Source of the DNA: Peptococcaceae bacterium BICA1-7
GTDB taxonomy: Bacteria > Bacillota > Desulfotomaculia > Desulfotomaculales > Desulfocucumaceae
Direction of reading: 5' to 3'
Assembly: GCA_000802095.1 (NCBI GenBank)
Contig: JUEB01000012.1
Location: 1 to 47,868 of the forward strand
DNA: 47,868 nucleotides
Numbering within the stretch: position 1 is the first letter of the stretch; every line of letters begins with the position of its first letter. Positions 1 through 47,868 of this stretch are shown piece after piece. Under the pieces are notes generated by a model. The model did no database searches, had not been told where the DNA came from, and saw only the letters and a list, made by a program, of their open reading frames with translations. Position numbers and translations under genes: made by a program.

Positions 1-267
1 CCCCACCAACTAGCTAATGGGACGCGGATCCATCCATAAGCGGGTTTCCCCTTTCCTCTACAAGGCATGCACCCCATAGAGCTTATCCGGTATTAGCACC
101 AGTTTCCCGGCGTTATCCCAGTCTTGTGGGCAGGTTATCCACGCGTTACTCACCCGTCCGCCACTAAGTCTTAAATTCGCAAGCTTCCTCTAAGACTCCG
201 TTCGACTTGCATGTGTTAAGCACGCCGCCAGCGTTCGTCCTGAGCCAGGATCAAACTCTCCATAAAA
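1..267 (-). rRNA. rrs: 16S ribosomal RNA, 5' end (partial)
   Basis: The reverse strand at 240-260 reads as the universal bacterial 16S 5' sequence (27F primer site), so the mature 5' end lies near 267. The gene runs off the left edge of the window. Only about 267 nt are present, too little for confident taxonomy. Open frames over this stretch are shadows of the rRNA. Confidence 0.97.
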
Positions 268-408
268 TCTTTTATGAAAAAGCTTGTTAGCTCTCATTTC
301 TTTGACGTTTCCGTCTCCTCCCGGTCTCCCGGGTGAAGACTTCTCATCTGGCTTAATTGTTTTTCCCGGATTCGAATTTCGAACCTCGAGAATGTCCATC
401 ATTACTCT

Positions 409-430
409 TCTGTTTAGTTTTCAAGGACCG
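409..430 (-). promoter_or_regulatory. boxA-like element in the pre-16S leader
   Basis: On the minus strand the leader contains GGTCCTTGAAAACT, which resembles the boxA/antitermination element (consensus around CTTTGAAAA) found upstream of Firmicute 16S genes. It lies about 150 nt before the mature 16S end. The role (NusB/NusE loading, antitermination) is known for the class; for this site it is an inference from position and sequence. Confidence 0.55.
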
Positions 431-460
431 CGCTGCCAGTTTTACCATAGCAGCTTTATT

Positions 461-489
461 ATATTAGCACACCGGCCCGCCGGTGTCAA
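461..489 (-). promoter_or_regulatory. rrn promoter P3, closest to 16S
   Basis: The minus strand reads TTGACA (484-489), a 17 nt spacer, then TAATAT (461-466), a strong sigma-A type promoter facing the 16S gene. The spacer and its left edge contain a GC-rich palindrome (CACCGGC and GCCGGTG separated by 2 nt), which could affect promoter opening. Confidence 0.8.
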
Positions 490-560
490 CTTTGAATCTA
501 CCAGATCCGGCCATTTTGTGCTTATTTTTTTACCGGCGCTTATCGTACCGGCAAGAATTT

Positions 561-589
561 ATTTTACTCTTTTTTCGCTTCCCGGTCAA
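561..589 (-). promoter_or_regulatory. rrn promoter P2
   Basis: The minus strand reads TTGACC (584-589), a 17 nt spacer and TAAAAT (561-566). It faces the 16S gene and lies about 100 bp upstream of P3, as expected for tandem rRNA promoters. Confidence 0.65.
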
Positions 590-655
590 CTGGTACTTTC
601 TGTCTCCCGGTCGGCTTCTTCTTCCCGCCAGGGCTCACCGCCCCGGCAAGAAGTT

Positions 656-685
656 ATTCTATCACTTTGCTACACTGCCGGTCAA
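656..685 (-). promoter_or_regulatory. rrn promoter P1, farthest from 16S
   Basis: The minus strand reads TTGACC (680-685), an 18 nt spacer and TAGAAT (656-661). It starts just after the lysS stop codon and about 95 bp upstream of P2. With P2 and P3 it forms a regularly spaced set of three promoters. Confidence 0.6.
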
Positions 686-709
686 CCGGAACATTTTCCC
701 TTTAATTCC

Positions 710-2290
<1,581 letters not shown>

Positions 2291-2301
2291 CTATATAACA
2301 A

Positions 2302-2787
2302 TTATCTTTCAGTTCTTAAGATATCGATTATCTGGTATTTAAGCGCACCGGCCGGAACATTAACCTCCACAATGCTTCCCTTGCTTTTGCCAAGTATGGC
2401 CCGGCCCACCGGGGATTCATTGGAAATCTTGTTATTTCCGGGATCGGCCTCCATTGACCCTACCACAGTGTATTCCACATCTTCGTCATACTCAAGGTCT
2501 TTAAGCAGCACAGTGGACCCAAGGGTCACCTCATCAGTGCCTATATTCTCGTCATCAATTATTTTTGCGTTGCGCAGCATCTTTTCCAGGGTAAGAATCC
2601 TGCCCTCAATCCAGGCCTGCTCGTTTTTGGCGTCTTCATATTCGGAATTTTCACTGATATCGCCAAATTCAATGGCCTGCTTGATTCTCTCCGCCACATC
2701 CCTCCGCTTTACCGACTTGTAACGTTCCAGCTCTTCCTCAAGCTTCTTGAGCCCCTCAACAGTAAGCAGGACCTCTTTTTCCTTCAT
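2302..2787 (-). CDS. greA: transcription elongation factor GreA
   Basis: Rescues backtracked RNA polymerase by stimulating cleavage of the transcript 3' end. The 161 aa length is typical. The N-terminal part is the coiled-coil that enters the secondary channel; its tip carries acidic residues in [17 protein letters not shown]. The C-terminal part is the FKBP-like domain, with the conserved stretch [14 protein letters not shown]. The start ATG has AAGGAG about 8 nt upstream. A consensus promoter and a leader hairpin lie upstream (2921-3004), and lysS follows, so greA-lysS is probably an operon. Confidence 0.97.
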
Positions 2788-2920
2788 TTATGCTTCTCCT
2801 TACACCCGTTATTATTTATGATAAAAAACTTACAGAAAATATATGTTCTTTCAGCCATATTATTCAGCAGTAGCCCAGGTTAATTAAGGAAATTTAAAAA
2901 ATCCTCATACTACAGCTAAG

Positions 2921-2946
2921 CACTGCAAGGAAAACCTTACAGTGCC
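2921..2946 (-). promoter_or_regulatory. Leader hairpin in the greA 5' UTR
   Basis: An inverted repeat GCACTG-x-AAGG / CCTT-x-CAGTGC with a 4 nt loop would lie about 25 nt into the greA transcript started from the promoter at 2976-3004. In the minus direction a T run occurs only ~20 nt after the stem, so it is not a classical terminator there; in the plus direction it is followed by a T-rich stretch. It may be an attenuator-like or RNA-stabilising structure. Confidence 0.5.
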
Positions 2947-2975
2947 GTTTGTTTTTGACCTAACCTTCCAAAACA

Positions 2976-3004
2976 TTATAAGAACAGTTACCAACTTTGT
3001 CAAG
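2976..3004 (-). promoter_or_regulatory. Consensus sigma-A promoter for greA-lysS
   Basis: The minus strand reads TTGACA (2999-3004), exactly 17 nt of spacer, then TATAAT (2976-2981). Both hexamers match the consensus perfectly. It lies about 190 nt upstream of the greA start and is the only clear promoter in this gap. Confidence 0.85.
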
Positions 3005-3043
3005 GTATTTTACCCCAGTGGGAATATCAGGCCCTAACCCCGG

Positions 3044-4102
3044 TTAAACCGCCGCAAAACTCCTTTTAAAAGCGCTGTTCTTCACCTTTTCCATGTATTC
3101 CTTATTTATCAGCCCGTCAGGACCCAGGAGCCCCCCCCGGGAAAAGCCATGCTTCCTGGCCAGGAGTCTCATCCTGTCCACCTCCTCCATGCATACACGG
3201 CTTACGGGGCAAGGCTTTTGTGTGCTTTTTGACAGAGCCTGTAAAATAGTTTCCACCAGGAATGGGCCTGCCATACCCGGTGGAAATCCAGGCTCAGAAT
3301 AATTGCCTGCCAGGCAGGGCATTTTAATCACGCCACCCTCCAGCACAAGAACATCATCCCTTGTCCGGCCGGTTTCTCTTCCCAGGCGGGGAGGCCGGTT
3401 GAGGTCGTAAAGCACTGTTCCGGGAGCCAAATCAGACGGGCCAATCCCAGCAGCCCCGGCGATAATGACCAGCCTGGCTGATCGAACTGCTTTGGTAAAA
3501 TCATAACTTATACCGGGCGATAGTCCGCTGTAAAAAATAATTTTTCTGGACAGCTCTTTAATCTTTTCTTTATTGCTATCCACCAGGGTCATACTCTTTA
3601 CCCTGCCGGAAAGCATTAGAGAGAATACCGCACCTATAGGCCCGGCAGCCCCTAATACCACAGCATGCTCCTTTTGAATGCTTCTACCCATCTGAGAGGA
3701 GGCCTCTTCCAGGCTGTCCAGGGCAGCGGCGATATGATAGCTGCTTTCCCAGTCAGACGATGTATTAAAAGCCTCCTGGGCCAGATTACTGATCAGGCGG
3801 TGACCACCCAGGCCAATAATAGAGGCCCCCAGCCTATTTGCCAGCCTGCCGGCCTTTGTCAGGCGGTTTATAACAGCCCCTGGCGGAAGCGCTTCCACCT
3901 GCCGGGAAGTTATATTTATAGAGATAATAACCCCCTGTGCAGTTCCGTAAGGCGATTCCACCTTTAATACCGAAACCTGCAGGGGAGGCAGCACTCTTCC
4001 CAATTCCTCAGCAAGCACCGGAGGAATATATTTTGCCGGGTGGATAAAGTTCTTTATATCTTCAGCCCGGTCAGGATGTGTTATAAAGGCAAACCTCTCC
4101 AC
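3044..4102 (-). CDS. Rossmann-fold dehydrogenase, related to acyl-ACP reductase / predicted amino acid dehydrogenases
   Basis: A 352 aa cytoplasmic protein. The middle contains a nucleotide-binding motif, VVLGAAGPIGAVFS (around residues 148-161), followed by an acidic residue at the end of strand 2 (TLVDSNKEK), which suggests NAD(P) binding. The N-terminal third, including the stretch GLGGHRLI, resembles the COG5322 family (predicted amino acid dehydrogenases, also containing cyanobacterial aldehyde-forming acyl-ACP reductase). The GTG start has GAGGGGG 7 nt upstream. It stands alone between greA and the GNAT gene, in the same orientation but separated from the latter by a terminator. The substrate cannot be read from the sequence; shikimate dehydrogenase-like or acyl-ACP reductase activity are both possible. 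Confidence 0.6.
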   Translation of the reverse strand: MERFAFITHPDRAEDIKNFIHPAKYIPPVLAEELGRVLPPLQVSVLKVESPYGTAQGVIISINITSRQVEALPPGAVINRLTKAGRLANRLGASIIGLGGHRLISNLAQEAFNTSSDWESSYHIAAALDSLEEASSQMGRSIQKEHAVVLGAAGPIGAVFSLMLSGRVKSMTLVDSNKEKIKELSRKIIFYSGLSPGISYDFTKAVRSARLVIIAGAAGIGPSDLAPGTVLYDLNRPPRLGRETGRTRDDVLVLEGGVIKMPCLAGNYSEPGFPPGMAGPFLVETILQALSKSTQKPCPVSRVCMEEVDRMRLLARKHGFSRGGLLGPDGLINKEYMEKVKNSAFKRSFAAV

Positions 4103-4166
4103 GAAAAAACCCCCTCTTTAGCCTGGAAAAGAACTCCCAAAACATTCTATGCCGTTAAATTCCTGT

Positions 4167-4199
4167 TAAAAACAAAAAAGGAACGTTTAAACGTTCCTT
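4167..4199 (-). terminator. Rho-independent terminator after the GNAT gene
   Basis: A near-perfect palindrome AAGGAACGTT/AACGTTCCTT (4178-4199) is followed on the minus strand by TTTTTTGTTTTT. It ends the birA-bioY-coaX-dus-GNAT cluster. Confidence 0.85.
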
Positions 4200-4213
4200 A
4201 AGTCATATACAGT

Positions 4214-4684
4214 TTATCCCCTTGCCGGGATTTTTTCCAAAAAGACCATATTAAGATTGTCAGAAACCTTTTGGGATTTAAAAACACTATATCCCAGCTT
4301 ACGATATAGATGCAGATTTCGGGCGCTTTTATGTCCTGTAAAAAGCTCAAATCTTACCGCATTATCAAAAATCCTTTCCACCTCAAGCATCAGCATTGTC
4401 CCAATACCTCTGTTCTGAAAGGATGGATAAACTATAAGCCTGCCTATAAGGCATGTATCCTCTTCCATGCAAGCCCTGACCGAGCCTATTATTCTTTCAC
4501 CCTGAACAGCCTTCAAAAATGTATATTTTTTAAATTCAGACTTTATATCTTCAAGCTCCTGGATAAGAGGTGGCAGCCGATAGTTATTGTACATTTCAGC
4601 CTGTTTTATGAAGGCGGCCTTCTGCAGTATAAGAATCTCCTCAGCATCGGCAACATCTGCCCTTTGCATGACCAGGCCTTCCAT
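4214..4684 (-). CDS. GNAT-family N-acetyltransferase
   Basis: A ~156 aa single-domain acetyltransferase that would transfer an acetyl group from acetyl-CoA to an unknown amine. The family motif A is visible in the stretch LIGRLIVYPSFQNRGIGTML: the strand is followed by the acetyl-CoA pyrophosphate-binding loop Q-N-R-G-I-G. The C-terminal part has LHLYRKLGYSVF, the usual motif B. The start at 4684 is chosen because GGAGG lies 9 nt upstream and it begins 4 nt after the dus stop; the longer frame to 4729 would run into dus. It is the last gene before the terminator. The substrate cannot be predicted. Confidence 0.85.
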   Translation of the reverse strand: MEGLVMQRADVADAEEILILQKAAFIKQAEMYNNYRLPPLIQELEDIKSEFKKYTFLKAVQGERIIGSVRACMEEDTCLIGRLIVYPSFQNRGIGTMLMLEVERIFDNAVRFELFTGHKSARNLHLYRKLGYSVFKSQKVSDNLNMVFLEKIPARG

Positions 4685-4688
4685 AATC

Positions 4689-5672
4689 TCAAACCTCCAG
4701 TCCCCTGATGACAGCCACCATTTCTTCACCTGTCCGGGCGGAGTTAAGCTCCTGCCTGGACCGGGCCGCCCCCTTTATTCCCCTCAGATACCAGGAGGCG
4801 TGCTTGCGCATCTCCCTGACGCCAATATACTCACCCTTCAATTCTATAAGCATATCCAGATGCCTCAGGGCGGTGTCCAGCCTCTGGCCAGGGGAGGGAG
4901 GAGGCGGTATTACACCGGTATTTATATATTGAATGATCTGATTAAAAATCCAGGGATTGCCCATGGAGGCCCTTCCCACCATAACACCGTCACAGCCGGT
5001 CTCCTCCATCATGCGCAGGGCGTCCCGGGGCTCCCATATATCCCCGTTGCCTATAACCGGGATACTAACCGCTCTCTTTACATCCCTTATTATGGCCCAG
5101 TCCGCCCGCCCGCTGTAAAACTGGGACCTGGTGCGTCCGTGCACAGTAATTGCCGAAACCCCGGCCCTCTCCAGCCTGGTGGCCAGCTCCACGGCATTAA
5201 CACTATCCTGGTCCCAGCCTTTCCTCATTTTAACCGTCACCGGAACTTTAACAGCTGCTATCACAGCACAGGCAATTTCACAGGCCAGGTCAGGATTCCT
5301 CATCAGTGCCGCCCCCTCACCATTTCTTACTATCTTGGGGGTGGGGCAGCCCATATTTATGTCTATTATATCTGGTTTTTTTAAGGAAACCATAACCGCC
5401 GCCCGCTCCATGAAGCCGGGGTCGGACCCGAATATCTGAACGCTTATGGGGCCGGGCTCACCATCAATGTTTAGAATTGTGCCGGTCTTTGGGCTTCCAT
5501 ATATTAAGGCCTGGTCACTCACCATCTCGGTGCAGACCAGGCCGCATCCCGCTTCCCTGGCAAGAGTACGGAAAGCCCTGTCGGTAACCCCGGCCATGGG
5601 CGCCGCAATCACCGGGTTGGCCAACCTTACGCCAGCTATATCCATAGTGTGGCTACACCTGATTCCTTTCAT
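4689..5672 (-). CDS. dus: tRNA-dihydrouridine synthase, DusB-like
   Basis: An FMN-dependent enzyme that reduces specific uridines in tRNA to dihydrouridine. The 327 aa protein has the N-terminal signature [17 protein letters not shown], the catalytic cysteine in INMGCPTPK (around residue 105), [15 protein letters not shown], and the FMN phosphate-binding GNGDI and [14 protein letters not shown]. The start at 5672 has GAGG 7 nt upstream and overlaps the end of coaX by 20 bp, indicating translational coupling. In many Firmicutes dus sits beside greA-lysS; here two genes separate them. Confidence 0.95.
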
Positions 5673-6420
5673 AAATAATCCTCAGCCCGGTAAGGGTAAG
5701 CAGTAGGTCCACCCTGTCGATGGTCTGGGACTCCTGGGCTATAAGTTCGGCCAGCCCGCCGGTGGCCACCACCAGGGGGCTCCCCTTCATTTCTTTTTTA
5801 ATACGGGATACTATAGCGTCCACCTGGCCGGTGAAGCCATAAATTATGCCTGACTGCATGCTGCTGACTGTATTCTTACCGATAACGGTGGGCGGTTTTA
5901 CCAGCTCAACTCTTGGCAGCTTGGCGGCCCTGGAAAAAAGAGCCTCGGTGGATATGCCTATGCCCGGGGCAATGGCCCCTCCCAGGTACTCTCCCTTATC
6001 AGTTATGGCGCAAAAGGTGGTGGCGGTGCCGAAGTCCACAATAATCAGCGGCCCCCCGTACTGCTCGAAGCCGGCTATGGCATTGACTATCCGGTCGGCC
6101 CCAACCTCCCGGGGATTATCGTATTTTATCTGTATTCCGGTTTTTATCCCGGGGCCCACCACCAGAGGGGAGAAGCCAAAATATTTCTTTGACATTATTT
6201 CCAGTGTCATCATCAGGGGAGGGACCACGGATGAAATAACTATTGCCTTTATTCTTTTAAAAGACAGACCGGCCTGATCAAATAGAGCCTTTAAAAGAAC
6301 AGCGTACTCATCCGCAGTGCGCTTTGTTGTTGTGGATATACGCCAGTGCTCTAAAAGTTTCCCGCCGTCATATACCCCCAGAACTATGTTTGTGTTGCCT
6401 ATGTCGAATACAAGTACCAT
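5653..6420 (-). CDS. coaX: Type III pantothenate kinase
   Basis: Phosphorylates pantothenate, the first step of coenzyme A synthesis. The ~255 aa product has the ASKHA-fold phosphate-binding motif [15 protein letters not shown] at the N terminus, then [11 protein letters not shown] and [12 protein letters not shown] (around residues 100-133), all diagnostic for CoaX. The ATG at 6420 follows GGGGGAG by 6 nt; an upstream TTG (6435) is less likely. It is placed between bioY and dus. The pantothenate synthesis genes (panBCD) lie about 11 kb away in this window, so both making and using pantothenate are encoded nearby. Confidence 0.96.
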
Positions 6421-6509
6421 ATCAGTCTCCCCCAACGCTATAGCTCATCTTTTTTAAACCCTTAACAATTTTATCACCGGAGGGGGGGTTCTGCAATAAT
6501 ATCAATTAT

Positions 6510-7100
6510 TCATGCCCTGTTAATATCCGTCATCCCGGAGGCCTTCAGCCTTCTGACCACCGCCATGGACAAAAAGGAAGCCAGTACACCTTTAATCAAA
6601 TCAAACCCTATGTAAGGTATAAACCCTATTTTCAGCACCTGCATAACAGGTACAGTATTCCCCAGGTAAAAATTAAGTATCAAATATAAATAGGGCAGCC
6701 CTACTATGTATATAGCCGCTATGCCGGCCAGAGAGGCCGCCAGGTATCGTGCTAAGGTGGGGCTGCCCTGCCGGGGCAAAATAGTGCCGGTGACGTAGGC
6801 CCCCATTATAAATCCCAGAATAAATCCAAAGGTGGGCTTTAAAATGTAAGCCGGACCCGCCATGGGGCTTTCAAAAACAGGGATGCCAATCAGCCCCATT
6901 ATAGCATAAACTGTGATGCTCAGAGCCCCCAGCCTGGGGCCCAGTATCATTCCGGCCAGCAGCACAACAAAAGGCACCAGGCTGAAAGGAACCTGGGTAA
7001 AGGGAATGACAATCAGGGAAAAACGGGAAAGTATTGCCGCCACCGAAGTAAGGGCTGCAAACATAGCCACCAGGGATATTTCCTTGGCTGTTAATTTCAC
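6510..7100 (-). CDS. bioY: BioY family biotin transporter substrate-binding subunit
   Basis: Integral membrane S component that binds biotin, alone or with an ECF energising module. The 196 aa protein is almost entirely hydrophobic, with about six predicted membrane helices. It has the BioY-type segments PFTQVPFSLVPFVVLLAGMI, LGALSITVYAIMGLIGIPVF and GPAYILKPTFGFILGF. The GTG start has AGGAGG 6 nt upstream. It lies immediately after birA, with a BirA-like box between the two genes, which supports biotin as the substrate. No ECF ATPase genes are in the window, so the energising partner must be elsewhere or absent. Confidence 0.93.
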   Translation of the reverse strand: MKLTAKEISLVAMFAALTSVAAILSRFSLIVIPFTQVPFSLVPFVVLLAGMILGPRLGALSITVYAIMGLIGIPVFESPMAGPAYILKPTFGFILGFIMGAYVTGTILPRQGSPTLARYLAASLAGIAAIYIVGLPYLYLILNFYLGNTVPVMQVLKIGFIPYIGFDLIKGVLASFLSMAVVRRLKASGMTDINRA

Positions 7101-7125
7101 ACTTATTCCTCCTATAACACTTGAT

Positions 7126-7157
7126 ACGTAAACTATTTCTTTAAATAAGGTTTACAA
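7126..7157 (-). promoter_or_regulatory. BirA-like operator upstream of bioY
   Basis: An inverted repeat GTAAAC (128-133 of the 7.0-7.2 kb stretch) and GTTTAC (7150-7155) separated by 16 nt lies about 27 bp before the bioY start. The right arm GGTTTACAA matches the known Gram-positive BirA half site; the left arm is slightly diverged. The gene next door encodes a BirA with an N-terminal HTH, so biotin-dependent repression of bioY is likely. Confidence 0.65.
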
Positions 7158-7172
7158 TAAGTCCAAATTTTT

Positions 7173-8147
7173 TTAAACCGTTCTCAGAGACACCTCCCCT
7201 GCCACAAAGCTCCTCAGTTCTCCGTCAGCGGTGCGCAGCACAAGGGCACCGGTGCTGTCCACATCGACAGCCCAGCCCTCCCATACCTCCCTGGAGGCAC
7301 TTATCCTTACCGGGCGGTTTAAAGTAACACACCTTTTCTTCCACTCATCCAGTACAGGCTCGAAGCCATACTCCATCCACTGCCTGTAGTAATGTTCAAA
7401 TTCCTTCAAATACTGCCTCAGCACATCAAGCCTGGAAACCCGGCTCCCCCCGGCCAGGTATAGGGATGTGGCAGCATCCTTTATTTCTTCCGGAAAATGA
7501 TCAGTATTAATGTTAAGCCCCATACCTACTACCAGAAAATTTATTCTTTCTATCTCGGCGTTCATTTCAGTCAGAATACCGCATATCTTTTTCCCGTCCA
7601 GAAGCAGATCGTTGGGCCATTTAATCCCCGGGGCTATACCGGACACCTTTTCCACCGCCGAAGCCACCGCCACAGCGGTAAGCATGGTTACCGGGGGAGC
7701 CTGCCGGGGCTCAATGTCCGGCCTCAAAATAAGTGAGCAATGTATTCCACTCCCCCTGGGGGAATACCATCCCCGGTTCATCCTGCCCCTGCCTCCGGCC
7801 TGCTCCTCGGCGACTACCAGGGTCCCCTCACAGGCGCCTCCCAGGGCAAGGTCCCTGGCCTCCCGGTTGGTGGAAATAAGGCTTTCGTAAAAAAACACCT
7901 CTTTGCCCACAAAGCTGGTGTCCAGCCCGTCCACTATCTCATCCGGATAAAGGCGGTCCGGAACATTCAAAAGCCTGTATCCGCGGTGGGGAACGGCGTC
8001 AATGCCATACCCCTCCTCCCGCAGGATTTTGATGTGCTTCCAGACAGCCGTCCTGGATACGTTTAGCTTCTGGCAGATATCCTCCCCGGATATATATTCC
8101 GTCCTGCCGTTCTTTAAAAGTTTCAGTATTTCCGCCTTTTTAGACAT
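7173..8147 (-). CDS. birA: Bifunctional biotin-protein ligase / biotin operon repressor
   Basis: Attaches biotin to carboxylase carrier domains and, when loaded with biotinyl-AMP, represses biotin genes. The 324 aa protein has an N-terminal winged HTH (residues ~1-60, with LNVSRTAVWKHIKILREEGY) and a ligase core with the biotin-binding GRGRMNRGWYSPRGSGI loop (around 118-136), KWPNDLLLDGKKICGIL, then a C-terminal SH3-like domain. The HTH marks it as the repressor-type (group II) enzyme. The Shine-Dalgarno before 8147 is weak. A promoter with an overlapping BirA-like box lies just upstream, suggesting autoregulation. Confidence 0.96.
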   Translation of the reverse strand: MSKKAEILKLLKNGRTEYISGEDICQKLNVSRTAVWKHIKILREEGYGIDAVPHRGYRLLNVPDRLYPDEIVDGLDTSFVGKEVFFYESLISTNREARDLALGGACEGTLVVAEEQAGGRGRMNRGWYSPRGSGIHCSLILRPDIEPRQAPPVTMLTAVAVASAVEKVSGIAPGIKWPNDLLLDGKKICGILTEMNAEIERINFLVVGMGLNINTDHFPEEIKDAATSLYLAGGSRVSRLDVLRQYLKEFEHYYRQWMEYGFEPVLDEWKKRCVTLNRPVRISASREVWEGWAVDVDSTGALVLRTADGELRSFVAGEVSLRTV

Positions 8148-8179
8148 ATTTCACCCAGTTTTTTATATTTTATAGTTAA

Positions 8180-8232
8180 ATATTATTGTCATCAGGCCGC
8201 ATTGTCAACCCTGCACAGTATAAGGTTAACAT
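8180..8232 (-). promoter_or_regulatory. birA promoter with overlapping BirA-like operator
   Basis: On the minus strand TTGACA (8203-8208), 17 nt, TAATAT (8180-8185) form a strong promoter. An inverted repeat GTTAAC / GTTGAC with a 15 nt spacer (8204-8230) covers the -35 hexamer and resembles BirA sites. A bound repressor here would block RNA polymerase, consistent with autoregulation. Confidence 0.65.
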
Positions 8233-8351
8233 TTTCCTTGGCTATTAAAATAAAAAGCCCGGCTTAACCGGATCCGGACTGCTGACAAACCTTTAAATAT
8301 ATAAATGCTTGCAAATGATATTCATAGACACCTTTGCAGTAAAGAAACACA

Positions 8352-8527
8352 CACCCCAGAGCACACAGAGGACACAGAGATTTTTTAGCCCTGCCTTGAA
8401 GGTTTTATGATCTTTTTACTCTGGAGAACCATTTGCATAACTTATTAAAATTATAAATTCAGTTATTAGACATGATAGTAGTGCATATTAGCATTTTCTC
8501 TGTGATCTCTGTGTCCTCTGTGGTTTT
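8352..8527. repeat. MITE-like / REP-like noncoding element, copy 1
   Basis: About 175 bp bounded by imperfect inverted repeats: left arm CACAGAGGACACAGAGA and right arm TCTCTGTGTCCTCTGTG. It lies in the gene-free stretch 8148-8548. A related element with the same arm sequence is at 20286-20424. No open frame is inside. It could be a non-autonomous mobile element or an extragenic palindrome; no target duplication was identified by eye. The rest of the gap holds only the birA promoter. Confidence 0.6.
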
Positions 8528-8548
8528 ATAAAAAGACAATCATTATTC

Positions 8549-10831
8549 TCAGGATACAGTTCCGGCTATAGAAAACTTTTTGGCCAGGTCATTCATTTTG
8601 CCGGACAACTGCTCAACGCTGTGCACAATACGGCTAACTTCCTGGGTGGTGGCGCTGTTTTCCTGGGCCACTGCGGACACATTCTGCACCCCCCCGGCTA
8701 TCTGCCCAACCACTTCAGGAATCTCCCGCACATTTTGCAGGAAATCAGTTATATGGCCGAGGTTCCTGGTCATATCGACTTTCAGGGAGGTAATCCTTTC
8801 TGTCTCTTCCTGTACTATTTCATACTCTTCTTTAATTACAGACACCGCCTGCCTGGAACTGTCGGCAATATCATTAACCAGAGCGGCTATTTCCCTGGCT
8901 GCTGAGGATGACTGTTCAGCCAGCGCTCCTACTTCCTCGGCCACTATGGCAAAGCCCCGGCCAGCATCTCCGGCTTTTATTGCTTTTACAGCCGCATTAA
9001 GGGAGAGAAGGTTTGTCCTCTGGGCTATGCCGGTGATCAGTTCCAGGGACTTAACCATTTCTTCGGACTGCTGGTTAAGCTGACCGATTATCTCCACTGA
9101 AAGTTTGCTCTGCCGCGCTATGGCCTGTACCTGTCCGCTGACCACTTCCAGGTTGCCGCTGCCCTCCGCCAGTATGCCGGACACCCTGTCTATATCCTCA
9201 TTAATACTGTCAACCTGGCCGCATATATTCTGGGCGCTGGCGGCCACCTCGGTTATTGAGCTGGCGGTTTCTTCAGCCCCGGCCAGGGTTTGTTCGGCGA
9301 ATCCCCTAAGATCTGCCAGCGTTTTACTAAGACTGCTGCCGGCCTTGTCCAGCTGACTGGTCAAATCGGTTATTATGCCTGTAAAAGAATTCTCCAGATC
9401 GGCCACCGTGCTAAGCGTTTGTGCGGACCCGGCTCCACTCTGCAGGGCTACCTTCTCCAGATGGTGCATGACTTTTTTCATGGGCCCCACTATCTGGCGG
9501 TATTTACCCATGCTTAAAAAGAATCCCCCTATACCAGTAAAGGCCGAGGAGCTAAGCAGGCACACCAGCATGCTCTCATTGGGGGCGCCTACCCTTCCCA
9601 ACAGGAAAGCTGCGTAACCCACCCCTCCAAATACAGGAAAAGAAGTCACCACAGTATCAATTAGATACCTCTTCAGTGTTTTAAACTTCTTACGTCCGCT
9701 GACGCCACTTACCTCTATATCAATTTTAAATCTAGCCGACAGTGTGCTGAGCTGGCTGACCATATTCCCCACGCTGTCAAGAGCCTTGTCCAGCTCACCG
9801 GAGGTAGAGCCGGTCTGCTGGGCAACGGCTGCTATGTTCTGCACCGATCCGGTTATTTGACCGACCATCTCGGGTATTTCCCTTACGCAGCTGAGAAACT
9901 CCTCTATAATGGTCAGACTGCTGATCATACTTTTTTGAAGAGCTTCTATTTTCTCTGTTTCATCCTTTACTATCAGCCGCTCTTCAGTGACAACCCCCCT
10001 GGCCTGCTGTGAGCTGTCTTTTATGCTGTTTGCCAGCACTCCTATTTCCCTGACCACCTTTGAAGACTGGTCGGCCAGCTTTCTCACCTCACCGGCCACC
10101 ACCAAAAAGTCCTTTTCAGAATCTCCGGCCTTGGCAGCCTCGATGGACGCGTTGAGGGAAAGCAGGTTAATCCTCTGGGCTATTCCTTCAATAGCTTCCA
10201 TTGATCTTATTATAGCCTCGGCATGTCTGTTGAGCTTTTCAATTATCTCAACTGACATATTGTTCTGGCGGGCAATAGTATGAACATGGTCGCTGATTAC
10301 CTGAAGGTCACGGCTGCTGTCCGAAAGGGAGCCGGCTACTTGATCAGCCTGCAGGTTTATGCTTTCCAGCCTTCCTGATATGTCCACCGCACTGGCAGCC
10401 ACCTGGGCTATGGCCCCGGCAGTTTCCGAAGACCCAATGGAGGTCTGTGCAGCACAACTCCTCAGATCCGACACGCTGCCGGTAAGTTTTGACGCGGCCT
10501 CATCCAACTGCCCGGATAATTCTTTAAGTATTGTAAGAAATGTCTCCTCCAGATCGGCTACGGAATTGATGTTTCCTTTAAGGGCTGTGCCGCTCTGCTG
10601 GGCTATATCCTCCAGGTGAGCCATAGCTCTTTTCATCGGGGCAATGAACCTTTTATAATTGGAATAACTCACCAGGGCTCCGGCCAGTATGCCCATCCCA
10701 CCGGCAAACAGAAACGACGGGAGAGGTTTTCCCAGGACGTACATTATATACCCGGTAAAAACTCCTATGGGCAGGGCAATAAAAAAAGTCCTCAGGGAAT
10801 AGCGCAATTGTGTGAGCTTTTTTATATCCAT
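8549..10831 (-). CDS. Double methyl-accepting chemotaxis-like membrane protein (internal duplication), first copy
   Basis: A 760 aa protein made of two similar halves in one chain. Each half has a hydrophobic hairpin (about residues 15-55 and 390-440), a linker, and an MCP cytoplasmic signalling domain. The conserved tip regions are [18 protein letters not shown] (first half) and [20 protein letters not shown] (second half). No extracellular sensor domain separates the membrane segments. Normal MCPs have one signalling domain and often a periplasmic sensor, so this layout is unusual. The start has AGGAGG 5 nt upstream. It is adjacent to a second protein of the same design (10950-13205). It probably signals to CheA or a related kinase, perhaps sensing membrane state, but no che genes are in the window. 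Confidence 0.85.
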   Translation of the reverse strand: MDIKKLTQLRYSLRTFFIALPIGVFTGYIMYVLGKPLPSFLFAGGMGILAGALVSYSNYKRFIAPMKRAMAHLEDIAQQSGTALKGNINSVADLEETFLTILKELSGQLDEAASKLTGSVSDLRSCAAQTSIGSSETAGAIAQVAASAVDISGRLESINLQADQVAGSLSDSSRDLQVISDHVHTIARQNNMSVEIIEKLNRHAEAIIRSMEAIEGIAQRINLLSLNASIEAAKAGDSEKDFLVVAGEVRKLADQSSKVVREIGVLANSIKDSSQQARGVVTEERLIVKDETEKIEALQKSMISSLTIIEEFLSCVREIPEMVGQITGSVQNIAAVAQQTGSTSGELDKALDSVGNMVSQLSTLSARFKIDIEVSGVSGRKKFKTLKRYLIDTVVTSFPVFGGVGYAAFLLGRVGAPNESMLVCLLSSSAFTGIGGFFLSMGKYRQIVGPMKKVMHHLEKVALQSGAGSAQTLSTVADLENSFTGIITDLTSQLDKAGSSLSKTLADLRGFAEQTLAGAEETASSITEVAASAQNICGQVDSINEDIDRVSGILAEGSGNLEVVSGQVQAIARQSKLSVEIIGQLNQQSEEMVKSLELITGIAQRTNLLSLNAAVKAIKAGDAGRGFAIVAEEVGALAEQSSSAAREIAALVNDIADSSRQAVSVIKEEYEIVQEETERITSLKVDMTRNLGHITDFLQNVREIPEVVGQIAGGVQNVSAVAQENSATTQEVSRIVHSVEQLSGKMNDLAKKFSIAGTVS

Positions 10832-10949
10832 AAAAGCCTCCTGATAATATTATAATCATTAAATATTTTAACACCTATACAATATATCATTTAACTAATT
10901 ATTTATGCAATATTTTTGTATCTCTATGCAGCTTTTGTAAGTGGTTCAC

Positions 10950-13205
10950 CTAATCTATAGCAAACCTTCGGGCCATTCTGTTAAGATCGCCCACAAGTTC
11001 TTCCACATTGTATACAACCCTATTGACTTCCTGGGTTGTAGCGCTATGTTCCTGGGCTACCGCTGCTATATTATCCACTGCCCCGGCCATCTGGTGGATG
11101 GTCTCGGGAATCTCGGACACCCTGGACAGAAAACCTTCAATTAAGCTTAGATTTTGACCCATGTTTTCCTTAAGTCCGGCTATCTTTTCGGTTCCCTCTT
11201 CCACTATCCTGTGTTCTTGGTTTATAATTTCCACTGCTTTTTTGGAACTGCCGGCAATATCATCGACAATAACTCCTATTTCCCTGGCAGCAGCAGCAGA
11301 CTGGTCGGCCAGGCTGCCCACTTCCTCGGCCACCACCGCAAAACCCCTTCCGGCGTCACCGGCTTTGGCCGCCTTAACCGCAGCATTTAAAGAAAGAAGG
11401 TTGGTTCGACCGGCAATGCCGGCAATCATCTCCAGTGCCCTGACAATTTCATCAGACTGGTTATTCAGCTTTTCTATTATCTCCACGGCCATACTACTCT
11501 GCCCGGCAATGTCCTGTATGCTGTCATTCACCTTAACCAGCTGCCGGCTGCCTCCTGAAAGCACCCCGGCTATGCCGCCGGCCTTTTTGTTTATACTGCT
11601 TACACGGGCGGCTATGTCCTGGGAGTCTGCGGACACCTGAGTAATGGTACCGGCGGTTTCCTCGGCGCCAGCCAGAGTCTGCTCGGCATGTCCCCGCAGG
11701 TCAGCCACTGTTTCGCCCAGTTTTTGGCCGGTTATTGCCAATTGTTTGGCCAGGTCGTCCAATACCAGCTTAAAGGTATCTCCCAGGCTCTCAGATCCCG
11801 TTTTTCCGCTGCCGCCTGACCCGCTTATACTGGCCACCCGGTCCAGGTGAAGCATTACTTTTTTAAGAGGGCCCACCACCATCCTGTAATTCCTTATACT
11901 GAGGCCGGTACCTATAGTCATTCCCATCAGTCCTGACGAAATACCCGCCAGGTGTATGTTTCCGGTCTGATAGGCCAGGTACCCCAAAAGTCCGTAAAAA
12001 GGAGCTCCTATTAAAACTGTGCTTAATATGTACCGGCCTTTGGCAATTTTTCTTATATTCACATCTTTTTTCCCGGATTCCCTTATATCAAATTTGAGGT
12101 CAAATTTTTCAGACATGGCTTTTAAGTGTGCCATCATTTTTTCCACATTGCCCAGGGATACTGACATTTCTCCGGACCTGGAGCTGGTTTCCTGGGCCAC
12201 TCCGGCTATATTCCCAACAGACGCCGCAATATGACCCAGCGTATCAGGAATTTGGCTCATTTGATCCAGAAATTCCTCCACCCTGGACAGGCATTCAGAC
12301 ATAACCTTTTTAAGAGCCTCCACCTGTTCAGTGCCGCTTAGCACTATTGCTTTTTCTTTATTTATAATTAATACCGCCTTGTGTGAGCTTTCCATTATTC
12401 TGCTCATTACCTGTTCTATTTCATGAACCGCGCCGGCGGACTGTTCAACCAGCTTTCGCATCTCCACCGCCACCACGCCAAATTCCCTCTCAGCCTCTCC
12501 GGCCTTGGCAGCCTCTATAGATGCGTTTAGGGACAGCAAATTAGTCCGGTGCACTATACCTGTGATTAAATCAACGGCCTTGACAATTCCCTCAAAGTGC
12601 CGGGTGAGCTTATCCACTATCTCAACCGACATTTGGTTATGCCGGGCAATAACCTCCATCTGACCACTAATCACCAGAAAGTCCCTGTGGCAGTCCGCCA
12701 TGGAGGTAGCCATCTGGCCGGCGTCACGGTAAAAGGTTTCCACCTTGGAGAAAATATCATCGGTACTGGCAGCCACCTGGGCAATGGCCCCGGCTGTTTC
12801 CGAAGCTCCGATGGATGTCTGGGAGGAAAACTCCTTTAATTCCAATACACCCTCTTTTAGTTTTCCCGAAGCCTTTTTCAGTTGCTGGGCCAGTTCCTGC
12901 ACTATACTGATAAAAAGCTTCTCCAGTCCGGAAATAGTCTGCACATTACCGGCCTGCCCGGTTCCGCTTTTGATAGCCATGTCTTCCACTACTTCCATGG
13001 CCTTTTGGGAAGGTGTCAAAAAGCGGCGGTAATTGGCCGAGGTAACCGCCATCACGGTGAAGGCCCCGCATACAGTGGCCAGAACGGTCATCCATAGCCC
13101 GCTGTCCAGCAGAAAGAGCAGATACCCCAGAATGGTGCTGGTAGGAAGGCTAACCATGGCTGTCCTCAGAAGGTACCTGGCAAAGGAATACCTTAAAATA
13201 TCCAT
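10950..13205 (-). CDS. Double methyl-accepting chemotaxis-like membrane protein (internal duplication), second copy
   Basis: A 751 aa paralogue of the neighbouring gene with the same two-fold design: membrane hairpins near residues 10-55 and 400-440, each followed by an MCP signalling domain with tips [20 protein letters not shown] and [20 protein letters not shown]. The second-half tip keeps the [15 protein letters not shown] consensus better than the first half ([12 protein letters not shown]), so the first halves may be diverging. The gene pair has arisen by gene duplication after the internal duplication, or by parallel fusion. It is separated from the first copy by ~120 bp of AT-rich DNA, so it may be separately transcribed. 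Confidence 0.85.
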
Positions 13206-13377
13206 ATATAAAAATTACCCCCCCATAAACTTATATGAGCCCTTTTTATAAAAACATTGTATTTTACTTGTTGATCTAAATTAACTTAAAATACAAAAAG
13301 TTGCAAGTAGTTTTTGAATATTCATTCATTATCCGGGGGTAATTGCCAATACTCCAATGTGCAAGGGCTATCCGGTC

Positions 13378-13400
13378 AAAAAAAACAGCCCCTCAGGGCT
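13378..13400 (-). terminator. Terminator of the nadABC operon
   Basis: On the minus strand AGCCC-TGA-GGGGCT is followed by G and eight T residues. It lies 20 nt after the nadC stop codon. Confidence 0.8.
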
Positions 13401-13419
13401 TTTAAGTTATATATAGGCT

Positions 13420-14286
13420 TTATAGAATAACACCGGCAATGGGTTTCATTTCACCTACATCAAGGCTAATATCAAGAGACCTGGCCGAGTGGGTGATACC
13501 ACCTACTGAAATAAGGTTAACACCCGTCCGCGCAATAGACAGTATAGTTCCTTCATGCACCTGTCCCGAGGCTTCCAGCAATACCCTGCCACCGGCTATG
13601 GACACAGCCTCTTTAATTGCTTCCAGGTCCATATTGTCCAGCATTACTATATCCGCCCCGGCCCGTATGGCCTCCTCCAGGCCCTCCAGGCTTTCCACCT
13701 CCACCTCTATTCCCATAATGTGCGGAGCCCTGGATTTGGCCCTGGAAATAGCCTCGGTGATGCTTCCGGCCACCTTTATGTGGTTGTCCTTTATGAGAAT
13801 GGCGTCGTACAGGCCAAATCTGTGATTATAGCCCCCGCCGACTCTTACTGCGTATTTTTCCAACAGCCTTAAGCCCGGTGTGGTTTTTCTGGTATCTGTC
13901 AATTTAGCTTTTTCTCCCGCGATAATGCCGGCCAGGTGCGCCGTGCGGGTGGCTATGCCGGACATCCTCTGGAGAAAATTAAGGGCCACCCTTTCCCCCG
14001 TCAGAATAGCCCTGGCGTCACCTTCCACCCTGGCCAGAAGCTGACCCGCGGTAACCATGTCACCATCCCTCACCCTGGGCTGAAAGGATATTTCAGGGTT
14101 TAGCTGCTTGAACACCTCCCCGGCCACCTCCAGCCCGGCAGCCACACCGGGCTCTTTGGCCCTGATAAAACCTATGGTGACATAATTTTCAGATACTATG
14201 CTGGCAGTGGTTATATCGCCGGTACCCACGTCTTCTCTCAGTGCCCGGCATATTATTTCCTTTACCAGTGAGCGCTCAATACTCAT
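13420..14286 (-). CDS. nadC: Nicotinate-nucleotide pyrophosphorylase (quinolinate phosphoribosyltransferase)
   Basis: Converts quinolinate and PRPP to nicotinate mononucleotide, the third step of de novo NAD synthesis. The 288 aa length is typical. Visible signatures are EDVGTGDITT at the N terminus, ALNFLQRMSGIAT, TRKTTPGLRLLEKYAVRVGG with quinolinate-contacting basic residues, DAILIKDNH, VEVESLEGLEEA and VMLDNM near the C terminus. The ATG has GGAGG about 9 nt upstream. It is the last gene of nadA-nadB-nadC and is followed by a terminator. Confidence 0.97.
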   Translation of the reverse strand: MSIERSLVKEIICRALREDVGTGDITTASIVSENYVTIGFIRAKEPGVAAGLEVAGEVFKQLNPEISFQPRVRDGDMVTAGQLLARVEGDARAILTGERVALNFLQRMSGIATRTAHLAGIIAGEKAKLTDTRKTTPGLRLLEKYAVRVGGGYNHRFGLYDAILIKDNHIKVAGSITEAISRAKSRAPHIMGIEVEVESLEGLEEAIRAGADIVMLDNMDLEAIKEAVSIAGGRVLLEASGQVHEGTILSIARTGVNLISVGGITHSARSLDISLDVGEMKPIAGVIL

Positions 14287-14311
14287 TATACAAAACCTCC
14301 GGAGCGGGCAT

Positions 14312-15892
14312 TTATTTTCTCAGTATTAGATGTTTGAGCCAGCTGTCCCCGGACTCCGGGCAATCCAGCCGGTAGTGGCCCCCCCTGCTCTCTGTCCTCA
14401 TAAGGGCCGATTCAGCTATCAGGCTGCCCACTTCCAGCATGTTTCTCACTTCCATATCGGATGGGGAAGCAGCTTCCTTTTTATTTATATAGTAGTATTT
14501 ATTGAAAAATTCTATGGCCTTTTTAAGACCCTCGCCGGTACGCACCGGACCCACGTACTGGTTCATTACCATTCTAAGCTCTGTACGGATTTTATTATAT
14601 CCCACCAGCCCGCTGTCCAGACAGTCGCAGGAGAATTCAATGGTCTTTTTTGGTTGTCCTATTTTATATTTTTTCACACATTCCACAATCCTGTGGCCAA
14701 AAACCAGCCCGTCAAGCAGTGAATTACTGGCCAGGCGATTGGCTCCATGGACCCCCAGGCAGGCGGACTCACCGCAGGCATAAAGCCCCCGGATACTGGT
14801 TTCCCCGTTAAGATTGGTCTTTACCCCTCCCATCATATAATGGGCTGCCGGGGCCACCGGCACCGGGTCCCGGGTTATGTCCAGACCGTATTTGGCGCAG
14901 GTTTTTAATATATTGGGAAACCTCTCCCTGACCAGGTCGGGTGACATGTGGGACAGGTCCAGAAATACTTTTTCAGAGGCTGTGCTGGCCATTTCCGAAA
15001 GTATAGCCCGCACCACCACATTTCTGGGAGCAAGCTCGGCAAGCTCGTGACACCGGGTCATAAAGCGTTCGCCATAGCGATTGCGCAGGTATGCCCCCTC
15101 TCCACGGACTGCCTCGGATATAAGAAATCTGGGAGCTCCGGGAAGGCTCAGCACGGTGGGGTGAAACTGTATAAACTCCATGTCCATAACCTCGGCCCCT
15201 GCCCGGTAAGCTATGGCAATGCCGTCTCCGGTGGCAACCTCCGGGTTGGTATTGTGCTCGTAAAGCATGCCCAGCCCGCCGGTGGCCAGAATTACCCCGG
15301 CCCCCCGGTATACATGGAGCCCCTCGGTGTTGCGGTCATAGACCAGTATGCCGTAACAGGTATTATCATGGACCATAAGATCTACCGCCTGGTGGTTTTC
15401 CAGCACCAGGACATTTTTGTCCTCCCTGATACGGCTGGCCAGGGCCCTTTGTATCTCAGCCCCGGTGGCGTCTCCGCTGGCATGCAGTATTCGCCGCCTG
15501 CTGTGGGCGCCTTCCTTTGTAAGGGCCAGCTTTCCGCCCTCCAGATCAAACCTGGCCCCTATCTCTATCAATTCCCTTACTCTTTGGGGCCCCTCATTGA
15601 CAAGTATTTTGACGGCACTTTCATCGCAAAGGCCTGCCCCTGCCATAAGGGTGTCCACATAATGCAGGTCAGGGGAATCAGATGTCCCCAGGGCGGCGGC
15701 AATCCCTCCCTGAGCCTTGTCTGTATTGCTGTTGTCCACGGCCTGCTTGGTTATGACCACAACCTTTTTACCAATCCTGCTGGCCATATAGGCAGTATAC
15801 AACCCGGCTATGCCGCTACCTATGATCACATAGTCCCAGTATTCCTGGGGCAGCTGCCGGGTATCAAAATTAACCAGATAATCAGGTTTCAA
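14312..15892 (-). CDS. nadB: L-aspartate oxidase
   Basis: FAD-dependent oxidation of L-aspartate to iminoaspartate, the substrate of NadA. The ~526 aa product has the dinucleotide-binding motif YVIIGSGIAGLYTAYMA near the N terminus, the SQGGIAAA-type loop here as KAQGGIAAALG, the active-site region MEFIQFHPT, and HYMMGGVKTN plus GESACLGVHGANRLASNSLLD. Length and order fit NadB rather than succinate dehydrogenase flavoprotein. The preferred start is a TTG at 15892 with GGAAGGAG 8 nt upstream; a GTG at 15922 adds 10 residues but has a weaker site. It lies 40 nt after nadA. Confidence 0.95.
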   Translation of the reverse strand: MKPDYLVNFDTRQLPQEYWDYVIIGSGIAGLYTAYMASRIGKKVVVITKQAVDNSNTDKAQGGIAAALGTSDSPDLHYVDTLMAGAGLCDESAVKILVNEGPQRVRELIEIGARFDLEGGKLALTKEGAHSRRRILHASGDATGAEIQRALASRIREDKNVLVLENHQAVDLMVHDNTCYGILVYDRNTEGLHVYRGAGVILATGGLGMLYEHNTNPEVATGDGIAIAYRAGAEVMDMEFIQFHPTVLSLPGAPRFLISEAVRGEGAYLRNRYGERFMTRCHELAELAPRNVVVRAILSEMASTASEKVFLDLSHMSPDLVRERFPNILKTCAKYGLDITRDPVPVAPAAHYMMGGVKTNLNGETSIRGLYACGESACLGVHGANRLASNSLLDGLVFGHRIVECVKKYKIGQPKKTIEFSCDCLDSGLVGYNKIRTELRMVMNQYVGPVRTGEGLKKAIEFFNKYYYINKKEAASPSDMEVRNMLEVGSLIAESALMRTESRGGHYRLDCPESGDSWLKHLILRK

Positions 15893-15931
15893 GAAGAAGA
15901 CTCCTTCCCGGGGACATACCACCGGCCTGTC

Positions 15932-16849
15932 CTATTTTACAGCAAGCATACGCTCAAGGCTTTTAAGCGCCTTCACCCGAATATCCTCGGGGACTGTCAC
16001 CCTTGGCTCCAGGCTGACCAGCGCCTGGTGTACCTTGTCCAGGGTGGTCGCCTTCATATTGGGACAGACCAGCCTGTTTGAGGCAGGATAAAACTTCTTG
16101 CCAGGATTTCTTTTTTCAAACTGGTGCAGTATGCCCAGTTCCGTGCAGATTATAAATTCCCTCTCACCGCTCTCCCCGGCGAATTTAATCATCCCCGCTG
16201 TACTGGCCACCACGTCGGCCATGTCCACCACATCGGGGCGGCATTCCGGGTGAGCCATTATGACAGCCTGAGGATACTCTTCCCTGGCCTTAAGCACGTC
16301 GGTTCGGATCAGCTTGTCATGGGTGTTGCAGAAGCCCTGCCACGCCGTGAGGTTTTTCCTCCCGGTCTTTTGGGCCACATAATGGCCCAGGTTTTTATCC
16401 GGTATAAAAAGTATGGGCCGGTCCGGGGGAATGGACTCCACCACCCTGACAGCGTTGGCCGATGTGCAGGCAATATCGCTTTCAGCCTTTACCTCGGCGC
16501 TGGTATTAACATAGCATACTACCACCGCCCCGGGCATCTGCTCTTTTCTGGCCCTCAGCGAATCGGCGTCCACCATGTCCGCCATGGGGCAGCCGGCATT
16601 TTTTTCGGGAAGCAGGACGATCTTTTCCGGTGAAAGTATGGCAGCGCTTTCCGCCATAAAGTGAACACCGCAGAAAACAATAACTTCGGCGTCTGTCTCA
16701 GCTGCCCTTCTGGATAATTCCAGGGAATCTCCAACGAAATCAGCTATCTCCTGTATCTCGGGCCTCTCGTAGACATGACTTAATATTATGGCCTTTTTTT
16801 GTTCCCTGAGCAGGTTTATTTCTTCGGACAGCCTTTTAATTTTATCCAT
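15932..16849 (-). CDS. nadA: Quinolinate synthase
   Basis: [4Fe-4S] enzyme that condenses iminoaspartate with dihydroxyacetone phosphate to give quinolinate. The ~305 aa product shows the NadA pattern: AIILSHVYERPEIQEIADFVGDS-type N terminus, FCGVHFMAESAAIL, the cysteine in KNAGCPMADM, YVNTSAEVKA, CTSANAV, the second conserved region HPECRPDV and a C-terminal cysteine in LVCPNMKATTL; these supply the three cluster ligands. A longer frame reaches 16921, but a promoter (16911-16940) overlaps that ATG, so the start at 16849 (GGAG ~14 nt upstream) is more likely. First gene of nadABC. Confidence 0.93.
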   Translation of the reverse strand: MDKIKRLSEEINLLREQKKAIILSHVYERPEIQEIADFVGDSLELSRRAAETDAEVIVFCGVHFMAESAAILSPEKIVLLPEKNAGCPMADMVDADSLRARKEQMPGAVVVCYVNTSAEVKAESDIACTSANAVRVVESIPPDRPILFIPDKNLGHYVAQKTGRKNLTAWQGFCNTHDKLIRTDVLKAREEYPQAVIMAHPECRPDVVDMADVVASTAGMIKFAGESGEREFIICTELGILHQFEKRNPGKKFYPASNRLVCPNMKATTLDKVHQALVSLEPRVTVPEDIRVKALKSLERMLAVK

Positions 16850-16910
16850 TTCAGTGTCTGCTGCTCCTTTTAGGGGCTGATTTTTTTCATCCGTATAAAA
16901 CCATGAAAAT

Positions 16911-16940
16911 ATTCTAACCATTCCTGTCTTTCCGTGTCAA
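16911..16940 (-). promoter_or_regulatory. Promoter of nadABC
   Basis: The minus strand reads TTGACA (16935-16940), 18 nt, TAGAAT (16911-16916). It lies between panD and nadA and would start transcription near 16904, inside the longest nadA frame, supporting the shorter nadA start. Confidence 0.7.
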
Positions 16941-16956
16941 GCCAAAGGTTGACCAG

Positions 16957-17340
16957 TCAGTCGATATCTCCGTGATTTTCCACCCTTCTGAGGTCGGTAA
17001 TCCGGTTGGACCCATCCACCATTACCACGGTGGGGCGGTGTTCAAGGGCCTCTTCCCTGGTCATGGAGGCATACGAAATAATTATAACTGTATCCCCGGG
17101 CTGAACCAGGCGGGCTGCCGCCCCGTTCAGACAGATCACCCCGGACCCCGGAGGTCCCGGTATAACATAGGTCTCAAACCTGGAGCCATTGTTATTGTTG
17201 ACAATCTGAACCTTTTCATGGGGCAGTATATCGGCCGCCTTCATAAGATCCCGGTCAATGGTGATGCTGCCCATATAGTTAAGATTGGCCTCGGTTACAA
17301 GGGCCCGGTGTATTTTTGACTTGAACATTGTCAGAAACAT
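16957..17340 (-). CDS. panD: Aspartate 1-decarboxylase (precursor)
   Basis: Pyruvoyl enzyme that makes beta-alanine from aspartate for pantothenate. The 127 aa length is normal. The self-cleavage site Gly-Ser is visible in NYMGSITID (around residues 22-30), where the serine becomes the pyruvoyl group, and the C-terminal part has [22 protein letters not shown]. The start at 17340 has GGGGGAA 8 nt upstream and is 3 nt after the panC stop; an ATG 4 codons downstream is possible. It is the last gene of the pan cluster. Confidence 0.96.
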
Positions 17341-17343
17341 CAG

Positions 17344-18189
17344 TTATTCCCCCAGTATAATGTTGTCTATCAGCCTGGTTTTTCCAAACCTCACCGCCAG
17401 AGCCATCAGCGCAGGGACATCAAGCCATACCATCTCCTCAAGGTCCGGTAGGGACCTCACCTCGACATAGTCTACGCTGGCGCCCTCTACCCCATTTATA
17501 ATGCCGCTTACCATGGCCACCAGCTTTTTAACATCCCTCTCACCAGAGGACACAGCCCCGGCGGCCTCCCTCAGGCTTTTATGCAGTATAGGCGCCGCCA
17601 ATCTCTGATCCGAAGTGAGATACACATTCCGGGAGCTCATGGCCAGGCCGTCGTTCTCCCTGGCGGTGGGCGCAGCTATTATTTCCACCGGTATGTTGAG
17701 GTCCTCCACCATTTTTTTTATCACCAGCACCTGCTGGGCATCCTTCTGCCCGAAATAGGCCCGGTGCGGCTGTACTATATTAAAGAGCTTGGTTACCACT
17801 GTGGCTACCCCCTGGAAGTGCCCCGGCCTGGAGGTTCCACACAGGCAACCGGTAATCCCGCCCACCTCAACAATAGTTCTGTGCCTTCCGGGATACATCT
17901 CCTTATCGGAGGGGTGAAATACTGCATCAACACCACATTCCTCCAGCAGGCGGGAATCCCTCTCCAGGTCCCTGGGGTAAACGCTAAAATCCTCTTTGGG
18001 GCCGAACTGCAGGGGGTTTACAAATATACTCACCACCACCGACCCGCATTCTTTCTGTGCCCTCTTGACCAGGGACAGGTGACCCTCGTGGAGGTAGCCC
18101 ATGGTGGGAACAAACCCCACAGTTTTACCCCCGGCCTTTTCTATTTTTACAAAGTCCCTTATCTCCGCTATGGTTTCAAGAATAAACAC
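17344..18189 (-). CDS. panC: Pantothenate synthetase (pantoate-beta-alanine ligase)
   Basis: Joins pantoate and beta-alanine with ATP. The 281 aa protein has the nucleotidyltransferase HIGH-like motif in FVPTMGYLHEGHLSLVKRA (residues ~26-44), FVNPLQFGPKEDFSVYPRD, PHRAYFGQKDAQQ and the KMSKS-equivalent MSSRNVYL. The GTG start is preceded by AAGGAAGGAA. It is 3 nt from panD, and separated from panB by the 18226-18450 repeat array. Confidence 0.97.
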   Translation of the reverse strand: MFILETIAEIRDFVKIEKAGGKTVGFVPTMGYLHEGHLSLVKRAQKECGSVVVSIFVNPLQFGPKEDFSVYPRDLERDSRLLEECGVDAVFHPSDKEMYPGRHRTIVEVGGITGCLCGTSRPGHFQGVATVVTKLFNIVQPHRAYFGQKDAQQVLVIKKMVEDLNIPVEIIAAPTARENDGLAMSSRNVYLTSDQRLAAPILHKSLREAAGAVSSGERDVKKLVAMVSGIINGVEGASVDYVEVRSLPDLEEMVWLDVPALMALAVRFGKTRLIDNIILGE

Positions 18190-18225
18190 ACGGATTCCTT
18201 CCTTTACTTAGATGTATTAGCCGAA

Positions 18226-18450
18226 GATGTATTTCCGACTGGCCGGAGGGGCCGAAGTTGCATTCCCTGATGGTCGGAGGATCCAGGGGTGCATTTCCGT
18301 TTTGTCGGAGGAGCCGAGATGCATTCCCGGAGGGTCGGAGACCTGGCGGTACTACAATAAACCTCTACTGTCTCCGACAGGGAGGCATTACCCTTGAGCC
18401 CCTCCGACCAATCGGTAATACCCCAGAGCTACTCCGACCGGAGGTACCAC
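18226..18450. repeat. Array of ~30 bp degenerate repeats between panB and panC
   Basis: Four direct units with the core TGCATTCCCG...GTCGGAGG (near 18226, 18259, 18290 and 18320) are followed by three units in the opposite orientation with CTCCGAC...GGTAATACC (18371-18450). The units are imperfect and 30-33 bp apart. The whole array fills the only large gap in the pan cluster and could fold into a large multi-arm RNA or DNA structure. It contains no credible open frame and lacks the uniform spacing of a CRISPR array. Confidence 0.65.
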
Positions 18451-18452
18451 CC

Positions 18453-19289
18453 TTAAGCTTTAAGCTTTTCTATTACTTCCTCCGGCATGGAAAAACCGTG
18501 CTCGGGACCGGGGAAGCTGCGGGACCCCACCTCTTCCCGGTAGGACTGCAGCGCTTTCATTATTTCCTCGTTGAGGTTCACATACCGCTTTACAAACTTG
18601 GGTGAGTTGCCTCCATATAGGCCCAGCAAGTCGTGGGTAACCAGCACCTGGCCATCGCAGTACGGACCGGCGCCTATACCTATGGTGGTTATGTCAAGGC
18701 TTTCGGTTACCAGCCTGGCCAGGGAGGTAGGCACACACTCCAGCACCAGAGCGAAGGCCCCGGCCTCCTGAACCGCCCTGGCGTCATCCAGGAGCTTCCT
18801 GGCGTTGGCCTCATCCTTGCCCTGCACCTTGTAGCCCCCCATGGTGAGCACCGACTGGGGAGTAAGCCCCAGATGGCCCACCACCGGTATCCCGGCTGTA
18901 ACCATGGCTCTGATGGCGTCGGCCACCTCCTGTCCGCCCTCCAGCTTTACCGCCTGGGCTCCGCCCTCCTGGAGCATCCTGCCGGCGTTGCGGACACTTT
19001 CCTCCCTGGACAGGTGATAGGACAGGAAAGGCATGTCGGCCACCACCAGGGCCCTCTGCACTCCCCGGGTGACTGCCTTGACGTGGTGAACCATGTCATC
19101 CATGGTCACCGGGATGGTAGACCCGTAGCCCAGCACCACATTGCCCAGTGAGTCACCTACCAGAATGGAATCAATTCCGGCGGCGTCCACCAGCCTGCCC
19201 ATGGGAAAATCATAGGCGGTCAGCATGGTCACCGGCCGTCCTTCCCTTTTGGCCTGCATTAAGTAACTTACGGTAATCCTTTCACTCAA
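18453..19289 (-). CDS. panB: 3-methyl-2-oxobutanoate hydroxymethyltransferase (ketopantoate hydroxymethyltransferase)
   Basis: Makes ketopantoate from alpha-ketoisovalerate and methylene-tetrahydrofolate. The 278 aa TIM-barrel protein has the metal-binding DSILVGDSLGNVVLGYGSTI (around 41-60), MLQEGGAQAVKLEGG, GHLGLTPQS and ITIGIGAGPYCDGQVLVTHDLLG. Its start overlaps the end of the preceding gene (panG-like) by 4 bp, so the two are translationally coupled. Confidence 0.97.
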   Translation of the reverse strand: MSERITVSYLMQAKREGRPVTMLTAYDFPMGRLVDAAGIDSILVGDSLGNVVLGYGSTIPVTMDDMVHHVKAVTRGVQRALVVADMPFLSYHLSREESVRNAGRMLQEGGAQAVKLEGGQEVADAIRAMVTAGIPVVGHLGLTPQSVLTMGGYKVQGKDEANARKLLDDARAVQEAGAFALVLECVPTSLARLVTESLDITTIGIGAGPYCDGQVLVTHDLLGLYGGNSPKFVKRYVNLNEEIMKALQSYREEVGSRSFPGPEHGFSMPEEVIEKLKA

Positions 19290-20167
19290 CTGGATAACCC
19301 CCCAAATAATTTTAATAGGCTTTCAGCCTGCTCACTGCTGATGCTACCCTTTTCAAGGGCCACACGGACGGTATAACTACCGAGGGTGCGGTATAAAGAC
19401 TCCTCTTCACTGCCCACCCCGGCCAGGGACGGCAGGTGCCCCTCTATGGTGGAGGAATCTCCCCTGGCCACCGGGCCGGTAAGGGCCTGCACCGGACCAA
19501 CCTTTTCAATATTGCTTATTGTACCCTGAATAAGGGGAAGCAACGCCCTGTATGCCTCTTCCCTGGAAAGCCCGAATTTTTCATACAGCCCTGTGCTCAG
19601 GTGCATGATAGATACCAGGTAGTTTGACGCTATACAGGCTGCTGCGTGATAGAGGGCTTTGTCTCTGGCATCTATATAAAAGGATCTTCCCTTCAGGTCA
19701 GACACCATCCGCTCAGCCGCGGGCAAGGCCTCGGGGTCACCCTCCAGGGCAAAATAGGACCCTGGAAGATTTCCCATGGCAGCCTCCACATCGGCAAAGG
19801 ACTGGAGAGGGTGGATGGAAACGGCCAGCCCCCCCTTTTCCCTTACCCCGGCCAGGAAATCCGAGGAGTGCGCGCCGCTGGTATGGGCCACAATCCTCCC
19901 GGGGGCAATACCTCCCCGCCCGGTTATATGTCTGCTCACATTCTCTATTTCCCGGTCAGGGGTGGTAATAAAAACAATATCTGCATTTTGAGCCGCCTCT
20001 TCCGGCTTTTCAAAGGCCGGAGCCTCTACCCGGGAAGCCAGCTTTACCGCCGAGTCAAAGCTTTTGCTGGCCACCCCGGACACTTTATAGCCCCTTTCAC
20101 TGAGCAGTATGGCCAGGGCGCTGCCCACCTTCCCGGCCCCGATGATGGCTATTTTAAACGCTGTCAT
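19286..20167 (-). CDS. panG: Rossmann-like DUF2520 protein, probable ketopantoate reductase of the PanG type
   Basis: A 293 aa protein. The N-terminal Rossmann fold has FKIAIIGAGKVGSALAILLS (residues ~4-23), and the C-terminal half is a helical DUF2520 domain with KALYHAAACIASNYL. Its gene starts the pan cluster (RBS AAAGGAG) and overlaps panB by 4 bp. No classical ketopantoate reductase (PanE) is present in the cluster. A DUF2520-type protein, PanG, is known to replace PanE in Francisella and some other bacteria, so the same NADPH-dependent reduction of ketopantoate to pantoate is proposed here. The assignment rests on domain type and context; IlvC or a distant PanE could also perform this step. 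Confidence 0.75.
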   Translation of the reverse strand: MTAFKIAIIGAGKVGSALAILLSERGYKVSGVASKSFDSAVKLASRVEAPAFEKPEEAAQNADIVFITTPDREIENVSRHITGRGGIAPGRIVAHTSGAHSSDFLAGVREKGGLAVSIHPLQSFADVEAAMGNLPGSYFALEGDPEALPAAERMVSDLKGRSFYIDARDKALYHAAACIASNYLVSIMHLSTGLYEKFGLSREEAYRALLPLIQGTISNIEKVGPVQALTGPVARGDSSTIEGHLPSLAGVGSEEESLYRTLGSYTVRVALEKGSISSEQAESLLKLFGGLSS

Positions 20168-20216
20168 GCACTACATCTCCTTTTGTTGGCTTACGTGACC
20201 AGATGTCCGGTCGGAA

Positions 20217-20246
20217 TACAGGAGCCAGGAGTCAGAATTCAGAATG
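20217..20246. repeat. Short extragenic repeat-like sequence (CAGGAG-CCAGGAGTCAG type)
   Basis: The stretch around ACAGGAGCCAGGAGTCAG followed by AATTCAGAAT has the look of short extragenic repeats that are dispersed in related Firmicute genomes. Only one copy lies in this window, so the call relies on general familiarity, not on evidence here. Confidence 0.3.
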
Positions 20247-20285
20247 AGTTGAGCATTCCTTCATGAAAACCTCTCTGGTCTCTAT

Positions 20286-20424
20286 TAGCCCCAGAGGACA
20301 CAGAGATCACAGAGAATTTAGTATAATTGAAGAATGGAGATTTTTTTCGACCATTCCAATCTATTTAATAAAACCTAATATAGCATTCAAGGCAGGTCTC
20401 CAAAAAACTCTGTGTGCTGTGGCT
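20286..20424. repeat. MITE-like / REP-like noncoding element, copy 2
   Basis: About 140 bp bounded by AGCCCCAGAGGACACAGAG at the left and CTCTGTGTGCTGTGGCT at the right, an imperfect inverted repeat. The left arm continues with ATCACAGAGAA, as in the arm of copy 1 at 8352-8527. It sits in the divergent gap 20168-20808 between panG and the amidohydrolase gene. The interior differs from copy 1. Confidence 0.55.
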
Positions 20425-20504
20425 AAAAAGGACAGAATTTTCATTCTGAATTATAGCTTCCGATGGTATAGGAATTCAGTATAAGTATGCTCAGGATATA
20501 TAAA

Positions 20505-20542
20505 AAGCCTTCCGGTTTTTGGACATACCGAAAGGCTTTAAC
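20505..20542 (-). terminator. Strong hairpin, possible terminator of an unidentified minus-strand transcript
   Basis: AAAGCCTTTCGGT and its complement form a long stem with a ~10 nt loop; on the minus strand it is followed by TTTTTATATA. No coding gene was seen upstream of it on that strand (20543-20808), so it may end a small RNA, or act bidirectionally. The remainder of 20425-20808 shows nothing recognisable. Confidence 0.45.
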
Positions 20543-20808
20543 TTTCCTCTCCGTCTCGGTCCTCACCGGCTCCAAGCGGTTTAACAATATTCAGCTGTAG
20601 CTCACAGCCAATTAAAAAGGTAAGGTTCCCAAAAAGGATACCATCCTAAAATGATATTACCACAGTACTTTTTAGATCTCAACAGTTTTAGCCTTAAAGA
20701 TGAAATTTTCTTTTTTACCCGCAGTCCTGTTTCATGCCGCTAATCATTGACCCTGCCGTGGTGAAGTGATAGATTGAAAAGCAAAGGCCTTGTTTAGAGG
20801 ATAAGACT

Positions 20809-22017
20809 GTGCAAATAATCAATGTTTCACAGGAAGCAGACTATGTGGTCAGGGCGGGAAAGGTTTTTGACGGCCGGGCCCTGCTGCCTTATGAAAAAAC
20901 CGACATTATAATATCAGGCGGAAGGATCACCGCTGTTGAACAGGGAGCCGGCCCGGCCCCGGATAGCTGCAAGGTATTCATCGATCTTGGCGGCTGCGCA
21001 GTGCTGCCGGGGCTGGTGGACTGCCATGTGCACCTGGCCCTGGATGGAAAGGACTTTAACCGCGCCATGGATCTGTGGCCCCGGGAAAGTCTTCTTTTGG
21101 AAAGGATTGGTAACGACCTGAGAAAAACCCTGGACAGAGGGATTGTGGCTGTGCGGGACGGGGGCGACCGGCAGTGGGTGGGCTTCCGGGCAAGGGATGA
21201 GGTGAACAGCGGCAGACTGGCCGGGCCGCGTATACTGTCTCCGGGTATAGCCCTGGGGAAAAGGGGCAGGTACGGCTCCTTCCTGGGCCCGGGCATTACC
21301 GGGGATCAAATAGAGGATACTGTCAAAAAAACCGCGGCCCGGGGTGTTGACCACATAAAAGTACTGGTGTCAGGTGTGGTCAGCTTTAAAGAATACCGCC
21401 GGGTTGGAGAAATGCACTTTTCCCCGGAAGAGCTGGGACGGCTGGTATGGCACTCCCACCGTCTGGGTCTCAGGGTAATGGCCCACGCCAGCTCCGATGA
21501 GGCCGCCGCCCTGGCGGCCGGGGCAGGGGTGGACAGCCTGGAGCACGGCTATTTCATCAGCCGGCCCACCCTGGAAATACTGGCGAAAAAGGGTATCCCA
21601 TGGATTCCCACACTGGCCCCGGTGGCCAACCAGGCCAGGGGGAGGCTTGGTGAAGGACATACCCCCGAAGAACTGGAGGTAATTGAAAAAACCTACCGGC
21701 GGCAGCTTAAAATGGTTTATAGAGCACAGGAATTGGGAGTGATAATAGGCACCGGCACCGACGCCGGGGCCACCGGGGTGCTTCACGGGGAGGGCCTTTT
21801 GGAAGAAATGCTGCTGCTGGAGGAAGCCGGACTGGGCAGGGACCAAATTCTCCGGGCCGCCACCGCAAGCGGCTCCCTGATACTGGGCCTGGAAAAAGAG
21901 CTGGGCATGGTAATCCCCGGGCTGCCCCCGTACCTCATTGCGGTAAGGGGAAATCCTCTGGAGAATTTGCAGGCGCTTGAAAATATTGAATATATGATAC
22001 TTCCCTCCGCTGGATAA
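20809..22017 (+). CDS. Metal-dependent amidohydrolase (imidazolonepropionase/prolidase-like group)
   Basis: A 402 aa cytoplasmic hydrolase of the amidohydrolase superfamily. Metal ligands are recognisable: HVH in LVDCHVHLALDG (H73, H75), a lysine in DHIKVLVSG, histidines in VMAHASSDE and LEHGYF, and the aspartate in GTDAGATG. The C terminus returns to the beta-sandwich, with PGLPPYLIAVRGNPLENL. This pattern fits the imidazolonepropionase-like/Xaa-Pro amidohydrolase subgroup, but the substrate cannot be assigned. The GTG start has GAGGATAA upstream. It is the first plus-strand gene in the window and lies 22 nt before splB, so the two are probably co-transcribed. Confidence 0.85.
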   Translation: MQIINVSQEADYVVRAGKVFDGRALLPYEKTDIIISGGRITAVEQGAGPAPDSCKVFIDLGGCAVLPGLVDCHVHLALDGKDFNRAMDLWPRESLLLERIGNDLRKTLDRGIVAVRDGGDRQWVGFRARDEVNSGRLAGPRILSPGIALGKRGRYGSFLGPGITGDQIEDTVKKTAARGVDHIKVLVSGVVSFKEYRRVGEMHFSPEELGRLVWHSHRLGLRVMAHASSDEAAALAAGAGVDSLEHGYFISRPTLEILAKKGIPWIPTLAPVANQARGRLGEGHTPEELEVIEKTYRRQLKMVYRAQELGVIIGTGTDAGATGVLHGEGLLEEMLLLEEAGLGRDQILRAATASGSLILGLEKELGMVIPGLPPYLIAVRGNPLENLQALENIEYMILPSAG

Positions 22018-22039
22018 ACTAAACCCGGAGGGACTTTTT

Positions 22040-23062
22040 ATGACTTTCACCCCTAAAAGGGTTTATTTTGAAAAAGAAGCCCTGAATTACCCCCTGGGGC
22101 AGGAGCTTCACCGGCGCTTTGGCCGGGAGGGAATTCCCATAATGATGGCGGCCAGCCATAACCGCATTTCCGGAATACCCGGCAAAACCCCCCGGGAGGC
22201 CTACCTGGAGGCCAAGCGAACACTGGTGGTGGGGGTGCGGAGAACGTTGAAGTTTGAAACCTGTAAACCCTCGGCCCACTACCAGCTTCCCCTCAACACC
22301 AGCTGCAGCGGCAAGTGCGAATACTGCTACCTGCATACCACACTGGGCAACAGGCCCTACCTGCGCATATATGTCAATGTCGATGAAATACTGGCTAAAG
22401 CAGAGGAATATATAAAGGAAAGAAAACCTGAAATCACCCTTTTCGAAGGGGCCGCCACCTCGGACCCCATCCCGGTGGAGAACTATTCGGGGTCTTTAAA
22501 AAAGGCTATAGAGTTTTTCGGCCGGCAGGAGCTGGGCCGCTTTCGCTTCGTCACCAAATATACCGAGGTAGACTCCCTGCTGGACGCAGACCACAGGGAA
22601 CATACCCGCTTTCGCTTCAGCATAAACACCCAGCACGTTATTAAAAGGTACGAGCACGGCACACCTGGGGCCGAGGAGCGCCTGGAGGCGGCCAGGAAGG
22701 TGGCCGGTGCGGGCTATCCATTGGGTTTCATCATCGCCCCCATCATGGTATACCCCGGCTGGGAGAAGGACTATGGAGAATTAATGGAGAATTTGAGGGA
22801 AAAGCTTGGCCCGGCGGCGGAAAGCAATATCACCTTTGAGCTGATCAGCCACCGGTTCACCGCCAGGGCCAAGAAGAGGATACTGGACATATTCCCCTCC
22901 AGTACCCTGCCCATGGAGGAGGAGGAGAGGAAATTCAAATACGGGCAGTTCGGGTACGGTAAATATGTTTATCCGAAGGAAACACTTCAGGAGATGGACT
23001 CACTGTTTAGAAGCAACTTGGAAAGAAACTTTCCGGGATCACGGGTGGAGTACCTAGTATAG
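22040..23062 (+). CDS. splB: Spore photoproduct lyase (complete copy)
   Basis: Radical SAM enzyme that repairs the spore photoproduct (5-thyminyl-5,6-dihydrothymine) in germinating spores. The 340 aa length is typical. The [4Fe-4S]/SAM motif CX3CX2C is Cys89, Cys93 and Cys96 in SCSGKCEYCYLHT; GQFGYGKYVYPKE is seen near the C terminus. The ATG has GGAGGG 7 nt upstream. At the position where Bacillus enzymes have the hydrogen-donor cysteine (C141 in FEAACTSD, from memory), this protein reads FEGAATSD. From nucleotide 22310 onwards the gene is repeated twice more downstream (42715 and 44812), so codons from Gly91 onwards may have been supplied by an inserted element. Confidence 0.95.
   Translation: MTFTPKRVYFEKEALNYPLGQELHRRFGREGIPIMMAASHNRISGIPGKTPREAYLEAKRTLVVGVRRTLKFETCKPSAHYQLPLNTSCSGKCEYCYLHTTLGNRPYLRIYVNVDEILAKAEEYIKERKPEITLFEGAATSDPIPVENYSGSLKKAIEFFGRQELGRFRFVTKYTEVDSLLDADHREHTRFRFSINTQHVIKRYEHGTPGAEERLEAARKVAGAGYPLGFIIAPIMVYPGWEKDYGELMENLREKLGPAAESNITFELISHRFTARAKKRILDIFPSSTLPMEEEERKFKYGQFGYGKYVYPKETLQEMDSLFRSNLERNFPGSRVEYLV
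22310..22352 (+). other. Putative attL: left copy of the splB attachment sequence
   Basis: From GGCAAGTGCGAATACTGC (within the radical-SAM motif codons) onward, the sequence matches the start of the truncated splB copies at 42715 and 44812. Left of this point the three copies are unrelated. This marks the probable crossover region. The exact core cannot be fixed, since homology continues to the right through the whole splB 3' part. Confidence 0.65.
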
Positions 23063-23141
23063 GTATATACAATATTGAAATATATTTTTACGCTCAAAAT
23101 ATAATACAGATATTGTAAAAATATCGATTTTTTGATTATAG

Positions 23142-23167
23142 GGCATTTCATTAATAGTTGAAATGCC
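23142..23167 (+). terminator. Hairpin between convergent splB and the defence island
   Basis: A perfect 9 bp stem GGCATTTCA/TGAAATGCC with an 8 nt loop lies between the ends of splB (+) and the HEPN-like gene (-). It is likely a bidirectional terminator, although U-runs on both sides are weak. Confidence 0.5.
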
Positions 23168-23231
23168 TACTATCACCTATATTTTCTCTACCCATTGTTT
23201 TTCTGTTCAATTAGTTGGTAAAGTACATATA

Positions 23232-24152
23232 TCAAAACATTCTGGCATCTGCAGTGGCCTTTGTGAGAACTTCAAGCGGTAGTGCTGGTTTCGGGCAATC
23301 CTTTGCATCCAATATACTAGACAACTTTGCCTGGCAACTGCTAATGTAATTCAAGTAATATTCTTTCTTATTTGCCAGTATAAGGGATGGGTTTCTTTTT
23401 TTCCATGACAAGTAGACCCATTTGATTACCTCTGATATTGTAACAATAGTATTTTTATTCCGTATAGAAGTTAAGGCCTTTAACTTGTAGCGGTCTGCCA
23501 AAACATGAGTAATCAAATTGATATCCTCTTGGTACCATTTGGATATAGAATATATCCAATACTTTACAATTATGTTCTTCCTTTTTGGGTCTGTTTCTTT
23601 GAGTATCTGATCCAAAAAATTATCTAGAATACTAACAAACCATTTACAGCGGTCTAAAAAATCTTGGCAAATTCTCTCCCATTGGGACTCATCATAAGAA
23701 TACAAAGTAATCGAGGCACCAGCAGTATTTTCCAAGTATTGTTTGCAACCGTAACGCTTAACTTGATTAAAATAAAGATAATCGCTATTGTTATGACATA
23801 TACAAGTGCGTACATTTAATATAATAGAAAAAAACTTTTCACAATCTTTAAGATTCATATATACTAACATTTGAATTGTAGATGGTCTATGATTTATGTG
23901 GTTCAGTCCAAATAGTTGGTGCTGTACAATCTTACCACAATCCCACAGCAATCCATACATATTCAGCACAGCTGTATAGAAGCACATACGTGCATCGGAA
24001 TTTTTCGGCAATAGTTTGGGCTGGTAGTAAGCAAACAAAAACAAACGTGGATCAATCTGTACCGCCTTTTTATTTAAGCGTTCCACTACATTAATATCAA
24101 AGGCGATAGAATTTTTCACTATTTGGGAAAAATCTTTAGACAATGCAATCAC
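23232..24152 (-). CDS. Unknown protein with a HEPN-like RX4H motif, partner of the SIR2-STAND gene
   Basis: A 306 aa protein with no family I recognise as a whole. The stretch ILNVRTCICHNNSDY contains R115-X4-H120 followed by N, in a helical context, which resembles the catalytic motif of HEPN RNases used in abortive infection and toxin systems. The GTG start overlaps the stop of the upstream NTPase gene by 4 bp (GTGA), and GGAG lies 5 nt before it, so both proteins are produced together. The gene is AT-rich compared with chromosomal genes to the left. A role as effector or regulator of the NTPase is possible. The HEPN call rests on one short motif. Confidence 0.5.
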   Translation of the reverse strand: MIALSKDFSQIVKNSIAFDINVVERLNKKAVQIDPRLFLFAYYQPKLLPKNSDARMCFYTAVLNMYGLLWDCGKIVQHQLFGLNHINHRPSTIQMLVYMNLKDCEKFFSIILNVRTCICHNNSDYLYFNQVKRYGCKQYLENTAGASITLYSYDESQWERICQDFLDRCKWFVSILDNFLDQILKETDPKRKNIIVKYWIYSISKWYQEDINLITHVLADRYKLKALTSIRNKNTIVTISEVIKWVYLSWKKRNPSLILANKKEYYLNYISSCQAKLSSILDAKDCPKPALPLEVLTKATADARMF

Positions 24153-27100
24153 CTCCGCTCCTCTAACATGCGAAATGCCGTGAAACCCATGTAGCTGGTA
24201 CCAATTTCAAAGTCTGATCTGATGCCTTTAATTTCTATTAGGTGAAGGTTTGGTCCATAAAAAAATACGCCGCGACGATCAGAGATTTTTTCTATGTGTA
24301 TTCTACCTTTTTTACTAATTGGGTCATATTTTCTATCATCAATAGTGCCCTTAAACTTTTTTGGCGTCCCATCTTTTTCACAAAGAATATGCCATACCTT
24401 GGTGCGTATCTGTGTATAGAACATGGTTTCATTGATTTTGCTGAAGGCATTGAGGCTGCCTTGAAAATTATCCAACTGGGCACAGGAGAGAGCCAGAAGA
24501 TAGTACATTGTAGGGGTGTTGAACGGTATCTCCTCGCCTCGCAGAAACTGCTGCTCATACATCTCACAGAGTCTATTAATTTCTCGCCACTGTTTAACAT
24601 CCATACGTGTAAACTGTTTCTCTTCACCGGAAAAAATGGGTGCCTCATTGTAAAGTAACCAGGTCAGGCTCAATAGCATATACAAACAACCAGCATGATT
24701 TTGGGCTACAACCATATTGTTTTTTAAGAAATCTACAATCTCCTGCGCTTTCGCTTTTTGAGCAATGCTTATTATTGCTTTTTTGTAGTCAATACCTGCA
24801 TCGGCAAGCATTTTTCGGGCTTTGAGGTGAATACCGCTTGCAGAACCCTTAGTGAGCAAATCATCATAGTATTTTTTATATTTCTCCTCGCTTAAAAAAC
24901 TTAGGATCTCTGCTTTATTCTCTTGATATTCTTCGTTGTCTTCCACTTCCCGCCCTTGGCTTTCTACCTCATCTATCACTGAGGTGACATTGCTTAAGTA
25001 GCGGATTTTATTTTCTTCAGTAACAGTATCACTGTAATACACAGCTCTAAACAGGCGCAGAAGCGCATTGTATGGGTAAGTGTTGGTGGGATCAGAAGCG
25101 ATCACTTTGTTAAGCTGTTGAAAAATTTCTCGAAAATCGAAAATAGCCGAAGGCTCTTTTATTTCTAAATTAGCATTCTCTTTACGTAAATCATGGAGCT
25201 TCAACTGGCTCAAAGCGCTTTCTACAATCAAATTGTTTTTAGTTACCTTATTAATTTTAGACAAACGAGGATTTTCCATGTTTTCAATGGTACCTCTCGA
25301 GATATCAATTGCCTGTTGGAGTTTTTCCCTGCGCTCTTTAACTGTAAACTCACCGATTGATCTGCTTGTTCCATAAACTTCCCGCAGCCAAGCCACCTCC
25401 TGACAGATCAGCCTAGGCTCGTTAATTCGCTTATTTACCCGTAAATGGGTGAGGGCATCGATAATGCGGTGGTAATATGGCTTATAGAAATAATTCCTGT
25501 GTTTTTGTTCAGGGTATGTACAGTTAGGACCAATAATTCTAATAAGACGTTCAATAGTTGCCGCTTCACTATGTTTATTATACTCGCCTGAACTTGATAG
25601 TTCACAAATCATGCTGACAATGTAATCAATCTGTTTCTCCTGCGTAATACCTGCGCTTTCCAAATAAATCTCTGCTTCCAATGGTGTCCGGAAAGCCACC
25701 AAATAATCAAAACCGGTGCCATCTAATTCCGGTGAAATAATTTGCAAAAAAGGTACATTTAAAAGAGCATTCTGTACACCTGAAAAGCGATTATCCATAG
25801 GCAAATTCATACAGCGTAAAGCCATAGAAAGAGGAAGTGGAATCTTAACCTGATAGCTGGTGGCTACTGAATTACAAAAGTTCTGTATGCCCTGGAACAC
25901 TTTTTCGTTCCGGTCTGACGAATCATCTTCTTCGCTCAAATCGGACAGAGTATATCCTGCATTTTGCAAAGCTAGAGCTATGTCTGAAAGATACTTCCCT
26001 TCTTCTGCCGAAAGTTGCTTGGTCAATCGGATGTAAAGCTTATCCATACCCCAATCAATTTCTTGTTGAAGGCCTTGAGAAATTTCGGTATGTAGATGTG
26101 AATATAAGAAGGTATAAAGTAGAGTTAGAAGGTTTCTTTCATTATTTTGTTTTACCCAGCGTTTAAAATCTTCTGCAGAAATATCGCAAAGGTCAACTAT
26201 TTTGTCCTGAAGGACATCCAGTTCTTCAGGGTGCAAGTTAATATCTGCCTTAATTGTTATGAAGCTTTTATAATAGCTTTCAGGTTGCTCATATGCAGTG
26301 CTGACTAATACAACCCTTCGTCCCCGATTAATTAGTGCGGTATAAAGCTTCCGGCTTTCCTGTATTTGGCTAATTGATGATGAATTGTCCCAAATTAGCA
26401 GTACTTTGTGTGCGTCAAGATCTTCTAATTTTTTAAGCAACATATCTAGCCCCACAAAATTTGGCGAATTTTGTTCCAGATTTATGTCAGGATTATTGAT
26501 AAATAAAACTGGGTATTCTCGCTCTCGATAGATTTTGTAGGCGAGCGCTCCTAATGCAATAGTTTTACTGCTGCTGGTCTGGCCAACGAGCAATATCGAT
26601 TTCTGTTCCGCCGTTTCTTTTCCAGAGGATAATGCGCTCCTGACGGCCTTTTCAAGGGAAGGTTCAAAATTCCGACACAAATTAAAATTATTTTCGTAAC
26701 CGAACCAAACCGGTCTGCGCACACTATCTTTTAAAAAACTATAGAAATATTCAATCTTCATATGAGGAGGATAGCTGGTATCCCCAACCTCGGATTCCGA
26801 CAGAAGACGAACAAATCCGCGTGTGTCTAACAGGCTTTTATAGCTTATAGTAGTCCTTTTTTTGTTGATATAGAGTGCATCGCTATCCTCATCCTGTAAT
26901 AATGAATAGCTAATTTCATAACCATCTCCAAATACTTTTGAGGCTTCATTATCTTCCATCAAATTAGACAAGTCATCCGCAAAGGCCTGAAGCTGATTGT
27001 GCTGCACGAGATCACGGATAAATGGACTATTCTGTAAGCTATCTGATGCACCGAAAAGGAAAGCCGAACCTTTTCGCATTTGCAAAATTACATTATACAG

Positions 27101-27547
27101 TACAGAGATATCAACTTCATCTGGAATATCAGGATCATATCCGACTATGACCAAAGAGCCAAAGTTTCCTTTAAGAAGTTCTGGAATCAATGTAACCATT
27201 TTTTCTGCTTGTAATTTTTGCTGCTGAGCTTCTCGAAACGATAACGCCTCTTCAGATTTGCTACTTTTTCCATGCAAATAGATCACATTGAGTTCCCGTT
27301 GATTTAGAACTACTTTATCAAGCATATCTTCATAATTACTAATTGGAATTGGAATCCGTTTGTCAACTATCTCAAAATTGTATGCAAAACCTTCATAAGT
27401 AGTTGAAGTTATAATACAACTCCACGGCTGTTTAGCTAATATAGGACTAAGATCCCCGTAACTTTTGCCAACAAAAAGTATAATAGGAGTATTGGATTCC
27501 AAAAGTTCAATAATTTTTTGGGATATTTGATTATTATCTTGATTCAT
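24149..27547 (-). CDS. SIR2-like / STAND-type NTPase, predicted anti-phage sensor-effector
   Basis: A 1132 aa protein. Residues 20-145 look like a diverged SIR2 domain: IILFVGKSYGD (21-32), PWSCIITSTTY (41-51, where SIR2 proteins have the TTN-type loop), VIYLHG (88-93, with the LHG histidine H92) and VIVGYDPDIPD (133-143). The usual NAD-binding N and D are not obvious, so activity is uncertain. A P-loop NTPase follows, with Walker A GQTSSSKT (322-329; S replaces the usual G before K) and Walker B KVLLIWDN (381-388). The rest is helical and TPR-like, and the last ~70 residues look like a small beta-barrel. This order matches SIR2-STAND antiphage proteins that degrade NAD after sensing a phage protein. 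The start has GGAGG ~12 nt upstream. It is coupled to the HEPN-like gene. Confidence 0.7.
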   Translation of the reverse strand: MNQDNNQISQKIIELLESNTPIILFVGKSYGDLSPILAKQPWSCIITSTTYEGFAYNFEIVDKRIPIPISNYEDMLDKVVLNQRELNVIYLHGKSSKSEEALSFREAQQQKLQAEKMVTLIPELLKGNFGSLVIVGYDPDIPDEVDISVLYNVILQMRKGSAFLFGASDSLQNSPFIRDLVQHNQLQAFADDLSNLMEDNEASKVFGDGYEISYSLLQDEDSDALYINKKRTTISYKSLLDTRGFVRLLSESEVGDTSYPPHMKIEYFYSFLKDSVRRPVWFGYENNFNLCRNFEPSLEKAVRSALSSGKETAEQKSILLVGQTSSSKTIALGALAYKIYREREYPVLFINNPDINLEQNSPNFVGLDMLLKKLEDLDAHKVLLIWDNSSSISQIQESRKLYTALINRGRRVVLVSTAYEQPESYYKSFITIKADINLHPEELDVLQDKIVDLCDISAEDFKRWVKQNNERNLLTLLYTFLYSHLHTEISQGLQQEIDWGMDKLYIRLTKQLSAEEGKYLSDIALALQNAGYTLSDLSEEDDSSDRNEKVFQGIQNFCNSVATSYQVKIPLPLSMALRCMNLPMDNRFSGVQNALLNVPFLQIISPELDGTGFDYLVAFRTPLEAEIYLESAGITQEKQIDYIVSMICELSSSGEYNKHSEAATIERLIRIIGPNCTYPEQKHRNYFYKPYYHRIIDALTHLRVNKRINEPRLICQEVAWLREVYGTSRSIGEFTVKERREKLQQAIDISRGTIENMENPRLSKINKVTKNNLIVESALSQLKLHDLRKENANLEIKEPSAIFDFREIFQQLNKVIASDPTNTYPYNALLRLFRAVYYSDTVTEENKIRYLSNVTSVIDEVESQGREVEDNEEYQENKAEILSFLSEEKYKKYYDDLLTKGSASGIHLKARKMLADAGIDYKKAIISIAQKAKAQEIVDFLKNNMVVAQNHAGCLYMLLSLTWLLYNEAPIFSGEEKQFTRMDVKQWREINRLCEMYEQQFLRGEEIPFNTPTMYYLLALSCAQLDNFQGSLNAFSKINETMFYTQIRTKVWHILCEKDGTPKKFKGTIDDRKYDPISKKGRIHIEKISDRRGVFFYGPNLHLIEIKGIRSDFEIGTSYMGFTAFRMLEERR

Positions 27548-27841
27548 AAAGGAGTAAGCACCTCCAACATATAATTGTTGCCCAAAGAAGCTTTCTTCTT
27601 CTTTATTATCTTATCCATTCTCCAGGTGCAAAAAACCAGGCGAATTTGACATGGAAACAACCTATAAAATGGGGTAAAGGGAATGTCCATATTTAAAAAT
27701 TCTATTATATTATAATTCAAGCTTCTTCGACATTATACGTTTTGGATAAAATGTAAGCTTCGCATTATTTATGCAAAAACTCGTTTCTGCAAGCTATCAA
27801 TTATAAATATTATAGTTAGAATAGTTAATCTTTAATAGAAC

Positions 27842-30800
27842 TTATTGAGGATCTCCAGGCACAACCTTCTCCATTTCTTTTGGATGTTTTGGGCATTGCC
27901 AAACCTCACCTCTACCTCTACGTGCTCGCCGCAGCTTAGTTCGCCCATCAATTTTGCACAAAGGAATACTCTTATAAGGTGGGCGTTCATCGATATTTCT
28001 TAGATAATCCTTGCACTCAGGATTGGAACATCCTACTTTTAGTGCCTGAAAGTCCCATGTGCCATGCTGTCGTCGCTGGTTAACTATATGGGTTGGCATA
28101 TTGCAATATGGACAAACCCTGATACTACCGTCATCATGCACAGCAGCTTTACGAATGTGCTTTGCCTGTAAAAGTTCCAGGCATATTCTTGCATAATCAT
28201 GAGCCTGGATGCGGTGAATAATCTCAATACGGCCCCTATGACTTGACCAGTTCATACTACCGGTATAGACAATCCCCTCGTCAATTATTACATCCTTTCC
28301 GTGTAAACCACTGGCTGTTATTACAAAAGCGCCAAGGCTTCTGAGATTTTTAATTACCTTGCTTACATAAGTTTGGTTTTGAGCTTCACTTATGGGAGGG
28401 GTAACCAATGTTACACCTACTCCCCGGGTCAAAGCATTCCTTATATGTGGTTCAATCGTTGGCCAACGGTACTGCCCAAAATAAGGGGCAAGACCAAATA
28501 TTGACTCTTTTGCGTTATTTATATCTTCAATAAAACAATCAAAAAAAGATACTTCATCAAGGAGTTTAAACATTGGCCCTTTTTCATTGCTCGGAGGCGT
28601 CCACCCTGTTGAAAACAAAGTTGGTTGCTGATAAGGATTAATTGCCAGTTCATCTGCTGAAATTAAATCTGCACGGTCCTTTAAAAATTCCCATAGCTGA
28701 CCAAGTGCACTCGAAGGCTTTGCGTTTTTATTTAACCACTGAGAAGAACCAATAAAAACAAATTTATTTCTTGCCCGGGTAACTGCTACATTTATATCCC
28801 TTATCACCTGATCCCGATCACGGGGATTACAAAGTCTTGCACTATAATATGGTTCGTCCAGTACAGAGTCAAAGATTATTAATTCTGCCTGGCTGCCCTG
28901 AAATGTGTGTACTGTCCCAGCCGCTACCCAGTTATCAAGCTCCATATTTTTTATAAGCCTTGATAACATTCTCCTCTGGGCAGAAAAAGGAGTAACAATT
29001 CCAATTTGGTTATCCGGTTGTTCAATCCTTTGAGCGGCCATAGCCGCAAGTTTAACAGCTATGTTTCCTGAGTAAAAATTAAAACGGCTAAGACTCCCCG
29101 GCTGTTTCCCGCTCCAGCAGTTTAAGTCAGCAGTGTCGATAATCACTAATGGGTTATCGGGGAGAAAATCAAGCCAATCCAGTTTCCCCCTTTTCTTTAC
29201 TTTTGGATGATCCTTTAGTTCAAGGCCGGCTTCCAAATAAACTAATTGTCTAGCTATATCAGCTATTTCAGGAACCATCCGCTGTTGGACAGATAATTTG
29301 GTTAGAGCCTTGCAATTGGGGCTTGGTTTATTATTAATTGCAACCCTAGATAATTCAAAGACATCTCGTCCCATCCTGTCGTTGCTTATCTTCTCATCAC
29401 TACGAATGATTGGAGGGAGTTGAAGAAAGTCGCCGACCAGTATTACTCTAGATTCAGCTTTTCCGGCAGCAATAAATATCATCGGGGGAAGGGCCATAGA
29501 AATCTCATCTATAATTACTGCGTCAAATTTTTGCTTCTGAAGCTCCCTTCCCATAAAACTCTTTGTTAATGTACAGTACACCACTTTAGCTTCTGAAATA
29601 ATTTTTTCCTCTAATTGAGAAATGTTATCTTGCAGGGTACTAATTGTTCCTTTTATTTCGTTTAGCTGCTTCTCAGCGTCTTGTAATTCTTTGGTAATAC
29701 TTTCCCGTTTGGGGAAACCGGCACAAATACCCTTCTGCTTATTCACATCTTTCTCAAATTCAGAACTAATTTGAACCGACTCTTTAAAACTCCGTGAAGC
29801 TTCTACCAAAGCCCTTTCAGCTTTAACCATTTCGTTTTTTGCAGCATTCAAGGCTAATTCTGCTTGTTTTATTTTTTTAACTTTCCAAAGCCAAGCCCTT
29901 TTTGCACGCTCCAATTCATTCTTACATTGTTCAACAATCTCTTTGCATCTCATGGTTTGAGCTTCAGCATTCTTTTGTTTTTCTTTGCTGTCTTTTACAA
30001 GCTCCAATGACTCCTTGAATAGAGAGATCTTGTCATCTAGATTTTTCCACTCAGTAATTGCCTTAGTATTCCATGATATATAATCTGACAGTTGGTTTGC
30101 CTTTTTTTCAAGTTCAATTATTTGAGATCTTATATCCCGAGATTCAATGTCTATCCAATGCTGCAATTTTACTGTATCAGGTATTTTGGGGTCTGAAGTT
30201 ATTCCAACCCTTAAGATTGTTTTATCTAATATGTGTCCATCAATATTCCTTATTAAGGAAAGTGTTTCGTTCAAAGCTTGATCAACAGCAGCATGGGTGT
30301 GACTTGTTACTAGAACACGTTCCCCTTGCTCCATAAGAGCCATAACAAGGTTTGCTATTGTGTATGTTTTTCCTGTACCTGGAGGCCCCCAGATATAAGT
30401 GACAGTTGATCCGCAGGCCTGTTCTATAGTTTTTCTTACTTGGCCTTTAACATCACCTAAACTCTGGGGAAGTTTTGAAACACCGACAGTTGCTTGGTTG
30501 GGACGAAATACTGTAGTTGCTAGACTGCCAACTGCTGAAGGCTCTTCATTAATAACTTCTAAAGCTTCAGCAAGTTTTCTTAAAATTGCGGTATCATCAA
30601 TTATAAGGAGCGCCCTTTGTATCCCAGAATCCGGTATATCAATGCAATCAATTTGTATATGTATTTTATTTGCATATTGGCTAACCACCGAGGCTGGATA
30701 TTCATTTAATTCGGTTTTAAGCTTTCCAGAGGCATCTTCTGGAATTCTTGTACCATCAGCAATGACAAATTCCAAAATAGCTTGGTTAGAATTTAGAGAA

Positions 30801-30979
30801 CCAATAAATCTGCCGGACAATAATTCATATTGCTGAGTTCCACCGTTTTTTCCTAGGAACTCAATTTCTTTATTTACACCTTCTACAAACCACAATGCCA
30901 GTTTTTTTATACTTGAAGGTATTTCTTCATAAGGAATTACTTTTGTTTCTTTTGGTTTGGTGGACGTTTTAGTTGCCAT
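27842..30979 (-). CDS. mkoC: SF1 helicase-PLD nuclease fusion, Mokosh type II-like
   Basis: A ~1045 aa protein. Residues ~195-210 have Walker A YIWGPPGTGKTYTIAN, followed by HTHAAVDQALNE, then a long coiled-coil insertion. Later come the Walker B DAVIIDEISMALPP, GDFLQLPPI, GIVTPFSAQRRML, TVHTFQGSQAELIIFD and VAVTRARNKF: a UPF1/DNA2-like (COG1112) helicase. The C-terminal part has a PLD nuclease motif HGKDVIID (HXKX4D) followed by YTGSMNWSSH, and ends in a zinc-finger-like pair of CPYC and CSNPEC. A single chain with COG1112 helicase plus PLD is the definition of Mokosh type II. The ATG at 30979 has GGGGG 6 nt upstream, better than the longer frame to 31030. It follows the HEPN-like gene 31003-32208 by 23 nt. 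Confidence 0.8.
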   Translation of the reverse strand: MATKTSTKPKETKVIPYEEIPSSIKKLALWFVEGVNKEIEFLGKNGGTQQYELLSGRFIGSLNSNQAILEFVIADGTRIPEDASGKLKTELNEYPASVVSQYANKIHIQIDCIDIPDSGIQRALLIIDDTAILRKLAEALEVINEEPSAVGSLATTVFRPNQATVGVSKLPQSLGDVKGQVRKTIEQACGSTVTYIWGPPGTGKTYTIANLVMALMEQGERVLVTSHTHAAVDQALNETLSLIRNIDGHILDKTILRVGITSDPKIPDTVKLQHWIDIESRDIRSQIIELEKKANQLSDYISWNTKAITEWKNLDDKISLFKESLELVKDSKEKQKNAEAQTMRCKEIVEQCKNELERAKRAWLWKVKKIKQAELALNAAKNEMVKAERALVEASRSFKESVQISSEFEKDVNKQKGICAGFPKRESITKELQDAEKQLNEIKGTISTLQDNISQLEEKIISEAKVVYCTLTKSFMGRELQKQKFDAVIIDEISMALPPMIFIAAGKAESRVILVGDFLQLPPIIRSDEKISNDRMGRDVFELSRVAINNKPSPNCKALTKLSVQQRMVPEIADIARQLVYLEAGLELKDHPKVKKRGKLDWLDFLPDNPLVIIDTADLNCWSGKQPGSLSRFNFYSGNIAVKLAAMAAQRIEQPDNQIGIVTPFSAQRRMLSRLIKNMELDNWVAAGTVHTFQGSQAELIIFDSVLDEPYYSARLCNPRDRDQVIRDINVAVTRARNKFVFIGSSQWLNKNAKPSSALGQLWEFLKDRADLISADELAINPYQQPTLFSTGWTPPSNEKGPMFKLLDEVSFFDCFIEDINNAKESIFGLAPYFGQYRWPTIEPHIRNALTRGVGVTLVTPPISEAQNQTYVSKVIKNLRSLGAFVITASGLHGKDVIIDEGIVYTGSMNWSSHRGRIEIIHRIQAHDYARICLELLQAKHIRKAAVHDDGSIRVCPYCNMPTHIVNQRRQHGTWDFQALKVGCSNPECKDYLRNIDERPPYKSIPLCKIDGRTKLRRARRGRGEVWQCPKHPKEMEKVVPGDPQ

Positions 30980-31002
30980 ATATGTCCCCCATTTTTGGTG
31001 TT

Positions 31003-32208
31003 TTAAATAGTATGAGAAAGTTGTGTCCAATGAGGTTTTTTATACCATATATTTTCCCATATCATACGGTCCGGGTAAAGAAACCTCATCCACAGCCTAT
31101 TGGTTAATGTTATAATCTCAGCAAATAACTGTAAGGAATCGAAGGCAAGTTGGATGTCTGTGCCATCCGGATGACTTAAATCGTTTCTCCTTAAAAAAGG
31201 ATAGTTTAGGTCGTTTACTTCGCCAGGTGAGAGTATATTGTACTTGGCTAAAAGATGAAGTATATCATTCTTACTCCTGTCTTTAAGTTTGAGAAAAGGC
31301 TTACCATTGACGCTCTCAACATACCAGTACTCTTTTGTCTCCCAACCAAGCCATTTTGCAAGAACTGAAATGTCCCCATATGTATTAACATCAATTTTTT
31401 CTTTAATGATTTGCTTTTTTGTTTTAGGGTTTTCCAATACTATAATGAGCGGAGTCTTGAACATCTTGACATAAAGAGTTTTCATACTAGTCTCAATTGA
31501 CATTGTGGAATAATGCTCTGACATAGTAAAGAATTCCCAATCTTGATATCCCCAGATGCACAATTTGGCGCTTCGATTGAGAACTTCAAATACATTCTTA
31601 GGAACACATGTCAATAAAGAAGATGCATTAACTTGCGAAACTATATCCTGGTATGAAAGTGGGCTCATCTCACCTTCATAAGTTAACCTTGAAAATGCAC
31701 TTATCTGAAGACAAGGTTTGGGGTTTTCCGGAAACGGCATTATCTCCCAGGTCTGATATCCCACCTCTTCAAATAAAGCTTTCTCTTTGTTATCCCAATC
31801 TTTTAAAATTGGTTCAGCAAATCTTAATTTTATAATTTCATAGATATTATCTGCAAGACCCATAGTAACTAGAAATTCTGAAGTATCTTCTTTAATAACA
31901 ATGTAAACAGTATTGTCTAAAGGGATATAACCACCACTATAACCTTTTTCAACAGAAGCCATTAAAATGGGTGGCAACTCTTCATACCTTTGCACTAACC
32001 AATCCTTTGTTTTTGTACCAAATGTAATCCAGATAACAATGAAACTATTTCCAACATATTCATTTACCACACAAGGCATAATTACACCTATTGCATGCTT
32101 CATAGCTAAATGCAATTGTCTTACACTCTTATGTGGCTCAAATTCCATATCTAAAAAGCGTTTTTGTGTATTACGGAGAATATCCAAAACAATACTTACT
32201 CCATACAA
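31003..32208 (-). CDS. Unknown protein with a C-terminal HEPN-like RNX3H motif, co-operonic with the Mokosh-like gene
   Basis: A 401 aa protein. Most of it is not recognisable; it has a mixed alpha/beta N-terminal region with no membrane segment. Near the C terminus FLRRNDLSHPDGTD contains R341-N342-X3-H346, the classical RNX3H form of HEPN RNases, followed by a helix-rich tail. The ATG has AGGAGG 12 nt upstream. The helicase-PLD gene starts 23 nt downstream, so they are likely one operon. HEPN proteins often act as RNase effectors beside defence ATPases. No partner of this kind is part of the described type II Mokosh as I know it, so this may be an added component. Confidence 0.5.
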   Translation of the reverse strand: MYGVSIVLDILRNTQKRFLDMEFEPHKSVRQLHLAMKHAIGVIMPCVVNEYVGNSFIVIWITFGTKTKDWLVQRYEELPPILMASVEKGYSGGYIPLDNTVYIVIKEDTSEFLVTMGLADNIYEIIKLRFAEPILKDWDNKEKALFEEVGYQTWEIMPFPENPKPCLQISAFSRLTYEGEMSPLSYQDIVSQVNASSLLTCVPKNVFEVLNRSAKLCIWGYQDWEFFTMSEHYSTMSIETSMKTLYVKMFKTPLIIVLENPKTKKQIIKEKIDVNTYGDISVLAKWLGWETKEYWYVESVNGKPFLKLKDRSKNDILHLLAKYNILSPGEVNDLNYPFLRRNDLSHPDGTDIQLAFDSLQLFAEIITLTNRLWMRFLYPDRMIWENIWYKKPHWTQLSHTI

Positions 32209-32361
32209 TCGAATAGCCTCCTAAAACTAGTAAAACGATAGGGAAGATCGAGTCACATGTATTGCCGGTACAACCTTTAACAGGTTTTTACACCTTATAA
32301 TTTTTCCCTCAAAAGTAAAGCCAGGGAACACTCCCTATACGTACAAAGTTGGATGCTTTTT

Positions 32362-33672
32362 TTAGACTACTGTAGTATCAATGCTCTGTTGAATGGCAGC
32401 AACAACCGCCCTGCCATTTTTCAGAACTGCATCAACCAGCGTCTTAAGATACGCAGTTGTTTCGGCATACCCGCCAATGTATCCTGATTTAACCAAGTCG
32501 AGGAAGGCACTCTCGCGGAGATAGTGTCCTGAAAGACTTTTGTAGCTCACACGTAATCCTTTTTTCGGGCCTCGGAAGGCTGGGTCCGTCCTTATTTTTT
32601 CGAAATGATCAATCGGAGTAATGATGCCGCCATTTCTTATTAAACCATTTCTTTTAACGAACTTAAGATAAAAGACCCCCGGATTGAACCGGTACTCGTG
32701 CAAACCCGGCGATTGATCCTTAATGAATTTGCGCATCCGACCTAATTCTTCCTCCAACTTTGCATCAGGTCGGTATATCCAATCTGTAGTATCCAAACCA
32801 TCGCGTTGTGGTTCCAACATCTTGTACTGAAGCATCACGATATTCTGCCGCGTGACATTTAAATAAATTAAGTCAACACCCAAAGCTTTTTCAAGAGATC
32901 GGCGGTTAGCCGTATAAACCTCTAACCGTTGGTCACCTTTCTTAAAGACTGCATGGCCTGTTAAATCACTTTTTACAAGTTTATAGTCCGAAATATACCT
33001 TGCATCGTGTTCAATTACTGAATCTTCCATTATGCCGACGCGTGCCAACGCTGTTTCCCTTCCCTCCACAAGTTCCAGTGCCAGGGCCGGATCATCGAGG
33101 GTTAGACCGAAGACTTTAAGAGCTGTGTGAATGGCATCCTCCTGTAATGCCTTGGCACCCAGGAATCGCTTTTGAGAAGTTAGCGATTCCGTAATGGCAC
33201 GCATGGGGCCCCTATTTTCTTCAACCGATACGAGTTTCTCAACCAGATGGCTGCTGAGCTTTGGCGACAGGATCACAATAGGCGCAGCAGAACGAAGTCT
33301 CTCCTTTAAGTTTTGTGCATGAGGCTTTTCAGAGATAAATTGGATGAGATTGACATTGGATGCTGTTTTGATCCGTGCTACACGTCTGATCTTGATACGT
33401 GTTTCTAAGGTAGTTACGGCGCTCCGTGAGCTAATCAGACCAAAGTATAGATGTTCACAGGCATCGTTCCTGCGCTGAATCAGGCAGGGTGTAGGTACAC
33501 TGACCCCTTTGAGAAGTGAATGCGGGCGGGCAATAGTAAATTCATTTAAACCTCGACGGGATCCTTGTAAAAACTCCCATTCCTCATCCCCGAACCTGAG
33601 AACAACGATTGGTTTCTTTTCAGCAATTACCATAAGATTACTTAACCAAGGTGTTTGAGTGTTTAAAGCCAT
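32362..33672 (-). CDS. Unknown third protein of the OLD-UvrD module, possibly nuclease-like
   Basis: A ~436 aa protein of no family I can name. A central stretch, GVDLIYLNVTRQNIVMLQYK, has an acidic residue followed by a hydrophobic strand ending Q-x-K, a layout seen in diverged PD-(D/E)XK nucleases; that suggestion is speculative. The C-terminal part contains GGIITPIDHFEKI. The ATG at 33672 has GGAGG ~8 nt upstream and overlaps the end of the helicase gene by 10 bp, so all three proteins of the trio are translated in a coupled way. Two-gene Gabija-type modules (OLD nuclease plus UvrD helicase) lack this component. It is followed by a 150 bp gap with no recognised structure. Confidence 0.5.
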   Translation of the reverse strand: MALNTQTPWLSNLMVIAEKKPIVVLRFGDEEWEFLQGSRRGLNEFTIARPHSLLKGVSVPTPCLIQRRNDACEHLYFGLISSRSAVTTLETRIKIRRVARIKTASNVNLIQFISEKPHAQNLKERLRSAAPIVILSPKLSSHLVEKLVSVEENRGPMRAITESLTSQKRFLGAKALQEDAIHTALKVFGLTLDDPALALELVEGRETALARVGIMEDSVIEHDARYISDYKLVKSDLTGHAVFKKGDQRLEVYTANRRSLEKALGVDLIYLNVTRQNIVMLQYKMLEPQRDGLDTTDWIYRPDAKLEEELGRMRKFIKDQSPGLHEYRFNPGVFYLKFVKRNGLIRNGGIITPIDHFEKIRTDPAFRGPKKGLRVSYKSLSGHYLRESAFLDLVKSGYIGGYAETTAYLKTLVDAVLKNGRAVVAAIQQSIDTTVV

Positions 33673-35708
33673 ACCGGACCCTCCTGGATGACACGTGCAA
33701 CCTTCCAAGTAATTGATTTGAGCTGATTTAACTCATCCAGGCTAAACGTATCCTCTCTCATGGCTAGGCACAAGAGATGGCTGGGCCGCGTCATCGCCAC
33801 ATAGTGCTGCTTAAGGCTTGATATGATACGATTTCCTTCTTTACCTTTGCCCCAATTTTTTCCCAAAAGCCAGGGTTTCAATTTGGCGAGATGGTGCTCA
33901 TAATAATACGTCTCCATAACTAGAGTTGCCGTATGTGTTTCCCCCTTAACTGAATGTATAGAGCCCATTCGGATTTGGACCTGTGGATTAACCGCAGGAT
34001 ATCGAAATATATTGCCGCGCTGAAGAGAAGAAATTGATTCATGGTCCAATTGGTCTGGCAACTCCCATTCAAGAAATTCCTTTGCAATAGTAGGATCGGG
34101 TGGCACGCCGCAAATTGCCTCAGCAAGATATACGATTGCGTCAGACCACTTGTTGGTCCAATCATCCATGGAAGGAACACTACGTTCAACAGCCAAAAAC
34201 ATTATAAGATCACGATAAGTAGCTATTGCATCCGGATTGTCAGCCAACAGTTCCAGTACATAGCGATGCTTACGACGCCGATTACACAAACCAGCGGACG
34301 GATTTGACAGGCTTGCCAACCGTAAGAGTCCATCTGCGACTTTTTCTACCAAGTGATGCGCTTCACCAGAAGAATTAACGAGCTTGTATCCTGTCCTCAG
34401 ATACTGAAGGAAGCTCTTCGGCCTTGGTTCGGCAGCCGTTAGTTCATGGTCATATTCCTTCCAATACTGCCCCACAGAACGCGGCAAATGGTCATCGCCA
34501 CCAGGTCTATGAACACCGCCGACGGCGGTAAATATCCCTTCGCGCAGATCTTCTTTGGAAAAAACCATCAGAAGATAATCTGCATATACATTCATAACCT
34601 GCTCTATGGTCTGATCGTTAAAAAGAAAGATTGCGTGTCTGTTCTTTAAATCAGACCTGATGATTCTGCTGGAAGGGCCACAACCCACTAGATTTTGAGG
34701 GGCTAGAGCCAAAGGATCAGCAATATGGGCTATCTGCATACCAAATCGATGACTGTTCGGGATGTCTTTTTTGATGCAGGCATCAGGAAATTTGTCGGTT
34801 GTAGCACCCACAGTCTGGTAAGCATTCAGATAAATCGCTTGATTGGAATCACCTAAGCGCTGGCGGACAACTGGATTATTACCATCCATGAATAGCCTAA
34901 ATAATAGGACAGATTGTGACTCGCTATTGTCCTGCACTTCATCAATAAACAGGAGTGGGAAACGCCCCCTGATGGCATCCTGTACTTCCGGGACCTGGTC
35001 GAGAAGGTCATGAGCCCACATGAACATTTCATCGTAACGGTGATAACCATCCCTTACAGTTCTCTCAGCTAATGCCATGAGTTGTCTGGCCGCTGGTTTT
35101 GTATCATCTTTAAACTCTGACTGATTATCTTCCTTAAGAACATCAAATGCTGATGAGACTACACACCATTTTGATACGACATTGTGCTTACCACTATCTT
35201 CTCGCCGGTTCACGTAGTTACCTAATGCCCTGAATTGAATACGATTGAGCAAACGTCTTCTATGCTGCTCACATCGCTCATTATCAATAAAATTGACGGG
35301 ATATCCAAGGGAGCGGAGCCACGGAATAGCAAGAAATTCATTGACAAAACCGTGAATAGTTCCCACGAAATGGGGATAGGACAGGAGGCGCTCACCTTCC
35401 GCAGTATTGCCAAGACGTTGTTCGATTTCTCTCCGAGCAACATTCGTGTGTGAAAGCACACAAATACCTCGGTGCGGGTCGGTCCATTTTCGGGCAAGTA
35501 TAGCGAGCTTTGCAACGAGCAGTGTTGTCTTGCCACTACCTGGGCAGGCTTCGATGTCCAGGGTTTCGTTGGACTTGAGAATCTCCATTCGTGGGTCGTT
35601 GCCATCGGCTCCGCTGAAAGCATTCTCGGGCAGCCGCAGAAGTTCGCATACCCACGCAACATCATCATCCGTTATACAAGGACACTCGAACAAGGGTAGC
35701 TCATTCAT
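33663..35708 (-). CDS. UvrD/Rep-like SF1 helicase of an OLD-helicase defence module (GajB-like)
   Basis: A ~681 aa SF1A helicase. Walker A is ACPGSGKTT (residues ~54-62), Walker B LLFIDEVQD, then RLGDSNQAIY (motif III-like), GSIHSVKGETHTATLV (motif V) and HYVAMTRPSHLL (motif VI, where most have VALTRA). The ATG at 35708 has GAGGGGG 6 nt upstream and overlaps the upstream OLD gene by 8 bp. Paired OLD nuclease and UvrD-like helicase genes are typical of class 2 OLD systems, including Gabija (GajA-GajB). This protein is longer than GajB from the Bacillus system (~494 aa, from memory), so it is a relative and not clearly the same system. Confidence 0.8.
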   Translation of the reverse strand: MNELPLFECPCITDDDVAWVCELLRLPENAFSGADGNDPRMEILKSNETLDIEACPGSGKTTLLVAKLAILARKWTDPHRGICVLSHTNVARREIEQRLGNTAEGERLLSYPHFVGTIHGFVNEFLAIPWLRSLGYPVNFIDNERCEQHRRRLLNRIQFRALGNYVNRREDSGKHNVVSKWCVVSSAFDVLKEDNQSEFKDDTKPAARQLMALAERTVRDGYHRYDEMFMWAHDLLDQVPEVQDAIRGRFPLLFIDEVQDNSESQSVLLFRLFMDGNNPVVRQRLGDSNQAIYLNAYQTVGATTDKFPDACIKKDIPNSHRFGMQIAHIADPLALAPQNLVGCGPSSRIIRSDLKNRHAIFLFNDQTIEQVMNVYADYLLMVFSKEDLREGIFTAVGGVHRPGGDDHLPRSVGQYWKEYDHELTAAEPRPKSFLQYLRTGYKLVNSSGEAHHLVEKVADGLLRLASLSNPSAGLCNRRRKHRYVLELLADNPDAIATYRDLIMFLAVERSVPSMDDWTNKWSDAIVYLAEAICGVPPDPTIAKEFLEWELPDQLDHESISSLQRGNIFRYPAVNPQVQIRMGSIHSVKGETHTATLVMETYYYEHHLAKLKPWLLGKNWGKGKEGNRIISSLKQHYVAMTRPSHLLCLAMREDTFSLDELNQLKSITWKVARVIQEGPVWL

Positions 35709-37767
35709 GTGTAGCCCCCTCACTAGCTTGGGCTGACTCTTTTCCTGATGACCCATCTCTCTTGCCATGAAGCGTAACGTGGTCGATTGCTTGTACGAGA
35801 TATGGAGGCAGAATCGATCGTAAATTTTGCCTTTTTTTATGCCGTGATTCTAGCAGGGATGCGAGATACTGAGCAGATGTGGCCTTGGATATATTTGAGT
35901 TTGAAGCGAGGAGCCCATAAACATGTGAAGCTAATTCCTCATTTGTCGGGCTGTTAACAACAACTTCAGCATAGGATCTCAGCGCTTCCCGGATAACTGT
36001 CTTCCTTGTCTTCTTACAGGTGTTTATTTGTTCGTCTTCCCTAGCAAGACATACTGCGGTCCAAACATATTTAGCCAAACCATAGAAAGCTAAATCGTAT
36101 TCCAGGGTCCACTCGTCAGCGACGAATGTCTCTACCTTTTGGCCTGAGGCCCTGGCCCGAATCTCTTTGCGGCGGGTTTTTAGCCCCTCCACCGTAAAAT
36201 CTCCTTTAACACGCCAGCGCCGATCACTTATGTTAGGCAATTCTTCACCCGGCTTAACTTTCTTAATTATTACCGGGGCACAGTCGGGCATTACATCATA
36301 GTCCGCTACACAGGCGACGGGTATATTAATTATTCCGTCCTTCTCAGGGTGTTTGCGCTGATAAATGCGTGCAAAGCGTCGCAATCCCGTGCCCCCGACA
36401 TTAGCGATTGAAACACCGTATTCTGCTAAGTTCCGATCGATTAACCGAGCCAGTGTAGGAAGAAGAATGTTTTCAGCATCCCCCTCTACAATTAACAAGC
36501 CACGAGCAAAGAATAAGTTGGCCTTTGTAACATCAAGAAATCGCTTCAAGAAACCGTAATCTGATTTTTCAAGGTGTGTCTGGCCAAACGCCATTGGGAA
36601 TGCCTTCCCACCATGCAGCAAAACAAGATTGTCAAGATCTATTGCAGATGTAAGGTTCGGGCTATGCGTGGTTACAATGATCTGTATTTGCTGGCCGTCA
36701 GGCCGAGGTTCACTCGCCTTTTCTTGTAGAAATTGCATAAGACGAAGCTGGCGCTGAGGATGCAAATGTGCTTCCGGTTCCTCGATTAACAACAGAGGGA
36801 ATTCATCAGTGTCGGACTCTAACAGTAACATCTCGCAGGCCATAAAGAGAATGTTGTTCGATCCGAGGCCCCTACTTGGTGGAGGTTCAGGAGCCCTTTC
36901 GTCGCGCAGTTCTAATTCTAATTTTTCCAGAAGTTGACGGAGGCGGTATTCGGTATCTCCTTTGGAGCCACTGACTGATATGGAACCACGCAACTGATCT
37001 CCGCTAAAGGAGAGATTCTTTAGATACTCTGAGTTTAATCGATTTCGTGCATTCTGAACTCCTTGATGATTGCCTAGAAGTGCATTTGCATAATCACCGA
37101 TACCCAAAACGCTTAAATTACGTGGGTCGACTGACAACCCATCTTGCGGATCATAGTCCTGCCCATGTTCCCTGATCTCCTTAGTATGCTGCAATATCTG
37201 TGAAAGCCGCGATCCCCGTCCAGCTGAAAGGGCACGCTCTGCATCACGTAGAGGCCGCAAGTAGGTGGCACATAGGTGCATCCTCGCCTCAGCATCCAAT
37301 TGCGGACCCTTCCCGAATTGTCCTGACCTAGCTTCTACAGAAATATACTTCCTCTGACCCACTCGTTTTGTTAAAACAACAGCCTTCCAATTGATATAAA
37401 GAACCGGAACCATATTGCCGCTATGGTCTTCATAAGTCAAATACTCAGCAAAGGATGACTTATCTATTATGGTAAGTTCGTTGAACTTACAACGAATTCG
37501 AATCTCCTTACAACGCATGGTTCCATCAGCTGGCTGGTGGAAATCAGCCTCTTCCACCCTATAAAACTCCTGGTCACGTGTGCCAAGAGCCAAGCGAAGT
37601 GCGTCTATAACAGCTGTTTTGCCAGCATCGTTCTCGCCTACGATTGCCGTTAAACCTGCTCGAAGTGGGAGAACAAAGGCCCGTTCACCTTCACCGAACA
37701 TTCTGAAATTCTCGATCCGAAGTTCAGAAAGATACACGCTAAATACATCCCCTATTTCATACAGCAT
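35701..37767 (-). CDS. OLD-family ATP-dependent endonuclease (GajA-like)
   Basis: A ~688 aa protein with an N-terminal ABC-type ATPase and a C-terminal Toprim nuclease. The start of the ATPase is LSELRIENFRMFGEGE, with Walker A GENDAGKT (44-51). The Walker B region is LLLIEEPEAHLHPQ (~325-338), followed by TTHSPNL (~367). The Toprim motifs are LLIVEGDAEN (~428) and CVADYDVMP (~491), so the metal-binding acidic residues are present. The ATG at 37767 is preferred; a TTG at 37845 would add 26 residues not homologous in character. First gene of the three-gene overlapping operon. OLD/UvrD pairs act in phage defence by nicking DNA, as known for Gabija. Confidence 0.8.
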   Translation of the reverse strand: MLYEIGDVFSVYLSELRIENFRMFGEGERAFVLPLRAGLTAIVGENDAGKTAVIDALRLALGTRDQEFYRVEEADFHQPADGTMRCKEIRIRCKFNELTIIDKSSFAEYLTYEDHSGNMVPVLYINWKAVVLTKRVGQRKYISVEARSGQFGKGPQLDAEARMHLCATYLRPLRDAERALSAGRGSRLSQILQHTKEIREHGQDYDPQDGLSVDPRNLSVLGIGDYANALLGNHQGVQNARNRLNSEYLKNLSFSGDQLRGSISVSGSKGDTEYRLRQLLEKLELELRDERAPEPPPSRGLGSNNILFMACEMLLLESDTDEFPLLLIEEPEAHLHPQRQLRLMQFLQEKASEPRPDGQQIQIIVTTHSPNLTSAIDLDNLVLLHGGKAFPMAFGQTHLEKSDYGFLKRFLDVTKANLFFARGLLIVEGDAENILLPTLARLIDRNLAEYGVSIANVGGTGLRRFARIYQRKHPEKDGIINIPVACVADYDVMPDCAPVIIKKVKPGEELPNISDRRWRVKGDFTVEGLKTRRKEIRARASGQKVETFVADEWTLEYDLAFYGLAKYVWTAVCLAREDEQINTCKKTRKTVIREALRSYAEVVVNSPTNEELASHVYGLLASNSNISKATSAQYLASLLESRHKKRQNLRSILPPYLVQAIDHVTLHGKRDGSSGKESAQASEGATHE

Positions 37768-38091
37768 GATGTTGAATAAACGGTCTGTGCTCCTAGGCTG
37801 GATAATTTCTCCACAATCCTGAACACAAAGAAATTCCAGATCCAATAATTGTTTTAGACATTACGATAGTAATAGTTTGGGTTATATAACTTGATTTTCT
37901 TTCAATACCGACAAAATCCTTCCGCATGAGGAAAAATAAACCACCAAACCACTTACACCTTATTTGTCTGCATCTTTCTGTTCAATAGGAGCCATTCTAA
38001 ATAGCCATTCTTCTATCATGCTTGGAGAATTCTAACATTGAAAGGCTGCCCGATTTTATAGAGCTCCCCCAATATATAGACTGTTTATCCC

Positions 38092-38129
38092 ATAATGATT
38101 ATTTGCAAGCGTTTGAAAATAATCGTTAT
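38092..38129. promoter_or_regulatory. Inverted repeat in the divergent gap before the recombinase genes
   Basis: A 13 bp arm ATAATGATTATTT and its near-complement AAATAATCGTTAT (12 of 13 match) flank a 12 nt spacer. It lies ~95 bp upstream of the first recombinase start in the 37768-38223 gap. It could be a binding site for a regulator or for a recombinase. The rest of the gap is AT-rich with no gene seen. Confidence 0.5.
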
Positions 38130-38223
38130 ATGTTTAGTTAACAAACCAAACGGAAATAATAAATACTGATACTGCAATCAATAACATAAATACATAAAAT
38201 AACTTCCCAGAAGGATTGATACC

Positions 38224-39108
38224 TTGAAAGAGAAGTACTGGATTATTGAACTAAAAACATTAGATGCCGAAACCAAAAGAATCGCCAATGAATTTTTACA
38301 AAACATGAAGCTAGCCAATAAATCACCCGTCACAATCGACAAGTACCGGCGTGTAATGGAGAAATTTTTTACGGAATGTCCTACGCCACTACAGGAGCTA
38401 TATCCAGATGATGTTCTCAACTGGCTTCACAGCTTTTATGGGGATAGGAAAGAGAGGACAATTGATCAGGTCCTCGCAGTTCTATCAAGCTTTTTCAAGT
38501 TCTGCCAGGCCGAGGAATACATTGACCGGGTTCTAATAAAGAATCGCTGGCGCCCGCGGTTACCCAGGACCCTTCCGAAGTATTTAAACAGCAGTGAATT
38601 AGCCCGGGTAAAAATCGCCGCCGAAAAACTATCTCTGCGAGACCGGGCTTTAGTATTGTTTTTGTTAAGTTCCGGGTGCCGTCGCTCAGAAGTATCGGGA
38701 CTAAATGTAGATGATGTTGACCTGGATAATAGAACAGCCCGGGTATTAGGAAAGGGCAATAAATTTCGGGAGGTACATTTCGATGAGGAAAGTGCCCTTA
38801 TCCTGAAAAAGTACTTAAATAACAAACCAAGAGATAAAAAGCCTTTATTTTTGAATCAATTTGGGGAAAGGCTCATGCCCATTGGCATTTATGCAATTAC
38901 CACAAAGCTTGGCAAAAAGGTAGGGCTACCTCATAGCCTTAGCCCGCATTGCTGCCGGCACACCTTTGCCACCAATATGATGGCCAGAGGAGCTGAGTTG
39001 GAATTTATAGGCAATGAGTTGGGGCACCGTGATCTTAACACAACCAGGGTTTACACTAGAATTCTTTCAGACCAAATCATTGCCGCCTACAGGAAAATTA
39101 AGGAGTAG
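38224..39108 (+). CDS. Tyrosine recombinase, type A, first of five
   Basis: A 294 aa integrase with a SAM-like N-terminal core-binding domain (residues ~15-100) and a catalytic domain. The catalytic set is complete: R in SSGCRRSEV, K-containing beta strand GKGNKFREV, HCCRHTFAT (HXXR), LGHRDLN and the nucleophile tyrosine in TTRVYTRI. The TTG start has AAGGA 8 nt upstream. It resembles recombinase 4 (40843), sharing the N-terminal pattern of W-aromatic residues and LDAETKRIANEF-like segments. Downstream genes follow with 3-35 nt gaps, making one operon. Probably part of the machinery that integrates this element. Confidence 0.9.
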   Translation: MKEKYWIIELKTLDAETKRIANEFLQNMKLANKSPVTIDKYRRVMEKFFTECPTPLQELYPDDVLNWLHSFYGDRKERTIDQVLAVLSSFFKFCQAEEYIDRVLIKNRWRPRLPRTLPKYLNSSELARVKIAAEKLSLRDRALVLFLLSSGCRRSEVSGLNVDDVDLDNRTARVLGKGNKFREVHFDEESALILKKYLNNKPRDKKPLFLNQFGERLMPIGIYAITTKLGKKVGLPHSLSPHCCRHTFATNMMARGAELEFIGNELGHRDLNTTRVYTRILSDQIIAAYRKIKE

Positions 39109-39111
39109 AAT

Positions 39112-39951
39112 ATGAGAACACATGATGCCATGGAATCTTTCTTTAAAGACAATGCGGCAAGGTTTTCCAATGAAACCGTCTTGAAATATAGGCAGTCGCT
39201 TAGGCAGTTCTTCACTTTTTGTCCAAAAGAATTTGACCAAGTTATGTCAGAAGACATCCGGTCCTGGCTTTCAGCGCTAAAAGAGGCGAAACAGAAGCCC
39301 AGAACAATTCGAACAAGGCTGGTATCCCTTCGCTCATTTTACCAGTACTGCTTTGAAGAGAAATTTATCCGAAAAAATCCGACATTGAATATAGCATTAC
39401 CCCAGATAGATCAATCACTGCCTGTCTATTTAGAAACAAATGAAATAGCACAGCTGATGGAGGTTGCAAAAGAGTACCCTAGAGACCGTACCGTTTTCGA
39501 GATTTTATATGACACTGGGATCCGGGCAAATGAATTGTTAAACATTAAGCTTTCCGACATTAGATGGGATACCCAACAGATATGGATCAGGAAAGGTAAA
39601 GGAAAAAAAGATAGGTTTGTCCTTTTTACCGCAGAGTGTGCCGAAAGAATAAGAAATTACCTGGCAAATCGCAACATAGAAAGCCCTTACCTTTTTGCCA
39701 ATAGACATGGAAAAGCTTTGAGTAGGGCATGGCTTCAGAAGCTTTTTTCATGCTATCACAAGAAACTATACCTAGAGCAAAGGTTCACTCCCCATACAAT
39801 GAGGCATACCTTTGCGGCACATCTGGCTGAAAAAGACATGCCCCAGAGTTATATTCAAGAACTCCTAGGTCATGTCAACATTAATAGTACCAGGATTTAC
39901 ACCAATCTTAGTGCCAAAACTAGGAAGAAACAATATGATAGTTTTCAATAG
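39112..39951 (+). CDS. Tyrosine recombinase, type B, second of five
   Basis: A 279 aa integrase. The catalytic residues are complete: R in DTGIRANELL, the lysine-rich strand IRKGKGKKDRFV, HTMRHTFAA, LGHVNIN and the tyrosine in STRIYTNL. Its N-terminal segment SQETVLKYRQSLRQFF-like marks the second recombinase type, shared with the third and fifth genes. The ATG has AAGGAG overlapping the end of gene 1. The closeness of the genes suggests translational coupling. Confidence 0.9.
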   Translation: MRTHDAMESFFKDNAARFSNETVLKYRQSLRQFFTFCPKEFDQVMSEDIRSWLSALKEAKQKPRTIRTRLVSLRSFYQYCFEEKFIRKNPTLNIALPQIDQSLPVYLETNEIAQLMEVAKEYPRDRTVFEILYDTGIRANELLNIKLSDIRWDTQQIWIRKGKGKKDRFVLFTAECAERIRNYLANRNIESPYLFANRHGKALSRAWLQKLFSCYHKKLYLEQRFTPHTMRHTFAAHLAEKDMPQSYIQELLGHVNINSTRIYTNLSAKTRKKQYDSFQ

Positions 39952-39964
39952 TAGGTGAAATATA

Positions 39965-40807
39965 ATGGAAAAAACCAATTATATAATTAACTATTTTATT
40001 AAAGAAAACGAGGCAAAGTTTTCCCAAGAAACAGTTAGGGGATATACGATTTCGCTTAAGCAATTTTTTGCCTTTTGCCAGAAAGAGTATGATGCGGTCA
40101 AGACAGCAGACATTCGGGACTGGCTTATAGAGCTTAATAGTGCCGGTCTAAAGCCCCGGTCGATTAGTTTAAAACTAGCGAGTTTAAGATCATTTTATCG
40201 ACGCCTAATAGAAAATGAATTAATTTCAAAAAATCCTACCCTAGATATAAATTCCCCAAAGATAGAAGATTATTTGCCAGTTTACTTGGGCAAAGCTGAT
40301 CTGGTTCAGTTGATGGAAGCCGCAAAGGACCACACCAGGGACCGGGCAGTCCTTGAAACCTTATACGCCACCGGGGTCCGGGCAAGTGAGCTTTTGAATA
40401 TCCGCCTGGAGGACATCAAATGGGATATAAGGCAAATCTGGATTAGGAAGGGCAAGGGGAATAAAGAGCGTTTTGTCCTTTTTACCGCTGAGTGTGCCGA
40501 AAGGTTAAAACATTACCTTGCAAATAGGCAAATTGAAAGCCCATATTTGTTTGCCAATAGGTGGGGTAACCCTTTCAGCCGGGTGTGGCTTGAAAAAAGG
40601 CTTAGCCGTTATGCAATAGGGTTTAATTCAAGATATAAAATTACACCACATACTTTAAGGCATACTTTTGCCGCCCACCTGTCCCAAAAAGATATGCCCC
40701 AGGCCCATATACAAGAATTATTGGGACACATAAATATAAATACCACCAAGATTTATACAAGATTACAGTCCATAGCACGAAAAAAACAGTACGATAGCTA
40801 TCAGTAA
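39965..40807 (+). CDS. Tyrosine recombinase, type B, third of five
   Basis: A 280 aa integrase similar to the second one. Catalytic residues: R in ATGVRASELLNI, IRKGKGNKERFV, HTLRHTFAAHL, LGHININ and the tyrosine in TTKIYTRL. The gap to gene 2 is 13 nt. Genes 2 and 3 look like a tandem duplication, since both share RDTAV/RDRAV-type helix and the C-terminal RKKQYDSYQ pattern. Confidence 0.9.
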   Translation: MEKTNYIINYFIKENEAKFSQETVRGYTISLKQFFAFCQKEYDAVKTADIRDWLIELNSAGLKPRSISLKLASLRSFYRRLIENELISKNPTLDINSPKIEDYLPVYLGKADLVQLMEAAKDHTRDRAVLETLYATGVRASELLNIRLEDIKWDIRQIWIRKGKGNKERFVLFTAECAERLKHYLANRQIESPYLFANRWGNPFSRVWLEKRLSRYAIGFNSRYKITPHTLRHTFAAHLSQKDMPQAHIQELLGHININTTKIYTRLQSIARKKQYDSYQ

Positions 40808-40842
40808 TACCCCGTTAAAATTAACTTTAAGAGGAATTAGTT

Positions 40843-41727
40843 ATGATAAAGGAATATTGGGTTATAGATGATAAGAAAATTCATAATGAAACTAGAAAAA
40901 TTATCAATGATTTTTTTACTACTTTAAAAGTGGCAAACCGGGCTAAACTAACAATTACTACATATCGAGGAGTATTAAAAAGATTTTTTCTTGACTGTCC
41001 AAAGCAGCTATCGGAATTAACCCCAGATGACGTTCTTAATTGGCTTCGTAAAAATCACAGGTATAAGAAAGAGACAACAATAAATTTATTTATCAATGTT
41101 TTGAATATTTTCTTTAAGTACTGCCAGACAGAGGGATACATAGACAAGGTTATGATTAAACGATATTGGAAGCCGAAGTTACCAAAAACCACCCCCAAAT
41201 ACTTGGATAATAGCGAACTGGCTAAGGTCAAGCTATGTGCCGAAAAAAATAATATACGGGACCGAGCTATTGTTGAATTATTAGTATCTTCCGGCTGTAG
41301 GTGCGCAGAAGTACATTACTTAAATATAGAGGATCTTGACCTCACTAACAGAACAGCGCGGGTCATTGGCAAAGGAAAAAGTTTGAGGGAAGTGCACTTT
41401 ACTGAAACATGCGCCATCTTACTGAAAAAATATCTTAAGTATCATCCACAAAACATTTCAGCTCTTTTTTTAAATAAATTCGGAAAAAGACTTGGACAGA
41501 GATCAATTTATAATATTACCTCAGTGCTGGGTAAAAAAGCAGGTTTGCGCCGTAACCTTGGTCCTCACTGTTTGCGGCATACCTTTGCTACACGGCTTCT
41601 GGCAAAAGGGGCTGAATTGGATTTTATTGCCGAGGAACTTGGTCATAAAGATATTAATACCACCAGGGTATACGCAAGACTCCCATCGGAACAAATAGTG
41701 AATCTATATCGCAGGTATATGGGATAA
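40843..41727 (+). CDS. Tyrosine recombinase, type A, fourth of five
   Basis: A 294 aa integrase, the same length as the first one and with the same N-terminal architecture (YWVIDDKKIHNETRKII). Catalytic residues: R in SSGCRCAEV, GKGKSLREV, HCLRHTFAT, LGHKDIN and the tyrosine in TTRVYARL. The A-B-B-A-B order suggests duplication of an A-B pair. A good Shine-Dalgarno (AAGAGGA) lies ~8 nt upstream of the ATG. Confidence 0.9.
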   Translation: MIKEYWVIDDKKIHNETRKIINDFFTTLKVANRAKLTITTYRGVLKRFFLDCPKQLSELTPDDVLNWLRKNHRYKKETTINLFINVLNIFFKYCQTEGYIDKVMIKRYWKPKLPKTTPKYLDNSELAKVKLCAEKNNIRDRAIVELLVSSGCRCAEVHYLNIEDLDLTNRTARVIGKGKSLREVHFTETCAILLKKYLKYHPQNISALFLNKFGKRLGQRSIYNITSVLGKKAGLRRNLGPHCLRHTFATRLLAKGAELDFIAEELGHKDINTTRVYARLPSEQIVNLYRRYMG

Positions 41728-41730
41728 TTT

Positions 41731-42573
41731 ATGAATATGACTATGGAAACTATAAACAAATACTTTTATGATAATGAACTAAAATTTTCTAAACATACTA
41801 TCAAAGCATATAGCAATTCTTTAAAAGAGTTTTTTTCTTTTTGCAAGAAGGAATACGACGAAGTTAAAGCTACCGATATAAGAGATTGGCTAGCTGTATT
41901 TATTAACTGTGGCTATAAACCTAACTCTATCATCCTAAAATACTACAGTTTAAAGTCTTTTTACCAATACTGCATAGAGGAAGGCTTAATTAAAAAAGAT
42001 CCTACTTCAGACATGCTTTTACCCGAAAAAGAAAAATTGATACCGGTTTATTTAAATCAACAAGAATTGGCAAATTTAAAAAATGCTTCAGCCAATAGCC
42101 CAAGAGACCGCGCAATTATTGAGACCCTTTATACTACTGGAGTTCGGGTAAGTGAACTCGTCAATATAAAAAAAGAAGATATAAATTGGTACAACAAAGA
42201 AATTCTAATATGTAAGGGAAAAGCCAAGAAAGAGCGATTTGTTCTTTTTACCATCGAATGCGCCGAAAGATTAAAGAAATACCTGGCCTTACGTATAGAT
42301 GAAAGCCCCTACCTTTTCGTCAACGGACAAGGGTACCCTCTAAGTGTAAGGGGGGTTAACTTTATTCTTAATAAATATTCCAAAATTCTAAACCTAGGCT
42401 ACAGTATATCACCTCATAAGTTAAGGCATACTTTTGCAGCCCGTTTGGCGGCAAAAGGCATGCCACTAAGTTGCATACAGGATTTGCTAGGACATGATAA
42501 CATAAAAAATACCATTATATATACAAGGCTTTATGCGCAAGCTAGAAAGAATAAATACGACAATTTTTATTAA
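41731..42573 (+). CDS. Tyrosine recombinase, type B, fifth of five
   Basis: A 280 aa integrase of the same type as the second and third. Catalytic residues: R in TTGVRVSELVNI, CKGKAKKERFV, HKLRHTFAARL, LGHDNIK and the tyrosine in NTIIYTRL. It starts 3 nt after the fourth gene and is the last before the element's right end; the next 140 bp hold only the hairpin at 42658-42691. Its DNA is more AT-rich than genes 1-3, so the copies are not recent duplicates. Confidence 0.9.
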   Translation: MNMTMETINKYFYDNELKFSKHTIKAYSNSLKEFFSFCKKEYDEVKATDIRDWLAVFINCGYKPNSIILKYYSLKSFYQYCIEEGLIKKDPTSDMLLPEKEKLIPVYLNQQELANLKNASANSPRDRAIIETLYTTGVRVSELVNIKKEDINWYNKEILICKGKAKKERFVLFTIECAERLKKYLALRIDESPYLFVNGQGYPLSVRGVNFILNKYSKILNLGYSISPHKLRHTFAARLAAKGMPLSCIQDLLGHDNIKNTIIYTRLYAQARKNKYDNFY

Positions 42574-42657
42574 TAAGAAAAAATAAAGTTTCTTTTTTAT
42601 TAAGGAGGAGCTTCCGATAAGATATATTAACAAAACTACACAGAATTTCTTAATACG

Positions 42658-42691
42658 GCTGCAAGCCTTGAAACATAAGGGTTTGCGGCTT
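42658..42691 (+). repeat. Right-end hairpin of element 1
   Basis: GGCTGCAAGCCTT and AAGGGTTTGCGGC pair around a 6 nt loop, followed by TTTTTACTTTTCC. It may act as terminator of the recombinase operon. A hairpin of the same design, with similar stem (GCAA..CTTG/CAAGG..TTGC, GGCTTT), lies at the corresponding place before the third splB copy (44757-44790). The shared position suggests it is part of the element end. Confidence 0.65.
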
Positions 42692-42714
42692 TTTACTTTT
42701 CCTTTGAAACAACT

Positions 42715-42760
42715 GGCAAGTGCGAATACTGCTACCTGCATACTACACTGGGCAACAGGC
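42715..42760 (+). other. Putative attR of element 1 / attL of element 2: second copy of the splB attachment sequence
   Basis: Starts with GGCAAGTGCGAATACTGC as at 22310, within codons for the radical-SAM motif. Left of it the sequence is unrelated to splB. Confidence 0.65.
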
Positions 42761-43467
42761 CGTATCTACGTATCTATGTCAATGTCGATGAAATACTGGC
42801 AAAAGCAGAGGAATATATAAAGGAAAAAAGTCCTGAAATAACACTTTTCGAGGGAGCCGCCACCTCGGACCCTATACCGGTGGAGAAGTATTCCGGGTCC
42901 CTTAAAAAAGCCATAGAGTTTTTCGGAAAGCAGGAGCTGGGGCGCTTCCGCTTTGTCACCAAGTACACTGAGGTTGACTCCCTGCTGGACGCCGACCACC
43001 GGGGACACACCCGGTTTCGCTTCAGCATAAACACCCAGCATGTTATTAAAAGGTATGAGCACGGTACACCTGGGGCCGAGGAGCGCCTGGAGGCGGCCAG
43101 GAAGGTGGCCGGTGCAGGCTATCCCCTGGGTTTTATTATCGCCCCCATTATTGTATACCCCGGCTGGGAGAAGGACTATGGAGAATTAATGGAGAGTTTG
43201 AGGGAAAAGCTTGGCCCGTCGGCGGAAAGCAACATCACCTTTGAGCTGATAAGCCACCGCTTCACCGCCAGGGCCAAGAAGAGAATACTGGACATATTCC
43301 CCACCAGCACCCTGCCCATGCAGGAGGAGGAAAGGAAATTTAAATACGGGCAGTTTGGGTACGGCAAATATGTTTATCCGAAGGAAACCATGGAAGAGTT
43401 AAAGTCATTGTTCATCCGGGAAATTGACACATATTTCCCGACAGCTAATATTGAGTACCTGGTTTAG
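42715..43467 (+). pseudogene. splB: splB 3' fragment, middle copy (5'-truncated)
   Basis: Encodes the last ~250 residues of spore photoproduct lyase, from Gly-Lys-Cys-Glu-Tyr-Cys to the C terminus, with an intact reading frame and natural stop. It lacks the first radical-SAM cysteine and the N-terminal ~90 residues, and no start codon with a ribosome site precedes it. It is highly similar to the complete copy; the C-terminal 30 residues differ most (YPKETMEELKSLF against YPKETLQEMDSLF). It could be expressed only if recombination joined it to the 5' part at 22040-22309, which would give a full-length protein. Not a working gene in the present arrangement. Confidence 0.9.
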
Positions 43468-43511
43468 GATTATTTCATTCTAATACTGTATCAAAGACCC
43501 CGATAAAACAA

Positions 43512-43555
43512 ACAAGGACTTGTCGCTGCAAAAAACGGAAAGTCCCTGTCTTTAT
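43512..43555 (+). terminator. Terminator-like hairpin after the middle splB copy
   Basis: ACAAGGACTT and AAGTCCCTGT pair (9 of 10) around a loop of ~20 nt, followed by CTTTATTATATTATT. Placed 45 nt after the splB stop. The large loop lowers certainty. Confidence 0.5.
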
Positions 43556-43611
43556 TATATTATTATTTAATAAGGGATATTATCGTCCTAGATAGGATTG
43601 AGTTGATGGTT

Positions 43612-44655
43612 TCATTCCTCTCTGGCCTTTTCTGCAGCTTTTTCAGCTTTTTCAGCTTTTTCTCTAGCCTTTTCATCAGACTTCTTAATCTCTTCCCTTG
43701 CCTTTTCTTCTTCCTTTTTAGCCTTTTCCCTTTCCTTCTCTACTGCTTTAATTGCTTTTTCCTTTATTTTTCTCATTATCAAAGGCCTTTTCCTCCAGCT
43801 TTTCAATCTCCCTGCTCGCCTTTTCAACCTGTTTCATAACCGACTCAATTTCTTTATTAGCTTTCTCAGCAAGGCTCTTTACTTCTTCCTTGGCCAAATC
43901 AGCAGAATCCTTTAATGCTTCAAGTTCATCCTTTAAAGCCTCAGCAACCTTTACCTTTTCTTCAGCGACTCTAATCGCCTCTTCGTTACCACTCCTCTTT
44001 GCAGCTTCAAGCTCTCTCTTTGCCTCCATAAGCTGCTCCTTTGCAGCAAAGAAGGAGTCCTTTGCTGCATAAAAACCATTAACAGCCGCAATGGCTTTAC
44101 CCTGCTCGTTTAATGCGTTTTCAATAGCTGCCCTGGCGCCTTCCGGAGACTTCTCGATTTTATAATTTTTAAAATATCCTCGCTTCTCCTGTACGCCTCG
44201 TTAAGAGCATCAAGAGTCTGTACCGCCTCATTCTCGGCTTCAATTGCATTGTTTATATGCTCTGCAGCAGAAGCCAGAACCTCCATGTATTCAGTTGTTG
44301 CCCTACCTGCAAGTTCTTCTTTGCCCAGGTCCGACATAATAACCGCTTCCGCAGCTCTCTCGGTCGCAAGTTGTGCCTTAACTGCCGATAGCTTTTCCTC
44401 ACTCCGGGTAATTGCGATCTGAAGCTGTTCTATTTTACGTTCTATGCTATAGAAACGTGAGTCTGGCAATACGCCTGCCGTATCCTTTATTGCAACAATA
44501 CTCACTTGGACTCCATCTTCTGTTGTACTGGCAGGAGATGTTGCTTTATCTTCAATCTGGCCTACATTTGAAGTGCTATTCGGGCTGGCATAGGCAACAC
44601 CAAATGCCCCAGTTAAATAAAATCCTAAGACCATTGCGGCAATTTTCTTTTTCAC
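43612..44655 (-). pseudogene. Secreted coiled-coil protein with DUF5667-type domain, disrupted by frameshifts
   Basis: The frame from 44655 (GTG, with AAGGGGGAA upstream) encodes a signal peptide (MKKKIAAMVLGFYLTGAF, AYA cleavage region) and a DUF5667-like segment, LPDSRFYSIERKIEQLQIAI followed by SEEKLSAVKAQLATERAAEA. A one-base shift near 44160, in an A-rich run, moves reading to a second frame (KIEKSPEGARAAIENALNEQ onwards), and another near 43770 moves it to a third, ending in Lys/Glu-rich EKAEKAAEKAREE. Joined, these would give a ~345 aa exported protein with a long charged coiled coil. The shifts lie in A runs, so sequencing error is possible. Function unknown. Confidence 0.7.
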
Positions 44656-44756
44656 CTGCTATTCCCCCTTAAATTTCTCATCAAGAAATACGCAAATGAT
44701 ATTTCCATTTAGGGGGGGATAATTATAATTAACCAAACAAAAGAGACTTATAAATT

Positions 44757-44808
44757 GCCAGCAACCCTTGTATATCAAGGCATTGCTGGCTTTAGCTTTT
44801 TTTTAAAC
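44757..44808 (+). repeat. Right-end hairpin of element 2
   Basis: GCCAGCAACCCTTG and CAAGGCATTGCTGGC form a near-perfect stem with a 5 nt loop (44757-44790), followed by TTTAGCTTTTTTTT. On the plus strand it looks like an ideal terminator, but the preceding gene is on the minus strand and no plus-strand gene lies within 1.2 kb. With the similar 42658 hairpin it is better explained as a part of the element's end. Confidence 0.6.
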
Positions 44809-44811
44809 CCC

Positions 44812-45470
44812 GGAAAGTACGAATACTGCTACTTACATACAACACTGGGCAACAGGCCGTACCTGCGTATATACGTAAACGTGGATGAAATACTGGCTAA
44901 AGCCGAGGAATATAAAGGAAAGAAATCCTAAGATAACCCTTTTTGAGGGGGCCGCTACCTCGGACCCCATCCCGGTGGAGAAATACTCCGGGTCCCTTAA
45001 AAAGGCCATAGAGTTTTTCGGAAAGCAGGAGCTGGGGCGCTTTCGCTTTGTCACCAAATACACCGAGGTGGACATCCTGTTGGACGCCGATCACCGTGAA
45101 CACACCAGGTTTCGCTTCAGCATAAACACCCAGCACGTTATTAAAAGGTATGAGCACGGCACCCCGGGAGCCGAGGAGCGCCTGGAGACGGCCAGGAAGG
45201 TAGCGGCTGCGGGTTATCCATTGGGGTTTATAATCGCTCCCATTATTGTCTACCCAGGCTGGGAAAAGACTATGGAGACTTGATGGAAAACCTCAGAGAA
45301 AAGCTGGGCCCGGCGGCTGAAAACAACATCACCTTTGAGCTTATAAGCCACCGGTTAACCGCCAGGGCCAAGAAAAGAATACTGGACATATTCCCCTCCT
45401 CGACCCTGCCCATGGAGGAGGAGGAAAGGAAGTTCAAATACGGGCAGTTTGGGTGGAGTACCTGGTGTAG
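44812..45470 (+). pseudogene. splB: splB 3' fragment, right copy (decayed)
   Basis: Again begins at the GGNAAGTNCGAATACTGC position and covers the same 3' part. It is decayed: the cysteine codon TGC at the second radical-SAM position has become TAC; a 2 nt deletion near 44912 (TATATA to TATA) and a 1 nt deletion near 45268 shift the frame; and a deletion between two short CGGGT/GGGT repeats removes ~100 bp, joining GGGCAGTTTGG directly to the last codons. These losses suggest it is the oldest displaced part of the host gene. The original reading of the end GTGGAGTACCTGGTGTAG is still visible. Confidence 0.9.
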
Positions 45471-45509
45471 CTTTTAAGTCCATGCGTAAAATCTTCAAAC
45501 AAGAGGCCG

Positions 45510-47868
45510 TTATAATGCTGACAGCAAGAGGGGGGATATTCCCCCCTCTTGCATTCTTAATTGCAACACCTGTTTATTTAGGGCGTTCACTATTACAGAG
45601 GCAGCCTCGGCCCTGGTGGCATAAGCCCCGGGTCTAAAGGAGTTATCCGGATTGCCCTTCATAATCCCGCCCTTCACCACAGTGGCCACGGCCTCTTTGG
45701 CCCAGGCGGAAATATCGGCACTGTCTGTAAAGGAAGTCTCTTCATTTACAGGCGAAAGCTTTGACGCCTTCACCACCATTGATGCCATCTGCTCCCTGGT
45801 TACGGGGTCATCCAGGCCAAAATGGCTGTCGCTGTAGCCGCTGACTATATTATAGGCCGCCGCTGTGGAGATATAGTCTTTGGCCCAGCTGTTGGCTGTG
45901 TCGGCAAACACCCTGCCCTCTTTGGGGGCAAGTTGGAAGGCCTTCACCAGCACGGTGGCAAACTCGGCCCGGGTGATGGTGTTGTCAGGCTTAAAGGTGC
46001 TGTCAGGGTAGCCGCTGATGGCCCCCAGGGACACCAGATCTTCAATGCTCGTTTGCGCCCAGTGGCCGGCGATGTCGGTTAGCGGGGCCGAAGGTTCCTG
46101 TTCCTGGGGTTTTGCCCCTTTCTCCGCCGCCATCACGGCGAATTCGGTGAAATGGTCCACGGTAACGGTTATGGTATTTCCGGACACCGTGCCGCCTATA
46201 TTCACCCATTGTCCCTTGTCCTCGTCGTAGTAATGCACCGCCGGGGTTTCACCGGAAGCCAGGCTGGACGGGTCGAAGGTGAAGGTCAGGGTCACCGGCT
46301 GGCTGAAGCTATAGTGGTCCTGGTCGTTGACGGTAAATTGATAGACCGTGCCCATGATTATAAAGCCCGAAGGTGCGGGCGGTGGGGTATCCACCTTCTG
46401 AACGGCCACCTGTGCACTGTTGTTGCCCTGCAGGGCGTTGGCCGGTATATTTAATGACACATCATTGGACAGCCCCACAGTGCCACCCGCTGCCGGGGTA
46501 ACTGTGGCCGATCCGGTGGTGTTGTTAGCGGGTTGTGACGTAACCGTACTGCCACCGCTGTTTCCACCGCCACCGGTTGTAGGTATGGCCGTTACGGTGA
46601 GGGTGCCGTCCACGTAGCTGATGCTGTAATTATCTGAGGTCAGGCCTGAGGGTGTGATCGGGTAGCTTCCCACGACGCTTGCTGCAGTGGCAGTGGTGGT
46701 GAAACCCAGGCTGCCAGTCAGGGACGACTCTGTATCACCGTTGACGAACCCGATGTAACTGGCGGTAAAGGCCGGGTTGGCTGAACCGTATGCTTTTGAC
46801 GCATCGTTAGCCGTAATGGTCAGGGGTGCCGGGGTCACTGTCAGGGTGCCGTCTACGAAAGTGATGGCGTAGTTCACCGAGGTCAGGCCCGAGGGCTTGA
46901 TAGAGTAGGTGCCCGTGCCGCTTGATGCTGTGGCCGGGGTCGTTAAGGACAGGGTGCCGCCCAGGATTGACGGATCCTGACCCAGGACAAACCCGCTGTA
47001 GCTGGCGGTAAAGGCGGGGTTGGGGTCACCGTATGTTTTTGCCTTGTCGTCGGCCGTTACGGTCAGGGCCGCCGGGGTCACTGTCAGGGTGCCGTCTACG
47101 AAAGTGATGGCGTAGTTCACCGAGGTCAGGCCCGAGGGCGTGATCGGGTAGGTGCCCGTGCCGCTTGATGCTGTGGCCGGGGTCGTTAAGGACAGGGTGC
47201 CGCCCAGGATTGACGGATCCTGGCCCAGGACGAACCCGCTGTAGCTGGCTGTAAAGGCCGGGTTGGGGTCACCGTATGTTTTTGCCTTGTCGTCGGCCGT
47301 TACAATCAGGGGCGCCGGGTTCACTGTCAGGGTGCCGTCTACGAATGTGATGGCGTAGTTCACCGAGGTCAGGCCCGAGGGCGTGATAGAGTAGGTGCCC
47401 GTGCCGCTTGATGCTGTAGCCGGGGTCGTGAAGGACAGGGTACCGGTGAGGGACGACTCTGTATCGCCGTTGACGAACCCGCTGTAGCTGGCTGTAAAGG
47501 CCGGGTTGGGGTCACCGTATGTTTTTGCCTTGTCGTCGGCCGTTACAATCAGGGGCGCCGGGTTCACTGTCAGGGTGCCGTCTACGAATGTGATGGCGTA
47601 GTTCACCGAGGTCAGGCCCGAGGGCGTGATAGAGTAGGTGCCCGTGCCGCTTGATGCTGTGGCCGGGGTCGTTAAGGACAGGGTGCCGCCCAGGATTGAC
47701 GGATCCTGACCCAGGACAAACCCGCTGTAGCTGGCGGTAAAGGCCGGGTTGGGGTCACCGTATGTTTTTGCCTTGTCGTCGGCCGTTACGGTCAGGGCCG
47801 CCGGGTTCACTGTCAGGGTGCCGTCTACGAATGTGATGGCGTAGTTCACCGAGGTCAGGCCCGAGGGC
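45510..47868 (-). CDS. SLH-domain cell-surface protein with MBG-type repeats (partial, N terminus outside window)
   Basis: At least 786 aa, continuing past the right edge. From the window edge: five copies or more of an ~81 aa beta-rich MBG-like repeat with YGDPNPAFTASYSGFV and GTYSITPSGLTSVNYAITFVDGTLTV; a Gly/Ser/Thr linker; a ZU5-like/beta domain ending DHFTEFAVMA; then three SLH repeats that bind cell-wall polymer: DIAGHWAQTSIEDLVSLG, DTANSWAKDYISTAAAYN and DISAWAKEAVATVVKGG. This is a wall-anchored adhesin or S-layer-associated protein. Its last codons overlap a hairpin (45523-45552). Oriented toward the element but outside it. Confidence 0.9.
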   Translation of the reverse strand, partial: PSGLTSVNYAITFVDGTLTVNPAALTVTADDKAKTYGDPNPAFTASYSGFVLGQDPSILGGTLSLTTPATASSGTGTYSITPSGLTSVNYAITFVDGTLTVNPAPLIVTADDKAKTYGDPNPAFTASYSGFVNGDTESSLTGTLSFTTPATASSGTGTYSITPSGLTSVNYAITFVDGTLTVNPAPLIVTADDKAKTYGDPNPAFTASYSGFVLGQDPSILGGTLSLTTPATASSGTGTYPITPSGLTSVNYAITFVDGTLTVTPAALTVTADDKAKTYGDPNPAFTASYSGFVLGQDPSILGGTLSLTTPATASSGTGTYSIKPSGLTSVNYAITFVDGTLTVTPAPLTITANDASKAYGSANPAFTASYIGFVNGDTESSLTGSLGFTTTATAASVVGSYPITPSGLTSDNYSISYVDGTLTVTAIPTTGGGGNSGGSTVTSQPANNTTGSATVTPAAGGTVGLSNDVSLNIPANALQGNNSAQVAVQKVDTPPPAPSGFIIMGTVYQFTVNDQDHYSFSQPVTLTFTFDPSSLASGETPAVHYYDEDKGQWVNIGGTVSGNTITVTVDHFTEFAVMAAEKGAKPQEQEPSAPLTDIAGHWAQTSIEDLVSLGAISGYPDSTFKPDNTITRAEFATVLVKAFQLAPKEGRVFADTANSWAKDYISTAAAYNIVSGYSDSHFGLDDPVTREQMASMVVKASKLSPVNEETSFTDSADISAWAKEAVATVVKGGIMKGNPDNSFRPGAYATRAEAASVIVNALNKQVLQLRMQEGGISPLLLSAL
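45523..45552 (-). other. Perfect hairpin overlapping the end of the SLH gene
   Basis: GCAAGAGGGGGG and CCCCCCTCTTGC pair perfectly with a loop of 5 nt. It lies inside the last codons and is followed by TGTCAGCATTATAA and no T run, so it does not qualify as a classical terminator but may slow the polymerase or protect the mRNA end. Confidence 0.6.
46592..47868 (-). repeat. Tandem 243 bp repeats encoding MBG-type domains
   Basis: The phrase beginning near CACTGTCAGGGTGCCGTC recurs at 46835, 47078, 47321, 47564 and 47807, exactly 243 bp apart, with a diverged unit before 46835. Units differ mainly at a variable centre: either VLGQDPSILGGTLSLTTP or VNGDTESSLTGTLSFTTP. The near-identity suggests recent unequal exchange; units continue beyond the window. 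Confidence 0.9.

What the first reader, a model, noticed from the sequence alone, without database searches (positions are those of the whole stretch)
32362..37767. Three-gene OLD nuclease-UvrD helicase-unknown module with overlapping genes
The OLD/Toprim and UvrD-like proteins recall Gabija or class 2 OLD systems, but both are longer than the classical ones (from memory), and a third gene overlaps the helicase by 10 bp. The third protein has a segment that could be a diverged PD-(D/E)XK nuclease core (D-L-I-Y ... Q-Y-K). Tight coupling suggests a functional complex of three parts, a possible new subtype.
Basis: partly seen in the sequence, partly recalled or inferred. Interest (0 to 1): 0.6.

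Follow-up and report, generated by a model that had tools for sequence, protein, structure and literature searches.

The report
Gabija operon with add-on nuclease
This is an ordinary two-gene Gabija anti-phage system with a third gene added: a nuclease of an unnamed family, predicted to read chemically modified DNA, whose relatives are also found inside several other defence systems.

Summary
The three overlapping genes are real. The first two are a Gabija (class 2 OLD + UvrD) pair: PADLOC GajA E=3e-208, GajB E=1e-184; their extra length is normal for this branch. The third gene (P3, 436 aa) has no Pfam, PADLOC or NCBIfam match. Its predicted structure has an N-terminal PUA-superfamily fold (nearest: YTH and EVE modified-base readers, including the restriction enzyme VcaM4I) and a C-terminal PD-(D/E)XK-like nuclease fold (nearest: Hjc, RecU), with E, D and QxK in 92 of 92 sequences (QYK partly selected for). 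A 'three-part subtype' is not supported: 12 of 92 P3 loci, window included, have a GajA-GajB pair beside P3, in both gene orders, and 0 of 12 fetched loci with the most similar GajB carry P3. Other P3 genes lie in BREX, type I and type III restriction operons. Best reading: a travelling, probably modification-dependent (type IV-like) nuclease recruited as a second line of defence. The set is cargo of a ~20-kb island inserted in a spore photoproduct lyase gene.

The parts
35701..37767 (-). GajA: OLD-family ATPase with TOPRIM nuclease domain, 688 aa; Walker A GENDAGKT, Walker B LLLIEEPEAHLHP, TOPRIM VEGDAE and ADYDVMPD
   Evidence: AAA_15 1.5e-29, OLD-like_TOPRIM 6e-15; PDLC00099 3.4e-208; motifs read from the sequence, their names recalled
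33663..35708 (-). GajB: UvrD-like SF1 helicase, 681 aa; Walker A ACPGSGKT, LFIDEVQDNS, VAMTRP
   Evidence: UvrD-helicase 3.7e-24; PDLC00105 1e-184; motif names recalled
32362..33672 (-). P3: uncatalogued two-domain protein, 436 aa, PUA-superfamily reader-like domain + PD-(D/E)XK-like nuclease
   Evidence: (no family match)
33169..33657 (-). P3 N-terminal PUA-superfamily (YTH/EVE/ASCH-like) domain, residues about 6-168
   Evidence: predicted structure; structural matches
32473..33027 (-). P3 C-terminal PD-(D/E)XK-like nuclease domain, residues about 216-400; E216, E261, D267, Q282, K284 (ATG numbering)
33663..33672 (-). 10-bp overlap of GajB stop and P3 start (ATGGCTTTAA), AGGAGG upstream
35701..35708 (-). 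8-bp overlap of GajA and GajB

Best explanation
The locus is a complete two-gene Gabija system (GajA nuclease-ATPase, GajB helicase) to which a separate, mobile restriction nuclease, P3, has been added downstream with overlapping translation. P3 most likely acts as a modification-dependent (type IV-like) endonuclease. Its N-terminal PUA-superfamily domain binds a modified base in incoming phage DNA, probably by base flipping, and its C-terminal PD-(D/E)XK-like domain, probably as a dimer, cuts that DNA. It would catch phages whose hypermodified DNA escapes other defences. Gabija runs in parallel; co-transcription gives shared control and not necessarily a complex. SHOWN: gene order, overlaps, Gabija assignment, predicted two-domain fold, invariant catalytic-type residues, recurrent but non-exclusive linkage. 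INFERRED: DNA as target, modification dependence, dimerisation, phage defence, independence from GajAB.
For: Gabija identity. Two-domain model, mean pLDDT 82.9 whole and 86.2 with pTM 0.84 for the C-terminal domain alone. N-terminal domain: YTHDC1 Z 9.5 (rmsd 3.4, 140 aligned), THYN1 9.3 (3.5, 126), EVE protein 1zce 9.2 (3.6, 130), VcaM4I restriction enzyme 9.2 (3.5, 131), all tied; Foldseek's first five rows are ASCH domains (5gus prob 1.00, E 0.014). C-terminal domain: Hjc 4tkd Z 8.6 (3.4, 114), RecU/PrfA 8.1-7.8, then more Hjc, a homing endonuclease, SPARDA nuclease, NhoI, PvuII, EcoRV. E228, E273, D279, Q294, K296 (TTG numbering) in 92 of 92; LE..LG.DL...QYK kept in 3 of 3 new relatives found with the whole profile and in 7 of 7 plasmid relatives of A1 found by tblastn. 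P3 sits beside a Gabija pair in 12 of 92 loci, BREX core genes in 18 and RM genes in 7, each enriched over other slots in the same loci. 0 of 12 fetched loci with the most similar GajB carry P3. PUA-superfamily reader + PD-(D/E)XK or HNH nuclease is an established design of such enzymes (PMC7897488, passages; PMC12707154, passages).
Against: Foldseek E-values are weak (best 0.014 and 0.046), and no viral model matches clearly. Models without a clear match often reach Z 7-8 (tool note), so the C-terminal Z of 8.6 is only just above that level and rests on the motif and on the rows agreeing; a few unrelated rows (Rep15-Rab complexes Z 7.0-6.8, a mitoribosomal protein 4.7) stand among them. No Pfam EVE, YTH or ASCH match, and no binding pocket or aromatic cage was mapped; the most conserved N-terminal residues are T88 and R92, not a Trp cage. 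Many P3 genes share operons with BREX or RM methylases, while such enzymes usually come without methylases (PMC7897488). Q in place of D/E in the (D/E)XK motif is known in MspJI- and Mrr-type enzymes only from recall. The genome-scan relatives were selected by a QYK pattern, so QYK invariance is biased.
Confidence: 0.58

Rival explanations
1. P3 is a dedicated third subunit: GajA, GajB and P3 form one complex in which GajAB senses nucleotide depletion or DNA ends and P3 adds or redirects cleavage.
For: Overlapping genes in the window; P3 directly follows GajB with gaps of 0 to 53 bp in L016, L017, L019, L029, L064; linkage 12 of 244 slots against 1 of 775; the Gabija label is clustered on the P3 tree (1 of 500 shuffles as low) and the window's third and fourth nearest P3 rows, L017 and L016, are Gabija-linked.
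Against: 80 of 92 P3 loci have no GajAB pair beside them; P3 lies before GajA in L009, L010, L028, L070, L081, L086 and after GajB in six others; the Gabija label needs 8 gains or losses on the P3 tree, at least 6 forced by supported branches; 0 of 12 fetched loci with the most similar GajB have P3.
Confidence: 0.15
2. P3 is a Shedu-like effector: a nuclease gated by a variable N-terminal sensor that sees something other than a modified base (DNA ends, a phage protein, RNA), causing abortive DNA damage.
For: PUA/ASCH-superfamily domains are generally RNA-binding (PMC7641849, passages); Shedu nucleases sit directly before related GajAB pairs in L100 and L101, so this Gabija branch recruits sensor-nuclease proteins; Shedu-type enzymes are listed as BREX auxiliaries (PMC12839542 section 35).
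Against: No DUF4263 match and no sequence similarity to the L100 Shedu protein; the nearest structural matches of the N-terminal domain are modified-base readers.
Confidence: 0.17
3. The PUA domain reads host methylation as a self mark: P3 is held off by, or licensed by, a partner methylase and cuts unmodified DNA.
For: 24 of 88 P3 tree rows lie in operons assigned to BREX (10 + 7) or RM (5 + 2), most of them with a methylase or part of one next to P3.
Against: None of the seven island proteins scanned from the minus-strand operons of the window has a methylase match; an unprotected host would be cut.
Confidence: 0.06
4. P3 is a neighbour by accident in a defence island and has no shared role with Gabija.
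For: Defence genes cluster; the window island holds other defence-like genes.
Against: 10-bp overlap in the window and repeated adjacency in 12 of 92 loci, odds ratio 40 over other slots.
Confidence: 0.04

Closest known systems
Gabija (GajA-GajB; class 2 OLD + UvrD)
   Same: GajA ATPase-TOPRIM and GajB helicase, adjacent, same strand, motifs intact, near full-length PADLOC matches
   Different: Longer subfamily than the solved Bacillus-type proteins, and a third gene that was absent from 12 of 12 fetched loci with the most similar GajB
VcaM4I / EVE-HNH and other PUA-superfamily modification-dependent restriction endonucleases (MspJI, PvuRts1I, TagI)
   Same: One ORF, PUA-superfamily reader-like domain joined to a nuclease domain (PMC7897488 passages)
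   Different: PD-(D/E)XK-like instead of HNH (VcaM4I); reader nearer YTH/EVE/ASCH than SRA (MspJI) in the rows listed; embedded in Gabija, BREX and RM operons; modification dependence untested
McrB with YTH domain (Thermococcus gammatolerans)
   Same: YTH-type fold as DNA reader in a type IV system (PMC12707154 passages)
   Different: No GTPase; nuclease is in the same chain
BREX auxiliary nucleases: GmrSD, SRA-HNH, PD-(D/E)XK REases
   Same: Nuclease, sometimes with a reader domain such as SRA, embedded between BREX core genes as an auxiliary restriction factor (PMC12839542 section 35, both parts)
   Different: That section names no PUA/YTH/EVE-type domain joined to PD-(D/E)XK; its supplement was not readable here, so P3 may be counted there
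Shedu (SduA, DUF4263)
   Same: Sensor domain + PD-(D/E)XK nuclease, also found next to GajA
   Different: No profile or sequence match

Membership tests
Gabija | GajA: OLD-type ATPase with TOPRIM domain | tested here: met
Gabija | GajB: UvrD-like helicase next to gajA, same strand | tested here: met
Gabija | NTP-sensed DNA nicking and phage defence | not testable with these tools
   needs biochemistry
Gabija as a three-gene subtype | P3 is a regular member: found with most P3 genes' neighbours and with the closest GajAB pairs | tested here: not met
   12 of 92 P3 loci; 0 of 12 fetched loci with the most similar GajB
Modification-dependent (type IV) restriction endonuclease of the PUA-reader kind | PUA-superfamily fold in the reader domain | tested here: met
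   predicted fold only:
Modification-dependent (type IV) restriction endonuclease of the PUA-reader kind | nuclease domain with intact active-site-type residues in the same chain | tested here: met
   motif and predicted fold:
Modification-dependent (type IV) restriction endonuclease of the PUA-reader kind | no dedicated methyltransferase | tested here: inconclusive
   no methylase match in the seven island proteins scanned, but 24 of 88 tree rows lie in BREX or RM operons
Modification-dependent (type IV) restriction endonuclease of the PUA-reader kind | cleavage depends on a modified base | not testable with these tools
   needs biochemistry
EVE family (Pfam) | match to the EVE profile | tested here: not met
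   no match at E<=0.1 for P3 or at E<=1 for 7 relatives; fold likeness only
Shedu (DUF4263) | match to the DUF4263 profile | tested here: not met
   no similarity to one Shedu protein
Holliday junction resolvase Hjc/RecU | Hjc-like PD-(D/E)XK fold | tested here: inconclusive
   predicted fold, Z 8.6 (rmsd 3.4, 114 aligned) and 8.1 (3.5, 136); extra domain and contexts do not suggest a resolvase
Holliday junction resolvase Hjc/RecU | four-way junction cleavage | not testable with these tools
   needs biochemistry

The most novel reading that the evidence does not exclude
P3 is a plug-in part: one modified-DNA-reading nuclease family that physically docks into unrelated defence machines (Gabija, BREX, type I and III restriction, an Avs-like STAND protein) and serves all of them as a common backup cutter, so that one docking logic is reused across systems that share no other component.
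Probability: 0.2. Interest if true: 0.75.

Novelty: new variant of a known kind. Interest (0 to 1): 0.48.

Why it matters
If P3 is a modification-dependent nuclease, it is a family of the PUA-reader restriction enzymes without a Pfam, PADLOC or NCBIfam model in the copies searched here, and it would explain a set of 'hypothetical' genes inside Gabija, BREX and RM operons. It would also make testable whether multi-gene defence systems are completed by interchangeable readers of phage DNA modification, and it warns against naming a new Gabija subtype from gene overlap alone.

Tried and rejected
Three-part Gabija subtype: rejected on linkage and trees. 'Longer than classical' as novelty: rejected. 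Shedu membership: no profile or sequence match. Solved-structure sequence search with the P3 profile: one chain, E 0.39, unrelated. Structure search against viral models: nothing at E 0.001. Phage records: no P3 match. Viral contigs: 2 P3 relatives, no match to the GajB peptide patterns. Own phylum: with the P3 profile 1 of 398 genomes, the window's own; with the single P3 protein 3 of 398 at E<=0.01, two of them weak partial hits that the profile did not confirm; the PDLC00105 GajB model 2 of 398, own genome included. Phylum of the L059 genome: P3 in 4 of 398, L059's own genome included; in the other 3 no Gabija profile match in the fetched flanks, but one contig ends about 0.5 kb upstream of P3 and one P3 is a 210-aa fragment.

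Literature: 'Gabija' + 'third gene', 'GajC' (155 papers, 20 listed, none on Gabija), five terms with 'accessory nuclease' (none), GajA + GajB + 'additional gene', EVE domain + modification-dependent restriction + BREX, PUA/EVE/type IV/Gabija (20 of 36 listed), ASCH/YTH/EVE, Gabija + type IV + accessory: none of the titles and abstract beginnings listed describes P3 with Gabija. Of the papers I opened: PMC12839542 passages and section 35 in full, PMC7641849, PMC12707154 and PMC7897488 passages only. Supplements could not be read. The BREX paper also tells of ASCH/PUA readers fused to DUF3780 in BREX-related systems.

Limits: the genome scan kept 80 of 123 confirmed relatives, all chosen through one QYK pattern. 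Of 10 plasmid records with P3 9 were fetched. Of the 16 best plasmid GajB rows (H11-H26) 11 were fetched; H14 and H20-H23 were not. Of the 12 GajB loci, L102 has no recognisable GajA and L107 has it in two pieces. Contexts beyond the PADLOC-checked representatives (L041, L077, L018, L047, L055, L033) rest on local HMM likeness; L087, one of the 18 BREX loci, is the least sure. 53 of 92 loci stay unclassified. 15 of the 80 P3 loci without a pair have under 4 kb on one side. In that tree L006, L069 and L076, OLD-type genes in P3 loci without an adjacent pair, were labelled as not linked. The other no-P3 rows were picked by likeness to the window's GajB, so the trees do not estimate how common P3 is in Gabija at large. 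Pocket analysis of the N-terminal domain was not possible (no coordinates in the script box).
Full report
WHAT IS THERE. On the minus strand three genes follow each other: 35701-37767, 33663-35708 and 32362-33672, taking the ATG starts. The frames are open further upstream to TTG (37845), ATG (35768) and TTG (33708). The junction sequences show an 8-bp overlap between the first two and a 10-bp overlap, ATGGCTTTAA, between the second and third, with AGGAGG before the third start. A 153-bp gap separates the third gene from the next one, with a weak terminator-like hairpin at 32322-32337; such sites are about as frequent in shuffles (8 found, mean 6.1).

THE FIRST TWO GENES ARE GABIJA. The first is an OLD-family ATPase with TOPRIM domain and the second a UvrD-like helicase. 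PADLOC puts them firmly in Gabija: GajA PDLC00099, E 3.4e-208, profile 2-620 of 626; GajB PDLC00105, E 1e-184, profile 7-648 of 649. By sequence the nearest solved protein to GajA is the class 2 OLD nuclease 6nk8, with GajA entries next; for GajB it is GajB. Walker and TOPRIM motifs read intact in the sequence (motif names recalled).

THE THIRD PROTEIN. P3 has no match in Pfam, PADLOC or NCBIfam, and 7 plasmid relatives have none above threshold in Pfam. Relatives came from plasmids by tblastn (10 records, 9 fetched), a genome scan (123 confirmed, 80 kept) and viral contigs (2); none from phages. In 92 sequences (window, 9 plasmid, 80 genome, 2 viral) E228, E273, D279, Q294 and K296 (numbering from the TTG) never vary. 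The genome scan chose loci by a QYK pattern, so QYK there is partly selected; E228, E273 and D279 are not. The 7 plasmid relatives in A1 keep all five residues, and 3 relatives found with the whole profile keep the LE..LG.DL...QYK core (one is a fragment that starts inside the domain).

PREDICTED STRUCTURE. AlphaFold2 on 73 sequences gave pLDDT 82.9. The first 168 residues match PUA-superfamily domains: YTHDC1 Z 9.5 (rmsd 3.4, 140 aligned), THYN1 Z 9.3 (3.5, 126), the EVE protein 1zce Z 9.2 (3.6, 130) and the EVE domain of the restriction enzyme VcaM4I Z 9.2 (3.5, 131); these are ties. Foldseek's own first five rows are ASCH domains with probability 0.99-1.00 but E only 0.01-0.03. The nuclease part folded alone gave pLDDT 86.2, pTM 0.84, and most listed rows are PD-(D/E)XK enzymes: Hjc Z 8.6 (3.4, 114), RecU/PrfA 8.1-7.8, SPARDA, NhoI and Eco15I, PvuII, EcoRV, with a few unrelated rows such as Rep15-Rab at 7.0-6.8. 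Since unmatched models often reach Z 7-8 (tool note), this rests on agreement with the motif. Foldseek E-values for it are weak, PvuII first at 0.046. In the N-terminal domain T88 is present in 73 of 73 and R92 in 68 of 73, with F45, H51 and Y76 common; no pocket could be mapped.

WHERE THE FAMILY LIVES. Gene maps and PADLOC on representatives with Pfam show P3 between PglX and DUF3644/PDC-S19-PglZ-BrxL in type I BREX (L041 and kin); between HerA or BrxC and PglXI in a second BREX type with DUF6079-type BrxC, often SIR2 and HerA (L077 and kin); between Mod and a UvrD helicase in type III RM (L018, L030); between HsdM and HsdS or after HsdS in type I RM (L040, L047; L037, L055, L057); after an Avs1-like protein (L033); before a DUF6119 protein (L011); and beside GajA-GajB in 12 loci. 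In the Gabija loci P3 follows the pair in the window, L016, L017, L019, L029 and L064 and precedes it in L009, L010, L028, L070, L081 and L086; in L009 insertion sequences now separate GajA from GajB.

NUMBERS. A GajA of a GajA-GajB pair occupies 12 of 244 same-strand slots within two genes of P3 and 1 of 775 other slots in the same loci (Fisher p 2.9e-7); BREX core genes 31 of 244 against 25 of 775 (18 loci); RM genes 16 of 244 against 6 of 775 (7 loci). Many of the BREX 'elsewhere' hits belong to the same operons. Of the 80 loci without a pair, 65 have at least 4 kb on both sides. On a tree of 88 P3 rows the Gabija label needs 8 gains or losses, at least 6 forced by supported branches; it is still clustered (1 of 500 shuffles as low). 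The window's nearest rows are L015 (partner RhuM) and L018 (type III RM), then the Gabija-linked L017 and L016; the second BREX group is one clade. In trees of 25 GajA and 25 GajB rows the window's pair lies in clades whose other rows, 11 and 12, lack P3. A P3 profile finds P3 in 0 of 12 fetched loci with the most similar GajB: 11 plasmid loci with up to 6 kb flanks and the genome locus L097, the closest of all (67% identity in GajA over the part compared), confirmed on its wider stretch L110. Long branches make the deep joins of those two trees unsafe. Four of 398 genomes in one draw from the phylum of L059 have P3; the three new ones show no Gabija profile match in the fetched flanks.

HOW IT PROBABLY WORKS. 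A reader of modified bases joined to a nuclease in one chain is the standard build of NTP-independent modification-dependent restriction enzymes, and PUA-superfamily readers with PD-(D/E)XK or HNH domains are established (PMC7897488, passages; PMC12707154, passages). The best reading is that P3 cuts phage DNA bearing modified bases, next to but not as part of Gabija. Since P3 shares operons with BREX and type I methylases, which mark the host with N6-methyladenine (recalled), it should not cut every 6mA site; a cytosine hypermodification is the more likely cue. This is inference. A recent BREX survey describes reader-linked HNH enzymes, PD-(D/E)XK enzymes and OLD-type pairs embedded in BREX loci as auxiliary or backup effectors (PMC12839542, section 35). 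P3 fits that theme and extends it to Gabija and RM; the section names no PUA/YTH/EVE-type reader joined to PD-(D/E)XK.

SETTING. The operon is cargo of an island. Two copies of the 3' part of a spore photoproduct lyase gene, 91% identical over 675 bp, stand at 22310-22983 and 42715-43388, each starting with the same 29 bp, found exactly twice in the window. The left copy completes an intact gene (22040-23062); the right one is a leftover that matches lyase residues 88-340. Five tandem tyrosine recombinases end about 140 bp before the right repeat. This looks like site-specific insertion into the stretch coding for GKCEYCYLHT, the radical-SAM motif (recalled), with restoration of the gene; further lyase fragments lie at 44909-45274 and on another contig. 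No empty site was examined.

VERDICT. Real feature, ordinary Gabija, interesting unnamed third gene; a new variant of a known kind (PUA-reader nuclease as operon add-on), not a new three-part Gabija.

Noticed in passing
window 22310-42743: About 20.4-kb island between exact 29-bp repeats inside a spore photoproduct lyase gene; the island carries its own 3' part that restores the gene on the left, and a leftover 3' part remains on the right.
   Followed up: partly
window 38224-42573: Five consecutive tyrosine recombinases (294, 279, 280, 294, 280 aa), all with a Phage_integrase domain, at the right end of the island.
   Followed up: partly
window 44909-45274; G000:C13:4491-4898: Further lyase fragments; the one on C13 holds the first 26 bp of the repeat with 2 mismatches, suggesting repeated insertions at this gene. 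A same-family genome (G400) also has lyase fragments.
   Followed up: partly
window 23232-32208 (-): Second defence-like gene group after P3: 401-aa protein with RNDLSH (HEPN-like motif by eye), 1062-aa SF1 helicase + PLD protein resembling Mokosh MkoA/MkoC, 1132-aa protein with a sub-threshold nSTAND5 match, 306-aa unknown. The 401-aa and 1132-aa proteins have no tblastn match in plasmids.
   Followed up: partly
L100:2495-3835, L101:2414-3835: Shedu nuclease genes directly before GajA in Cupriavidus plasmids whose GajB is about 45% identical to the window's: another accessory nuclease on the same Gabija branch.
   Followed up: partly
L042, L049, L072; L006:9782-12279: OLD-type ATPase genes (337-386 aa, weak GajA likeness) inside BREX loci that also carry P3, and an AAA_21 ATPase with a 284-aa partner after P3 in L006; possibly PARIS-like, not tested.
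   Followed up: no
L021-L023, L031 (431-aa gene before P3): A 431-aa protein (L021 copy without Pfam or PADLOC match) forms a tight pair with P3 (3-bp gap) in four loci.
   Followed up: no
L069:9918-12543: P3 relative split over two ORFs about 1.3 kb apart, with GajB-GajA a few genes away on the other strand.
   Followed up: no
window 45510-47849 (-): S-layer-type protein with five MBG_2 stretches and SLH domains beyond the island.
   Followed up: no
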